This document shows positions 1-64,000 of a stretch of 64,000 nt of DNA, piece by piece. The stretch's first letter is position 1, and the number at the start of each line of letters is the position of its first letter. Position numbers and translations under genes: made by a program. This DNA is from Ascochyta rabiei (lineage: Eukaryota; Ascomycota; Dothideomycetes; Pleosporales; Didymellaceae). The notes under the pieces are model-generated. The model did no database searches. It had not been told where the DNA came from and saw only the letters and a program-made list of their open reading frames with translations. The DNA is taken from the NCBI RefSeq assembly GCF_004011695.2, contig NC_082413.1, forward strand, positions 868,001 to 932,000. The letters run 5' to 3'.

Positions 1-7
1 TCCAACC

Positions 8-670
8 TCAAACAAGAGTTATTGAAGCATCAGAAGTGGGACCTACGTTTGCAATCGCACCATCGGGAAGCTTTCCATCCCACTTGTCCTCGACCTTCTG
101 CACCTTGCCCTCGCTGTCGAGGTGAATAGCCACCAAACTGCTGACAATTTGCTCCTTCCCAATACCCTTGATGACATATCGCGTCTTCAGATCCATCAGG
201 ATCGGGTTGCCGGCATCTTTGACGCTGTGGTGCTGCCTCTCAATTTCACTGAACGCGCTCTGCAGTCCGTACCACTGCGCCTGGTACTTCTCACGGCCCT
301 CAGCAATGGTGATGGGATCGGCGAATGTTGCATCGTCGCGCCAAAGGGCCAGCTTCTGGAGTGATGGGCGGCCGGCGAAAAGGTCGAGGATGGAGCCTAC
401 GATGGTTTGTTGATGGGAAGAGAGGGAGACGCCTGGGGCAGTCTGGATGTTTGTGTTTTCGATGTTGAGGGAGGATGAGCTTTGGTTGGGAATTCCTGCT
501 ACGGCTTCAGCTTTTTGCTTCTCAGCTTGGATGCAAAGGTCGGTTGTGAAAAGCTTACCGGTGGACATGTTGTTGGTGGATGTTGTGAATCTGGAGATCT
601 GGGAGACTGTGGGTTTTGAGATCGATTTGATTGATGTGTTGCAAGTTCGTGCAAAGGTGTAGGGACGCAT
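8..670 (-). CDS. NTF2/SnoaL-like domain protein
   Basis: Single-exon gene of 220 aa. Residues about 85-205 look like an NTF2-like/SnoaL fold: a leading helix (IVGSILDLFAG), then LWRDDATFADPITIAEGRE, where a tryptophan-led strand is followed by a D-P pair, and a late KVEDKWDGKLPDG segment typical of small fungal proteins of this fold. The first 35 residues are rich in Ser, Thr, Lys and Arg and poor in acidic residues, which fits a mitochondrial presequence. A second in-frame Met (MSTGKLF, residue 35) could start a cytosolic form. The fold is used by enzymes and by binding proteins, so no reaction can be assigned. The stop codon lies 8 bases from the window edge and the frame is complete. Confidence 0.7.
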   Translation of the reverse strand: MRPYTFARTCNTSIKSISKPTVSQISRFTTSTNNMSTGKLFTTDLCIQAEKQKAEAVAGIPNQSSSSLNIENTNIQTAPGVSLSSHQQTIVGSILDLFAGRPSLQKLALWRDDATFADPITIAEGREKYQAQWYGLQSAFSEIERQHHSVKDAGNPILMDLKTRYVIKGIGKEQIVSSLVAIHLDSEGKVQKVEDKWDGKLPDGAIANVGPTSDASITLV

Positions 671-1664
671 TTGTATATCTAGGTGCTCGAGATGGATGTG
701 ATTCGGTCTAACAATTGCCCATATGATCCTCCTTTATGGGATGGGATGTACTGCCTGTCACGCACGCGTCACTACCCCGAACGCGCAGTACGAAGTCTAA
801 GACGTCATCAGCTGCCTCGAGACGCTCAGTGGTGGATCGAGCAGATCCTTGCGGGTTTAGACTTTCAGTGACGCGAAATGTGGGGGTTCGCGCATTGCGA
901 ACTACTCGATGATGCAAGGCATGGGAGAAGAATCTCTGATGTTGTGTGCATGGGATTTGCCATCGCATCTTCGGTGTGTACTTGGTCGTACACACAGTCG
1001 CTGACAGCTTTTTTGACTTTCGCATTGAAATACCTCGGGAAATCAACTACGATTCAAATTTCCCTCGATGAAGGTATGATCTCGCCTGAGATGGTATTTT
1101 CTGTGTTCTAGACAACTCCTTGTCTACGCTGAGCTGAGACCAAGACGTCTATTTCTGTGAGAGCTGCGCCGCAGCCAGCCACAGCCACTATCCCCCAGAA
1201 AGAGTTTGAGCGACGCGTAAATAAGCAGGTCGGGCGCTACCATATGGTGGAGATGAATCTGAGCGAGAAGGATGAGTGCGGCTTGCCTTGGCCCGCGCCG
1301 TAGGGCTAAGTGTTGATGTTGATTGCTTCACGGTACCGCGCACCAACGATACAGAACAACGCGAGAGGTGGAAGCGCTGCTTCGCCGCTGTCAAGCCGGC
1401 GTTACGCCTACGATAATTCGTATGTTGTTGGGAAGAGGGCGTCTCCTGGAACCTCTTGACTGTGCCGCTCAGCAATGCAAGTTGGGATGAGGCGTGGTTC
1501 AGATGTCAGCTCAGCGACTATTCAGACAAGGGTGTGGCTTCCTGCATATCGGTCTCAGCTTCGGTCATCCCTTGAGCAGTGTCCCTCGATAAACAATGTC
1601 AGATGTGTATATCTACTAGGTCGAACCCTATGTGTGTTCGGTGTTTTCTCTCAGCCTTATCGAG
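671..1664. other. intergenic region, nothing recognised
   Basis: Spacer between the minus-strand NTF2-like gene and the plus-strand basic protein, so it probably holds both promoters. Short open frames exist on both strands (for example 708-1046 minus) but have no recognisable domain and biased composition. I see no RNA gene or repeat. Confidence 0.5.
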
Positions 1665-2201
1665 ATGCTGCGCATCCGCCAAAAGCGCCCGTCCAGAGGC
1701 GTGACTTTCGCGAAGCTTCAGACACAAGCTTTAAACAGCAAATCGGCTTCTATATCTAAGACCACAGAGGCTGCGATAACCCAGAAGTCTAAATCCACAT
1801 CGAGACATTCTCGCAATGCATCTGCGACAACTCCCAATCGCTCATCGCAACATCCGTCCGACCAAGCCCCGAAAGTCAGCAACCGGCAACGGCGGCTGGC
1901 ATCCCTCTTCATGGCGCTCATGGCATCGAGTTCGCTCCCAATTGAGACAGATGCAGAGACACTCGAAGCTGCGCAAAAAGATAGCATCGCGCCAAAGGCA
2001 CCGACAGATATCAAGCACAAGCGCAAGGCCAGCACGGATCGAGTGCAGGAGATCAGGGCGTCAAGGTGGAAACGATTCCGATATGAGATGGGCTTAGGGT
2101 CGAGGAGAAAGGGCAAGGCGAGAAGGCGTGACGGGATCGATTTGGACGATCTGGTGGAGCTAAGAGGTGAGGAGAGGAGGAAGGGCGACGATATGGTTTG
2201 A
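1665..2201 (+). CDS. basic low-complexity protein of unknown function
   Basis: An open frame of 178 aa starting at the Met before LRIRQKRPSRG. An upstream in-frame ATG at 1632 would add 11 residues. The protein is rich in Ser, Thr, Lys and Arg through its first half. It then has a short hydrophobic patch (RLASLFMALMASSSLP) and ends with a basic tail (RASRWKRFRYEMGLGSRRK). No family recognised. The tail resembles the basic C-termini of other unnamed ascomycete proteins, which is a weak argument. An antisense frame of 201 aa covers much of the same DNA (1718-2323). I prefer the plus strand because the antisense frame runs into the 3' end of the deaminase gene. The call stays tentative. Confidence 0.42.
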   Translation: MLRIRQKRPSRGVTFAKLQTQALNSKSASISKTTEAAITQKSKSTSRHSRNASATTPNRSSQHPSDQAPKVSNRQRRLASLFMALMASSSLPIETDAETLEAAQKDSIAPKAPTDIKHKRKASTDRVQEIRASRWKRFRYEMGLGSRRKGKARRRDGIDLDDLVELRGEERRKGDDMV

Positions 2202-2252
2202 GGCCTTGAGGGCGACCGGAGTTGGTTTATAAAGGCTTCTGATATTTCATCT

Positions 2253-2822
2253 TCATGTTTCGTGTCCAGCAGTCGCGACCTGCAGGATACGCTCTTCCAG
2301 GCCAGGGACATGTATGCATTCAATACCGTGCTCTTCCAGCTTTGCTATGCCCTTGTTTACCCCAACAAACTTCTCCGGCTCCTTAACTCCAAGATAGACC
2401 CTCTTGATCCTCGGCTGCCCGTCCTGTCCCTTCGTGCGGATGATGCGATCTACGCAGGGTGTGTTCCCAACTGACCTCTTGTTGCAGGGCTCCATGGTGG
2501 TGTAGATGACGGTGTTTGCTGGCAGAGCTTCACCCACACGCTCCTCGGACAGGCCATGTGCTTGCGCAAACTTCAACAGACAGCATTGTTCAGCGTGAGT
2601 GTTGCCTTCACACTCCAGTGTATAGCCTCGTTCCAGAATTGACCCAGTGTCGCCGTCTACCAGGACAGCTCCAACACGGAAGTTGGTCGGCTTAGGCGGT
2701 GATTCTTGCGCCTGGTCCAGAGCAAGGCGCATGTATTGCAGGTGGTCGTTGGGTTCTGGCACTTGGGCTGGGGGCACAGGGCCATCCCACTTCCGTACGG
2801 GTCCCTCCCATTCTTCCGGCAT
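2253..2822 (-). CDS. pyrimidine (DRAP-type) deaminase
   Basis: Single-exon, 189 aa. The cytidine/deoxycytidylate-deaminase zinc signature is complete: HAE (about residues 76-78, within ECEGNTHAEQCC) supplies the zinc ligand His and the catalytic Glu. The PC..C part follows as MEPCNKRSVGNTPCVDRI. The flanks (YMRLALDQAQ..., FRVGAVLVD) and the 189-aa size match the stand-alone fungal deaminases related to the C-terminal half of yeast Rib2 and to RibD, which deaminate the 2,5-diamino-6-ribitylamino-pyrimidinone phosphate in riboflavin synthesis. The zinc-deaminase fold is certain. The riboflavin substrate is inferred from overall similarity. It is probably cytosolic, since there is no signal peptide. 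It diverges from the DNAJC9-like gene, whose start is only about 170 bp away, so the two share a compact promoter. Confidence 0.8.
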   Translation of the reverse strand: MPEEWEGPVRKWDGPVPPAQVPEPNDHLQYMRLALDQAQESPPKPTNFRVGAVLVDGDTGSILERGYTLECEGNTHAEQCCLLKFAQAHGLSEERVGEALPANTVIYTTMEPCNKRSVGNTPCVDRIIRTKGQDGQPRIKRVYLGVKEPEKFVGVNKGIAKLEEHGIECIHVPGLEERILQVATAGHET

Positions 2823-2995
2823 CTTTGGTGGTAAGAGAGAAAGGTGAGTGATGCAATTGAACGCCGAGATCCCGGTGATGCAAGAGTGGGTCTTTGCTTA
2901 TCGATAAGCGGCACTGCACGCGACGCGTCTTTGGACCCACCACGCGCTGGATGGCCTATTACTCGAACATCAAACATTACACAACCACCGGCGCA

Positions 2996-4106
2996 ATGGC
3001 AAGGAAATCGAAGACCGACGAGTATAGCTCAGACGATGAGGAGATTGGCGAAGAAGAAAATGGCCCACCAACTGTAGACCCCTATGAGGTGCTTGGCGTG
3101 GAGCCTGAAGCAACGGCCGACGATGTGAAGAAGTCGTACAGAAAGATGGCACTGAAACATCACCCAGGTCAGTCCCCTTATACCCTCACATGTAATATGC
3201 TGACATTGCAAAGACAAGGCCGCCGAGGGCGAGAAGGAGGCCGCGAACAAGAAGTTTCAGGAAATCGCCTTCGCATACGCCATCCTGTCAGACGATCGCC
3301 GACGCAAGCGCTACGACCTCACAGGCAGCACCGCCGAATCGCTCGAAGATGATGAGGACTTCGACTGGCTCAGTTTCTACCGCGGACAGTTTGAGAATGT
3401 CATCAACGACGAGACCATTAACACCTTGTCGAACAAGTACAAAGGCAGCGAAGAAGAGCGTAGGGATTTGCTTCAGGCATACAAGAAGTACAAAGGCAGG
3501 CTAGATCAGGTGTACGAAGTGGTTCTGCTGTCCGATATCCTTGTGGACGATGACCGGTACCGAGAGATCCTGGACGATGCCATTTCCAAGGGCGAGATCG
3601 AGTCGTACCCTGCATACGCGAAGGAGACAGACGAGACTCGTCTCAAGACCAAAAAGGCCGCCAAGAAGAGTCGCGACGACTTTGAGAAGCGCCAGGCTGC
3701 GGAGGATGCCAAGAAACAGGAGGTCGGCAGATCGAACGGCAAAGCCAAGAGCAAGAAGAGTGGTGGAGGAGATATGTCCGACCTGGCCGCGCTCATCCAG
3801 CAACGCCAGAAGTCAAGAGCAGGTGGCTTCTTTGACCATCTAGAGGCCAAGTACGCACCAAAGTCAAGAGGTAGCAAGCGAGCTACACCCATGGAGGAGC
3901 CACCAGAGGAAGCTTTCCAGGCGACCGCTGCACGAGCGAAGAAGCGCAAGCAGAACAAGAAGGTCGTGGGTGAAGACGAGGACGAAGACATGGATCTTGC
4001 GGAAGAGGACATTGGTGAGTCCGAAGAAGAGGAGGAAGAGGCTCCCCGCAGGCCAAAGGCGCGTGGGAAAGCCAGAGGACGGGGCCGCGTCTCCAGCATT
4101 GCTTGA
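2996..4106 (+). CDS. DNAJC9: DNAJC9-type J-domain protein
   Basis: Two exons, 2996-3167 and 3214-4106, giving 354 aa. The 46-nt intron has GTCAGT at its start and AAAG at its end. It splits the codon for the Asp of the HPD tripeptide, and splicing restores HHPDKA. That is good proof of the join. The J domain spans about residues 28-95 ([23 protein letters not shown] at 56-58, YDLTGS). It is followed by the DNAJC9-type middle region ([18 protein letters not shown], then a helical segment around [15 protein letters not shown]). The C-terminal third is lysine-rich, then strongly acidic ([12 protein letters not shown]), then Arg/Gly-rich. DNAJC9 proteins act as Hsp70 co-chaperones that also bind histones H3-H4, so a nuclear site is likely. 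Confidence 0.85.
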
Positions 4107-4557
4107 AGCTCTTGGATGATACGGTCTACACGATAGCTTGACAAACACCGAATTCTTCGTTGGCGGTCTCTTCAGAATCCTTGCATAGCACGGCGTTTGG
4201 TCTTTTGGGTAGGTTAGCGGACAGGAGAGCACTGTGATGAGTTGTCGCAAGTCTGTTGCGGACAACGGTAGCATACCCTCTCTCTCTCGCTTTGTTTCAT
4301 ATTTCCAATAAAACCTGCTTAATTGTCATTTCCCTTAGGATTGCTGGCTGTTTAGTGACTTCGCACACTGTTTCCATATCTCTCTCATTGTGAGTCGTTA
4401 GCGTGTTTCCCCACAACAAGCAACTTGATTCACTTCTTCACCATCTAATTTGCCTGGACAAATAACAATTGACCTTGAATTTCTAGTAGTTGCGTTTTCA
4501 CCGTGGATAAACCTACCAACAACACATCGCCGAGAGACAGGAAGGAACCAGGCAGCC

Positions 4558-5519
4558 ATGGGCCCAACACCTCCGAGAACGCCAACAGCCAGGAAAGTAA
4601 TAGAAGGAGCTCACGTCTCGTACACATCATGCACTGACATGCCTTCAGTCTCTCCCAGGCTCACCGTCCGCCACAACACCAAATGCCACAGCTTTAGGTT
4701 CGCCCATAGTCATACAGAAGCGCAAGTGGCAGGGCGATGTGAGTTGGCTGTGTGATAATGATTCAGTCAAACGCTGATGAAGACAGAACGTACCATTACC
4801 TTTGCAAGGTCTGACGCAGCCAGAGGATGAAGGCGAGAGTGCGCCCGTCGCTCAAATGACACCTACAAAGAGGCGGAGGTCAGAAGACGAGATCAAGGTG
4901 GAGGTAAGTGCGAGATGTGCGCTTTGACGGTCCAGAGAGGCATCACTAACCCCAACAGCCTCAGTACCGCGCTATGCCTGCAGCTCCCCTTCCAACCCAA
5001 AGCTTCGCCCAAAATCCAGCAGCATTCCCCTCGAGGCCACCGCAGTCCCAGCAGCACACTTTGCGGCTTGCCTACCCAGATGACTGGCGCCAGAGAATCT
5101 TCATGAACGCCCTCCAGAGCAATCAGAATCTTATTCCAGGGAATGTTGCCACCACTACCATGACATCGCAGCACATCGATAGATTCGCCAATGCCATGTG
5201 GCAGGTCGTCTTCAACCACGAGAACACGATGCGGGACGTTACTGCAAGATCAGCCATGTTCTCGACGCTGAAGCTTCGTGCATTGGCCAGACTCAACTAC
5301 CTGCCCAGTTGGTGGCATTTGCGTGAGATGGCATGTATTGTTATGATGCGTATGAAATGGATTATAGATGACAGTGAGATGCAAGGGCTTTGGATGGAGA
5401 CTGTGGAATGGTGTGGGAGGGTAGAAACTAAGATGGGAATCCATACCGATGGAGCTGGAGTGCCGAAGCAACATGATGAAGACGACGCTCAGGAAGGAGT
5501 TGGAAAGGTCGAGTCGTGA
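4558..5519 (+). CDS. conserved unknown protein, four exons
   Basis: Assembled from four exons: 4558-4596, 4649-4738, 4787-4903 and 4959-5519 (268 aa). All three introns (52, 48 and 55 nt) have GT..AG ends at phase 0. The first and third show good branch sites (CACTGAC, CACTAAC). The N-terminal 85 residues are Pro/Ser/Thr-rich and probably disordered, with a basic patch (TPTKRRRSEDE) that resembles a nuclear localisation signal. The C-terminal part is folded-looking and helical (YPDDWRQRIFMNALQSNQNL, WQVVFNHENTMRD, LPSWWHLREMACIVMMRMKW). I do not recognise the domain. The tail is acidic. The splice pattern and codon continuity make the gene credible. Its function is unknown. Confidence 0.68.
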
Positions 5520-5806
5520 GGTACGGCATCAAGAGAAGGGCTAGTCTGACTCTCGATTTGTTTGGGATTGTTCGGGGCATTGAAACAGCGAGACGGGCCT
5601 GACTATCTTTATACATCCATTAGTATTCTGACGCCAGCGAGACATGCCATAGAGACAACTGCCCGAGATATTTTGTAAACCCAGACATCAGCTTCTCACT
5701 ATCTATAAAGCGACAGTGCATCCACGATTCAGATCTCTTACTTCACTGCTGACCAACACTTGAAAATCGCACACGAACGTGGACCCAGACATGGACTCAC
5801 CTAGTT

Positions 5807-6158
5807 GACCTCCCGCACAGTCACTCCTCGATTACACAACGCACGACCTCCTAACACCTATCCCAATCTACCGCCGTGGGTCATGAACGCCTTCTTCATC
5901 CTGTAGCAGGCCCAAGGACTATGGACGCTCGAAGCACGCGCCCTCCTAAATATGGCATACATTCCTCCAACTCAGTACCCGCGGGATGAAATCCTCGTCC
6001 GGGTCGAAGCTCTGAGCGACGATCTGAAGGAGTCGTTTGCAACTGAAGAGGAGTGGGGGAAAGCGGAGGAACTTGATCTGTGGAGGCTGAATAGAGATTT
6101 GATTAAGAAGAAGAAGGAGGGGTGGGGACAGTGGAAGGGGGTGATTTATGAAATGTAG
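5807..6158 (+). pseudogene. small conserved-looking frame broken by an in-frame TAG
   Basis: A 68-aa frame begins at ATG 5952 (MAYIPPTQYPRDEILVRVEA) and ends at 6158 with a Trp/Lys-rich tail. Reading upstream in the same frame, coding-like sequence continues without a break through QAQGLWTLEARALLN to a TAG at 5904-5906. Before that it continues as YPNLPPWVMNAFFIL back to about 5816. Residues on both sides of the TAG look protein-coding, and an ATG at 5883 is in frame. The gene may therefore be interrupted by a nonsense mutation or a sequencing error. Other options are a short product from 5952, or stop-codon readthrough. I do not know the function. Exact left limit uncertain. Confidence 0.4.
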
Positions 6159-6566
6159 GGGTGGAGCGACTGTATGGTGTGAGATGGTAAGTTCTGCCGT
6201 TGTGTGTGTAGATGTATTGCAAATGTTTGATCGTTGAGGTTAGAATGAAGTCCTGTTGGATGAACACATGATTTCCTTTGCTTTTTTGAAGGACCCTGAA
6301 AGAGTCAAGCGCTTTGTTTGAGTTCGCAAAACATACCTGCGCTCATGATTCGAGAAGGCACGTTTCTGTTCGATGGCTGCGGACGAGGTGAAGGTCAGCT
6401 CGACATACCAAATTTGCGCACATTCTCTGACAATATGCGACAGTCGGTCACATGCTATCGGATGTAACTATTCGATGCGTCCAGGCTTCGTTTTAAGAAT
6501 TGAGTACGCTTCTTCACAACGCACACTCCACTAACACAACCACCCAACCGCATTTTTGCCACAGAC
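6159..6566. other. intergenic region, nothing recognised
   Basis: Presumed promoter of the 421-aa gene that follows. No repeat, RNA gene or further exon seen. Confidence 0.5.
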
Positions 6567-7832
6567 ATGTTCTCTAAGCGCAAGCGTCCTACTAACGAAG
6601 ATTTTCCCAACTCTTCAACAATACTAAGTACGAAGAAGGCCAAAGCAAAACCTCAGACGTCGAACAGAGCAGGACCTGCGAGACGTGCTCCGATAGCCAT
6701 CCACAACGCCTCCCCCTCGGCAGCCACTCAAGCTTCCCCACCAGCTTCCAAATTGGCCAAATCCAATCTTATGCCAACAATCCCTCGTCGCAATGCAGTT
6801 CTTGGACAACGTAACGAATCTCTACTCCGCCTGCCATGCAATAACACCAAAACAGGGAAAGATACAGAGCAACACTTCCAGAAGCGCAACGCAAGCGAGA
6901 TAGACTGGAACTACCAGCGCCATATCGAGGATATCAACAACTGGAGCAACCAGATATACACTCGTGCGGCTCTGTACGTGAAAATGGTCGACGTGTGGGT
7001 GCCAGACGAAGAAGCGTGGATCGAGTTGTACTTTCACCTTTCGATTGCTGAAACGAGGAAGCACGGCATCCGACTGCCCATGACGAAAGACGTATGGCAA
7101 GCGTTTTTGCAATTCTTTGGTGATCGCGAGTTGACGGGTAAGTATGGCGAGGTTGTGACGCGAAAACCACGGACAAATAGTGCGTTCTCTGCGAAATTCA
7201 GGCGTTTTGAGGAGCTCGCCGAGCGTCTTGAACAGTGTATGAGAGGAAAATCGGGAGATTTGTTCATGCCGAACATGACTGAGACGATGCTGGATAGGTT
7301 CAAGGAGATGAAGGGGGGGATGGAAGCGAAAGGTCTCAAGAAAGAGAGTGCATATGCAGGACAAGATCTGCAGGACTGGCTCGCATTCTTCTCGCATTTG
7401 CCAACCGAAGGAGACGTCGATGATGCTGAGACGGACGGGAAGGAAGAGCAGCAAGCAAGCTCAGGCGTTGCCTCCAGGGACATGGAGGAAGACATTGACG
7501 CAGCTACGGCTCTGATCAGCTTGGCCTCTCAGCCCAACAACGTTCGCATGTCTGCTAAGGCTAGACGCAAGCGCAAGACCGACAACCAGGGGATGAATCC
7601 AGCTGTACACTCGTGTTGGCCAACGCATTCAATTGCGCTCGCCACTCCAGCGTCTACCACTCAAGATCGCGCAGTGGAAGGTACGCCGAATCTCTCACGG
7701 ACTTCTCCTCTGCTGCCATCTCCAGGTGATCACAGCACACCAGACAACCCGTCTACCACGAGAGGCGTACCATCCAGCAAGACTCGGCATGCAACCCCCA
7801 GTGTGCGTGTTGATCACCCTGATTCGGATTAG
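6567..7832 (+). CDS. unknown protein, 421 aa
   Basis: Single open frame of 421 aa. Layout: a basic, Ser/Thr/Pro-rich N-terminus with putative nuclear localisation signals (MFSKRKRP, TKKAKAKP). A central globular part follows at about 100-280, beginning DWNYQRHIEDINNWSNQIY, with an aromatic core (VDVWVPDEEAWIELYFHL, TKDVWQAFLQFFGDR). It ends in an acidic linker and a disordered tail with another basic cluster (AKARRKRKTD). The central W..EE..WIELYF pattern followed by a FLQFF..R segment recalls Myb/SANT-like repeats in fungal proteins that ask how a helix fits around DNA, but I cannot name a family. A nuclear role is inferred from the basic clusters only. Frame length, acceptable codon use and an ATG near a clean leader support a real gene. 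Confidence 0.66.
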   Translation: MFSKRKRPTNEDFPNSSTILSTKKAKAKPQTSNRAGPARRAPIAIHNASPSAATQASPPASKLAKSNLMPTIPRRNAVLGQRNESLLRLPCNNTKTGKDTEQHFQKRNASEIDWNYQRHIEDINNWSNQIYTRAALYVKMVDVWVPDEEAWIELYFHLSIAETRKHGIRLPMTKDVWQAFLQFFGDRELTGKYGEVVTRKPRTNSAFSAKFRRFEELAERLEQCMRGKSGDLFMPNMTETMLDRFKEMKGGMEAKGLKKESAYAGQDLQDWLAFFSHLPTEGDVDDAETDGKEEQQASSGVASRDMEEDIDAATALISLASQPNNVRMSAKARRKRKTDNQGMNPAVHSCWPTHSIALATPASTTQDRAVEGTPNLSRTSPLLPSPGDHSTPDNPSTTRGVPSSKTRHATPSVRVDHPDSD

Positions 7833-8786
7833 ACTAGTCAAGGTCAACGGTACCTGTAATGCAATGTATACACCATGGCAGCACCATTCGCAACTCCAGC
7901 TCCACAGGAAGTGATTTTGTATAGCGCAGCACCTGAATACTGCCTCGCTGCCAAAATCATACTTGCTCGTCACCTGTTCCCTACTCTATCACAAAATTAA
8001 TGGCAGGTTCATCTGAACACAGGGCATCGGCCGTTAGTAGTATGTGTATTGCATATAGAGCCACTTGATCGAATGACTCCAGGAGTGGTTGATCATCTAC
8101 AATAGTGCTGGATACCCTACCTTGCAGCAATCGAAGCCGTTCTCTTTGATACACAGCTTCCCTGCAACGTCCATATCCAGTCCTGAAGCTGTAATGAAGC
8201 AGGAACGAGCAAAGTCGCGAGAGAAAGAGAGGCGATGCCAAGGGTGTACAGAAGTCGACGGTCGTCAACGCACAAGGTCAGCGGTGTAGTGTGCAGCGTC
8301 GACGACGACTCTTTCAGGACGCGATCGTGGATGGCTACGTCCAACCGGATTTGGATCAGAGTCGACAAACCCCCAACGCACTGCAATACGTGCACCCCCA
8401 CTGTCTTCAACGCTCGAGAACGTCGTTGTATGCTGTCTTTTCAACAGCGCAAAACAGCGTTCTTCAGCTAAGAGCGCATTGATTGCCTCGGAGTCATATT
8501 TTTATCTCCTCCCTAAGTTGCAGATATCTCTGGGCGTTCAAGGTCGAAGTTTGTGGTTGTTGATCAGGGTCCGTAATGACAGTTGGTGGGGTGCACATCA
8601 GCCTCTTCGCAACCCACCCTGCATTTCTTCCGCACAAAACTTACACTAGCGGCATAAACTTTCTGAGCGCGGGCAGTACAGACTTGACGACTACGCTTTT
8701 GACAATACACCTTCCAAGTACCAAACAAACGAAACGTCACGACCTGTGACCTGTGTAGAGAGAGAAAAGGAGAAAAGTCATACATC
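7833..8786. other. intergenic region, nothing recognised
   Basis: Spacer between the 421-aa protein and PRMT3. The last 200 bp probably contain the PRMT3 promoter and leader. Open frames on both strands (8117-8410 minus, 8235-8471 plus) overlap one another and show no domain. Confidence 0.5.
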
Positions 8787-10363
8787 ATGCCGCGCGATGA
8801 TTCAGACTCCGATTCGGGCAGCTCGGTGGGGAGCATCGTCGAAGAGAGAAGCGAGGCCGACGAGACGACCTTCAAGTGCCTGTTTTGCGACCAGCAATTT
8901 GCCAGGGTGCAGGACATGTCCTCGCATTGCGCGTCCGAGCACGGATTCGATCTGAGCGAGACAGTCAAGAGTCTCGGTCCAAGTGAGCCCTACTACGCTA
9001 TTCCCGTTTGGGCCACTACTAACGCGCTTCAGAGGCGGACGAGATTGATATCATCAAGCTGGTGAACTGCCTGCGATCAGAGGCGCAGAAGGGAGCGGAT
9101 CCCAAGAGCATCAAGATTACATTGGACGACTTGAGCGACAAGTACCTCCAGCCTGTACTGGAGGATGATGCACTGCTTTTCGAACTCGGAGACCTCATGC
9201 CAGACAGCGAGACCAAGGCTGTGGACTACGATGAGTTTGAGGCCAAGCTGCAGAAAGACATGCCCGAGGACTTCTCTAGACTCCAGGTTACCAGTGACAG
9301 GGATGAGGACTACTTTGAGTCGTACAAGGGTAACAGCATTCACCGCGAGATGATCGAGGACCGCGTACGGACCGAAGGCTACCGCGACTTCATCGAGAAG
9401 AACGTCGACGTCTTCAAAGACAAGGTCGTCCTCGATGTCGGCTGCGGCACGGGCATCCTCTCCCTCTTCTGCGCGCGCGCAGGCGCAAAGAAAGTCTTCG
9501 CCGTCGACAACTCGCAAATCGCGGTGCGGGCCAAGGAGAACGTCGAGAAGAACGGCTACGCCGACCGCATCCAGGTGATCCAGGGCCGCATCGAGGACTT
9601 CAACACGCAGCGCCAGATCGGCAAGGACAAGGTCGACATCATCATCTCCGAGTGGATGGGCTACGGGCTGCTCTTCGAAGGCATGCTCGACTCGGTGCTG
9701 CGCGCGCGCGACATGTATCTCAAACCGGACGGCCTGCTGGTACCCAGCCACTGCAACATCCGCCTCGCGCCCATCAGCGACGCAGCCTGGATCGCCGAGG
9801 CAACCGGCGCCACCTTCTGGAAGGACGTGTACGGCTTCGACTTCTCGTCCATGATCCCCGGCGGGCCGCTCAACACGCGAGAAATCGGCGTCTTCGACGT
9901 GCCCCCGCCAGCGCTCTGCGGGTCCGCAAACGCCCACCTCCTCGAGATGAAGCGCGCGTCCGTGGGCGACCTGAGCTTCACCGTGCCCCTGCGCATGACG
10001 CTAGACCGCGACATCGCCTCGCTGCACGCCATCGCCCTATGGTTCGATACCATCTTCCTCCACGGCGGCAGCGCGCAGGACATCGAGACCATCGACGCCG
10101 TCGACTGGCAGCAGAATGGCATCCCCGGCTTGGGCTTCTCCACGGGCCCCGCTACTACGCCCACGCACTGGCATCAGGCTGTGTTGCTGCTGGACGACGA
10201 GGTGGCGGAGAGGCAGTCGTTCAAGAAGGGGGATGTGCTGGAGGGGTCGCTGCAGTATGCCAAGGAGAAGGGGGATGATAGGGGGATCACGGTGACGGTG
10301 CAGTGGAAGGGTAAAGGGGAGCGTGGCGAGGTGGAGGGGAAGGTGGTCAGGTCCATGGCGTAG
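8787..10363 (+). CDS. PRMT3: protein arginine N-methyltransferase 3
   Basis: Two exons, 8787-8982 and 9033-10363, giving 508 aa. The 50-nt intron has a textbook CTACTAAC branch site. An N-terminal C2H2 zinc finger (C31, C34, H47, H52 in [20 protein letters not shown]) is the hallmark of PRMT3. The catalytic core has the SAM-binding motif I ([20 protein letters not shown], from about residue 198), the post-I acid (FAVDNS) and the double-E loop ([14 protein letters not shown], about 271-284). A C-terminal beta-barrel domain follows. The family makes monomethyl- and asymmetric dimethyl-arginine. PRMT3 typically modifies ribosomal protein uS5 in the cytosol via the zinc finger. The second half has GC-rich codon use. 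A GGATGGCT repeat starts right after the stop codon. Confidence 0.93.
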
Positions 10364-10370
10364 GGTGGGT

Positions 10371-10450
10371 GGATGGCTGGATGGCTGGATGGATGGCTGG
10401 ATGGATGGCTGGATGGCTGGATGACTGGCTGGCTGGCTGGCTGAATGGCT
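10371..10450. repeat. (GGATGGCT)n / (GGCT)n microsatellite
   Basis: Starts within 10 bases of the PRMT3 stop codon. It is an imperfect array of GGATGGCT and GGATGGAT units that turns into GGCT repeats. It lies in the presumed 3' UTR of PRMT3. Confidence 0.85.
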
Positions 10451-10708
10451 GCGACGTGATGACTTGGAGCTGGTTGAAAAATTAAATACGGCAGGATGAG
10501 GCGTTGGAGCGTTGAAGGGATAGATGGTTGGGCCATACGAAAGAGCTTAGATGTCATCTTCATGACCTGCGAGATGGTCATCGTCTTTGACTGCATGGAG
10601 TGTAGTTGCAGCGAGTTGAGGCGGTGTAGTGCGTCTCTCTGAAAGCAAATCAAGATTGGGTATCTTCAGAGCATTATAACAACACTACAACAGCACATGA
10701 TCAGTTCT
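10451..10708. other. convergent 3' ends of PRMT3 and the EngB-type gene
   Basis: Short spacer between two genes that end towards each other. It holds only presumed 3' UTRs. Confidence 0.5.
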
Positions 10709-12055
10709 TTACGCCTCGACCGTCGCCGCCGCCGCCGCCTTCCTCTTCTTCTTCTTGCTCTCGGTGAAGCCCTTCCTCTCCTCGCCCTCCAACCCCACGG
10801 CCTTCAAGACCGCGAACCTCACATCCTCGATCCCCAGCCGCTTGCCCTCGACCAGCACTTCGGAGCTGCAGGCCAGGATCTCGCCCAGCGCGCCACCACC
10901 GACAGGCGGTTTTATGTCCGGCAGCAGGTCTCGCATCTTGCCTCTCAGCGCACCGACAGCGCCTCTGGATTTGAGCTTTGTTCCTTTGCCGGCCTTTTTG
11001 ATCTCGTTGGAGGGCGGGATGTACAGCTTATCCATTTTGCTCAGGAGGACCTGGTGGCTGACGCCTGCGAGGCGGAGGGAGGCGAGGATGCTGCGGTCTT
11101 TGTCCTTGACGCCGTGCTCGGCGTCGAGCAGGACGAAGACGCGTCGCAGCGCCTTGCGGCTCTGTATGTATTTCATAATCTCCACGCCCCAGGCGGAGAG
11201 GGAGCCGGAGCCATAGCCGGGCATGTCGACTATGGTCAGGCCGCTGCGGCCGACGATCTTCTCGCGCCCGGGCCCACGGCTGCCCGAGAGAGACTCGGTT
11301 TTGATGCGCACGCCGGGGTCTGGGGCGATGCCGTAGAGGTTCATCGTCTTGGTGAAGCCGGGGGTGCTGCTGGTTCGCGCCAGCAGCTTCTTTGTGTCGC
11401 AGCCCATGACGGCGTTCAGCAGGGAGCTCTTGCCTACGTTTGAGCGCCCGATGAAGGCGACTTCCGGCACGTCGGTCTCGGGGAGCATGCGGAACTGGGC
11501 GACGCTCCGTAGCAGGGTCGCCTGCTTGCCATGCTTGTCGAAGAAGGTGTTGGCGTGCGTCTTGTTCGGGTGTGTTGGTGGAGCGGTTTCGTAGTACCAG
11601 TTGTAGTCGTGCGGGCCGGTGGGGAGCGTCTCTGGGCGCGCTTTGGACTTGGACCTGGACCTGGACTGGGGAAACGATGGCAGCGGTGCAGACGGGGCGG
11701 AGGGCACCAGGCCGCCCGTGTCTCGTGCTGGTCTCGCCGGCGGCGGTGTTGGGGGCGGAACGGGGTCTGCTGGGGCTGCTGGGGCTGCTGGGGCTGCTGG
11801 GGCTGCTGGGGCTGCTGGGGCTGCTGGGGCTGCTGGGGCTGCTGGAGCTGCTGCGGCGCCCTTCTGCGCCCGTCCAGGCTGCACGCGTATCGTCGAGCCG
11901 TCCGTGAGCGTGATGGTGTCTGTCGGCGGCGCCTTGGCTGCCTCCACCAGCGGTGGACGTGCGCGCGGCCGAACCCGCAGGCCTCTCCGCTGCTGCGAAA
12001 TGCCTCGTACACGTGACCGACACAGCCAGCTCGGTGTTGGAAGAAGCGGAGCCAT
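10709..12055 (-). CDS. MRX8: mitochondrial EngB/YihA-type GTPase
   Basis: Single exon, 448 aa from the Met of MAPLLPTPSWLCRSRVRG. I chose this start because it gives a classic Arg-rich mitochondrial presequence. The frame is open to an earlier ATG at 12253, but that stretch overlaps the divergent FMC1 promoter. The G domain shows G1 GRSNVGKSSLLNAV, G2 TSSTPGFTKTMNLYG, G3 DMPGYG and G4 SKMD. This is the order and wording of EngB/YsxC proteins (human GTPBP8, yeast Mrx8), which help assemble the large ribosomal subunit, here the mitochondrial one. Between presequence and G domain lies a run of Ala-Ala-Pro units encoded by a 9-bp repeat. The C-terminus is Lys/Ala-rich. It diverges from FMC1, so two mitochondrial proteins share one promoter. 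Confidence 0.88.
   Translation of the reverse strand: MAPLLPTPSWLCRSRVRGISQQRRGLRVRPRARPPLVEAAKAPPTDTITLTDGSTIRVQPGRAQKGAAAAPAAPAAPAAPAAPAAPAAPAAPAAPADPVPPPTPPPARPARDTGGLVPSAPSAPLPSFPQSRSRSKSKARPETLPTGPHDYNWYYETAPPTHPNKTHANTFFDKHGKQATLLRSVAQFRMLPETDVPEVAFIGRSNVGKSSLLNAVMGCDTKKLLARTSSTPGFTKTMNLYGIAPDPGVRIKTESLSGSRGPGREKIVGRSGLTIVDMPGYGSGSLSAWGVEIMKYIQSRKALRRVFVLLDAEHGVKDKDRSILASLRLAGVSHQVLLSKMDKLYIPPSNEIKKAGKGTKLKSRGAVGALRGKMRDLLPDIKPPVGGGALGEILACSSEVLVEGKRLGIEDVRFAVLKAVGLEGEERKGFTESKKKKRKAAAAATVEA
11764..11853. repeat. 9-bp tandem repeat coding for (Ala-Ala-Pro)n
   Basis: About ten near-perfect copies of GGGGCTGCT on the plus strand. They read as Ala-Ala-Pro units in the EngB-type GTPase on the minus strand. 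The unit is a multiple of three, so copy-number change would keep the frame. Confidence 0.9.
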
Positions 12056-12315
12056 GTCCAGAGCGAAAGCCAGGACTCGCTCGACAGCTGCAACCCAGGC
12101 ACGAACTTGACCCGCGGCCCAAGCGCTCCCCCGAACCCCCCCGGCATTTTCGCCGCAGCACCTCCGCACCCACCCATCGTGATCATCAATCACCAGCTCG
12201 CTATTCGCACCACCAGGCCAGCGACTCGACTCCAACTCCAGCCCCAGCTCCAACCCTCACCTGGCCCCACATCTTGCGAAGGAGAAGAAAAGAAAAAAAA
12301 ATCCCCCCGCCCGCA

Positions 12316-12669
12316 ATGTCCTCCGCCCCGCAGCTGCGCTCCCTGTACCGCCGCCTCCTGCGCGAACTGCCCGTCAAAGACCAAACCAGCCGCACCGCGC
12401 ACCAAAAGCTGTCCGCCGCCTCGCCGCTGCAAAAGCGTCTGCGCCAGCACTTCACCACGGCCCGCCCCACCGACCCCGCGAGCCAGGCGGCCCAGGCCGA
12501 GCAGTTCGTCCAGTACATTCAGGCGCAGCGCATGTACGCCACGCTCATCGAGCGGTACAATCCCGGCATGGGCATGAGCGAGGAGGAGCGCGTCAGGCTG
12601 AGCGCGAGGCGGATAGGCATGAACCTGCCCGTTGAGTTTGAGGCGGGTGGCGAGGGCGGGAAGCAGTAG
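12316..12669 (+). CDS. FMC1: ATP synthase assembly factor FMC1 (LYR protein)
   Basis: Single exon, 117 aa. The Met before SSAPQLRSLYRRLLREL places the LYR motif (L-Y-R at about residues 9-11) at the N-terminus, as usual for LYR-family matrix proteins. Downstream there is a conserved Phe (LRQHF) and a helical AQAEQFVQYIQAQRMYATLI segment, then ERYNPGMGMSEEERVRLSAR, which is typical of fungal FMC1. FMC1 works in the mitochondrial matrix with the Atp12 chaperone in assembling the F1 sector of ATP synthase, especially at high temperature. The protein length matches the family. Its start is about 260 bp from the start of the EngB-type GTPase on the other strand. Confidence 0.85.
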   Translation: MSSAPQLRSLYRRLLRELPVKDQTSRTAHQKLSAASPLQKRLRQHFTTARPTDPASQAAQAEQFVQYIQAQRMYATLIERYNPGMGMSEEERVRLSARRIGMNLPVEFEAGGEGGKQ

Positions 12670-13072
12670 CTTGCTTTGCTCAGAGGACATGCAGCTGCCG
12701 ACGTGGGGTTGTGCATCACAGCGGACCTGGCTCGACAAGCGCTGGAGAGTCGATCGACGAAGAGAACGGGCGTGGCTCCACGAGAGACGGCAGAAGCGTT
12801 GGAGAGTCGATCGACCAAGAGAACCGTCATGGCTGGAAGCAAGTCACGTCAAGACTTGAGCACGGTTAGAGCTGCGTAGAGTCTAACCTTACTGTATATG
12901 TATCGCTGTGCAAAGAAGCTCATCCCTCCTGTCCCAGAGACAGTTTGATAGGGAACATGGCAAAACATCTTGGCGACTTCAGCAAACTCCACAAAGACGC
13001 ACGAATCTGTCTCTAGCTATGGGGAGGCTCCAACACCCTCCAGCTCGTATCGTCAGTCCTGTATTCTCGACG
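12670..13072. other. intergenic region with a short direct duplication
   Basis: Holds the FMC1 3' end. A 26-bp motif beginning CTGGAGAGTCGATCGAC occurs at about 12741-12766 and again near 12799-12824 with few changes. No gene recognised. Confidence 0.55.
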
Positions 13073-13369
13073 TGATGCTCTGTCTACTGGATTTCTATTC
13101 CAAAGGCAATGAAACTGTCGTTGCTTCCACTCCATCCTCTCATGCTCTGTCTATTGGTTCTCTATTCCAAAGATCCTCTCATGCTCTGTCTACTGGTTTT
13201 CTATTCCAAAGATCCTCTCATGCTCTGTCTACTGGTTTTCTATTCCAAAGATCCTCTCATGCTCTGTCTACTGGTTTTCTATTCCAAAGATCCTCTCATG
13301 CTCTGTCTATTGGTCTTCTATTCCAAAGGCAAAAAAACAGCCATTGCTTCCACTCCATCCTCTCATGCG
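13073..13369. repeat. 39-bp minisatellite, about five copies
   Basis: The core, about 13134-13329, is five tandem copies of a 39-bp unit that contains CTCATGCTCTGTCTACTGG and ends ATTCCAAAG. Sequence variants sit mainly in the first and last copies. Flanking DNA on both sides shares a further motif (TTGCTTCCACTCCATCCTCT) next to a partial unit, so an older, longer duplication encloses the array. The unit length is a multiple of three and leaves frames open by chance. It lies just past the 3' end of the aminotransferase gene. Confidence 0.9.
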
Positions 13370-13485
13370 CTCAAGACATGCCACCACGCGGCCTCATGGG
13401 CATCTGCTTGTGGCCAGGGTTCTCACGGTACCTAAAGTATGTCAGCTCACCACCCACAGCCCAATGCATCGACGACCCTCCAAAC

Positions 13486-14984
13486 TCACTTCTGAACAAT
13501 CTTCTGGATCGAGTCCAGACCCCTCTCCAGCACATCCATCCTCGGTCCATAGCTCAGGCGCACAAAGTGGTGGCACGGGCTGTCGAACAGATCACGGCGC
13601 TTGCTGGGGTTCAAATCGAAGAAGATACCGGGCACGACAATGACCTTCTCTTCCAGACACGCCTGGAAGAAGTTGAGGCCGTCGTTGATCCCCTCCGGCA
13701 GCCCGCTCAGGTCCAACCACAGGTAGAACGTCGAGTTGGGCATGTACGGGAACGTGAAGCCGATTTCCTGCAGCCGTCCGATGACGTAGTCACGCTTCGT
13801 GCGGAAATGCGTCTGCAGCGCGCGCATCTCATTGCGCACCCGCGGCGGGCTCAGCATCTCAATGGCCGCCTCCTGGAAGGGCACGTTGCAGCCGCCATCG
13901 AGGTAGGAACCGCAAGAGCCAATGGCGCTGATGAACTCCTTGGGGCCAAGAACCCAGGCCACTCGCCAGCCTGGAAGACGGAAGCGCTTGGTCAGGCCAT
14001 CGATGATGAGTACATCGTCCTCGTCGACGTCTTCGACGTTGTCAGCCGCCGAGATGACGGTGCCGTCGCAGTTGGTGGTGTAGTTGTAACCGCAGTAGAA
14101 TTCGTCCATGATGAGGGTTGCGCGGTCACGGCAGATGTTCTGGATTTTCGCCAGCTCAGGGTTGGTAACCATTTGACCGGTTGGGTTCCTCGGGTTGGAA
14201 GTCAAGAGCACGGAGGTGCCACGGGCGATTTCCTCAGCCACCTTGTCGGGCGACATGTGGTACTGGTCCTGCTCACCGAGCGGGATAGGAATAGCAGCAA
14301 TGTTCTTGAACAAGGACAACATCTCGTTGTAGGCTGTGTAGTCAGGGATAAAGAAGCCCAAGTAGCAGGTGCCCAAAACAGCAGCGATTCGAATCAGCCC
14401 TGCGCGGCCACCAGGGACAATGCATACGTTCTCATATGTGTACTGGCTCTCCTTTCCTTGGCGGTGGTGTTGGTTGTAAAGGTTGGCGACTGCCTCCCTC
14501 AGTGGCTTAATGCCAGCGGTGGGACCGTATTCTCGGCCGTGTGCGCTGATATCGACCTCCTTAGGGCGCTCAAAACAGCCCTCGATGCCATCGTCAACCT
14601 CTGGGGCTCCCTGACCCAGGTTTGACCAAAGGTCTGGCTCGTCGGCAAAACCATACTTGTAGGCCTGCTCTGATGTCCAGACGACACCTGTGGTAGAGCG
14701 AGAAGGATCGAGCCCAGCGTGGGGCTTGTGGCCTTCGTGCGATTCACGGAAGTTGCGGTGGATGCTGGAGCCAAGTTCTAGGAATATCAGTCAGAAAAGA
14801 GATTCAACCACGCTGGACGGACGGGACGTCTTGTCTCCTGCCATCGTTCCAAGTTCCTCCTGCTCTCACACACCAACTCCAAGCACTTACCATTACCACT
14901 CGGTTCCTTGGAGCTCGAGAACCTCCTCTGACCATGGCCAGCACCGGCCTTTAGTATCGGGACCTTATCTGCTGAGAAAGACAT
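13486..14984 (-). CDS. class I/II PLP-dependent aminotransferase
   Basis: Two exons, 14984-14891 and 14777-13486, giving 461 aa. The 113-nt intron splits a Glu codon, and splicing gives SGNELGSSIHRNFRESH. Hallmarks of fold-type I: NPRNPTGQ (about 226-233, the conserved Asn that contacts the PLP ring), the Asp and Tyr of MDEFYCGYNY (PLP nitrogen and phenol contacts), and the lysine in DGLTKRFRLPGWR (K295, Schiff base, with the PGxR motif). The N-terminus (TSEQAYKYGFADEPDLWSNL) and overall length are closest to ACC-synthase-like or aspartate/tyrosine aminotransferase-like fungal proteins. The substrate cannot be read from sequence. It has no obvious signal peptide. The 3' flank carries the 39-bp minisatellite. 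Confidence 0.85.
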
Positions 14985-15875
14985 GTTGATGGGTTGGAGC
15001 TCGAAGACAAGCTTTCGCCAATGTAGGAGGGGTTAAGCTTAAGCAAAGCGGGGCTGGCAGGATCGGAGGATTGGACCCTGAATCTGTTGTGCTACCGGTA
15101 CCGCCGATGAGCTGAAAGTCGGAGGAAAGCAACAACGTAGGTGAGAGCTACGGAGGGAGAAGAGGGAAAGGGATGCAAACGAGAATAGGTGGGGTCAGCT
15201 ACGGTCGGGCCTTTGGAGATGTCACTACGTCGCTCTCGCAATGCCCACCAATGCACACCGCAGCTTCGCCGCCATGTGCTGCATCCACTCCCAGGCTCCG
15301 ATCTGAGAACGCGCGCTGTGCCAGGACCAACGATCCCCGACCGATGTTCAGCCACTGCAGCCACTAGAGAGGGTGGACCCACGGCCCAATCACATATATG
15401 CCGCTGTGCCTCGTGCTTCTCGTTGTAACTGCTTGTGTAGCACAGCACGCACAGCATGTTTGCTTACTGCACGCTGCTCTCACACCGCCGCATCTTGTCG
15501 TACATGCACAGTAGTATCCGTTCAGTTGTCTACAAGCCTTACTGCGACTCACACTGCATCCTGTCTGCGCGTCTCCGTGAGTCTGGTTGCCCCTGTCAGC
15601 TTACCTTCAGCTGCCACGAAAAAGCAACTGCACTCTTACAAAAAAGCTCGTTTCTTTCGAACGTTATACAACCAATTCGGCAGAGCAACTTTTACAATGA
15701 CAATGCAATCAGACAACTGTCTTAGGGTCGGCAGATCTTGGATTCTTTAGATGCCCCGTAAAGATTCTATGAGTCATACGGAAACTGCAGGTCCTTGTGG
15801 GAACGTGTACATTGCACATATCTATATACCACTACGACTACTCATGCAACATATCCTACAGTACAAAAGAGAAAA
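14985..15875. other. intergenic region, nothing recognised
   Basis: Promoter side of the aminotransferase and 3' side of VPH1, both on the minus strand. No repeat or RNA gene seen. Open frames on either strand are short and Cys/Ser-rich without domain signals. Confidence 0.5.
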
Positions 15876-18556
15876 CTACTCCACCGGATCCTCCTCAAGC
15901 AGGACCTTGAAGCTGAACGGCTCAAACGGCACACCATCACCAATGAAATGCTTGCTCATAGCCTCGACCCAGTGCAGACGCAGCGAATGCAACATGGCAC
16001 TCGTACCCTCCATAACACAAAGAACCATGACGGTGAGCACGAACCAGAAACCGAAGATGAACACCATAAGAATCGAACCAACGACACCGGTGTGAGTGAA
16101 GGCGTTCTTCATAGTCATCTCCCAAAGAACGATGGAGAGACGCTGATGAGCGAGAGAGAGGGCCCAGAGACGGAGATAAGAGGCGGTGTGAGAGACGCAG
16201 TTGAGGCAGAATTCTATCATGTGTTAGGATATATTGCTGTGCCCGAGGATAGGTGTGCTTACCGATGGTGTGGATGACCTGGTGGATCATGATCTCGCCA
16301 AAGTCAAATTCCTCATGCTCTTCACCGTGACCAATGTCTTGAGTGATCATTGCAATGCCGTCATCATCGTCTCCAAAGCTCTCGCGTCCACCGTTGGCGT
16401 TACCGTTCGTGTCTTCATCCTCGTCGTCCAAGGCGCTGACGCGAGCGGACTCGCCAATGCCACGGTAGCCCAAAGCCTTAGCCCTGTTGTGCTCCCAGCG
16501 GAGGTAGAAAGGCTTCAAGAAGAGAAGAATAGGGACGCAGACAAGAGCCATCAGTAAAAGGATGACCTGTACGGTAGCCTGGCCAGGGTACAATGGCTGG
16601 TCGGGGTTCTCAAGGGTACCGGGTTGCAAGAACATGTAGATCAGCATGTTCAGCAGAGAAGGAGGGTCTTGTCCCTTGGCGGCCCAGTCGATAGACCACT
16701 TGTACACAATTGAGAAGGACAAATATCCAAAGATGGACTGGAAGAAGATCATGCCAGGCACAAAGTTACCCCAGATGTCGATGGGTGTCTTGAAGTAGCG
16801 TGCATTGACGAGCGACCACATGAGCGAGAAGGTCATGTGGCACCAACCAAGAAGAATACTGAGCTTCATCTTGTAACTGTTGGAGAAGAGCAGGTCGTTC
16901 TCAGTGTCGTGCCAGCGGTAATCCAGGCCAAAGGGGTAGGTGTAGCCTTCGACGCGAGAAGCAGTAGGACCCTTGCCATCGTTGTCCCAGACCCACATAG
17001 ACTTGAACCAGGGAAGACCGAGGGAGAAGGCGTCGCAGTAGATCAGACCAGTGTAGATGGAGAAGAGACCCATCATGAAGACAATGTAACGACCGTAAAA
17101 CATCATAGAGAACAGCTCGTCGAGCTTGCTGCGCTCCAGTCTGCGCTCGTAGTAGATCATAGCCAAAGCCGCGCACAGAAGGATGATACCGTGACCAGCA
17201 TCACCAAACATGACAGCGAACATGAAGGGGAAGGTAACGATGGCGGGCAGCGCAGGGTTGACTTCGCGGTACTTGATGGTTCCATAAGCGTCGATGATGG
17301 TCTGGAAACCATTGGTGAATCTGTTGACCTTGAAGTAGGTGGGCGGCGTCTTCGTCGTCTTGATCTGGTTGACAATGGTTGGTACTGACAATCCAGCGCG
17401 CTCGTTAACGTCGGAAAGAGTGGACTTGATGAGATCAAGGGAGCTAGTCGGGGCCCAGGCTTCTGCAATGAGGGTTTTGCGTTGGTGGTCGTATGAAAAC
17501 CTGTTCAGCGTCTCGTAGGTAGCCTTCTCCTTCTTGATGACTACCATCCAGGCCGCCAGGTTACGACCAATGGCGGTCAACTCCGCATCCAGTGTTGACT
17601 TGGTGTTGCGCAGTACGCTGGCCAGGTCGCTCAGACGTGTGTTGACTTCACGGATCTGGTCGCGGCGCAGCTCGCTGTTCTCATCGACACTGTACAGGTC
17701 GGCGCCGAGAGATTCGGAGATCTTGCGGATCTTGGCGATGATCTCCTTACCGTGAGCGAAAATGATGAAGACGTTCTTGCTGGTCTCCTCGTTGGTCTCG
17801 GGGTTGATGATGGGCTCGGGGATCTCGGACTGGTTCATGTACAGGTTGCCACGAAGCGTACGCCACAAGATCCTCTCAAAAGCGGCAATGCGCTCGCGAG
17901 GGATAACACCAGCAACGAAACCAATGTTCATGACGGTGAAGGATCGCTCGGCTGAGGCATCGCCCGAGCCGTTCTGCTCCACATCGCGGAGGAGAGGCGC
18001 ATCGTCGTCATCGTCAAGAGACTGCCTGATCTCTTCGGTCTGCCCCCGGGCGCGGTCGAAGAAGCCGCCAGCCTCTCTCAGCACCCAGCGCCACTCTGTC
18101 AGTTCCACCTCGCGCTTCTTCAGCGTCTCGTAGCTCTCGTTGAGGGAGGCGATGCGCTGTTCCAGGCTCTGGCTCTTGTCGGCAAGCTCGTCGATCTCGG
18201 AGGCCGAGGGGGAGGTGAAGGGGTTGTTGAAGTCGTAGATGGAGCGCATCGCAATGTCTGCCTTGTCCATCTGGGCGTGGAAGTAGCGCAGCTGGCGCTC
18301 CACGTTGTCGAGGCGGCGGATCTCCTGCGTGAAGGTGCGCTGGAAGGCAGTCGTCTCGGCATTGAGCTGGCATCCCGTCAATCTGCAAGTCCACGTCTAG
18401 CATCAAAGCCTGCACATGTGCACTCACATCTCTGAAGTCCATGACGCCGAGCTCTCCAAGCGCAGAGACAACCTCGCGGCCAATCTCGTTGGCAATGTAG
18501 AGCTGGGTCAAGGACATGTCCGCCGAGCGGAACATGGTGTCCTTTTGCGGTGCCAT
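15876..18556 (-). CDS. VPH1: V-type proton ATPase subunit a
   Basis: Three exons, 18556-18428, 18366-16263 and 16213-15876, giving 856 aa, the normal size for the 95-116 kDa a subunit. The first junction rebuilds [18 protein letters not shown] and the second [20 protein letters not shown], both conserved in the family. The N-terminal half is the cytosolic arm with coiled-coil segments ([17 protein letters not shown]). The C-terminal half carries the membrane helices, with the proton-path arginine in [15 protein letters not shown]. Subunit a forms the proton half-channels of the Vo sector on vacuole, Golgi or endosome membranes. There is one copy here, most like Vph1 (vacuolar). The Vph1/Stv1 choice is an inference. 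Acid vacuoles also matter for iron storage, but I claim no link to the neighbouring locus. Confidence 0.95.
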
Positions 18557-18881
18557 GATGGCGGTAGAGAGACAAGTCTTCCTGCGGGGGGCTGCTTGTC
18601 TCAAGGTCCGTTCGGGGCGCGGGCGGCGAGATGGGTGTTGATGAGTGCTGTGCTGCCATCATGGCGTTCCAAGCTGCACATTGCGCTAAGCCACGTCACG
18701 TGATTCGACAGCTGCGTCATCTCGTAGACCATCACTCAGCACGTAGACAAGAAGCAGAGAGAGCTGAGATAAGTTCGCCATCAACAACTGCCGCAATAGT
18801 CCCCAATATATCTACGCCTGTCTTGCACGCAACCATGGACTTCGCGCATCACCCACCGTAACAGCGACAGTGCAACGGCAC
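18557..18881. other. VPH1 promoter / 3' flank of the secreted protein
   Basis: About 325 bp between the VPH1 start and the stop of the next minus-strand gene. No recognisable element. Confidence 0.5.
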
Positions 18882-19386
18882 CTACTCGGCCAAGCCCTCA
18901 GCTCTTGTCCAGCGACAAGTCCCGCCAGAGCATATCGAGCCCGAGCCCTCACACCTCTCTACCCATTTGTACACCTCCGGACCCTTGCACTCGAACACAC
19001 TCGCCCACGCTCCCGGTCCGTCCCAACACTCTGGCATAGCCCACGGCCGCTTGCACCGATTGCAGCTCTGCCAGTCGTTCTTGTACTTCTGGTTGCAGTA
19101 CTGGTGGAGGATATCTTGTTTGGTCACGTCTGAGGAGTATTAGCAAGGGTTGTGCTTACGTGCGAGAGAAGAACAGCGACGATCAGATAGGAAACAGGAG
19201 GTGGGACATACTGAGATCACCAACGATGGCGCCAAAGCAGTAACGCTGGCCGATTTTGCACTGCCCAGCCGTCACGAGCGCTCCGCCTTTGCCAATCTGC
19301 TGAGAGCCACTGGAGTCCTGCTTTTCGGCTGAGGGAAGGGCTAATGCGAAGACGGCGAAGGTGAGCATGCGAAACAGGAACTGCAT
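18882..19386 (-). CDS. small secreted cysteine-rich protein
   Basis: Two exons, 19386-19212 and 19129-18882, giving 140 aa. The 82-nt intron (GTATGT start, CTCAG end) splits an Asn codon. Residues 1-20 form a signal peptide (MQFLFRMLTFAVFALALPSA). The mature chain has ten cysteines, an even number that could form five disulfides: two in QCKIGQRYC, then YCNQ, SCNRC, PEC, FEC, ERC, SIC and GTC. It has many Trp and charged residues and no membrane segment or GPI tail. Small, Cys-rich secreted fungal proteins of this size often act outside the cell, for example in host or microbe contact, but no family is recognised and no function is assigned. It lies between VPH1 and the NRPS on the same strand. 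Confidence 0.72.
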
Positions 19387-19888
19387 ATCGACTGGGGCGT
19401 GGTAACAGTGACAACCTGCGTGCCGAGAGCTCCTGAGTAATGGGTGATAGTGATATGAGGCTGCTATGCGGGTGCTGTGGATACGCTTAACGCTGCTGAG
19501 TGGGTGCTGAAGGTGCTGAGAGAACAGTAATGATTTCGATTGTCAGTGCTTGGGCAGCTCCTCCATCAAGGCCAGACACAGGAAGGGACTGCTAAAGTCA
19601 CTGCACTTTCCTAGCATCAATGATGCCGTCTGCCGTGTGTGTGACACGTCACAAGTAACGACCAAGCACATTCCTGATAATCTGGCGCTGAGGAAGTTGC
19701 AACCGTGGATGTATTGAATCACCTTGCTGAACCCACGTGGTGACGCGAAATGAGCACGTCGATACTGATCACGAAGCAAGGAACCCACTATTGGTTGAAC
19801 GCGATGACACTACCCTAGACAAAGCAAGGAACATCCACAAACTAAACATGATCCCCAACACCATGACCATACTCCAAAGTGCAACGAA
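19387..19888. other. intergenic region, nothing recognised
   Basis: Upstream of the secreted-protein gene and downstream of the NRPS. Only presumed promoter and 3' UTR sequence. Confidence 0.5.
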
Positions 19889-22800
19889 TTACATCACACC
19901 CTCAAAGTCTTCCAGCGACTGCTGCTTCGTCTCACCTGCGCTCTCAAAGATAGGCTGACTGGCCTTTTGCTGCAGGTCCTCCAGCGCCTGCCCGACTTCC
20001 TTCAGGACTTCATGGGCCACCGGGATCCACTCTTCGAACGTGACGATCTCGATACCCAGCTTCTTGCCACCCTCTTTGACGAAAGCCTGGCACTTCCACT
20101 CCCTCAATGGTTCGGCGTGTGGATACAGCGTCTCAAACTTAGCATCAACTCCATTCCCAAACGGCAGCTCCTCAACCCAAGCAGGCGCCTGATGTACCAC
20201 GGTATCAAACCAGGTCACCTCGTTAGCATCCCAGTCCGTGCAGTTCTCTACAATCTCGGCTAAGCCCATACTCTCGAAGCCTGCGGATTCGATATGCTGC
20301 GCTTGAACAAAGTTGAGAAGGTCGAGATGTGTCCACCCAGCCTTGAAAGGAACGCGGAAGGGGATGTACTGCCATGTAGGTCCGAAGATGCGATCAGCGC
20401 TGGGAGCGCCGAGATTGCGGCCTGTGACTACTTCGCCAAAGACGACATCCTTGACGTTGAGGCGGTTGGCGAGGACGAGGGACCAGGCGGCGGTGGGGAG
20501 GGAGCCGATAGTTATGTCCTTGGGACGTGAGGAAATGTCGAATTCAAGATAGATGTCTGCCATTTTCTTGTCTTGGAGAGGAATCTGTGGCTTGAGAACG
20601 GACATCTGGGAGCCAGCGAGAAGCTGTTGCCAGTAGGGGATGCTCTTGGGAATGCTATTCAGGACGACGTGGTTTACATGCTTGGTGAAAGGTACGGTTT
20701 CGAAGACGTCCGTGCCAGCGTAAAGAGCAGAGAGTTGATCGAAGAGAAGCGGGAGGCAAATCTCGTCGTACTGGGCGTGCGAAATGCGGAACGCAAGGGT
20801 AGAGGCGCCAGTAGAGGAGGATCTGAATAGTGTGAAGCCAATGAAGGACGAACCATGTGGCTTCGGAGCTTGGATATCTTCCTTCACATAGCCGTGCGCG
20901 AAAGTGTTGATGTCCTCGCCTTCAGGAACCGCCACTTCGCTGTACGGAACTTTGAGGCTGCGGATTACAAGACCCAACGTCTTACCGCCATCAACAACGA
21001 AAACAGTGCGCAGGACCTCGTTACGAGCGACAAGCTCCTGACAGGCGGACGCAAGCTTGTTCGAGTCGATGGCTGTAGTAAACTTGATAAGTTCGTAGCG
21101 CAGCGAATAGCGCGGCAGATCTACTGTGCCTTCGACGGCAAGCTGCTGTAGAGGCCGTGTAGGATAAATGTCGACAATATCCCATTCCGGGTTCTCAAGG
21201 TAGGACACCATGCGATCTGCACTGAACAAGCCCGCATCAGCTCCTAGAGCAGCGAATGGGGCATCGACGTTCGCTTCCGGCTCGCCCGAGGAAACCTCCT
21301 CAGCCTGGGAAGCCAGCTCGGACAACGACTTGCTCTGGAAGACTTGTGCCACGCTGATGCTGAGCCCTTGTGAGCGTATATCAGACACAAGACGCATGGC
21401 GCCGATCGAGTCACCACCAAGCTCGAAGAAACTGTCATTGGGGGAGATCTCGCCCTTGGACATGCCCAAGATGCGAGCCAGCACATCCAGTAACTTATCC
21501 TCCTTTTCGTTACCGATACTCGAAGCAAGTTCTGACAAGGACTTGCTCTGGAAGATCTGGGCAACCGATATGGCCAAGCCCTGCATTCTTGCTTCAGACA
21601 CGAGCCTCATGGCGCCGATAGAGTCACCACCCAGTTCAAAGAAGCTGTCGTTGGGGCTAATGTCTGTCTCTGGCATACCGAGGATACGGCTCAGAAGGCC
21701 ACGAAGCTTCTCCTCGTTCGCGGAGAGTTCCTTAGCCTGGCCGTCCTCCGTGACTTGTGCTGGCAGCATGTCCACACCACTGTCAACCATGACATCCGTC
21801 GGCCTCAACTTCAATGCATCCTGCAGCTCTTCTGGATCCAGGATAGCCACATCGCCGAGCTTGCTCTCGGGGTTTCCAAGGAAAGCGGTAACGATACGGT
21901 CTAGCACAACAAGCACCCTTTCCATAGCTGCCGAGGCGATGCAGTTGGAGTCGAAGCTAGCCATGATCAAGAAGCCGTTCTCGTCGAGCGTGCAAACAAG
22001 CATGAGTGCGTAGGTATTGAACTTCAATGCTTCTCTTGCAGCTTCGGCATCATCAGCAGGCAGGAATGCATCGCCCGGCGCGTTTTCTAATGTTCTTCCT
22101 TCATTCCCGTTCTCATCTTCCTTCGGGTGGAGAACAAGACCAGTGCGCAACTCACAAGCGTGACGTGCGTCTTTGCTCAGCCGACGGATGTTCTGCAGAC
22201 CGAGATGCTCGTGAGGGATCTGTTGGATAGTCTGGGTGTGCACTTGCTGCAGGAACTCGGAGATGGGGCGGTCAAGATTCAGACGCACACGCACTGGAAT
22301 GGTGGTGATCATGGGGCCCTCGATCTGTTCAATAGCTTGGACAGGTGCGGAACGACCTGTGAGGGTTTCGCCAAAGACGATGTCGGAATGACCCATGTAC
22401 AGTGAGGATGTCAGGGCCCATGCACCGCGGATGATGGTTGCGAGGGTTAGCTTTGAATGGGCCGATGTTGGCACTGTCACATAGTGCTCGAGCAAAGAGT
22501 TGGCTCGTGTGATGTATCCTTTGTGTGGCAGGGGGGGGAACTGATGTGGGCTTGCGCCATTCAGACGCTCCCTCCAATAGTCGTTAGCGACAGTAGGATC
22601 GAGACTGGTCAGATACTTGATGAAGTTCTTGAAAGACGCTGGACGGGATGTATCGAGGCCAACGAAAGCACGATTGATGCGATCGAAGACAAGCGGCATG
22701 GACCAGCCGTCGTACACCGCGTGGTGCATGGTGATGATGAAATGGGCTTTATCGCTGCTTCCATCGTGGACGACACCGTATCGGAAAAGTGCTTTTCCAA

Positions 22801-25797
22801 GGTCCATAGTCTCTTCTCGATCAAGTTCGAGATACTTCGCAAGATCTGAGCCATGGTCACGCATAAGCTGGCCGTCTTTGAGAACAACCTGGAACAGGCC
22901 ACGACCGGGGACGTTCACGATGCGAGTGCGTAGGATTGGAGAGCCTTCAACGGCCTTGTCAAAAGCGTTTTTCAGACGATATGCCATATCGACAGGGAGT
23001 TCGGCGACACGCTGGGCAACGTAGGCATCGAGGAACTTGGCAGAGAGAGCCATTAAGCCTTCTTGTAGAGGTGTGCAGGGGTACACATCTTCGACCAGCG
23101 AAGCATTCAGACCACACAGCTCAGCACTTTCAACTTTAGACTTGTCGGCATCCCAGTCCTTTCCGATCATTGAAAAGGGAACGACCTCGCTCGTGTCTTC
23201 CTCGAACAGAGGTCTGGCTTTGGCAGCCATACCGGACAAGGTCGGGTTCAGCATGATATCCGGAACCGTCAGGATAAGGCCTTCTTCCCTTGCCGCGGGC
23301 ACGAGCCTCATGGCCCTTAGAGAGTCACCGCCCATACTAAAGAAGTTGTCGTTAGCGCCGAAGTCCGCGTCGCCGCCTAGAATTTTCGCCCAGATAAGAA
23401 TCAACTTGAGCTCCGTCTCAGTGGTGGGTTCTTTCTTCTCGGAAAGAAGAGCGTTGAAGCGTCGGAGATCCTGACGAGTGACTGAATTGCCAATCTCGCG
23501 CAGCCTCTTCCTGTCCGTTTTGCATGAGACAAGTAGGGGCATCTTCCAGAGCGGGATGTAAGCGCTCGGGACCATGTACCCCGGAAGATCGTTAAAGAGA
23601 TGCTTTGTCATCCCCTGAAGAGCAGCCTGGAACTTATTGGAAAAGCTACCAAACACTTGTCCATCGAGATGGCGCATACCGCTCTTTCTCTGTTCGACCA
23701 GAAACGCAACCAGTGTTTGCTCTCCAGTGCCACCAGGCTTGATGACTTCAACAGCCAGTTGCGTATCTGCAGATAAGTGCTTCTGCATGTTGTACTCGAT
23801 CTCTGCGAGCTCGATACGTTGTCCACGGAGCTTGACTTGCTGATCCTGACGACCGACGAAAATCACTTCACCATGACCATCTGGGTCGTAACGAACGAGA
23901 TCACCGGTCTTGTAAAGCCTGCCCTGTCTACCAGGGAACGACTTACTCCCCTTGGTCAGGAATTTGGGGTTTTCAATGAAAACCTCCTGAGTCTTTGCCG
24001 GGTTGTTCAGGTAGCCCATGCCAACAATGGGGCCTTCTATCAGCAGCTCACCAGCTGCACCGACTGGAACGAGCTTGTTATGATCCTCCGGATCAGCAAG
24101 CCATATTGCAGCACCTGTACCGGTACCCATAGTAATGTATGGCTTAGATGCAACGTTACCGTTGATCGTAGCGCCGACTGTGCACTCGGAGGGTCCGTAG
24201 GCGTTCACAATCCTAGTCCTTTGGCCCCATGAAGCGGCATCACTTGCTGAGGTACCCTCACCCCCAAGTGCGATTGAGTCTAGGTGATCCAGGATATCCA
24301 CATCCAATGTGCGAGCGACCGAGGGTGTCATACCAGCTAAGGTAACCCGCATATCTCGCATTGCACCGCTGAGGTCGTTCATTCGGCGTTCATCAGAGGG
24401 CGTGCAGAGTGTACCGCCGTGTGCAGTCGTGCAAAGCATAGAGTCGATGCAAACGTCGAAAGCATAACTGGCAAAATCGAGCACTCGAGAGTGCTGTCGG
24501 TAGCCTACGGCAGATGCTCGTGGTATCGCACCGGACGTGTACTGACCGTGCGAGATCAGGCAACCCTTGGGCAAGCCCGTGCTACCACTTGTGAATTGGA
24601 TGTAGAGACGAGCTGACGGAGACACTTTCGGCAAAGTCGTTTTTGGCTGCTGTTCGGCGTATGGGCCATACACCTTCTCGAACTTGGATGCAGAAACCGG
24701 GACGATGGTGGCTGAAGGTGCAACTCGCGCAGCAAGCGAAGATTGGGTTTTCGACGCGATGAAGGTAGTAGCATTGACCTGCTGGACGACCGTTCGCAGG
24801 CGGCCTTCTGGCTGTGCCGGATCTAGTAGTGCGAAGCACGCACCTGACTTCATGATCGCTAGCACAGCGACGATTGTCCATCGACATTTCTCGAAAAGAA
24901 CTGGGATGATCTGGTTCGGCGAGTCGTCGAGAGACCGCAAGATTTGTGCCAAATGCGTGGAGTAATCTTGAACTTGCTTGTAGGTCAAACTCCCATCCCA
25001 CGCTTCGATTGCATTCTTCTCAGGTTGCTTCTCGGCTTGCTCTGCGATAAGTTCGTGCATGCAAGTCTGCAGATCAGGAGGTAAAGGTGAGTTCCAGTTC
25101 CAGATCTCATCGAGCTCAGACTCGGAGATGGTGAGGAAGTCTGAAATTGGGGTATCAGGTCTTCGTGAAAGGGTATCAATGATAAAAGAAAAATAATGCA
25201 GTTCAGACACAGCCTGGTGTCGTGACATTGGTGGTAGCCATTGTGAGGTCGCTTGTCTCGAACTCTTTCCAAGGTCGATCGAGACCTCAAAAGTCCACTG
25301 CGCATTCATCAGTAACTGAGCAAAAATCAATGGACTGTGTTCCATACTTCATCTTTTGTGCCATCGTTCAGGAAAATGGTAGCTCCGTCCAAACAGGCAT
25401 CTTTCAGCCTCAGATCGTGGATCTTTGCAGCTAGGGTCGCGGCACTGCTGTGCTTTAGCAAGTCCAGGTCGTTGGTTGGTATACATTGGCGCTTATCTGA
25501 GCCAGCGCCTTTAATTCCCCATGAGAATCGGTGGAAGACATCTCGTTGGTATCTTTGTACTAGAACAGTCCATGCCGTAAGAAGAGCGTCAAGCACTGCA
25601 TTCGGTGACTGTTCCTGAAGAATTGTCACATCCACCTCGTTGGTTTTGGTGGAATGGCCATTCATCTGAGTGTGTCCGTTGGCGTATGAACCATTCTCAT
25701 CTACGTCCAAGGTGCCATTGCTGTTGATCTTGATATCAGGTTTCTCTTGCGATACCCCACCATACCGCAGGGTGTGGTCACCATCCGACAGATGCAT
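19889..25797 (-). CDS. siderophore nonribosomal peptide synthetase (SidD/NPS6-like)
   Basis: Two exons, 25797-25348 and 25297-19889, giving 1952 aa. The 50-nt intron starts GTATGG, ends GCGCAG and keeps phase 0. Domain order by motif: a partial condensation-like N-terminus (to about 215); adenylation about 230-760 (FTSGSTGLPKG at 385-395, NAYGPSE, YKTGDLVRYDPDG, KTDRKRL near 743); thiolation T1 (MGGDS, Ser 809); condensation C1 with an intact HHAVYDG (about 1008-1014); two adjacent thiolation domains (LGGDS, Ser 1376 and Ser 1447); terminal condensation C2 with SHAQYDE in place of HHxxxDG. A single A domain followed by T-C-T-T-C fits an iterative hydroxamate siderophore synthetase. Gene partners (SidF, SidI, ABC) point to the extracellular fusarinine/coprogen type. 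It is probably repressed by iron through four ATCWGATAA sites upstream. A SidC-type origin is the main alternative. Confidence 0.85.
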
Positions 25798-27385
25798 CTT
25801 TCAGAACACAAGGAATAGGAGTCCTTCTTCTGGTCGTTGGTGTGATAGATCGTGTGGCAAGAAGATGGAGGGATGCGGGTCCTCTTGCGTCTGAGGGATT
25901 GTCCTAAACACTCCTCCGTATAGGAGGCCAAGCTTCACTGCGAGTTGGAGTGACCGAGCACTCCACCATAGCTCCCGTTCCTATGAGAGAAAAAGCTAGC
26001 CCTCCACACCTTAGACCAGGATGTAAGTCCGGTACACACGCAGCACGGCCAAGCTGTCTTGTTAGGACACCAGCCGTCCGCGTCATCTTCGTCTCCGTCA
26101 ACGTGGACCCAGGATCTGTCTGGCTACGCCCTCTCGTGCCAGGCATGTCGTTTTTCTGACGTAAATGTTTAAGGTCAACGGATTGCATTCAATCAAGCTA
26201 GTTCAGTACCCCTGTTTAGCTGTAAGAAAAAAGCACGTTGTCTGGTGTGCCTTGACCCCATATTTAGCGGATCAGATAAACTTGGATTGGAGGCTTGTGT
26301 TTAGCTGCATCTGATAAGTTTATTTGAAACCATAATGATCATAGTGCAAGGAACGGAGCTGCCTATTGGGGCCACAGCAAAATGCGTGTCATGCAGCGTG
26401 ACATCGGCGGGCTGCAGATCCTATTCCATCTGATAACGGCCAAAGCTCGGAGGAGTCAGATCAGCTAATGAGGAGTTTCGGGCACGATCGATCTCTGTCC
26501 GATCGACATCGAATGCACCTCTTTGGGACCTGCTGCATCGCGTCGAGGCGTGCTCGACCTAGAAGAAGGGCCGACGAAGTGGTGCTGTGCTGTATGCAAG
26601 CCATCTGCGTGCAATACCTATGCGCCAATTGTGGATTCCAACGAATGTGTTTGCGCATGTGGTAAAATGATTTTTGAGATGTAGAATACACCCCCCTGCA
26701 ACCGTTGCACCCGTGCAGGCCACTGTTGCGACGGGAAATACCTTCGCTTGCAGCGGATCTGATAACCTTAGCTTCACATGCCAGGACGAGGCACAGTTAC
26801 GGAAGAGGCGTTCATCGAGCAGGTCTCAATGTCTGTAGCGTAATTTTTAACTGTAGCAGATGATTAAAATGTGAGATGTGTGGGTCTGGCGCGCTAGTCC
26901 AGAGGAATCTTGATGACCTCTCGGAGTCTGCTCCACATCAATCCTGCTCTCTAATTTGGTGTTGACGAATACCAAGGATCTGAATGTCCAGTCGACCTCT
27001 CAGCTCCTATCTTCGACTTGGAGTAGCTTGGCACCTCTTAGACTTCTTGGTTCGACACACTGCTGGAGGAAGGTAAACGCTCTTAATTCTGGACAGTCCC
27101 GTACCTCATCTTGAAGCTGTCATCGCCTGTTCGCACTTGAGTCAACATCACCTGACAGCCAGCGCCAAGCAGTCATCCTGCAGTACTTCTTATAAACTCC
27201 AGACCCGAGCTTCCTAGTACGGAGTAGTGGGGGCTGGACCTCGTACCATCTTCCATTTGAGGCTTCGACCTGCGCGTGTGCAGCCTTGACTTAAGCCGAG
27301 AAACATGTCAGTACCCGTGAACTTACTCTGACTGATTCTTGTCGCCTACCAAACTTACACCGGCAATTAGTTTGATCTGTGCACT
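25798..27385. other. divergent promoter region of NRPS and GNAT genes
   Basis: About 1.6 kb between the divergent NRPS (minus) and GNAT (plus) starts. It contains four ATCWGATAA sites, annotated separately. No further gene recognised; small frames such as 25904-26188 minus lack domain signals. Confidence 0.65.
26271..26765. promoter_or_regulatory. four iron-GATA (SreA-type) sites, NRPS/GNAT promoter
   Basis: Exact matches to ATCWGATAA, all on the plus strand, at 26271-26279 (W=A), 26309-26317, 26428-26436 and 26757-26765 (W=T). This nonamer is the known binding site of the fungal iron regulators SreA, Sre1 and Fep1-type GATA factors, which repress siderophore genes when iron is plentiful. 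The group sits 470-970 bp upstream of the NRPS start and 620-1115 bp upstream of the GNAT start. It could control both. Confidence 0.8.
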
Positions 27386-28144
27386 ATGGGTTTCGTGGTC
27401 CTGCCTGCTCTGGTTGCAGATGTCAGCGCGGTTTACGACGTGTATTTCGCGGCTTTCAAAGACAACGCCATCACGCGGGCCCTATTCCCATCAGTTACAA
27501 CGGAGGACTTGATAAACCCGGAGTCTGAGTTCCGGTACGGGACCCTGAACTGAGGCTGTTTGCAGGATATCCATCGCTAATTATACCCCAGCAAGGGACA
27601 CACTGCGCACGTATTGCAGTACTGGCAAGACAGTCTTACACAATACACGTTGAAATGTGTTGATTCAGAGAATGGCAAGGTTGTTGGTATGGCGCTATGG
27701 GATGTATACATCACCCCTAGTACCTGGAAGAAGGGTGAAATTGGGTGGTTGCAAGGAAAAGAGAGAGAGCGCGCTGATGCACTGATAGGTCCGCTTTGGG
27801 ACACCAGAGAAAAAATGTGGAACAACGAGCGATACCTGTATTGTCATGTTGTGGCAGTTCACCCAGACTCGCAACGCAGAGGCATCGGCGAGTTATTGGT
27901 CGATTATGGCAAAAAGATCGCACTACAAGCGCATCTACCCATCTACGTAGAAAGTTCGCAAGCCGCAGTTAAGCTGTACGAGAAGTCAGGTTTCCGCTGG
28001 CTGAAGGAACGTCCTGTCCACAAAGGAGTCGACCTTTGGCCTGGAAGGACGGACAATAACCAGGAGAATCACGACGTTCCTCTGTTCGTGTGGATTCCAG
28101 AAGGGGCAGAGAAGCTGTTGCCGGAAGCCGTAAAGCTTGCTTAA
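27386..28144 (+). CDS. GNAT-family N-acetyltransferase
   Basis: Two exons, 27386-27534 and 27592-28144, giving 233 aa. The 57-nt intron has an unusual GTACGG donor; the join gives EFRKGHTAHVLQYWQDS. GNAT core: the beta4-alpha3 acetyl-CoA loop reads HVVAVHPDSQRRGIGELLVD (about 160-180; R-R-G-I-G is the Q/RxxGxG/A motif), followed by IYVESSQAAVKLYEKSGF, the usual motif B. Family members acetylate amines, and fungal members are diverse. Its divergent promoter is shared with the siderophore NRPS and contains iron-GATA sites. A role in tailoring the siderophore, as SidG acetylates fusarinine C in Aspergillus, is therefore possible. That link is inference: no SidG-specific residue was checked. The gene ends 67 bp from the 3' end of the ABC transporter. 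Confidence 0.8.
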
Positions 28145-28211
28145 AATACTGAATGCAATGATATCGCATATCTATTAATGATACTACTCATACCAACACA
28201 ACGACAAGATA

Positions 28212-31200
28212 CTAGTCCAACATTTGATGCAGAGCATTAACACGATAGCTCTCACTCCGCTGAACGAGCTCCTCATGACGGCCTTGATCTACCACTTTAC
28301 CGCCGTCCACCATGAAGATGACATCAGCCCTAGCGATTGTCCGTAGCCGATGAGCGATGGCAATGACCGTAACACCGTGGCCTTTCACAGCGCGCTCGAG
28401 ACCAAGTTCGAGGGCCTTCTCGCTCTCCGCATCAAGAGCACTTGTGCTCTCGTCGAGCAGTAGCAATTTGGGTTTACGAACAAGTGCACGCGCTATCGAC
28501 AGTCGCTGACGCTGTCCGCCTGAAAGCTGCGATCCATTGGCACCACATTCGGTGTCGTAGCCTTGTGGTAGCTCTGCAATAGTTCGGTGGATGTTGGCGA
28601 GCTCGCATGCCTCTTGGATATCGGCATCTGATGGTTCGTGTCCAGGTCTAGCACCAAGCGCGATGTTGAACTTGATGCTGCCCTGGAAAAGAACGTTGTT
28701 CTGGGGTACGTAAGCAATGTCATCCCGGAACGAGGTGCCATGGTGGCGCGAAATGTCGACCCCGTTGATGGAGATGCTGCCCGCGGAAGGTGAATAGAAA
28801 CGCTCAAGCAGCGCAAGAACGGTACTTTTGCCTGCACCGGAAGGCCCGACAAGGGCACAAAACTGGCCAGGTTGAATGGAGAGCGACAGCGAGGTCAGTA
28901 CCGGCACACCAGGACGTGCGGGGTAGGAGAACTGAACATCCTTGAAAACTACGCGAGCACCACCGCCAGGTACAGCAGGGGTAGGCGAGTCAGCGAGCGC
29001 TTCAACATCCCGCTTCTCCTTATCAATGGTATCGAGATTGAGCGACGATCTGCTAGATGCTGTACCTGATGGATCGTTCCCCAGATCCACAACTCCACAA
29101 ATGCGCGAGATAGCGCCCTTGGCTTTGGAGAGCTCAGGGGCAAGGGTAAAAAGCTGACCCCACAACTGTGCCGAGAGCAGCATGGAAATGAGGACTACGA
29201 AGAAGGCAGTTTGGTCGTATCGTCCTTCGATGATGTTCTTGGAACCCCACCAGTAGGCAAAGGCGTAGATGAAGCTCCCACAAGAATTGGCAATCGCTAG
29301 CCAGACGTTAGTTTTGAAGCTCTGCTTCACCATCTCCTTGCGTGGTGCCACAAGAGACCTTCGATAGGTATGGATGATCTCTTCTTCAATCGAGAGAGCA
29401 TGAACAGTACGAATGTTTGCAACAGCTTCGGTCGTGACGCCGATGGATGACGAAAACGCGCCTGCATGCTTGACTGCGAACTTTCCAATGGCGTGAAGTT
29501 GCATATATCCGGCTCCCAGTAACAAGGGAACAATGACCAGGCACACGATGGCGATTCTCCACGCAACAATGTGTGACAGGATGATAGCCGCGATGAAGTT
29601 GACAACGACCGAGAACAAAGTTCCAGCAATAGAGCCACTGAAGCCAGCCAGTGAGTTGCCGTCTTTTGTGATGTACTCTAGGAGCTGATTAGGGTTCCTG
29701 CCTTCGGACTCATGCCATTGCAAGGGTTGTTCTAGAAGAGAGCGCATCGACAAGACACGCACTTTGTAGATGAGGCGCTCTGAGATGAGTCCGAAGGTCG
29801 CCCAGCTTGTGAAGTTGGCAAAGAATGATACACAGGCGACCATGAACCACATGCCCGCGAGCAGCGCTCCTTGAGATCTGATATAGTCTGACGGGTTGCA
29901 AGGCGACATGACGCCCATGACGTTTCCAAACAAAAGTCCGGACGCGGAGTACTGACCACCAACAATCAAAGCGCCCAGGAAGGCCAACAGAAGCAGCAGC
30001 AGGTACGGCCGAACCAGAGGTCCCATAGTCCTCGAAATCGACTTCGCGACTATCTCTCCGTTTGCTCCCTTCAACGGCTCTGGCTTTTCGGCTGGACTTG
30101 AGGGCAGCGCATCTGTATCGTTGACGGCTGACGCTGAATGCTTGTTTTTGATTAGTTCGATTTCATCATCGTCAAGACTTGTTCTTGAGCTTGATGCACC
30201 GTCATCCGTGGGTTTTACGGTTTGCAAGCGTATCATGTCAGCGTACGAGCCATTCAGTGTCAAAAGCTCGTCGTGAGTGCCTTCTTCGATGATATCGCCT
30301 TTCTTCATGACGATAATTTTCGATGCGTTTCGAATGGTAGAGAGACGATGAGCGATAGAGATCACAGTTCTACCCTTGGATGCCTTGTCAATAGCAGCCT
30401 GGATGCGCTGTTCACTGGCAGAGTCGAGTGCTGCAGTAGCTTCGTCGAGGATAAGTATCCTAGGGTCGCGAACGAGAGCACGGGCAAGAGCAACTCGCTG
30501 CTTCTGGCCACCACTTACCAGGCTTCCGCTCGAACCGACAAGCGTAGCAAGACCAAACTCCAAGCGATCGATAAAGACAGCCACATCAGCTAGCCCTGCC
30601 GCGTGCTGCACGAGCCGGAGAATCTCAACTACGTCAGGTCCAGCTTTCTCTACTACCTTTGTAAGATCTTCGCCTTCTCTAACTTCCTTGGTAAGATTGG
30701 CCAGTGCGTTGCTGAGGAGAACAGTTTCTAGGTGGGAGTGAGCTGGCGAGTTGACGAGACCTAGCGCAATGTTTTCCAAGATTGATCGATCAAGAAGAGA
30801 CGGTTCCTGGGGAACAAGGCTGATGAATCCTCTTAGTGATTTTATGTTGATGTCCTTGATGTTGCGGTTGTCAAGAAGAACATCCCCAGCCAATGGGTCG
30901 TAGAAGCGGCTGATGAGACTGGCAATCGTCGATTTACCACTGCCAGACAACCCGACAATTGCAGTAAGCTTACCAGCCTCGCAGTTGATTGAGATGCCGT
31001 TCAATACAGGATGGTCGGGTCTAGAAGGATATGTGAATTCGACATTACGGAACGTGAGTTTGCCGTCTACCACAGAAGGCTTTTCAGCAGATGTCGAAGT
31101 GTTGTCAATCGTAGGTTGCGTTTCGATATCCTTGCGAAGACGGTCGAAAGCGCTAATAGCACCAGTAAATAGAGGAAGCATAGGTGCAATCTGGCTCAAA

Positions 31201-32196
31201 ACAATGGCGCCTAGGTCGGTCAGTGAGAGGCTCGAGGTATTGGAAAATGTACTAACCATCGAGAAGGATGAAAGTCACTGTGTAGATCTCTCCAATCGTG
31301 TCGTTGCCCCTGCCGTCGACAGTATCCGCGATTCTCTTGCTACCCTGCCAGTAACCAAGTGCACTGGATGAGTAAGCGATAAAGTAGAGCAATCCAGCCA
31401 TTACAGCTGCAGCTACAGCCTTCCGGATACCGGCATGACGAGCATTTCCTAGATGGTCTCGGAACTTCTTCTCAAGCCTCTCATTAGCGCCAAGTGCGTG
31501 AACAAGACCAATGTTGCTCAATGCCTCGGAAGCAAGGGCACTGGCGGATCCAAAGTATCCTCCAACACTGACTGTGTATTTGCCCACGTAATGGCCGCCG
31601 ACGACTGCCATGAGAAGGAACGCCGGGATCAAGGAAACGAGCATCCCTGTGAGCTCGGCGTTCTTGATGAAACCAACGATGTATGCTGTTACACAGAACG
31701 AGAGACAAGTCAGAGCAACACCGACCTTCTCGCCCGTACCACCCTCGATCGCCGAGATGTCGCCATTGAGACGGGAAGACACTTCCCCAGACTGGAGATT
31801 GTCGAAGAAGGCAAGATCTTGTCGTAAGAGGTTCCTCAGGTACCGGTCTCGAATGCGTTGCGCTAGCCGTTGTGATGCTATATTCCAGCAGACAAGATGA
31901 ATATAAATACAAGCGAAGCTTGCAATGCCGATATATACAAGAAGGAGAACCTTTTGATCGATAGACGACTGGTCCCCAGCACCGCCTGCACCGGCCTGGT
32001 TGCTGCAGGTTGCATCGTTGATGTCATCAACGAGTTGACCAAAAATAATACCAACAAGTGGGAATGGGACGCCGGCTGCAATCGCAAAGGTAGCTCCAGC
32101 AAAGATGAGGAGCTTGTCAAGCCAGGTAGGGTTTGCGTAGAAGAGGAGCTGAAAGAAGCCAAGATATGGCGCGAAGGATGGCTTCTTGATCGCCAT
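28212..32196 (-). CDS. full-size ABC-B (MDR-type) transporter, siderophore locus
   Basis: Two exons, 32196-31257 and 31210-28212, giving 1312 aa. The 46-nt intron has a perfect CACTGAC branch site, and its removal gives TFILLDGAIVLSQIAP. Architecture TMD1-NBD1-TMD2-NBD2. NBD1 has Walker A GLSGSGKST, signature VSGGQKQ and Walker B ILILDEATAALD. NBD2 has GPSGAGKST, LSGGQRQ and LLLLDESTSALD. Both ATP sites look competent. The linker (about 710-760) is acidic/Ser-rich. In Aspergillus (sitT) and Cochliobolus an ABC-B gene sits next to the SidD/NPS6 synthetase, so export or homeostasis of the siderophore or its precursors at the plasma membrane is the best guess. One ATCAGATAA site lies about 310 bp upstream of its start. 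Substrate and direction are not shown by sequence. Confidence 0.9.
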
Positions 32197-32577
32197 CGTG
32201 CCTGCGATACCAGGTCGAATTCTGGTGATGGAAGCTCACTCGACGTCGCGAAGTGATGAGGTTTTCCAGGAAGACCTGCAGGATGGGTACAAGGGAGCTG
32301 TGCCCCATCCAAGACGCGATGGCCGGGATCGACATAGTGCGTGGATCCTGTGCATAACGTCAAAAGGCATAGCCTCACGTGAAAGCATTGCACAAAGGGA
32401 GGGGTGTTGGGCCCGCCGCGGGTGGCGCTAAATGGTGGAGAGGGCAGACGTGTCGCTCCAAGCGATGCCGGACGGAAATTGAACAAGGTTAATCAGATTG
32501 GGCCAAGGATCAGATAAAAAATTTGCTAAATTATGTAACGATGGCCCCACCCTGCACCTTCCCAATCAAACAGCTGT
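32197..32577. other. ABC transporter promoter region
   Basis: Between the ABC transporter start and the stop of the SidA-like gene, both minus strand. It contains one iron-GATA site. Nothing else recognised. Confidence 0.6.
32509..32517 (+). promoter_or_regulatory. iron-GATA (SreA-type) site, ABC transporter promoter
   Basis: Exact ATCAGATAA, 313 bp upstream of the ABC transporter start codon. It is single, but it is one of the 12 copies confined to the siderophore locus. Confidence 0.65.
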
Positions 32578-33852
32578 CTAAATCCTCGCCTGCACCACGA
32601 GCCCACTCCGTGTCTCTGACGCCGGTGACGACAGTGCACTCACTAGTTCCCCGGCCCGCAGCGAGATATCCTTTGCCAAGGAGCGACCACCCTCTGAATT
32701 TCCGGACATCAACCACATACGAGCGTCAGCAACGGCGCCTCGCTTGAACTGAACCTCTTCGAAGCTCTCGCCTAGCTGATGGCAGCCGAGTACAAGCGAG
32801 TTGAGGCTTTGCAGAAGTCCACTGCTTGAGAAAGGAGCTGCTGCAGTATCCCTGATGATGATATTGGCCTTGGAGCATGGCTCAGAAGCATCTTTGCCAA
32901 AAGCGAGACGGAGGGCGTATTCGCCCTTGCTGGCCACCTGTTTCTCGTAGGCCCGCATATAGATGGTCTGAATGAGTTCGGACGAGTCTGTAACTTGTTT
33001 CCGGTCGCAGGTCGGCTTGGACCAGATCGAGCACAGTCGTGGCTGCGGTGGCTCTTGTTCACCGAGCACCTTCAGCGGAGCAAGCTCGTCATTCTCCGTC
33101 ACGACTGTGATGTTGCCAAGGCGAGGGCATGACAGCAAGTCGTCTAGGATCTCGATCGTCTGCGAACTGGAGCCGACAATAGCAACGTTCAGTCGTGGCT
33201 CGTAAAGTTGACGCAGCTCTTCCCTTCGCGACAGATAATCGGCCATGGGCATAATTCGCTGACCAGCAAGGAAATTGATGGTCGTCAGCGCCTCTGGTTT
33301 CGCACTGCTGTGCTTTCCTGGCGTGGGAACGGCAATGTTCCTCGTTCTGAGCAAGTATGTCTTGCCGTTTCCGTCCTTCACCGCAAGCTTCCAGCTTCTT
33401 ACCATGTTGTCTTCGGTCTCTGAAGCTACGCCCACAACCTCGCTGCCATATCGAACTTGATCCGCGAACTGTTCAGCGCACCACTTCAAGTAGTCTTCGA
33501 ACTCATCGCGCAGAGGATTCAAGCGGTCGGAGTTTGCGAATTCGACCAGGCGGTTGCGGGCAAGCAGGTAGCAGGCGTAGCTGAACGCCGATCTTGGGTT
33601 ACGAAGGGTTGCGAGGTCGTAAAGGAACGGACCCTCCATGCGTGACCTGGGCAAATGAGACCCAGAATGCCATGAGAACGAAGGCTTGCGCTCAATGAAC
33701 AGCACCTTAGAACCGGTGCGCGCTTCCCGGTTGGCAATGGCAGTTGCTAGCTGAGCTGGGCCGAACCCAACACAAACGAGATCATAAAGAGCTGGAGAAG
33801 ACGAACTGGAGGTGTTGTCCAGTTGCCTGGGTTGTTGCTGAGTGGCTGACAT
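32578..33852 (-). CDS. divergent L-ornithine N5-monooxygenase (SidA family)
   Basis: Single exon, 424 aa from the Met of MSATQQQPRQL. The frame stays open to an ATG at 34056, adding 68 residues and bringing the total (492) near the family's usual 500. The N-terminal FAD module is clearly SidA-like: LVCVGFGPAQLATAIANREA, FSWHSG, DLATLRNPRSAFSYACYLL and EFEDYLKWCAEQFAD. The rest is degraded. The NADPH loop, normally G-S-G-Q-S-A, reads GSSSQTIE. The position of the ornithine-contacting lysine is changed (RMEGPFLYDLATLR). The middle NPE/FVNE-type segment is missing. The C-terminal D..xATGY motif is replaced by NSLVLGCHQLG. Either a recently altered enzyme, one with a new substrate, or a pseudoenzyme. 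A canonical sidA should exist elsewhere if the siderophore is made. It is divergent from sidF. Confidence 0.8.
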   Translation of the reverse strand: MSATQQQPRQLDNTSSSSSPALYDLVCVGFGPAQLATAIANREARTGSKVLFIERKPSFSWHSGSHLPRSRMEGPFLYDLATLRNPRSAFSYACYLLARNRLVEFANSDRLNPLRDEFEDYLKWCAEQFADQVRYGSEVVGVASETEDNMVRSWKLAVKDGNGKTYLLRTRNIAVPTPGKHSSAKPEALTTINFLAGQRIMPMADYLSRREELRQLYEPRLNVAIVGSSSQTIEILDDLLSCPRLGNITVVTENDELAPLKVLGEQEPPQPRLCSIWSKPTCDRKQVTDSSELIQTIYMRAYEKQVASKGEYALRLAFGKDASEPCSKANIIIRDTAAAPFSSSGLLQSLNSLVLGCHQLGESFEEVQFKRGAVADARMWLMSGNSEGGRSLAKDISLRAGELVSALSSPASETRSGLVVQARI

Positions 33853-34415
33853 GATGACGTCTCGAGATGTTGTTCTGAGCCGAGATCTTGGAGTTGCACT
33901 GGGCCCTGAGTTGATGTAAGAAAAATGTGCTTCAGGAGGCAGCAGTCGGCTCGCAAGATTGATGGTACGATCGCTACAACTCGAGATCCGAATATTGCAT
34001 GAGCTTGCGCACTGGCCTAACAGACAAGCTGTACCAGCAAGCTGCTTCACTGACAAAATGTCACCAATTTTCTAGCGTCGGTGTTCAAGTGTCCAGGGTC
34101 GGTGCATATGCCAAGTAACGTGGAGCTGCATCTGGACTACAGTTTAGCACCCGCATTGGCGTGTTTTTGACCATCCATTCGGAGCTTTCCATCGCGCCGG
34201 GGCCTTGGTCCACGTACCGGCAACTCAAGAACTGGTAAAATACACGACTAATACTGCGTATTGATGTCAGCCAGGTATGGTTTAACTCTCTTCCAAACCT
34301 CGGCTTCTGTGGATTGTTACTCTTACTGTCTTCACACCTCAAGCTGTGGCTGCCTCAATTGCCTTGCAGTACCCAAAAACTTCCACTTCTCCTTGTTCAC
34401 AGTCGATCGAACGCA
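33853..34415. other. divergent promoter of SidA-like and SidF genes
   Basis: About 560 bp. I read it on both strands and found no ATCWGATAA and no GATAA at all, unlike the other promoters of the locus. It may instead hold N-terminal coding sequence of the SidA-like gene (to 34056). Confidence 0.55.
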
Positions 34416-35796
34416 ATGGTGCAGCAAACTCAGAAACCACTCGCTGAGGCGGAGCCGTTGTTGTTGAAGCTTCCGCATCCATACCTGACAGCCTACACTG
34501 TCAAGAACGTGGCTCAGCAAGGCCAGGCTGTCAGCAATCAAATCTCGCTCTCCAGGGCAGAGAGCAGTAGCGAGGGTATTCCTCCGCGAACTCAGCTGGA
34601 CAACGCTTCTATCTCATTCAGCGATATTGCGTTTCTTGCTCAAGACGCGGTACCGCCCAAGGGCGACAACAGCTCCTGGGCACGAGCACGCAGATCACCT
34701 TACTTAACCGTCTCTTGGACAGGCGAGCGACCTAGCGTTGCGCAGCTGTGGCTGATCTCTTATGCATTGGTATCGCTACATCCTTTGGTTGAGAACCTTC
34801 GTGTGCTCTTTACTGGCAGAGATTCACAGTCGCTAGCCCAGGAACTCTACTCTACAGGCCTGTACCACCCTCACCCAAAGCCTTCCAATACATCATCACC
34901 ACAAGATGGCCATCTCCTTCTGCGAGGAGCCTTTTGGCAGGGTGCTGCATCTCCGTTTGGCCCTCGCCCTGTCTGGGCACCACGATTAGATGCATCAGGC
35001 AAGCCAAAGACCCAGCATTATCCAGCTTTCCCACATCAGACAGCACCATCTACTCAGTTCCCAGCCCTACCGCGGCACACTATGCATCCTGTTAGAGAAC
35101 CGAAACCTGAGCCAGGGTCGGTCATTTACAGTCGATGGGTACCGCATCTCAAGGAGCACTTCACTATGATCGCTCTCGATTACACCAACCCTGAGCACCT
35201 TGGTCTCTTCAACAAGTGGCAGAACGACCCACGTGTTGCTGCTGGCTGGAACGAGACCGGGACGTTGGATCAACACCGCGAGTATTTGCGAAAGCTGCAT
35301 GACGATCCACACGTTCTGACCATGTTCGCGGCATTTGACGATGTGCTCTTCGCCTACTTCGAGGTCTACTGGGCAATGGTATGTCGATCCTTAACGCCGC
35401 TCGTCCACCTACATGAACTAACGCACCTAACAGGAAGATCACATGGGCGCTCACTACCGGTCGGAACTCTATGACCGTGGTAGGCACTCACTTGTTGGTG
35501 ACATCAGATTTAGAGGCCCATACAGGGTCTCTGCATGGTGGTCAGGGCTTATGCATTACATGTTTCTGGACGAGCCACGTACCTGGAACCTCGTCGGTGA
35601 GCCGGCGGCTACAAGTAGCACTGTACTGGCATATGATTTTGCGCACGGTTTCCATGTTGAGAAACTCATGGACCTGCCACACAAGCGCAGTGCGCTCATG
35701 ATGGTGAACAGAGAGAAGTTCTTCACGTTAAGCCCCTTCGTCTGGGATGGCGAGAAAAAGGTACGACCGAGTCTGGACGCCTTAGCTAAGTTGTAG
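34416..35796 (+). CDS. sidF: SidF-type hydroxyornithine acyltransferase
   Basis: Two exons, 34416-35378 and 35434-35796, giving 441 aa (Aspergillus SidF is about 460). The 55-nt intron has a GAACTAACG branch region; splicing gives VYWAMEDHMGAHY. Residues about 240-410 form the GNAT-like AlcB/IucB acyltransferase domain: FNKWQNDPRVAAGWNETG, AYFEVYWAMEDHMG, YDRGRHSLVGDIRFRGP, RVSAWWSGLMHYMFLDEPRT and KLMDLPHKRSALMMVNREKFF. SidF moves anhydromevalonyl from CoA to N5-hydroxyornithine, the committed step to fusarinine and TAFC. The protein ends in Ala-Lys-Leu, a PTS1-type peroxisomal signal, in line with the known peroxisomal site of SidF. It is divergently paired with the SidA-like gene and followed by a spacer full of iron-GATA sites. 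Confidence 0.9.
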
Positions 35797-37256
35797 AAGA
35801 CATTATGGGGTTTTGGGGTTGGACATCCACAGCAATTTAGCGGCAAAACATAGCAGTACATATTTATACGCATTCGCACATTTAGATTGGACCACACGCT
35901 CTGAGAATCATGGATTGATGTTTCTTGTCAACAGCTACCGACCGGTATTGTTGAGATACAGAGTTTCCAAAACGTGATTGCAAGGTCAAGCCTGAGCATG
36001 ATGCGAGGTGCGCTAGCGATGAATAGCACGCGACATAGCCTGTAACTATCGACGCTGTATTGTTTCAGCAGAAAACGACTGGTACGGCCGAGAGTGCCTG
36101 AATAAAGCCGGATATACGCAGGGTGCAGATCAGATAACCTTAACCGAGCCCGGTAGCCGTGGCTCTCCGAGCAGAAATTTTATCAGATCGAGGCCTCCCG
36201 TCCGTATTGGCAAGGCCTCGCACATTTGCTCGGCGTTCGTAAAGCACTGGCAGATGCAGGGTCAGTAGTGTTTTGCGTCCCAGTCTTTGTGGATGTAACA
36301 CGTAAGTGGTTGTGCAGCTGGCGTGCAGCAAGCGCCTGAAAGCACGTCGCCGGCATCATTGAGCCGATTGGGTTAATTTAGTGGTAAAAATTATCAGATG
36401 CGACCCGCTAGGACCAGGAGCTGGAGCTTGTGGGCTGATGAGGCATCCCCACTCAAGGTAGATCTGATAACGTTGCCTTGTAACGGTACTTCGTAGTTGC
36501 GCCGATTACGGTGCGTCCCGCATTTCTCTTGCTCCAAGCCTTTTTTGTTGATTCCCTCCATCTGATAAAAAATTTCGCCGCACCATGTATCAGCGACTCC
36601 ACAGGACAGCTCACCAATGCCGTAAGCAGCTACCATCTTATCAGATGAGATCGATGTCCGCCCCATGTACAGTAGTGCAACCGGGGTAGAACCGCGCAAT
36701 GCGGTCATCGGCCGCCATCGCCCACCACTCTACGTGACGATCCCTCTTCGGCGAGGAAAAATTTGGAAGATCATGCTCACAGCTTGTTGGTTTACGCCAT
36801 CGGGATCTGATAATCGGCGCTGTTACCAAATGGAGCAATGACCAGACACAGTGTGCTTCACGGATCCCAGGATCTCACCCTACGAGCCGGTGCAAAGGCG
36901 CGAAGAATACGCGGCCTGTATGCCCGCGGACTGCAATGATGGCACGCAAGAGTGCTTTCTGACGCAGCTATTAGATCCGAGGCATCAGCGAAAAGCTCTT
37001 GCTGCTTTCCCCACTGAATATGGCGAAGATCGGGACTCCAAGCTTCTAGCATCAGCTCTTTGGCGGTTTCTGGACCTTACTGTGTACTGTTGCTTCGTTG
37101 TCACTCTGTCTGACTGCTTTCCGCTACCTGAGTGGACATTCCGTGCTTGTCATCATTGATAGCCCAAAACCCTCTTGATATTCAAGCAACCAATTGCTGT
37201 TGCGAAGCGCTGAAGCCAGCCTGAGCGCGTGGTATCTCGAGAAGAAAGTAGCAACT
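35797..37256. other. intergenic region dense in iron-GATA sites (sidI promoter)
   Basis: About 1.46 kb between the sidF stop and the sidI start. Seven ATCWGATAA sites lie between 36129 and 36813, annotated separately. A CCAAT pentamer occurs at 37190. No gene recognised. Confidence 0.65.
36129..36813. promoter_or_regulatory. seven iron-GATA (SreA-type) sites, sidI promoter
   Basis: Exact ATCWGATAA at 36129-36137 (W=A), 36462-36470, 36560-36568 and 36805-36813 on the plus strand, and at 36180-36188, 36391-36399 and 36638-36646 on the minus strand (read as TTATCAGAT). Seven copies in 685 bp against about one per 65 kb by chance. The group lies 444-1128 bp upstream of sidI and downstream of sidF. 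It may also act as an enhancer for the whole locus. Confidence 0.82.
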
Positions 37257-39173
37257 ATGGCACAGGTGTACGATCAGTCTCGCAATGATGCCTTCCAGCG
37301 ACTGAACCAAACTCTCCTACAAATCGATCCATACATCCTGCCACCATACCCAAATCTCTCAATCGTCTCTGGTCCTCTCGATCCTCCTCTCCTACAGTTG
37401 ACGCTTTCACAACTCCTTTCCCAGCAGGCCGAGCGCCATGCAGACAACGAAGCTATAATAATACCATGGACGGGTGCGCGGTGGACATACAAGAAGCTAT
37501 GGGAGGAGTCGAGCTTGCTTGCACGAGCTCTGTTGAAATATGGCGTTCGCTCAAGAGACAGGGTGGGAATCATGAGCGGAAACTGTGAGAAGTACATTGC
37601 AGTCTTCTTCGCATGCGCACGAGTTGGCGCGATATGCGTAACGCTCAACAACACCTACACGCCAACAGAGATGGAATATGCGCTGAAGCACACGAGTCAG
37701 TTACGCCTGCCTCAAAATTGCCGGATATGACAATGCTAACTTCCTTAGGGTGCAGTGTACTGTTCACCACACCAACAATCGCACGTTTCGACAACCAGCC
37801 GCTTCTGGAGCGGCTAAAGGCTAAAGATCTATCTGCAGTATTACCAGACTTGAAGACTGTCTGTCTAATACGCGGTGACGACAGCAGTTTCATAAAATAC
37901 GACGACCTTCTCCATGAAGCAGAGATTATACCAGAGCATATCTTGGGCATTTTTGACGGCATCGTCAGTCCTCATGATGTAGCCAATCTTCAGTTCACAA
38001 GCGGCAGCACTGGTAACCCCAAGGCTGCTATGCTGACACATTAGTAAGACCTCACCACCTCTATTATACTAACAACTTTGCTTATCAATGTAGTAACCTC
38101 ATCAACAACTCACGCTTCATCGGCGACCGCATGGACTTCACAGAAAATGATATACTCTGTTGTCCACCGCCTCTGTTCCACTGCTTTGGCCTCACACTTG
38201 GTTTGCTTGCAACACTGACGCACGGTGGTAAAATTGTCTTTCCAGAGGAGTCGTTCGACCCCGCCGCATGTTCAAAAGCCATCTCTGATGAGCGGTGCAC
38301 TGCGCTTCACGGCGTACCAGCCATGATGGAATCTATCATTGACGTCCCGAAGCCTACGGGCTGGTCCTCTAAGCTTCGCACCGGGATTGTTGCGGGAAGT
38401 CCCGTACCTCGCTGGCTCATGGAGCGTATGGTCAATGAGCTTGGAATGTCAGACTTCACATCGAGCTACGGTCTGACCGAAGCTTCACCTACTGTGTTCA
38501 ACGCACATACCACCGACTCTCTCCATGCGCGACTGACAAGCGTCGGTACTGTACTTCCTCATGCTCGAGTCAAGATTGCAGATCATCAGGACCGAGTCGT
38601 GCCCATCGGTGTTCGTGGCGAGCTTTGCATATCAGGTTACCAGCTTTGCAGAGGATACTGGGAGAACCCTGAGAAAACGGCTGAGTTACTCGTCAGGGAT
38701 GAGCATGGCGAGCTGTGGCTGCATACTGGTGACGAAGCGGTACTTGATGTGGATGGGTACTGTACGATTACGGGCCGTTTCAAGGACATCATTATTCGAG
38801 GTGAGATGAGTCCTTCAGCTACTGGCCATCATCAACTGACATAAGTCTAGGCGGTGAAAATATCTACCCTCTCGAAATCGAAGAGCGTCTGGTACAGCAT
38901 CCATCTATCGCCCGTGCCATTGTTGTCGGCGTGTCACATCCTCGCTACGTCGAAGTACCTGCTGCGTTCCTTCTTCACAAGGAAGGCACCGAGAAGCTAG
39001 GGCTAGAAGATATCAAGGCCTGGGTCAGAAAAGTACTGGGCCGACACAAGGCACCTATGCACGTGTTCTGGCTTGGAGAGGACTGTGATGGAGAGGTGCC
39101 TTTAACAGGCAGCGGCAAGATCAAGAAATTTGTCTTGAGAGATGTCGCGGAAAAGACACTAGAGCAGAAGTGA
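37257..39173 (+). CDS. sidI: SidI-type acyl-CoA ligase (mevalonyl-CoA ligase)
   Basis: Four exons, 37257-37695, 37749-38043, 38094-38800 and 38851-39173, giving 587 aa (Aspergillus SidI is about 590). Introns are 53, 50 and 50 nt with good branch sites (GCTAAC, ACTAAC, ACTGAC). Adenylate-forming features: LQFTSGSTGNPKAAM (P-loop near residue 229), PPPLFHCFGL, SSYGLTEASP, and the hinge GRFKDIIIRGGENIYPLEIE restored by the last splice, then a C-terminal Lys in GSGKIKK. SidI activates mevalonate to mevalonyl-CoA, linking the isoprenoid pathway to fusarinine-type siderophores. The N-terminal RLNQTLLQI partly matches a PTS2 peroxisomal signal. Seven iron-GATA sites lie upstream. Other fatty-acyl-CoA ligases share the fold; the cluster decides for SidI. 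Confidence 0.87.
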
Positions 39174-41396
39174 GTAGTTGTTTAATTCCTTTTCGCCAGA
39201 TACATGTATATGGGGTTGTTTTTGGTGAAATTTTATTCCATGTTGCAAAAGGAGCATATCTCAGCAACAGCTCTTGCGAGTATTGCTGAGGATTTCTGTA
39301 TGATTCTTAATACCCTTTAACTTCTACAAGAGTTGTTTTAGTCTTTCAATACTTTGTTCAGTCTTGTATCGTCTGTGAGTCTGCATTAGGAACCTCCTTT
39401 TAGATCGCCGCCGTCCTTGGGTTGGAAATTGCTGCCATCCTCGGCATGAAAACCCTCGCCACCCTTGGGTCTGTCTAATGGCTTGGTATGCCCCTCATTC
39501 ATAAAATCATCTATTGGATACAAGTCATGGCCATGTGCATTTGGTATTACTCAATCTTACATGAGATTCTTAGAGGCCCCTTATCTGGCCTGAGGATGTG
39601 CAAAAACCTCACCATCTGGATACTTTGCCGTCATACCTTCTCGTTGGCATGGAATGAGTCACATATAATATTGAGTGAGTCAGTTTCTTTCATTTGACTG
39701 GAACGACCTATTAGCAATAAATAGGAAGAGCAATACTTGACTGACTAGACGTAGGACAACGCGAACAGTATGTGGCAAATGAAACAAAACAAATGCGTAG
39801 CCAGCGCAACAGTAAGAAGGTTGAATACAGTTGATGTACGGGTCGGTGAAAATCAGGCGGTGGTGAGCAAAGAGGGAAGGTGCGCTCCGTGCCTAGGAGA
39901 ACATTTCTGACGGTGCGCGTTCTAGTCTCTTGCATCGGCACTGAGCAGCTGTAAACTTGATGAGCAGCAGCAGACGGCTCTCATCGTTTGAGTTTAATGT
40001 TCAATGTCCAAGAGGGCCTTCTGCGTGAGCGAGACGTCTTGAACCTTACCCCGGTCGAAGTGCAACATGCGTGTGTGTTAAGCTTTTGTTCAGTCACTGC
40101 CGCTTCGATATACAGCACAGGTACATATAAAGACTCACCATGTGCAGCTTTCAACAGATCTTCCAGTCGAAGCATTCCAGGTGACTGATACCCTTGTTCT
40201 TGCTGTGTACGTCATGCCTTGTGTGTGACCGTACTTTCTTTCTATCGACCTGCATTGTGCATTACTCTGATCTATACCCCTAGCTGTTACTTTCAAGGTA
40301 CGTCACTCAGAGCTTCGATTTGGACTGTTTACTGCTTCAAAGGGCACAGCTTACTCTGTTCGCCACTTCGTCAGCCACTCACCTCTACTGCCCACTCCCT
40401 GTGTTCTATCATAGTGTCCAGCACCGAACGTACTGCAGATACTCCTGATAGGCTCTTGCTTGCACATCGAAAGTTCAAGAAGCAGGCGAGCAAAGATAGC
40501 AGAATCTACACAGGGTTATTCTACCGCACTTAGAAAGCCATAAATAACCGTGTTGTAACACCACGCGGCGCTGCTTTCAGGCAGATCCTTTCATACCTCA
40601 GCGATGGCCACTTTACGCAAGAGCAGAAGCTCTGCAAGCCACAATGCGCAATAACAAGTCGAATGATTCGCCGTCGTATCCCCAACAGATGTGCCGGACG
40701 AAGCACAGTACTTGTATTTGAACCTGTGAAAGGAGAGCCATTCGAGGGCCAGTTAGGTTGACGTGGGCAATTTTCTTTGGAGTAATTCGATACAGCTCCC
40801 AAGGAATGGTGGTGTAAGCGGTGATAGGCTGGAAGCGAAAAATAAGGACGGATTTGGCGCTGGCGGGAGTCGTAGCATCGACTGCGTCAAGCAATGAAGA
40901 CCAGGCATCTCACACTAGTATCGACATTGAAACCCGTTTCTCTAGTATTGTTCACGATGGATTTTCCTGGGTTGCGATGTTGACATTGTCATTGTGCGTC
41001 AGTGTGGGCGCATTTCAACGCGTACAGCTCACGACGTCGGCACTACCTAGGCATTGTATCTTGGCTTCATACGTGTGGCCCTTAGCCGAGTTCATATCTC
41101 AGTACATCCTATACAACACGACTTGTATACGTGATGCTTTCTGATATCATCTCATAATGCATGATTTCTGTTATTGCTTGGCGTCCGAGGAGTGTCGTCC
41201 TGTATCGCTCAACTCTGTCGTCATTGTTACACAACCTCATAGCACCTTCCTTTGCCAACATACATGCGACGCGCCTGTAGCCAATGAAAGTGTTACTATT
41301 ACATGCAACCGTCATGAATATATACTATTTGGGTAGCGATTGCTTCAAAAGTCGCGCATGTCCATCCACGTGCCGTTTGTATAGCTGTTTACAAAA
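39174..41396. other. 2.2-kb spacer right of the siderophore locus
   Basis: No convincing gene. A short coding-like Gly-rich stretch without a start codon reads on the minus strand at 39386-39490 (see findings). Several 60-110 aa frames occur on both strands (for example 40613-40894 minus) without domains. The right end must hold the promoter of the FAD/Rieske gene. No ATCWGATAA site is present. Confidence 0.5.
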
Positions 41397-43193
41397 ATGT
41401 CGCTCTTCGCACCTAGGCTTTTGACGACTGTCTCACTCCGTTACGCTGTCAGAACTGCCTTGATTCAAGCTTCTCGATACTCAAGCCTTGCAGTCTCGTG
41501 CCATTCTGTGATCAAGCCACGTTATTTCAGTCAGCATCGCACCATGATGACCGATCCTAAGCATTTCATGTACACCAGCGGCGAGACAGATCCTGTGTGG
41601 ATTCATCAGGTGCCCTACAAGAGCATTCCGAAGTTCTCAAAGCTCGACAGGGACCTTGAGACAGATGTTTGCATCGTTGGATCCGGTATCTCAGGTGTCT
41701 CGGTTGCATACGAGCTTGTCACTCGAGGATTGAACGTCGTCTTGATCGAAGGCCGCGAGATCCTCTCTGGAGAGACGGGCCGCACGAGTGGTCATCTTGC
41801 CAACGATCTGGACGATGGGTACACTGCGATTGCTAAGAAGCACGGCGACAAAGGTGCGAAGGCTGCCGCCGAGTCGCATACCTGGGCGTTGAACCGTGTT
41901 GGCGAGATCTCGAAGCAGCTCGGTATCGAGTGCGAATACCGCCATCTTCCTGGTTATGACTTCTCCCAGTACCCCAAGAGCGACAAGAGACACGCCGAGG
42001 ACATGAAATCGGTAATCGAAGATGGTCGGAAAGCGAAGGAGTTGGGTATTGCGACAGAGTACAAGGAGGGTTTCAAACTCAAGGGTTGGGAGGGTACCCC
42101 AGACCAGAGTGACGCAGTCATCTATCAAGGACAGGCCACCTTCCACCCAACTCAATACGTGTTGGGCATACTCAAGTTCCTCCAACAGCAGCCGAATTTC
42201 TCCTGCTACACTAACACACGATGCATGGACGTCAAGGAGAAGGGCGTCGAGATCTTGGGCATGGGCCACAAAGAGGTTATCGTCAGCACACTCGACGGTC
42301 ACACTATCAAGTGCGCCGACGCTGTCGAAGCGACCTGCGTCCCTCTCCAGAAGCTATCCGTCATCGCCGAGGAGGAGTACTACCGCACGTACTGCGTTGC
42401 AATTCGCGTACCGAAGGGTTCAGTTGAGGACTGCCTCTTTTACGACTCAGCCGAGATGTACAAATACGTGCGTCTCACCGCGTGTGATGAGGAGTTTGAC
42501 TATCTGGTCACGGGAGGTGGTGACCACAAGGTCGGTCAGGGCGACACGATAGCACCTTTTAAGGAGCTTGAGGACTGGACACGATCACGTTTCCCTCAAG
42601 CAACCACCGTCGACTACAAGTGGAGTGGACAAGTCTTCGAGCCTGTCGACTACATGGCCTTCATCGGCAAGAATCAGGGCATGAAGCACACCTACATCAT
42701 CACTGGGGACAGTGGTAACGGTCTCACGCATGGCGTTCTGGCAGGAAGACTGATTGCTGACGAGATTACGGGGCAACCAAATCCGTGGGCTTCTCTCTAC
42801 AACCCCAGCCGTTTCTCATCTATCGTCAAATCCCTGCCTAGCATGATTAGCCACGACTTGCAGATCAACTCACAGTACAAGCGCTTTCTGCAATCCGACA
42901 TCAAGGACATCGAGGACCTGGTACCTGGCGAGGGCGGTGTCCTCAACCCCACCGGCAAGAAGCCCCTGGCGGTCTACAAGGACGATGGCGGACAAATTCA
43001 CAAATTCAGCGCTCTGTGCCCTCACTTGAAGGGTGTTGTGTGCTGGAATTCGGCGGAGAAGAGCTGGGACTGCCCCGTACATGGCAGCAGGTTCAGCAAG
43101 GACGGCGTGCAGCTCATCGGACCCTCGAAGGCTGGTCTTGAGCCGGCGAATGAGAGTGGGGAGGCGTTGCAGAACGAGGCCATCAAGGCCTAG
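41397..43193 (+). CDS. FAD-dependent oxidoreductase with C-terminal Rieske domain
   Basis: Single exon, 598 aa. The first 45 residues are Arg/Ser-rich without acidic residues (MSLFAPRLLTTVSLRYAVRT), which fits mitochondrial import; a second start lies at MMTDPKHF. The DAO-type FAD domain follows, with DVCIVGSGISGVSVAYELV (about 90-108), the GETGRTSGHL segment, and a late GDSGNGLTHGVLAGRLIADE motif. The C-terminal 90 residues are a Rieske [2Fe-2S] domain: C-P-H, then 15 residues, then C-P-V-H (FSALCPHLKGVVC ... WDCPVHGSRF), with all four ligands present. This glycine-oxidase-like plus Rieske fusion is widespread in fungi and bacteria; its substrate is unknown. It sits just outside the siderophore locus and contains iron, but no iron-GATA site lies in its promoter. 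Confidence 0.9.
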   Translation: MSLFAPRLLTTVSLRYAVRTALIQASRYSSLAVSCHSVIKPRYFSQHRTMMTDPKHFMYTSGETDPVWIHQVPYKSIPKFSKLDRDLETDVCIVGSGISGVSVAYELVTRGLNVVLIEGREILSGETGRTSGHLANDLDDGYTAIAKKHGDKGAKAAAESHTWALNRVGEISKQLGIECEYRHLPGYDFSQYPKSDKRHAEDMKSVIEDGRKAKELGIATEYKEGFKLKGWEGTPDQSDAVIYQGQATFHPTQYVLGILKFLQQQPNFSCYTNTRCMDVKEKGVEILGMGHKEVIVSTLDGHTIKCADAVEATCVPLQKLSVIAEEEYYRTYCVAIRVPKGSVEDCLFYDSAEMYKYVRLTACDEEFDYLVTGGGDHKVGQGDTIAPFKELEDWTRSRFPQATTVDYKWSGQVFEPVDYMAFIGKNQGMKHTYIITGDSGNGLTHGVLAGRLIADEITGQPNPWASLYNPSRFSSIVKSLPSMISHDLQINSQYKRFLQSDIKDIEDLVPGEGGVLNPTGKKPLAVYKDDGGQIHKFSALCPHLKGVVCWNSAEKSWDCPVHGSRFSKDGVQLIGPSKAGLEPANESGEALQNEAIKA

Positions 43194-43530
43194 ACAGCCA
43201 TGGTGATGACTGAGATGGAAAGCCTACTTGACCCAGAGAGGCAGTCAAGAGACGCCGAGGGTTTTATGTGTATACTTCATCAAAATTCTCCACAGCAACT
43301 GATCCTACTGCTCGTGATGTACGAAGTTGAGTCATTTAGCCACCCTAATCTACGTTGGTAGGTAAAACATGATATCCAGAACCCAGTCCAGGTCCGCTCA
43401 GTAGTCACGCTCGCATGATCAAGAATCCATAAACGCCGGGGTGTCCAGACATCTCGATCTCATCATGATCCTGATGATCGAAGCCCTCAGCTCTCTCTTT
43501 CCCGGTCAAATACTCTCGGAATCAGACCTC
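43194..43530. other. convergent 3' ends, nothing recognised
   Basis: Spacer between the FAD/Rieske gene and RSC9, which end towards each other. Confidence 0.5.
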
Positions 43531-46500
43531 CTAAGCCCCACCATCAGCAACAGCCTTCAACAGCCCACCCATGTAGTTCTTCAATGTGAGATTGTGGCTT
43601 GCCACGAAAGCGAGCTGCTCCCTGACCGGCGCAAAGACTCTCGGCACCCACCCTACACTCTTAGCCTCCTGCTCTTCCCGCTCTCCGTCTTCTCGTGCCT
43701 GCTCGCGTGCAGCATCGCCCAGACGCGGCTTCTTCGCTCCAGTGGTACGGTGTGTGCTTGGGCTCTGCGGTTCCGTAGCGCTAAACGTACGTTTGTGTGT
43801 GGGCGCATCGGGGATCTCGAGGACCTCTGACGGCGGCGGGATCTTATTCAGCTGTCGCGCTAGGTTGCGGAGGACGAGAACGGAGGACAGGGGCAAGCCG
43901 GCGGCATCGTTAGCTTCATCGGTGGCGGTGTTGAAGTAGCGGAAGTTAGGGGTCAGAGATGAGGATTTGTCTGTAGATGTGTAGTTGTCATTGCTGCCCG
44001 GGTTGCTGTTGTAGCCGGCAATTGATGCTTGAGCGGAGGAGGTGGAGGGGCGCGCGTCTTCGGCGGCACGATTGTGACGTGCATGAATCGCTTGCTTGAT
44101 GGATGTATCAGGGAGATGGGTTTTGATGTGCTGACCGGCTAAGAACGCAGAGTCTGTGTCTGAGGTGAAATGGCTGCAGTTCGCCCAGTAGCAATTATAG
44201 TTTTGAGGGTTTGAGGTGGTAATTGCGTCGCCGTTCTCCATGTCGATATCTGGTTTGGGTTCGAGAAGCCATTGGCCTGTTTCTTGGTCGCGAGGAACTT
44301 TGAGATGGGCGCCGACGACGTGTTCCCACATTGCTCGTGCCCCTGATGCAAACTCGCCGCACTCTGTTTTGGCAGAGTACTCTTGCTCTGGCTGGCCGTT
44401 GACGATGTTTGGTGCTATCCAACAGCAACGTATGTATTGCTTCTTGGTGCTGGGGTCGACTGGTACGGATCTTGGCCTAATGCCTCTGATCGTGTACTTC
44501 GGTTGGCCGCCAACTGTCAACACTTGCGCAGATGCGCCACCGAAGGTTGTTGAGACATTCGTGATAAAGTCCTTGGCTGGCATAAGTGCCTTAAACGCGG
44601 ACGGGTTGGCCGTCATGGCTTCTTGGAATGCTGCGTTGTATGCCGACCAGAGCTGGATCTGGGTAATCTCGCCTGTTGGATCCTCCTCGAAACATGTCTT
44701 CAGCCACTGGGAGCTTCGCTCCGGCTCCTCGAGTGTCACCAGGTGATCGATTATTGCAGAGGAAAGCTTGGGTGCCGCATCGTTGGGCGTCGAAGATTTG
44801 GTCGGTTTTGGCGTATTGCGCCTTTCTTCGTAGGCGATGGCGCCGAATTGCAGTAATCGTACAAGTTGGCCTACAACACCTTCGATGTTCACTTCGTGCG
44901 CAAGAAGCTCAACGTTATCTGGGAAGCCTGTAAACAGGTACAGGAAGTCCAGACATGCTATCCTAAGATCCTCGTCCTCGACAAGCAGCCAGTCGCATAT
45001 CGACTGTAGTGTCTTGACGGGTACGTCTGACAATTTGTTTGTGGCTTCGAGGTTCATCGATATCCTGCCAAGCGCCCTTAGCGAGGTGATGATTCGGCCA
45101 CGATCGTCGGTATCAATCTGAGCCAGTAGAGATTGGTACACAGGGTCTTGTGAGTCCAATATCCAGTATTTGGTAAGTTGCTCGGCGATCTCAAGGGCGT
45201 AGTGTTGCAGTTCAACAACAGTGGGATGTTTTGGCAGGTTGAGTAAAATGACAATCAAGTCCCGAACAGCCGGGATCATGGAAGCAAACAGAGCGTTCTC
45301 TTTGAGCATCACCATGTTCCGAATGATCAATGCTGCTTCGTTGATCATATTGAGGGCCTTCGCGTTCTCTTCTGGAAGCAAGTCGTCGTCGATGTCCAGA
45401 GTTTGCAGCGCGCGAATCTTCTTCAGCAAATCCTTGGTACCCGACAAGCCATTCAGGACGTCCGCTTGGTCAAATTCCTCCTCTACGTATGAGATGTCCC
45501 ATTGAACATCGAAGAACAATGATCCAACATCGATGACTTTTGCGATGAGTGCCTCGGCAAGTCCCGGGAATTGGTCGAAACGGTACTTGTCGCCTCGTTC
45601 GTGGGAGATTTTGACAAGGTGGTGTAACGCATATGCTTCTTCTTCTGGTTCTTTTGATCGTAATGCGTGTAGTGCGCGAATGTAAATGTTCGGTCCCGGG
45701 AAGCCAGTACCGGGAAGCATCATCCCCTTCAGTGGAACTGGCCTGTTTTTCCTGTTCACGATGTACTTCTTCCGTGAAGCAACGTAGGCGTCCAGGTTGT
45801 TCGACGGTGTTACGACCTGCTTTAGTGCCAGGGGAATGTTTGTCCGCGGCTCATAGTTTGCAATGGCTACAGCTGCCGCACTCGTGCCGTATCCGTTGGG
45901 CTGTGGGGAATTCAAATGGCCTGCAGATTGGCGTGTTTGCCTGATCGAGCTCTCTGGCTGAAAAAGCACGCGCTGTGGGGGCGCATGGCGTAATGATCTT
46001 GTTGCCCTCCCAGTGCTCCCTGGCTCGTCTACGTCCATCTTGTCGTCTTTTGGTGTCTTCTTGACGTCGCCGTCTTCGTCTGAATCGTCCGAGTCTCCGT
46101 TCCTCAGCCTTTCGGTCTCGCGACTGCCTCGGTAGAAGTTCTCAACGGTTCGGTTGAGCAGGTCCCCTCCCTTGGCTGTGATATCTTCGAGGATCTCTTT
46201 CGGCGGTGGTTCGCGCTTATGTATAGTTGATATCTCGTAGGCTCTAGAACAGGTGTCAGCATGTTGTGGACACAGCTGCAGTGGAATGCGCACGCAAGGT
46301 TCTTGTAGTATGCTGTCTTGACCAGGAATGCCTGCGTGGTGAGCTGACTTGCAGAGCTGTCACGCAGAAAGTCTGTTGCTAGTCTTCTCCACGCAAGCTT
46401 GTTATTCTTCGTATCTGAGACCTTATCGTATCCGCCTTCTTCATTTACGCGCTTGTACAGGCGCAACAAGTCAATGTGCTGGTTAGCAACTTTGGGCTCG

Positions 46501-46665
46501 CGGTCGAGAAACGTCCTGCGCGTGACATCAGTATGCGCTCGAAGCAATGTAGCGATATCAAAGCACCCACCCTCTCTTCTCGTGGTATGCTTCCAGCTCC
46601 TCAATAAACTTGTCGTATTCTTCGGTGCGCTCAATGGAGGGTTCTCGCGGTTTGCTGGGCGCCAT
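43531..46665 (-). CDS. RSC9: chromatin-remodelling complex subunit RSC9 (ARID + RFX)
   Basis: Three exons, 46665-46571, 46515-46294 and 46243-43531, giving 1009 aa. Both introns (55 and 50 nt) lie in the ARID domain, and splicing restores it: EEYDKFIEELEAYHEKRGTF, then DLLRLYKRVNEEGGYDKV, RRLATDFL, LVKTAYYKNLAAYE. After an acidic linker comes a long helical armadillo-like region (about 230-590), then an RFX-type DNA-binding domain at about 614-697 (QLWSAYNAAFQEA ... KDFITNVSTTFGGASAQVL ... TIRGIRPR), and Cys/His segments (CCWIAPN ... WEHVVGAHL; CYWANCSHF ... GQHIKTHL) resembling C2H2 fingers. This layout matches fungal Rsc9 and metazoan ARID2 of the RSC/PBAF class of SWI/SNF remodellers, which act in the nucleus. 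The gene diverges from a REC114-like gene. Confidence 0.88.
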
Positions 46666-47036
46666 GGTTCAGTGCGCGCACAATCTCCAGTACTTAGTAG
46701 TGTCAGTCGCGGGACACCCACAGGCTGAGTGGTGTGCCTGACACAGACGCGGTGTCGGTGGTAACTGCGATTGTCGCGGCGCGTTCGGTCGCGGTGCTGC
46801 TGGATGAACACCAGAATGCCAGAGCTCCAGTTCCACTTTGGCGCGAACCAACAACGCTAGTTGGTGCACGTGACGCGAACCCATAGTTCCTTCCTTCCCA
46901 AGCCATCTCTCGCCTCAACAACACATCTGAGCTGGTGGAAAGCTGCCTGTGGGCCACAAAACAAAAGCTTGTTATTATTTTGCAGGCCGACTGCAATTGA
47001 TGCTTAACTGACACTGCAGCTTGCTCACAGACCGTC
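46666..47036. other. divergent promoter of RSC9 and the REC114-like gene
   Basis: 370 bp between two start codons. No specific element recognised. Confidence 0.55.
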
Positions 47037-48693
47037 ATGATCTCGCTTTCGCTGGCGAAGCTGTCGACCGCGCAAGATGCTTACCCTGACGAGCAAAACT
47101 TTCAATGGAGGCATGAAACTAACAACCTCATTTGTGTCGTCGACTCTTATCAGATCGGTGGCTCGGCACTTCAGCTCCTGAAGATTGTACAAGGCACACA
47201 GGTTCGAGTAAGAGCTGCAATCAGCCCTTACTCTACTACTTCGAAGCCTGACTGACAAAGAAGCTTGTTTTCCATGCTGACGCAGTCTTTACAGGAACAC
47301 ATCGAGCTCGAGCGTTTGATCGTTGAAGGACGAGAGCTCATAAGGGGCATGCAGGAACGTGGTATCGAGCTGAAAGGTGATCAGCTGCCTATATCCGCCA
47401 TCGTTCGGTGTCCGCTACTTGCCATCCGGTGGCAACTGCCAAATAAGCAGGTGAATCAACACCAGAGTCTCTCGAGCATCGAGCTTATGATTTGTATAGG
47501 TTCGCCGTCTGCAGATCAGGTTTCAGACAAACGAAGACTTCGATCAAGTGTATAGCCACCTTCACCAATTGGGCTTACGTATGAGCCCGCCCCAAAGCCA
47601 ATCGAAAGATCGAGGTTCAACTGCAGGTTCAGGAACCAGCGCAAGGCTAGCACCCTCACCAACACGACCTACAGCTCAATCTACAGGGCCATCTTGCCCT
47701 CCCTCAAGACTCACCGAGATCACGAATCGGCCTTACACTGCCGTGTCTGCTCCCACCGCAATAGAGTCTCAGATACAGGAAGCTGCCCATACGCGACCCG
47801 CCTCTGCATTCTCGAGTGCCAGTTTCGCACCTACAAACCCTCTTACACCTCCGATGTACTTTCCCAGACCAGACTCTGCTTCGGTATCGTCTTCAGACTA
47901 TCCCACCAGCTTTTCCCCACAGAATCGACCAATAGCAACCATTGAACAGCATGATGTATTTGCCTCACGCCCAGAGACAGCTCTTCTTTATGACCGACCT
48001 GACACTGCGGAACTTCCGCCTCGAAGAGAGCTTCCATTTCGGCGTGATTCCTTGCCGACGTCTTCTGGAAACGACAGTAATCGCCCTCAGAGCCGCCCAT
48101 CAACTGGTCTGATGGGCCCTCCACCAATGCCCAACCGTGTCAGTGATCTGAGGCCAGGCTCTGCTCGGAATGCAGCTTTCGACAGCGACCTACCTCCTCT
48201 TCGTCTACCAACAATCGTACCTGATATCGCAAAGACGTCGCCTGTACATCAACGACCGCTTACTCCATTGCCGCCTGCAAGAAGTCCTCCGAAGCCAGCA
48301 CAGACTACAACAACATACGAAGAGCAGCAACCCCTTCCGTCGGCCTCATCATCACCTCATGCATACCCAACTCCCACTTCTACGTCTCCCGTTGCGGCAC
48401 GACCACTCAGCGCTGCTAGCAGTGCCAGTCAGAACCAGCGCGAGCCCGCGTCACCGAGTGCATTTACAAGTTCTCCCGCTCGCGGGAGCAAGGATCGAAG
48501 CGACCGTGCTCATGCTCCTGTTCGGTCAGACGACACCGAGAACGCCTTGAGAGCCTACGCGATGCAAAGCGACGACAAACGCACAGCTGCCCTGAACAGC
48601 TTCATCTTCAAAAGTCTTGACGATAACAATTTCGTGACGCTTGTGGAAGACATGGAGATGAACTGGGCCCGACTTGGTCTGGGCACATGGTGA
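47037..48693 (+). CDS. REC114/Rec7-like meiotic recombination protein
   Basis: Three exons, 47037-47207, 47286-47450 and 47500-48693, giving 509 aa; introns of 78 and 49 nt are both phase 0. The N-terminal 150 residues look like the Rec114 PH-type domain: FQWRHETNNLICVVDSY, SALQLLKIVQ, a charged helix HIELERLIVEGREL, and the beta strand before a helix VRRLQIRFQTNEDFDQVYSH, matching conserved signature motifs. A 300-residue Ser/Pro-rich disordered linker follows. The last 40 residues form a short helix (LNSFIFKSLDDNNFVTLVED) ending WARLGLGTW, the place where Rec114 binds Mei4. Rec114 condenses with Mei4 and Mer2 to drive Spo11 breaks. The domain call is by pattern only; the family is fast-evolving. 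Confidence 0.6.
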
Positions 48694-49703
48694 GTTTGAG
48701 ATGATAGCGTTTTTTGCGAGCAGATGAGGCGGAAGTGCAGATGAAAGCAGATATTGAAACATGTGATGGATCAAAAGCTTGGAGTGTGAACCTTCCAACG
48801 ACTTCTTCCTCGATCAAGACTTATCTCTACCTCTTTCCAACCAAGATCGCTCTCATCGTCGTTACCACTAATATCTTAGCGCGTACCGTAGAAGCCATCA
48901 TCTCAAAATAAACATGATCATTCAACGCCCCCACATCACCCACTAGCACGCCAGCGCAACAATTCGGTACGCACATCGTCCCCACGATCCCGCAACCCCT
49001 GCAGAAACTGCTAGCGCACCGCACGGAGCGTCAGAAAAGCTTGACAAAGCTTAACAAAGCTTATTTCCAGGAGTCCGGTGAAGAGCGATCCGGATCATCC
49101 ACACGGCCCAAACCGGCGCCCCACCAAACCAAGCGAAACTAGACAGCCGAAAACAGTGTCGCCACGTACTAGCTCGTTGCATCCAGCTGGAACAACCGTG
49201 GATCGCATGGTGGCTAAAGAGCTTAGGGTCTGCACTGGGTACGTGGAAACGCGGCATCCGCAGGGAGCCGGCGCGGTGCATGAGCTCGGCCATCGCGGCG
49301 CTGTGGCTGATCTGAGGGAAGGTGAGGCGCACGCTTGCTCCGTGTAGGTCGTCGAGTCTGGATCAACAGCAGAGGGGCAGGTGCAAGGTAGGTGGTTGTT
49401 TGAGCTAGATTCGCATCCCGTGAAGAGACGCGTACGCAAGCAAACTATCGGATTAGAACAGGGGTATAAGCTCCCACCAGAAGAAGACGAATGATAAGAT
49501 TCCGTGCCATACTCCTCTCCCGAAATGAAATCGTTGGACAGGGTGGTTCTAGCGTGCCACAGTGTCGTGGCTGGGGCGACTGATTCCTCAGTGCAGCTTG
49601 ATTTGATTTGACGAATGAGTTACGGCGGACCAATCAATGTCGGCACCTGTGGCGTGGTGGACTTTCGTAGATCGCAACAAAGAAAAGCAAGCGAGAGTAC
49701 GGA
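48694..49703. other. intergenic region, convergent gene ends
   Basis: About 1 kb between the REC114-like gene and the RGT1-like gene. It holds a three-copy AAAGCTTnAC repeat at 49034-49063, each with a HindIII-type AAGCTT. Frames at 49051-49439 overlap on opposite strands and show no domain. Confidence 0.5.
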
Positions 49704-52239
49704 TCACGAGATTGATGCTATGAAGTCATCTTTGCTCAATGCACTCGAGTCAAAGTTATTCCCGCCTTTAGCGTCTGGCGATGACGCTGTTAGTTGTTGC
49801 TGTGCTGCAGCGGCTGTTGCTTGCGCCATTGCAGCGTCATTTGCTGCGGCCATGACTGCTGAGAGATCGTGCTCGGCGTTGGCAAGTGATGTGTCGTGGT
49901 TCCCATTGTCTGCACTGCTGACTGGACGTGCTTCGGTACCTTCGCGCTCACCGACAGCTGCCGCAGCAAGATGTTGAAGACCAGCCATGTTGGGTTCCGA
50001 CGCTGGGCTTGTTTGTTCGGGAACACTGTTTGTTGGGGGTGTGGGCGTTTGCTTTTGATTTAGCGTTTCCTGTAAGGCTGTGTCCCAGCTTACATGGTCC
50101 ATGCTACGGTGAATGATCTGTCCGTTGTTGAGAGCATCGCTCATCTCTTTGATGGCAGCATGCGCCTCGACCTGAGTTTCAACTCGATCAGAGAGTTCGA
50201 CCAGAGAAGTCGCCACAAGGCTAGCGAACACATGGTGCAATGGTGTGATTGCTCCACTTGCCAAGTTGGTAAGGAGTTCTCTTGTCAGACCAAGAAGGTC
50301 AGTTGAGGGCATGGTTTGTGAGGACAGACGCCCTACAAAGACGCGCAGATATTGATAAGCGAGGTGGGGTGGGGAGTGATTGGTCAAGTCGGTGATGTCT
50401 ATCGATTCTCGAAAGCCTGTTAGTTGACCGTTGAGATAGATAGACTCGGGCGAAGTGGCAGCCAAAGGGAGTAATGCGAATGGCGACGAAAGTTCTATGC
50501 TAGGCACGCTGCCTGCGCGGTTGACAGCAGCCACCTGACCGACGATCTTGGTAGCCCCTATGCGAAGTCAGTTGTGGCATAAATCCCGAGTGCGTAGACA
50601 ATACTCACGAGCAAGATGGTAGCCAAGATCACCGAGTGCTACATAATCGTCACGAGTCAGGGATCCTGAATGCAGCGGGAGCATGATGTCTTTTGATCGA
50701 CTAGAAGCATGGAATCGATCCAAGATGAACGCTGTCCAGAACACACGACGTGAGCTCTGGAACGCCTCTTGGTCTTGGTTCTTCAGCGGGTTCAACACTC
50801 TGGCATCGTTGATGCCCGCTTCAGTGATACACCCTGCAATTTGACCGAGGAGCTGAGAGATGCTCCCCACAACCCCTAGCCCAGGTTTGTCTGCTGCTAG
50901 GGCGAGCAGTATCAACGATTGGCAGTACACCAGGTTGTTGTAGAACTGCCGTGATGGTTCAGCATCACTCAGTGTGAGCTTCGCCGCGTCGGCCAAGGCA
51001 AAGGTCTGTTGCAAGAGTTGAGTTACGCTCGCATCGATCTGTGGCAATGCTCTGGGCGCGAACGAACGAACACAGACATCTAAGGAGAGAAAGAAGGCTT
51101 CGCGCAATTTAGCTGGACAGTTCGTAAGGCGGTTCAAGGCCGTAGAGTCGTGCGGCAGGATTGGGAGTGTAGGATGGATCATGTTGTAGTACCTGAGAGC
51201 ACGTTAGCTGGCCGTCCGAACATCAAGACTAAAGCCTACTTACGCTTTCAGCGTGTTTTCGTTTGAACCTGTAATAAGATTGCCAGCCAATGCCATCTCA
51301 CCGAACGAGGTGCGACGATCGCCATTGAGTGGTAATTCTTGAGTAGTCAGCAGAGAGAGCATGGTTTGCTCGAGCGGGTGGTCATTACCGCGGTCCTGAC
51401 CGGACCAGCTGGACCGGCCAAAAGCATCCTGAAACCCTTCTGACATGCTATGCGTACGTTTTCGGTGGAATTGAGGCGGACTCTGAATATCTGCAAACCC
51501 CTGCTCTGCCATGTTTTGTAGGTCAAATTGGTGGGCTTGAGGCTGCTGGATTTGGCTCTCAAGCGAATTCAAACGATCTGCAAGCTCCTTGATGTACCTA
51601 GCGAACGTGGGTCAGCTCACTGCGCCTTTGGCTCTTTGGAAGCAAAATAAATACCCTTTGCTGGGTCCGCGCTTCATTGGCTGCCTGCTGAACTGGCATC
51701 TCGCCCCTGTCCTCTTACAGCTTGAGCAAGCCTCTGGTCCGTTCTCGCTGGTCGCGTCGCATCGAATCTATGCTGTATGAGCATACTGCAAGCCTCAAAG
51801 TCCACTGGATACCGCATACCTTCTTCCGCCGGCACTCGTCGCAAGCTCGTGACACCTTCGATCGCTTTCGGTTTGGGTCGTTGGGATCGAACTGTTCGTG
51901 TTGTTCGCCTAAGCTCATCGCGACGTGTGCCATCTGCTGCGGCGAGTGCGTCGGCCGCTGCTGGGCTTGAAAATGCGGGTGCGCGCCCTGCAAAGAGGCC
52001 ATCTGAGCTGGCTGCTGGTACTGAGGTTGCTGCGGACCGCCTGAGTGCATCACTTGGTTGCTGAACTGCTGAAGCTTCTCCTGCAGCTGAAGTTCAGGGT
52101 CGGTCAAGTCGTGATGCTGCTGATGTTGCGGTTGCTGCTGCTGCTGCTGCTGCTGTGTGGGAGGTGTGCCATTGTGATTCCCATATGGACCTGGTCCACC
52201 ACCCATCTGCGTATCGGGGTCGGCATAATTCGATGTCAT
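49704..52239 (-). CDS. RGT1: Zn2Cys6 transcription factor, RGT1-like
   Basis: Five exons, 52239-51820, 51767-51655, 51597-51244, 51192-50609 and 50557-49704, giving 774 aa; introns of 51-57 nt. The Gal4-type cluster is split by intron 1 and restored as CX2CX6CX10CX2CX6C (C133, C136, C143, C154, C157, C164) with the basic RRKK. Upstream is a Gln-rich region with a CAG-coded run; downstream a short coiled-coil linker (YIKELADRLNSLESQI). The fungal TF domain begins YYNMIHPTLPILPHD and includes FWTAFILDRFHASSR. The tail is Ala/Gln-rich. This order matches the Rgt1-type glucose-response repressors common in Pezizomycotina annotation, which in yeast control hexose-transporter genes. Target genes here are unknown. 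Some relatives act on amino-acid or drug genes, so RGT1 is a best guess. Confidence 0.78.
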
Positions 52240-53750
52240 CGTGCAGTGTACTGCGAATGTGACACTGTGTGCGCGTAGTCCTTGCGCGCGACAGTAAATT
52301 CACAGAGGGCGTGGGAAAGGTTGTGCGACGCGTTCGCGCGTGATCTGGTTCGCTGTCGTCGAGTTCACGAGGCGCGAGGTTGAGTGAGGGCCGAGGGAGT
52401 TTTGCGCGCGCTGCTTGACGAATCTGGCGCTAGCGTCCTTCGAACAGCACAGAGAGGCACACCCTCGCAGTACACCGTCCTAAAATCGAGTGAAGCCATG
52501 GTGGTCTTCGTCAACATACTTGACCACTTTGCAGTGGTCTGTAGTGGTGCTCTGGCGTCTAGCAGGCTATCGGTGACGTTGTCGTCGCATCGGAAGAACC
52601 TTCGGAGCGCGCTGCACCCTCATCAAGATCGAATTGCAGGTATGCTCAGCAGTTTGCACTCTCAGGCTGACGAGAACAGTCAGGCGTTCAGCAATCGCAG
52701 TCGATCCAGCGATGTTGATCTGCCTGGTTGTGCAAATTGTGTGCATGCTGCCTCTTGTGAGAGTTGGCGGTGATGGACGATACCCTTAACAGACTTGCCA
52801 TCATCTTCAAAGCTCTACCATGGTCAGTAGGACGATCTCGCATAGCCATTGGCCTATCTTAGCACTTTGTGCTGGCAGGCGTAGTAGACATGTCTCCAGC
52901 TTACTCGATCATGCCGGCAACGAGAAGAGCGGAATCTTTTTGACGTACTAGCATGGCCGTGTGTACATCAGAAGATAGGTCTGCAACACGACTGAAGCCG
53001 TGTTGAGTTTGATAGATGCCAAATGGTTACGTCGGAAGACTGGAGGCAGTCTCTTGTCTGAAGCATGTTGGCCACCATGTAACCATGAACAGTGTCAACG
53101 TTGGTTGGAAGATTGCCATTGTCCCACAGAATAGTACATACAACTGCTACACATGCGTGCCTCGGCCAAACGCTTGACTGGTTCAACCTGTGGTTTGGCT
53201 GGTATCATGTGCAGTCTGTTGTCCCAACACTTTGGTGTAGCCAACAGACTAGCAACGGACACTTGCAGCATCGAACAAGAGCAGGGACTGTGGATCAACA
53301 CGCCTGAGGCTCACTAGAACATAGCTACAGTGTGTGTTGAGACGAGCATCAAGCATACAACCCCACGGAGAAGCGGGCAGAGCGTTTCGAACGAAGCGTG
53401 AGCGAGCGCCAACGGTTTGCCCAGTGTTCTGGAGAAGGCTCCCCACCTCGACGCTAGAGTACAGCTGCATCCACTCCACGGTGGCTGCCGTGGATCGTAA
53501 AACGATCATTTTCGCCAACGTTTTCATGCTCTGCGCCCAGACGACAAGTGGAAGGGTGAAAAGCTGGCCAGCCACTCGACGAGCATTCGCTACTGGTGCT
53601 GCACAGGAAACTCATCTCCACTCGGCAACGGGCGCAGTGCTCTTTGCGCCACGACAGTCGGTCGTGACCGAAAGCAGACTAGAAGAAGCTACGAAGCCGA
53701 TCTCTGAAGACAATGGAACTCGCCGTAGACTGATCGCATCGTGAAGATGG

Positions 53751-53930
53751 GTAGTGAGGGCAAGACGACAGCGACTGTGATGCAGGTAGTGAGGGCAAGG
53801 CGACAGCGACTGTGATGCAAGTAGACGGTGTGTGGACACGCTTCGCTGGTTAGGTGGAGCAGCTGCGCACAGGCTGATGCTCGAGCGCAGAGTTGCAGAG
53901 TCGCAGAGTTGCAGAGTCGCAGAGTTGCAG
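53751..53930. repeat. two short tandem repeats
   Basis: First, two copies of a 34-bp unit, period 35, differing at one base (53751-53784 and 53786-53819). Second, 67 bp later, about 2.7 copies of a 16-bp unit containing AGAGTTGCAGAGTCGC (53887-53930). Confidence 0.85.
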
Positions 53931-54446
53931 ATGCCGTCTGGCTCGCCAGGAAGACAAGTGCGCAAGACAGGGAACTCTGGCAGCCAGCAGTGCAGTGCAC
54001 TGAGTGCAGCGGGCGAGGGGGACCGCTGAGCGAGGTTGGGCGAGGTCGAATAATAGCGGCAGGCAGGGTCTCGCACGGCTGGCATGACTGGCACGCCGAA
54101 CACGACGGGCATGGGGCTACGGTGAGCCCGCGCATGCGTCGTGTGGGATTCTGCTGCACAAGCGCAAGGGTCGCTGCTCGCGCCGTCGCTGATCGAGGCC
54201 ATGCAGCTAGGTCTCGCTAATTGGACGGAGGCCAGCCGATGCAGCTCCCCACAAGCCAATTACAGGCGGCCTGGCTGCAAGCACCTGCCCTCTTCTCGAG
54301 AGGCTGCCCCGTCGCTCTTTCCCTCTCTCACTACTACAACACAGCAATCCCACAGACTGGTGTTTTGGCGGTCTCTTCAGGAACCACGCTCCACGCTTTC
54401 GGCCAGCGCCTCTTGCGCTCGGTTCCCCCTTGAACATCATCGACTC

Positions 54447-54502
54447 CCCTCTCCACTCTCCGCTCTCCGTTCTCCGCTCTCCGCTCTCCGCTCTCCGCCC
54501 TC
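54447..54502. repeat. 7-bp CT-rich repeat (CGCTCTC)n
   Basis: About seven copies of CGCTCTC and close variants, about 270 bp upstream of the copper-fist start. A pyrimidine-rich tract like this is common in fungal leaders and core promoters. Confidence 0.8.
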
Positions 54503-54774
54503 CCTCTGTCGTCCTCGGTCCTCTTCGGCGTTCACGGTCCTCGTCAACTCAGCCCAGCCCAGCCCAGCCCGGCGTGTTTCTCTACCATTGATCACGATAC
54601 CCCACTGCTATTGATTTGACTGTTTTCGATCCTCTTCTTCCACGCTGTATCTTTATCCACGACCAGCCGTGTCTCCTGTGACGCCGTTGGTCCTTGCTTT
54701 CTTCCCTTTGCTGCTCGTCGCCCTTGGACCGGCCCCAACAGCCACGACCGCATCCGGCCGTCCACCAACCCGGA

Positions 54775-56337
54775 ATGCCTGTCATCGATGGCGAAAAATG
54801 GGCTTGCTCGTCCTGCATCAAAGGCCACCGAGTGAGCGGCTGCACCCACAATGGTATACCACTCCTCGGCATCCTGCAGCGTTGAATCTTGCGTACAGAA
54901 ACACGGGCTAAAACATGTTTCACAGATCGAGAACTGCACCACATCAACCCCAAGGGTCGCCCAGTCAAGCAATGCGAGCACTGTCGCGGCGCACGCAAGT
55001 CCAAGTCGCATCACGCCAAGTGCGACTGTGGCGACAAGAAGGACAAGGACAAGCACAAAGACAAGGCCGACGCCAAGGGTGAGACTACCTTTGGCGCAAT
55101 GAGCCGTGTCAACTCTGATGATGCTCTACTGCATGCCAGCAGCTGCCAGTGCCACTCTGGCGCCAAATGCATCTGCGGCACCATCAAGGAGGAACCTCTG
55201 GACGTCAACATGGACACTGGCCGACAGACGCTACACGAGGCTCGCGCAAAGCCTAAGCTGATAACGGCCCAATCCGAAAGCCACCTGACCGTCTTCGCGA
55301 ATGGCCACCACAAGCCCTGTCACCGCAGCAACAACACAGCACACGTGTCTGGTATGCCCTACAAGATCCCACGCCCACACACTCTGCACGGTCACTCTTC
55401 CTTCGCCGCTCTGGGCCGGACCGACAACGGCTACAACAACAAGCCAGAGGCGCCGGCTCCAGCTTCACGTTCCATGGACACGCTCTCACTCTCGAACCCC
55501 GATTTCTACGCTTTCCTTGGAGACGGCCAACGCTCCACAAACAGTCTACCTATGACGACTATGGGAGGCAGTGTCGACACTTTGAATTATCAGGACTCGT
55601 TCTTCAACAACCACAACGGCGCGTTTGGTGCTCAAGACAGCAACTCTCCTGAGAGTAACACGAGTGACAGTTTCCCGACCCAGCAATGGCCATGGACCAC
55701 GACCACTGGCACGCCTGTCAACTACAACTTCGATTTCGGCAGCCTCTCGACATCTTCATCGCAGGAGTGCTTGCCCAATCTCGACAGCCAATGGCCCATT
55801 TCTTCTGCTGGCTTCGACCCAATATGGTCTGCTGGGGATCTTCCCCTAGATCCGAACAAGCTCAACGACAGCATGGCCCAACCAATTTCGCATAGCGGGG
55901 AATCGAAGCAGAGCGGCCCTGGTCTCACAGTTGCGTCTTCTGTTCACTCGGAGACTGGGGAGCCGAACCCATTCACAGATCTCGACTTCAAGGCTCCCCA
56001 ATCAGCTGCTAGCGAGTCGCTGTTCTGGGAAGATCAACCTGTCTACCGCTTCAGCACATCGATGCCAACTGAGAGCCTCGTCGCATCGATGCCCATACCC
56101 GTCACAACTATGTCTAGCAGCCAGGCTTTCGAATCTGACTTTGCCAAGAGCATGAGTGTCACCTCGGCCACTATGCCGACGACAAGTAACAACGACTTCG
56201 CAGATGCTGCTGCTATCTCCATCCCTGGTAACTTCGATGATGTCGTCCCCAACGACCCTTGGCCTTTGGAGCAAAACCTTATGGCTTTTGACAGCATGAA
56301 TGCTTTTGATTCTACCTACACGCAGACCTGGCTGTAG
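54775..56337 (+). CDS. copper-fist transcription factor
   Basis: Two exons, 54775-54853 and 54926-56337, giving 496 aa; the 72-nt intron splits an Asp codon. Residues 1-45 are a complete copper fist: MPVIDGEKWACSSCIKGHR with zinc ligands C11, C14, C23, H25, then the KGRP minor-groove motif (36-39) and the QCEHCRGAR cluster. Next are CDCG and a C-x-C-x5-C-x-C group (C100, C102, C108, C110), as in copper-sensing Ace1/Mac1/Cuf1 proteins. The rest is Ser/Thr/Pro-rich with an acidic C-terminus and probably activates transcription. Such factors turn on copper uptake or metallothionein genes in the nucleus. Whether this one responds to low or high copper cannot be read. Copper supply feeds the ferroxidase route of iron uptake. 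Confidence 0.9.
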
Positions 56338-58712
56338 TAGAGCCAGGCCTAGTCCTAGACGCCTGCGAGGGCACTGGAGCTTGTTCACGGCTCTGGGCCC
56401 TTTGATGACGCCATGATTGATGACGTTGCTGGTGCGCGATGATACCTCTCGAGCCAATCTTTCTTTCTACTTTCTTCAGCCTTTCTGGCTCCTTTCAGAC
56501 CCCCGATCGCCTGTGTATACTCTATAGACCTGGCCCGAGCCCCTTTTCCATGTTTGAATTGCTCAAACATGTTTCTTTTACGTCGCTCGTACGTTTGGAT
56601 CAAGCTCGTACATACATGAAGAGATTTGGGTGGTGTTTTAACAGTTGGTTGCGTTGGGTGCATTGATTGCGCAAAAACCATAGAACATGGTTTTAGGCGT
56701 TGTAGCTCTTGTTGAGGCTACACCATACAAAAATGATAAAAGAATCAAACCAAACCGACCAACATCACGCCTCACCTTCACACCCGGCACTATGTCACCA
56801 GCACACTGCCTGTCAGCGTGGCTAGCGTCGCAAGTGTTCTGCCGACGTCTTGCTGACGTCTTTACCACGGGGTGACCCGGTCCTCCACCAATACAAATGC
56901 AGCCCACTCCCTGCTCGCCGGCATGAAAGAGATTTCACCGATGTTGATTCGGCAGCGATATCGGCAGCACTTTACATGTACCATCCTAGGTAACCAAGGA
57001 CAACATCTCCCCACGCTTTCGTACGTATGCAACCATGCTGCAGTCCTTGTGTGCTTTTTGCGGCAGGTGTGAGGGCTGGAGGTCGAGTGACCAGCCACGT
57101 TGTGTGCAACCAGCGGAAAGCACCGCGCGATTCTCATGACTTGCACTTGTGGACGCGCTAAGCAGCGCTCGCCGCGGTTGTCGCCGTCGATCATCGATAG
57201 TGAGATTCGTGACAGTTGCTTGTTCCTGATGACCGCCGGCAGCTAGCTCGAAGAGAACAGCGACTATCGCGGTGTGTGTTGCAGCAGCAGGAGCACATCT
57301 GAACAGCGGCAGAGAGCGGGTAAAGCCAAGTAAAAACGCAAGCATCCCGCGCCCAGTGCACAGCCTCTTTCTCCTTGGCTTCCAGCGACGTTGACCTCGC
57401 GGCAGGCTGTGAGATGCAACCAACCTCCACTGGAAGCCCAGAGTGCTGGCCAATGGCGAGCAAGACCGCTGCTTTCCCTGCCTGTTTGCAAAGACTGCAA
57501 ATGCCTCACGCTTGCTCGACTTGATACAGAGCTGCGAAATCTCCACTTCACAGCCTCGCTCGATGTCCTGAACCGCAGGTTTTCTCAGACTTCCGGTGTC
57601 CTCTACAGCGGCGTTGATGTCAGCGGGCTCCAATGGCGAAAATGTCTCACCGCCCGTTTTGGAGCTTAGCAACTTCCTGTCCTGGATGCCAGAGGTACCG
57701 AGGGTGGATGTCTCGAGCTTGGTCAGAAGGTACGTCCTTCAGGACGCCTGAGAGTGTGCGTCTTTGCGGCCAGACGACGACTGTAGTTTGCACTACGCTC
57801 TTCCCCTCACGCGCACTCGGTAGCTTGCATCACGGCTAGGGACCTCTTCACTCCCGTCTCTCTGTGTCACAGACGGATCTAGCCTTGGCTTTGAGGTGCT
57901 GCGCACCGCTGAGTACACCGACGTGCATCGATAGTCGATGCACAACGAGTTGTTGAAAGTCTATCAGTGTTCGGACTGGCCAATATGCACATGCGATTCA
58001 TGCTGGGTATTCGGAGATTTACAACAATTGTCTGTCTCGATATACGCGATTGTCAAACGAGATCGTTGTGGCCACCAAGTACCTTGTCTTGACCTCTCAC
58101 TCATGGGTCCAGGTCGAAAAGGAAAGTTTGGTAGCAGCATTTCACCTTAATCCAACCCACTATCTGACCCTTAGATCACATCGTACTTATCAATCACAGC
58201 TTGTTCAGTATTGCAAGACCAAAATTCAAGGGTTGCGTTGCAGGACAACGCTGTGCGCACGTTGATTGGTGGAATCTTCCCTGTTACTCCTTTCCCGTCA
58301 GCTATGCAACAACCACACATCGTGCCCGTCGTACTCGTCTCTTTCCAGAGGTATTAGCCGTAACAGTACGAGTTATTGGATCAGTCAGCCATTTGTATTC
58401 AATACTTTTCAGCTAGCCTGGGTCGAGCAAAGTCCAATGTGATGACTACACTACGAATCAATCCGCACTACATGACCGCTTATGATCTTACATACAGATG
58501 CCAAAGACCGCAATTGCAGGCAAACTTCAGAATACTGGACCCAGCTCCATGATTACGGGTGTGATCGCTCTGGCCGTTGCGGCTAGAGCCTCACCCCGGC
58601 CGCATAGTTCGGCAAACAACCCGCACCGCGGCGTCTGCACCTTCAAAACCACGCAACGCCCCACGGGGTAAACTGAGCCAGGGCCACCCTTGACTCACAT
58701 CAGCCTCTCGAG
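56338..58712. other. 2.4-kb spacer, nothing recognised
   Basis: Between the copper-fist gene and the MFS transporter (both plus). Many overlapping 60-110 aa frames occur on both strands (for example 56986-57672 minus, Ala/Arg-rich) without domains or splice support. No long repeats seen. Confidence 0.5.
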
Positions 58713-60490
58713 ATGGACGACGGGTTCAAGCGGCCTGATGACGTTGTTGCGAAAGAGAAGGAAGTTGAAGATGTTGAGAGGGCAATAGCTGGGCAGAGTG
58801 AAAACTCTGAGAAGGATGAAGTGACAAGGGTGTCGACATCGGCTTCGGAGCCTGAGCTACCGTTTTCAAAGGCGAGGACTGTGGCTCTGGTAGCTACTGT
58901 TGCTGCTGCGCCGTTTCTCAGCGTGAGTTGTGGCATGCTTTGGCAGAAAAAGTACAGAGCTGACATGCTGAAATCAGACGATGGCTGTCCAAGCCTCCGT
59001 TATCATCTTGCCCACCATTGGTGAAGCTCTTGACATACCGACGAGCAGACAGCAGTGGATCGTTTCAGCATACAACCTCACATTTGGTTGCTTCTTGGTA
59101 CGCAAAACTTGATGTTTGTTCAGAGCAAGTAAATTGATGTTGCGAATAGTTGCTGTGGGGAAGACTGGCAGATGTGTATGGACGGCGCCTCATCTTTCTC
59201 TGGGGCTCAGTTTTCTTCACCATAACATCCATCATACCTCCCTTTATAACGAACGAAATCGGCTTCGACATTATGAGAGGCGTGCAGGGATTGGCTGCTG
59301 CTGCCATGGCTCCTACGGCCCTCGGTATTTTGGGTGTGACTTTCCCGCCAGGTCGCATGAAGGACATTGCCTTTGGTTGCTTTGGCGCCGGAGCTCCTTT
59401 AGGTGGCATCTTTGGCAATATCTTTGTATGATCAGTCCTTTCTTACTCCTCCCTATATGTGCTGACAATTGCCCAGGGAGGTGTCGTCGCTGAATACCTC
59501 AACTGGAAGTGGGTTTTCTGGATATTTGGCATGGTATCCGCCATATCCACCGTCGCAAGCTTCTTCGTCATCCCGCTGCCGCCTACCCAGCCAGAGCCGG
59601 TGATGCGCAACACTGTGGACTGGATCGGCGGTACTCTCATCACGGTCGGACTGATCATTCTCCTCTTCGCGCTCTCCGAAGGCAACGTCGTAGGCTGGAG
59701 CACGCCCTGGGTGCCTGTTCTGATCATCGTCTCCCTGCTCATTGTCATCGGCTTCGGCTTCTGGCAACACCACCTCGAGACGAAGACGCACAAACGACCG
59801 CTCATGAAAATGTCCATCTTCAAGAACCGCAAGTTCACATGGGCAAACGTGCTCATGGGCCTCTTCTTCTCCTCCTTTAACAACTACCTCATCTTCGCAA
59901 CATATTGGTTTCAGGACTTCCAGGGCCTGTCCGTTATCCAGACCACGCTGCGCTTCATCCCCAACGGGGTGACCGGTATCATAGTCGCGACAGCAACAGG
60001 CTTCATCCTATCCCACGTGCGCGGCGACTACATACTCATTTTCAGCACCTTTGCAGTCAGCATGTCGTCGCTCTTCTTCGCCATCCCCATCCCAGAGAAC
60101 ACGACCTACTGGGCCTACGGCTTCCCCGCCATGGTCTTCTGCGTGTGCGGCGCCGACACCATTTTCCCCGTCCTGACTCTCTTCGTCGCCAAGACGCTGC
60201 CGCCCGAGGATGCCAGTCTGGGCGGCGCACTCATCACCGCCGTCGGGCAGATTGGCCGCGCCATTGGACTCGCGCTCGCCACAGCGGTGCAGACGGCCAT
60301 CGTCGCCAAGGAACTGAGCGTCAGCGTTGAACAAGTCGGCGAGGAGGGCCATGGCCTCGCGCCATGGGATCCAGCGCTCAAGATGGGCATCCGAGGGACA
60401 GCGTGGTTCAATTTCGGGATGAGCATCCTCTCGCTAGTCATCGTGCTAGTATTCATCCGCGGCATTGGAATTGTGGGCGGGAAAAAGTAA
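58713..60490 (+). CDS. MFS transporter, drug-type
   Basis: Four exons, 58713-58922, 58978-59097, 59150-59425 and 59477-60490, giving 539 aa; introns of 55, 52 and 51 nt are all phase 0. An acidic cytosolic N-terminus of about 50 residues precedes the first helix (TVALVATVAAAPFLS). Motif A sits in the loop between helices 2 and 3 (GRLADVYGRR). Further helices include FLWGSVFFTITSIIPPFI, FWIFGMVSAISTVASFFVI and GGTLITVGLIILLFALSE, and the total count (about 14) fits the DHA2 drug:proton antiporter class, close to fungal aminotriazole-resistance-type carriers. Substrate unknown. It is 21 kb from the siderophore genes and has no iron-GATA site, so it is not assigned to siderophore uptake. Confidence 0.85.
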
Positions 60491-60586
60491 AATACTGGAA
60501 ACCACACATGGTGCCATGCAACAATCGAGTTTGTGTAAACTGTAAAGACCTTCTCTTCCCTTTCCATCCACATACCACACCGTCAA

Positions 60587-60605
60587 CCCCCCCCCCCCCC
60601 CCCCC
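60587..60605. repeat. poly(C), 19 bases
   Basis: Uninterrupted run of 19 C on the plus strand, about 95 bp past the MFS stop codon. Exact length may be unreliable in sequencing. Confidence 0.9.
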
Positions 60606-60971
60606 AAAGACTATCTCGATCCGGCCCCTCTCCTTCAAATTCGAGCTCAGGCCCTAAATCACCAATCCCATTCGATGCCAAAACAAGTCCTACTCAGACA
60701 GACGAATGAGTACAATCCAGAGCTCGTCGGCTCAGTGCATGTGCATTGTACACGTGTATTGGCTTTTCGATGTAGATGCCATCCATCCCCAGCCGTAGCG
60801 TGATTCCATGGACAATCTGTTTACAGCAGTCGTAGATTCTCGCGGGAGGTAATAAGCGTGGTTGTAACCTGGTCTGCTTGGCGATGGAGGATGCAGCCGA
60901 GCCATACAATGGACGAAATTAATTTTCTTTCGTCTGTCTCGTTTTCCACGTCTACAAGGCGGGTTGGGTTT

Positions 60972-60987
60972 GGGGGGGGGGGGGGGG
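60972..60987. repeat. poly(G), 16 bases
   Basis: Uninterrupted run of 16 G on the plus strand. It is complementary to the poly(C) tract 366 bases to the left. Confidence 0.9.
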
Positions 60988-61452
60988 TTCGATGCTGCTG
61001 CCTCCTGCGTGCTTTGCCTGCTTGGTTTCTTGCCAAGTGCGTAGATCCAGCCTGGAAGTCACGGCAGATTTCAGCTCGCTAATGCTGAGATAACATGCGG
61101 CTGTCGTTACCTGACGAGTGGCGTCGGGAAAAAGAAGGGCCGGTACATCAGAGGGATGAACAGGGGGAATGTAGAAGGATGGATGGACAGCTAAACAGAG
61201 GAACGAAGAGATGAAAAGGAGAATATCGTGATTTACATGAATGGACGTATGCTGCGGGTGCAACAAGGGAGCGTGTGGGCAGTTGCTCGAGACTGGCGTT
61301 TACATTGAATGGAATGTGCGTTTCACGGCCCTATGACGAGAAAGAGGGAAGCGGAGAAGTAATAATGTCGACATCAGCATCTACATCGACGTCAACGTCA
61401 ACGGCAGAGTAGGAATCTGGTATTCTCGAGCATTTCGATATTACACTGCTAC

Positions 61453-63255
61453 TCAGTGTTTCTCTGCGTCTTCACCGACATGATAACCCCTCGCTATCCC
61501 ACTGCGCCCCTCTTCCATCTTAGCTGCATGTCCACTCCCACTTGCACTCCCATCTTCCTCGCCATCAGTGTTGTTGTAGTCGCTGCCCAACCCGACCCAG
61601 GTGCGCTTGCTGCGAAGGAACTCTGCGCCGGGCGAGACGACGCCGTTGACGGAGGCGAGGGCGCCGGATGTGCGTTTTGTCAGCGCGGTGGAAGAGGCTG
61701 ATGTGCTGCTGAGAGAGGGGTTCTGGATCGACTTCGGATTGGAGGGCGTGGATTGTTGCATGGGGCGCGAGTGCGAGACGTAGCGGCCGGTGCGGAGGTC
61801 GAATTCGGGGGGTGCGGATTCTTCCTCCGAGTCGTAGTCGCCGTCGGCATTACCGTTTGTTTCTCCTCTCTCCTGCTTGCTGCTGGTTCCATTGGTCTTT
61901 TCTTCTGCGGCCTTGGCCTCGTTCGCCTGGGCATCGTCCAGAATCGCAGTGAAATCGCCGCTCCACTCGCCCGTCCAGACGCGATTCGTGTCGTCCTGCA
62001 GCGCTATCTCCAGCTCAAACGGCGTGATGAGCGGCCGCCAAAAATCCTTGCTCTCGATCAGACTGCTCTCCCAACACCCAATCACAACCCACCCGCCCAC
62101 TTCGCTGAAGTTTGCGACCTTGGCGGCGTTCACCTTTCCGACGACAAACGTGTAGCTCTTCTTACCCACTGCGGCAATTGTTTTCTGCACGTGTGCCAGA
62201 ATGGTCATGTAGTTTTTGACGGATAGAGTGTTGATGAGGATGCCAAACACAGGTGTTGTGGAGAGCGAGGTGCAGAGTGCGTAGCGGCGACGGAGGTTCA
62301 TGCGTGTGTTTGCGACTTCGGCGGCGGGCAGCGTGGACGAGGGGATCGTAGGGTAGATGTGTGTGGAAGCTACGCGGGAGGAGAGGGTGAGGAGGAGGGA
62401 GGTGGGTGGCTCGGAGATGTGGAAGAGAGCCCAGTCGAGCAGGGCATCTGACGTGCCGGGCGGCGTTGTGCGATTCGGGAGGGGCGAGGATGGGTTGTGA
62501 AGGATTTGGGTGGAGAAGAGCGAGGTGTAGCCTGCTTGTTCGAGACGTGTGTGGAGGGCGGGGATGTGGTGCGAGTAGGGTATGTCGGCCATGAGGATGA
62601 CTTGTTGTGCTTTGTCCGGATACGTGGACTGGAAGGTGGCTATGGTCTGGTCGAGATCGAGAGGGCGCTCGGTGAAGACGTATATGACGGGCAGCCGTGA
62701 AGGGGGCGAGAGGCAGGAGCGTCCGTAGTGCACCACGCAGTCTGCATCGACATGCTCGGCTGCCACCTCGTCGACACAACACGCGCCGTAGGAGGTGTCG
62801 CCGAGGATGAACAGCCTCTCCTCGCCGTCCGGCTTCTCCTCCAGGCCCATTTTCGTTTCCAGCTTCGCGCTCAGCTCCTCGACCGCTGTGCCATTCCGTC
62901 GACTCTCGGTCGCATTCGCATTCGCACTCGCACTCGCACTCGCACTTGCGCCCGCGCCCGCACTCGCACCCTGTGCCTGTTTCGCCTTGGCCAGCCCTCG
63001 ACCCAGCTGCTCATACACGCGCGGCGCATCGACGAGCATGTGATCGGGGAACTGCAGCGCAATCCTGTTCCATCTCCCCTCGCGGATCTCCTTCACCGTG
63101 CGCTCGATCTCGTAGGTGAGGGCGACCTGCTCGTCCGAGAGGCGTTGCAACTTCGACGTGTCTACAGCAGGCGTGGGGTCTTCGAAGATGTGGGTGTCGG
63201 GCGTCGACAGCACAGGTGCTCCTGCAAGCGCGGGCACTGCCATATTGGCTGTCAT
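61453..63255 (-). CDS. DPH2: diphthamide biosynthesis protein 2
   Basis: Single exon, 600 aa. It opens with a variable leader, then IREGRWNRIALQFPDHML, the start of the DPH1/DPH2 fold. A Ser/Ala/Asn low-complexity insert at about 96-117 is followed by FILGDTSYGACCVDEVAAEH (the first conserved Cys), VVHYGRSCLSP and QVILMADIPYSHHIPAL. The third domain has the Cys of VVIGCWESSLI and FWRPLITPFELEIAL. Dph2 pairs with Dph1, and this radical-SAM [4Fe-4S] dimer transfers the 3-amino-3-carboxypropyl group to a His of elongation factor 2 in the cytosol. The C-terminal 130 residues are disordered and rich in Ser, Gly and acids. Length is in the fungal range. The insert is encoded by a short GCACTC-type repeat. 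Confidence 0.92.
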   Translation of the reverse strand: MTANMAVPALAGAPVLSTPDTHIFEDPTPAVDTSKLQRLSDEQVALTYEIERTVKEIREGRWNRIALQFPDHMLVDAPRVYEQLGRGLAKAKQAQGASAGAGASASASASANANATESRRNGTAVEELSAKLETKMGLEEKPDGEERLFILGDTSYGACCVDEVAAEHVDADCVVHYGRSCLSPPSRLPVIYVFTERPLDLDQTIATFQSTYPDKAQQVILMADIPYSHHIPALHTRLEQAGYTSLFSTQILHNPSSPLPNRTTPPGTSDALLDWALFHISEPPTSLLLTLSSRVASTHIYPTIPSSTLPAAEVANTRMNLRRRYALCTSLSTTPVFGILINTLSVKNYMTILAHVQKTIAAVGKKSYTFVVGKVNAAKVANFSEVGGWVVIGCWESSLIESKDFWRPLITPFELEIALQDDTNRVWTGEWSGDFTAILDDAQANEAKAAEEKTNGTSSKQERGETNGNADGDYDSEEESAPPEFDLRTGRYVSHSRPMQQSTPSNPKSIQNPSLSSTSASSTALTKRTSGALASVNGVVSPGAEFLRSKRTWVGLGSDYNNTDGEEDGSASGSGHAAKMEEGRSGIARGYHVGEDAEKH

Positions 63256-63420
63256 GTTTGTTTGGAGCAGTGCATGGACGTGGCGGGGCTGGAGACTTTT
63301 TGTTTGGCGCGGGGCTCGGCCATGGCGTGGTCATTGGCCGAGCACCTCTGTGCAGCATGCAGGGACCAGAGTAAGCCATCTTCTTCACCAACTTTTTCAA
63401 TTATACCATCGTGGATGATA
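63256..63420. other. DPH2 promoter, nothing specific recognised
   Basis: Short region between the DPH2 start and the repeat array. Probably the DPH2 promoter. Confidence 0.5.
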
Positions 63421-63688
63421 CATGATGGATACATGGAATGCATGAAGAATACATGGTAAATAAATACATGATAGATACATGGAATGCATGAAGAATGCAT
63501 GGTAGATAAATACATGAGAGATACATGGAACGCATGAAAGATGCATGGAATACATGGAATACATGGAATACATGGAATACTGGAATACATGAAAGATACA
63601 TGAAAGATACATGAAAGATACATGAAAGATACATGAAAGATACATGAAAGATACATGAAAGATACATGAAAGATACATGAAAGATGGT
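63421..63688. repeat. ATACATG-based tandem array
   Basis: About 270 bp built from ATACATG-containing units. The left part has irregular units (GGAATGCATGAAGAATACATG and relatives), the middle has TGGAATACA repeats near 63545-63590, and the right part (63590-63685) has about eight near-perfect copies of the 11-bp GATACATGAAA. The array separates DPH2 from the GPI-type gene. Minus-strand frames across it (many Met-Tyr-Leu-Ser-Cys) are artefacts. Confidence 0.92.
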
Positions 63689-63756
63689 ATCACTCTGTCA
63701 AAACGCCAACCCTCGAGGAAGCAAAATGCAAGAAGCCGTCTCAGCCACAAGGCCGT

Positions 63757-64000
63757 TTACATCACAAGGTATCCGGCAACGGCTGCCACCAGAGCCAGCC
63801 CGACAGCGTTGGGTGAGAACTTGCCAACACCGCTGTCCTTGGTCGACGCCTCAGCGTCAAGCTTCCGAGGAAAGTATGGCTGCGACGTAGTGGCCAGCGT
63901 GCCGTTCCAGCAGTACGAAGTGAGACACTGCTGGCAAGCCTCAGGAACAGTCTCGCCGTTGCGCTCCATCGACCGCGAAAGAATGGCACAAGCAACGCAC
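63757..64000 (-). CDS. 3' end of a probable GPI-anchored Cys-rich protein (partial)
   Basis: Only the C-terminal 80 residues are inside the window; the frame continues beyond base 64000 without a start. It has regular cysteines (C-V-A-C near the edge, then [16 protein letters not shown]) and an N-glycosylation-type NGT. A Ser/Lys spacer follows ([10 protein letters not shown]), then a hydrophobic end, [19 protein letters not shown], that stops directly at the stop codon. Small residues before a terminal hydrophobic tail are what a GPI transamidase recognises. The protein is therefore probably secreted and attached to the plasma membrane or wall. Family and function cannot be told from this fragment. 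Confidence 0.62.

What the first reader, a model, noticed from the sequence alone, without database searches (positions are those of the whole stretch)
36129..36813. Seven exact iron-GATA sites in the sidF-sidI spacer
Seven copies of ATCWGATAA (four plus, three minus) lie within 685 bp. Chance expectation for this nonamer on both strands is about 1 per 65 kb. The motif is the established target of SreA/Sre1-type iron repressors, and the spacer belongs to a siderophore locus. The density is far above the one or two sites usually needed, so this may be an enhancer-like or long-range control element for the whole locus.
Basis: partly seen in the sequence, partly recalled or inferred. Interest (0 to 1): 0.82.

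Follow-up and report, generated by a model that had tools for sequence, protein, structure and literature searches.

The report
Dense iron-repressor site array before sidI
The stretch of DNA in front of a siderophore gene of this fungus carries seven exact copies of the binding motif of a known iron-sensing repressor, the densest such cluster found in its genome, and it most likely switches that gene off when iron is plentiful, which is a known kind of control in an unusually crowded form.

Summary
In detail: seven exact ATCWGATAA (four plus, three minus) lie at 36129-36813. The genome has 375 exact sites in 40.9 Mb; I placed 373. This spacer ranks first: 7 in 685 bp, against at most 4 in any other 1-kb window among placed sites. 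The motif marks the fungus's own iron genes: both FTR1/FET3 pairs, two siderophore-type NRPS genes, the other sidA and a hapX-like gene. An SreA orthologue with two GATA fingers and the cysteine-rich segment is present. The sites sit 444-1120 bp upstream of sidI, the range seen at other iron genes here. Their flanks are unrelated, so no tandem duplication. The iron-GATA reading is well supported. SidI is nearest to Epicoccum nigrum (Pleosporales), an order in which binding of such a factor has been shown.

An enhancer or long-range element for the whole locus is not shown. One fact keeps it open: the divergent sidA2-sidF promoter has no HGATAR at all, though chance gives that about one time in three. 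I judge it a known kind of operator in exceptional copy number. No binding, expression or orthologous-spacer data could be had.

The parts
36129..36813 (.). array of seven exact ATCWGATAA sites (36129+, 36180-, 36391-, 36462+, 36560+, 36638-, 36805+), all seven preceded by G or C
35797..37256 (.). sidF-sidI intergenic spacer, 1460 bp; no Pfam match in six frames; pyrimidine-rich stretch about 36996-37195 before sidI (core promoter inferred)
37257..39173 (+). sidI-type acyl-CoA ligase gene, 4 exons (model by eye), 587 aa, 89% identical to an Epicoccum nigrum protein; presumed target of the array
34416..35796 (+). sidF-type GNAT transacylase gene (Acetyltransf_8), 441 aa, C-terminal AKL (PTS1-like)
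33853..34415 (.). sidA2-sidF divergent promoter, 563 bp: no HGATAR on either strand, two CCAAT boxes
32578..33852 (-). sidA2: an L-ornithine N5-monooxygenase (Lys_Orn_oxgnase), the weaker of two strong matches in the genome
32509..32517 (+). single ATCAGATAA 313 bp upstream of the ABC transporter
28212..32196 (-). ABC transporter of the locus
27386..28144 (+). GNAT acetyltransferase gene (start codon by eye)
26271..26765 (+). second array of the locus: four ATCWGATAA between the NRPS and GNAT genes
19889..25797 (-). NRPS gene (AMP-binding, Condensation and three PP-binding stretches; NPS6/SidD type inferred from context)

Best explanation
The seven sites form a homotypic operator array for the fungus's SreA/Sre-type iron-sensing GATA repressor in the promoter of sidI. 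When iron is plentiful, SreA (two GATA fingers, cysteine-rich segment between them) occupies several of the partly palindromic ATC-W-GATAA sites and shuts off sidI, and so one branch of extracellular siderophore synthesis; [quoted passage not shown] CCAAT boxes lie among the sites) drive it. Many equivalent sites should give tight, steep, mutation-tolerant repression. Shown here: the sites, their genome-wide rank, their company with iron genes, the presence of SreA and of a hapX-like gene. Inferred: binding, the direction of control, and the effect of multiplicity.
For: Exact sites; rank 1 among 373 of 375 placed sites. Of the nine places with at least 3 sites in 2 kb, four lie at unmistakable iron-acquisition genes (sidI, NRPS of the window, FET3/FTR1, another NRPS with ABC transporter), three at transporters compatible with iron use (two MFS, one mitochondrial carrier), two at unclear genes. 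Checks that do not start from the motif: the two FTR1 loci that a family search finds both have sites, 4 and 2, and the other sidA, found by family search, has sites 652 and 832 bp upstream. A hapX-like gene (bZIP; Hap4-type motif just below Pfam's cut-off) has one pair of sites on each side. SreA with two fingers and a CPGGGRCNGTGGQQGCSGCP segment at C16:699052-699609. Six single-site places (of 20 drawn at random) show no iron-acquisition gene among 10 ORFs scanned. At loci I classed as iron-type 41 of 42 sites are preceded by G or C, against 29 of 37 elsewhere (Fisher p 0.011; grouping made after seeing the genes). Literature, passages only: ATCWGATAA is 5.4-fold enriched upstream of SreA-regulated genes of A. 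fumigatus (PMC2610380); mutating the one such element of the ftrA promoter derepresses it (PMC10294635); Curvularia lunata SreC, of the order Pleosporales, binds such boxes (written ATGWGATAW in the results, ATCWGATAW in the methods) in yeast one-hybrid tests, and the FET3 and SIT1 promoters in an iron-dependent way by gel shift (PMC10938068).
Against: No binding or expression data. Orthologous spacers of related species could not be obtained, so conservation of the array is untested. Site pairs also occur at genes with no evident iron link: 8 of the 12 pair loci fetched (L017, L019, L020, L021, L024, L025, L027, L028; two or three ORFs of each scanned), and two of the nine densest places have unclear genes, so the motif alone is no proof of SreA control. 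One published element can be enough for repression (PMC10294635), so the need for seven is unexplained. The S-prefix class of iron-type loci includes transporters of unproven substrate and the window's site at 47147, which has no evident iron link.
Confidence: 0.8

Rival explanations
1. Shared locus control: the array represses not only sidI but also, across the sidF gene body, the sidF/sidA2 divergent promoter about 1.7-3.0 kb away, which has no GATA site of its own; together with the four-site array 10 kb away it silences the whole locus.
For: Zero HGATAR in the 563-bp sidA2-sidF promoter and only two in 32578-35795, both inside genes; 12 of the genome's 375 sites within 10.5 kb, two of the four 1-kb windows with four or more sites bracketing sidA2-sidF. 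Distal GATA sequences mediating iron repression are reported for Ustilago maydis sid1 (title of An et al. 1997 seen in reference lists; the paper is not held).
Against: With 1.9 HGATAR per kb in the window zero in 563 bp has probability 0.34. sidA2 is the weaker of two strong sidA matches (178 against 252 bits) and may be under other control. Sites lie at ordinary distances from sidI. No contact or expression data.
Confidence: 0.18
2. The array serves another GATA factor (for instance AreA, light or other GATA factors) or an activator rather than the iron repressor.
For: Seven GATA-finger matches over the cut-off at six places in the genome, two of them in SreA; GATA factors share the HGATAR core.
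Against: The extended ATC-W half is what was found at siderophore and SreA-regulated genes in A. fumigatus and Histoplasma; seven of the nine HGATAR in the spacer have it. The densest clusters of the genome point to iron genes.
Confidence: 0.08
3. Chance, repeat expansion or neutral turnover: the sites are leftovers without function.
For: Nothing found; only that function was not tested.
Against: Poisson expectation about 3e-14 for such a run in the genome; flanks unrelated, so not duplicated; three other of the nine densest places lie at unmistakable iron genes.
Confidence: 0.03

Closest known systems
SreA regulon operators ATCWGATAA of Aspergillus fumigatus (PMC2610380; ftrA element PMC10294635)
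   Same: exact motif, siderophore and reductive-iron promoters, SreA with two fingers plus cysteine-rich region
   Different: the ftrA promoter there works with one extended site plus a neighbouring GATAA; here seven exact extended sites in 685 bp of one promoter
Histoplasma capsulatum siderophore cluster sites (G/A)ATC(T/A)GATAA (PMC2275787)
   Same: clustered siderophore genes each with at least one extended site; divergent SID4-SID1; ABC1 beside NPS1; consensus reported to bind Sre1 in vitro
   Different: first base here is mostly G or C; the divergent sidA2-sidF promoter here has no site, whereas each gene of the Histoplasma cluster had at least one
Curvularia lunata SreC targets (PMC10938068) and Alternaria alternata AaSreA (PMC10146468), both Pleosporales
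   Same: same order, same kind of factor; C. lunata SidA, Nps6, FreB, Fet3, Ftr1, Sit1 carry the element; iron-dependent binding in vitro at Fet3 and Sit1
   Different: no array in the passages read; sidI and sidF do not occur in the C. lunata text (0 occurrences)
Multi-GATA promoters of nitrate genes (A. nidulans niiA-niaD; Fusarium fujikuroi NIAD and NIIA with 9 GATA elements each, PMC5348485)
   Same: many GATA sites in one promoter of a metabolic gene; AreA-dependent chromatin opening at niiA-niaD
   Different: GATA elements for an activator (AreA), not nine-base sites for an iron repressor
Second siderophore cluster of Cladophialophora carrionii (sidD, sidF, sidH, sidI, sidA2, ABC transporter; PMC10382037)
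   Same: gene content with a second sidA and an ABC transporter; SreA and CCAAT consensus sequences reported upstream of sidI
   Different: another class, Eurotiomycetes; number of sites not compared; no sidH was looked for here

Membership tests
SreA/Sre1 iron-GATA operator | exact extended motif ATCWGATAA | tested here: met
   seven exact matches
SreA/Sre1 iron-GATA operator | upstream of an iron-acquisition gene | tested here: met
   444-1120 bp upstream of a sidI-type gene in a siderophore locus
SreA/Sre1 iron-GATA operator | same motif at other iron genes of the genome | tested here: met
   both FTR1 loci found, the other sidA, two NRPS genes, hapX-like gene. Exception: sidA2-sidF promoter, none
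SreA/Sre1 iron-GATA operator | genome encodes SreA: two GATA fingers with a cysteine-rich segment between | tested here: met
SreA/Sre1 iron-GATA operator | bound by SreA in the presence of iron | not testable with these tools
   needs ChIP or EMSA
SreA/Sre1 iron-GATA operator | iron-dependent repression of the neighbouring gene | not testable with these tools
   needs expression or reporter data
Enhancer or locus control element | acts on promoters other than the nearest one | not testable with these tools
   only an indirect hint: sidA2-sidF promoter without GATA sites
Enhancer or locus control element | lies at a distance unusual for ordinary promoter sites of this genome | tested here: not met
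   444-1120 bp against 45-1107 bp at other iron-type genes, some start codons uncertain
Homotypic binding-site cluster | more copies than other promoters with the same motif | tested here: met
   7 against at most 4 per kb among 373 of 375 sites
Homotypic binding-site cluster | conserved in related species | not tested
   no fungal DNA collection could be searched; one search gave proteins only

The most novel reading that the evidence does not exclude
A multi-site iron silencer: seven SreA sites downstream of sidF act together as a shared element that represses sidI and, over the sidF gene, the GATA-less sidA2-sidF promoter, perhaps through a spreading or looping repressor complex with the four-site array at the other side of the locus. 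I recall no locus-level iron control element of this kind in a fungus, but made no exhaustive search for one.
Probability: 0.17. Interest if true: 0.65.

Novelty: new member of a known kind. Interest (0 to 1): 0.38.

Why it matters
As far as I recall, fungal iron repressors have mostly been dissected on promoters with one or a few sites. A natural promoter with seven exact copies in unrelated flanks, ranked against nearly every other site of the same genome, is a ready system to ask what copy number does: steepness, leakiness, or reach to neighbours. The GATA-less sidA2-sidF promoter beside it makes the question of reach directly testable. The list of clusters also gives a draft iron regulon of a fungus near Epicoccum; in plant-associated ascomycetes an NRPS of this type (NPS6) is a conserved virulence determinant (title of Oide et al. 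2006 seen in a reference list).

Tried and rejected
Recent tandem duplication of a site-bearing unit: rejected, flanks unrelated. Hidden or decayed gene in the spacer: no Pfam match in any of six frames with stops read as X; the longest ATG-to-stop frames have 104 aa or less and look like chance; they were not searched for relatives. Genome-wide depletion of the motif, which I first noted (note) because the tool's reversed control gives 1503 hits against 375: withdrawn, since the dinucleotide shuffle of the window predicts about the observed rate. Fixed spacing or helical phasing of sites: none seen by eye, not tested by statistics. CCAAT is more frequent within 150 bp of 70 sites (66 found, 41 expected), but sites in clusters are counted repeatedly and promoters in general were not used as control; no common spacing is evident. 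SRE (TCANNCCA) and AtrR (CGGN12CCG) motifs: two and none in the spacer, none of either in the sidA2-sidF promoter. Of the 38 chains of sites with gaps up to 1500 bp the window holds 2, the fetched regions 21, L029 one more; 14 were not looked at, 9 of them self-overlapping pairs. A set of 20 single-site controls was wanted; six of 2 kb each were fetched and 10 of their ORFs scanned. A viral-contig search for relatives of sidI was not completed (frame errors). Paper searches that gave nothing or little.

Full report
What is there. The window has 13 in all: four at 26271-26765, one at 32509, seven here, one at 47147. Shuffles that keep dinucleotides give 0.57 on average and 3 at most.

Surroundings. 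Pfam and reading frames give, from left to right: an NRPS (19889-25797, minus), a GNAT acetyltransferase (from 27386, plus), an ABC transporter (28212-32196, minus), an ornithine monooxygenase here called sidA2 (32578-33852, minus), a sidF-type transacylase (34416-35796, plus, ending in AKL), the spacer, and a sidI-type ligase (37257-39173, plus, four exons, 587 aa), then an FAD oxidoreductase with a Rieske domain from about 41398. The ligase is 89% identical over its whole length to a protein of Epicoccum nigrum (Didymellaceae, Pleosporales); lower in the list of the best 120 stand two proteins named 'Acyl-CoA ligase sidI' (59-60% identity). The names sidF, sidI and NPS6/SidD rest on domain, context and these hits, not on tests. 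The gene set resembles the second siderophore cluster of Cladophialophora carrionii (PMC10382037, passages).

How rare. The genome (40.9 Mb, 23 contigs) has 375 exact sites. By splitting the pattern I placed 372 of 375 and found one more in L012. Among these 373 only this spacer has more than four in 1 kb. The other windows with four are the NRPS promoter of the same locus, C11:1047126 and C22:932571. C1:290135 has five in 1.2 kb. Twelve of the 375 sites fall in the 10.5 kb from 26271 to 36813.

What the motif marks. I fetched 20 regions that hold 21 of the 38 chains of two or more sites, and scanned 40 of their ORFs in four Pfam calls. Places with three or more sites within 2 kb: FET3 with FTR1 (L010), an ABC transporter with an NRPS (L011), two MFS transporters (L014, L015), a mitochondrial carrier (L013), an ABCB10-like transporter beside a diflavin-type reductase (L009) and a pyridine-nucleotide oxidoreductase (L012). 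Two pairs of sites flank a gene with a bZIP match and a Hap4-type match just under Pfam's cut-off, taken as hapX (L016). Pairs: a second FET3/FTR1 (L022), two MFS transporters (L018, L026), HMG-CoA synthase about 1.8 kb off (L023), and eight places without an evident iron link. Tests that do not start from the motif: the two FTR1 loci that a family search finds are L010 and L022, and the other sidA, a better match to the family than sidA2 (252 against 178 bits), has sites 652 and 832 bp before its ATG. Another transacylase-type match at C9:200917 has no placed site within 80 kb. Six single-site places gave ankyrin, LysM, DUF1989, dioxygenase and GTPase matches in 5 of 10 ORFs scanned, none in the other 5; in at least two of the six the site lies inside a long open frame. 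At loci I classed as iron-type 41 of 42 sites (the window's 13 included) are preceded by G or C; elsewhere 29 of 37 (p 0.011). The grouping was mine and made after seeing the genes.

The factor. Of eight GATA-finger matches, seven over the cut-off, two lie in one 191-aa frame at C16:699052-699609, with the segment CPGGGRCNGTGGQQGCSGCPAFNNR between them. Two fingers with a cysteine-rich stretch between is what PMC2610380 gives as typical of this class (passages).

Mechanism. In A. fumigatus ATCWGATAA was found 5.4-fold over-represented upstream of 49 SreA-regulated genes, and mutation of the one such element in the ftrA promoter abolished repression by iron (PMC10294635, passages). In Curvularia lunata, of the same order, SreC binds such boxes in yeast one-hybrid tests, and gel shifts with the FET3 and SIT1 promoters needed iron (PMC10938068, passages). 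In Alternaria alternata SreA represses and HapX with CCAAT-binding proteins activates siderophore production (PMC10146468, abstract and passages). By this analogy the array is a repressor platform for sidI. Five CCAAT boxes lie in the spacer.

Promoter or enhancer. The sites are 444-1120 bp from the sidI ATG. Other iron-type genes here have theirs at 45-1107 bp, for instance the window NRPS 474-960 and the other NRPS 551-988 (the starts of one FTR1 and two MFS genes are uncertain). The position is thus ordinary; the number is not. For a wider role speaks that the divergent sidA2-sidF promoter (563 bp) has no HGATAR at all. With 1.9 HGATAR per kb in the window this has a chance of 0.34, so it is a hint only. 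The sidA2 and sidF starts are 2.3-3.0 and 1.7-2.4 kb from the array.

What could not be done. No expression or binding data exist in these tools.

Verdict. Real, strongly non-random, very likely functional, and explained by a known system; unusual in copy number. Whether the number serves reach, strength or robustness is the open and testable part.

Noticed in passing
window 33853-34415: The sidA2-sidF divergent promoter has no HGATAR on either strand, although both FTR1 pairs, the other sidA and both NRPS genes have extended sites upstream.
   Followed up: partly
L029 (G000:C7:276495-280265) and L011 (C7:280000-289900): Another, better-matching sidA lies about 7 kb from another NRPS and an ABC transporter, with sites at both; the window's sidA is a paralogue.
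   Followed up: partly
L009 (G000:C1:286000-295900): Five sites in 1.2 kb between an ABCB10-like ABC transporter and a diflavin-type reductase; iron link unclear.
   Followed up: partly
L012:4572-4854 (C22:932571-932853): Four sites in 283 bp beside a pyridine-nucleotide oxidoreductase, possibly an alternative NADH dehydrogenase (inferred).
   Followed up: partly
L016:6307-6325 (C18): Two sites stand back to back one base apart on one side of the hapX-like gene, with another close pair on its other side; fits the published SreA-HapX feedback loop.
   Followed up: no
genome-wide: At iron-type loci the motif reads SATCWGATAA (41 of 42), whereas Histoplasma was given as RATCWGATAA.
   Followed up: partly
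window 35785-35796 and 37257-37330: SidF ends in AKL (PTS1-like) and SidI has RLNQTLLQI near its start (PTS2-like, pattern recalled), which fits peroxisomal siderophore enzymes.
   Followed up: no
genome-wide: The reversed control word AATAGWCTA occurs 1503 times against 375 for the motif; reason unknown, perhaps a repeat family.
   Followed up: no
window 47147-47155: A lone exact site near a minus-strand gene (frames 43531-46856) with no evident iron link.
   Followed up: no
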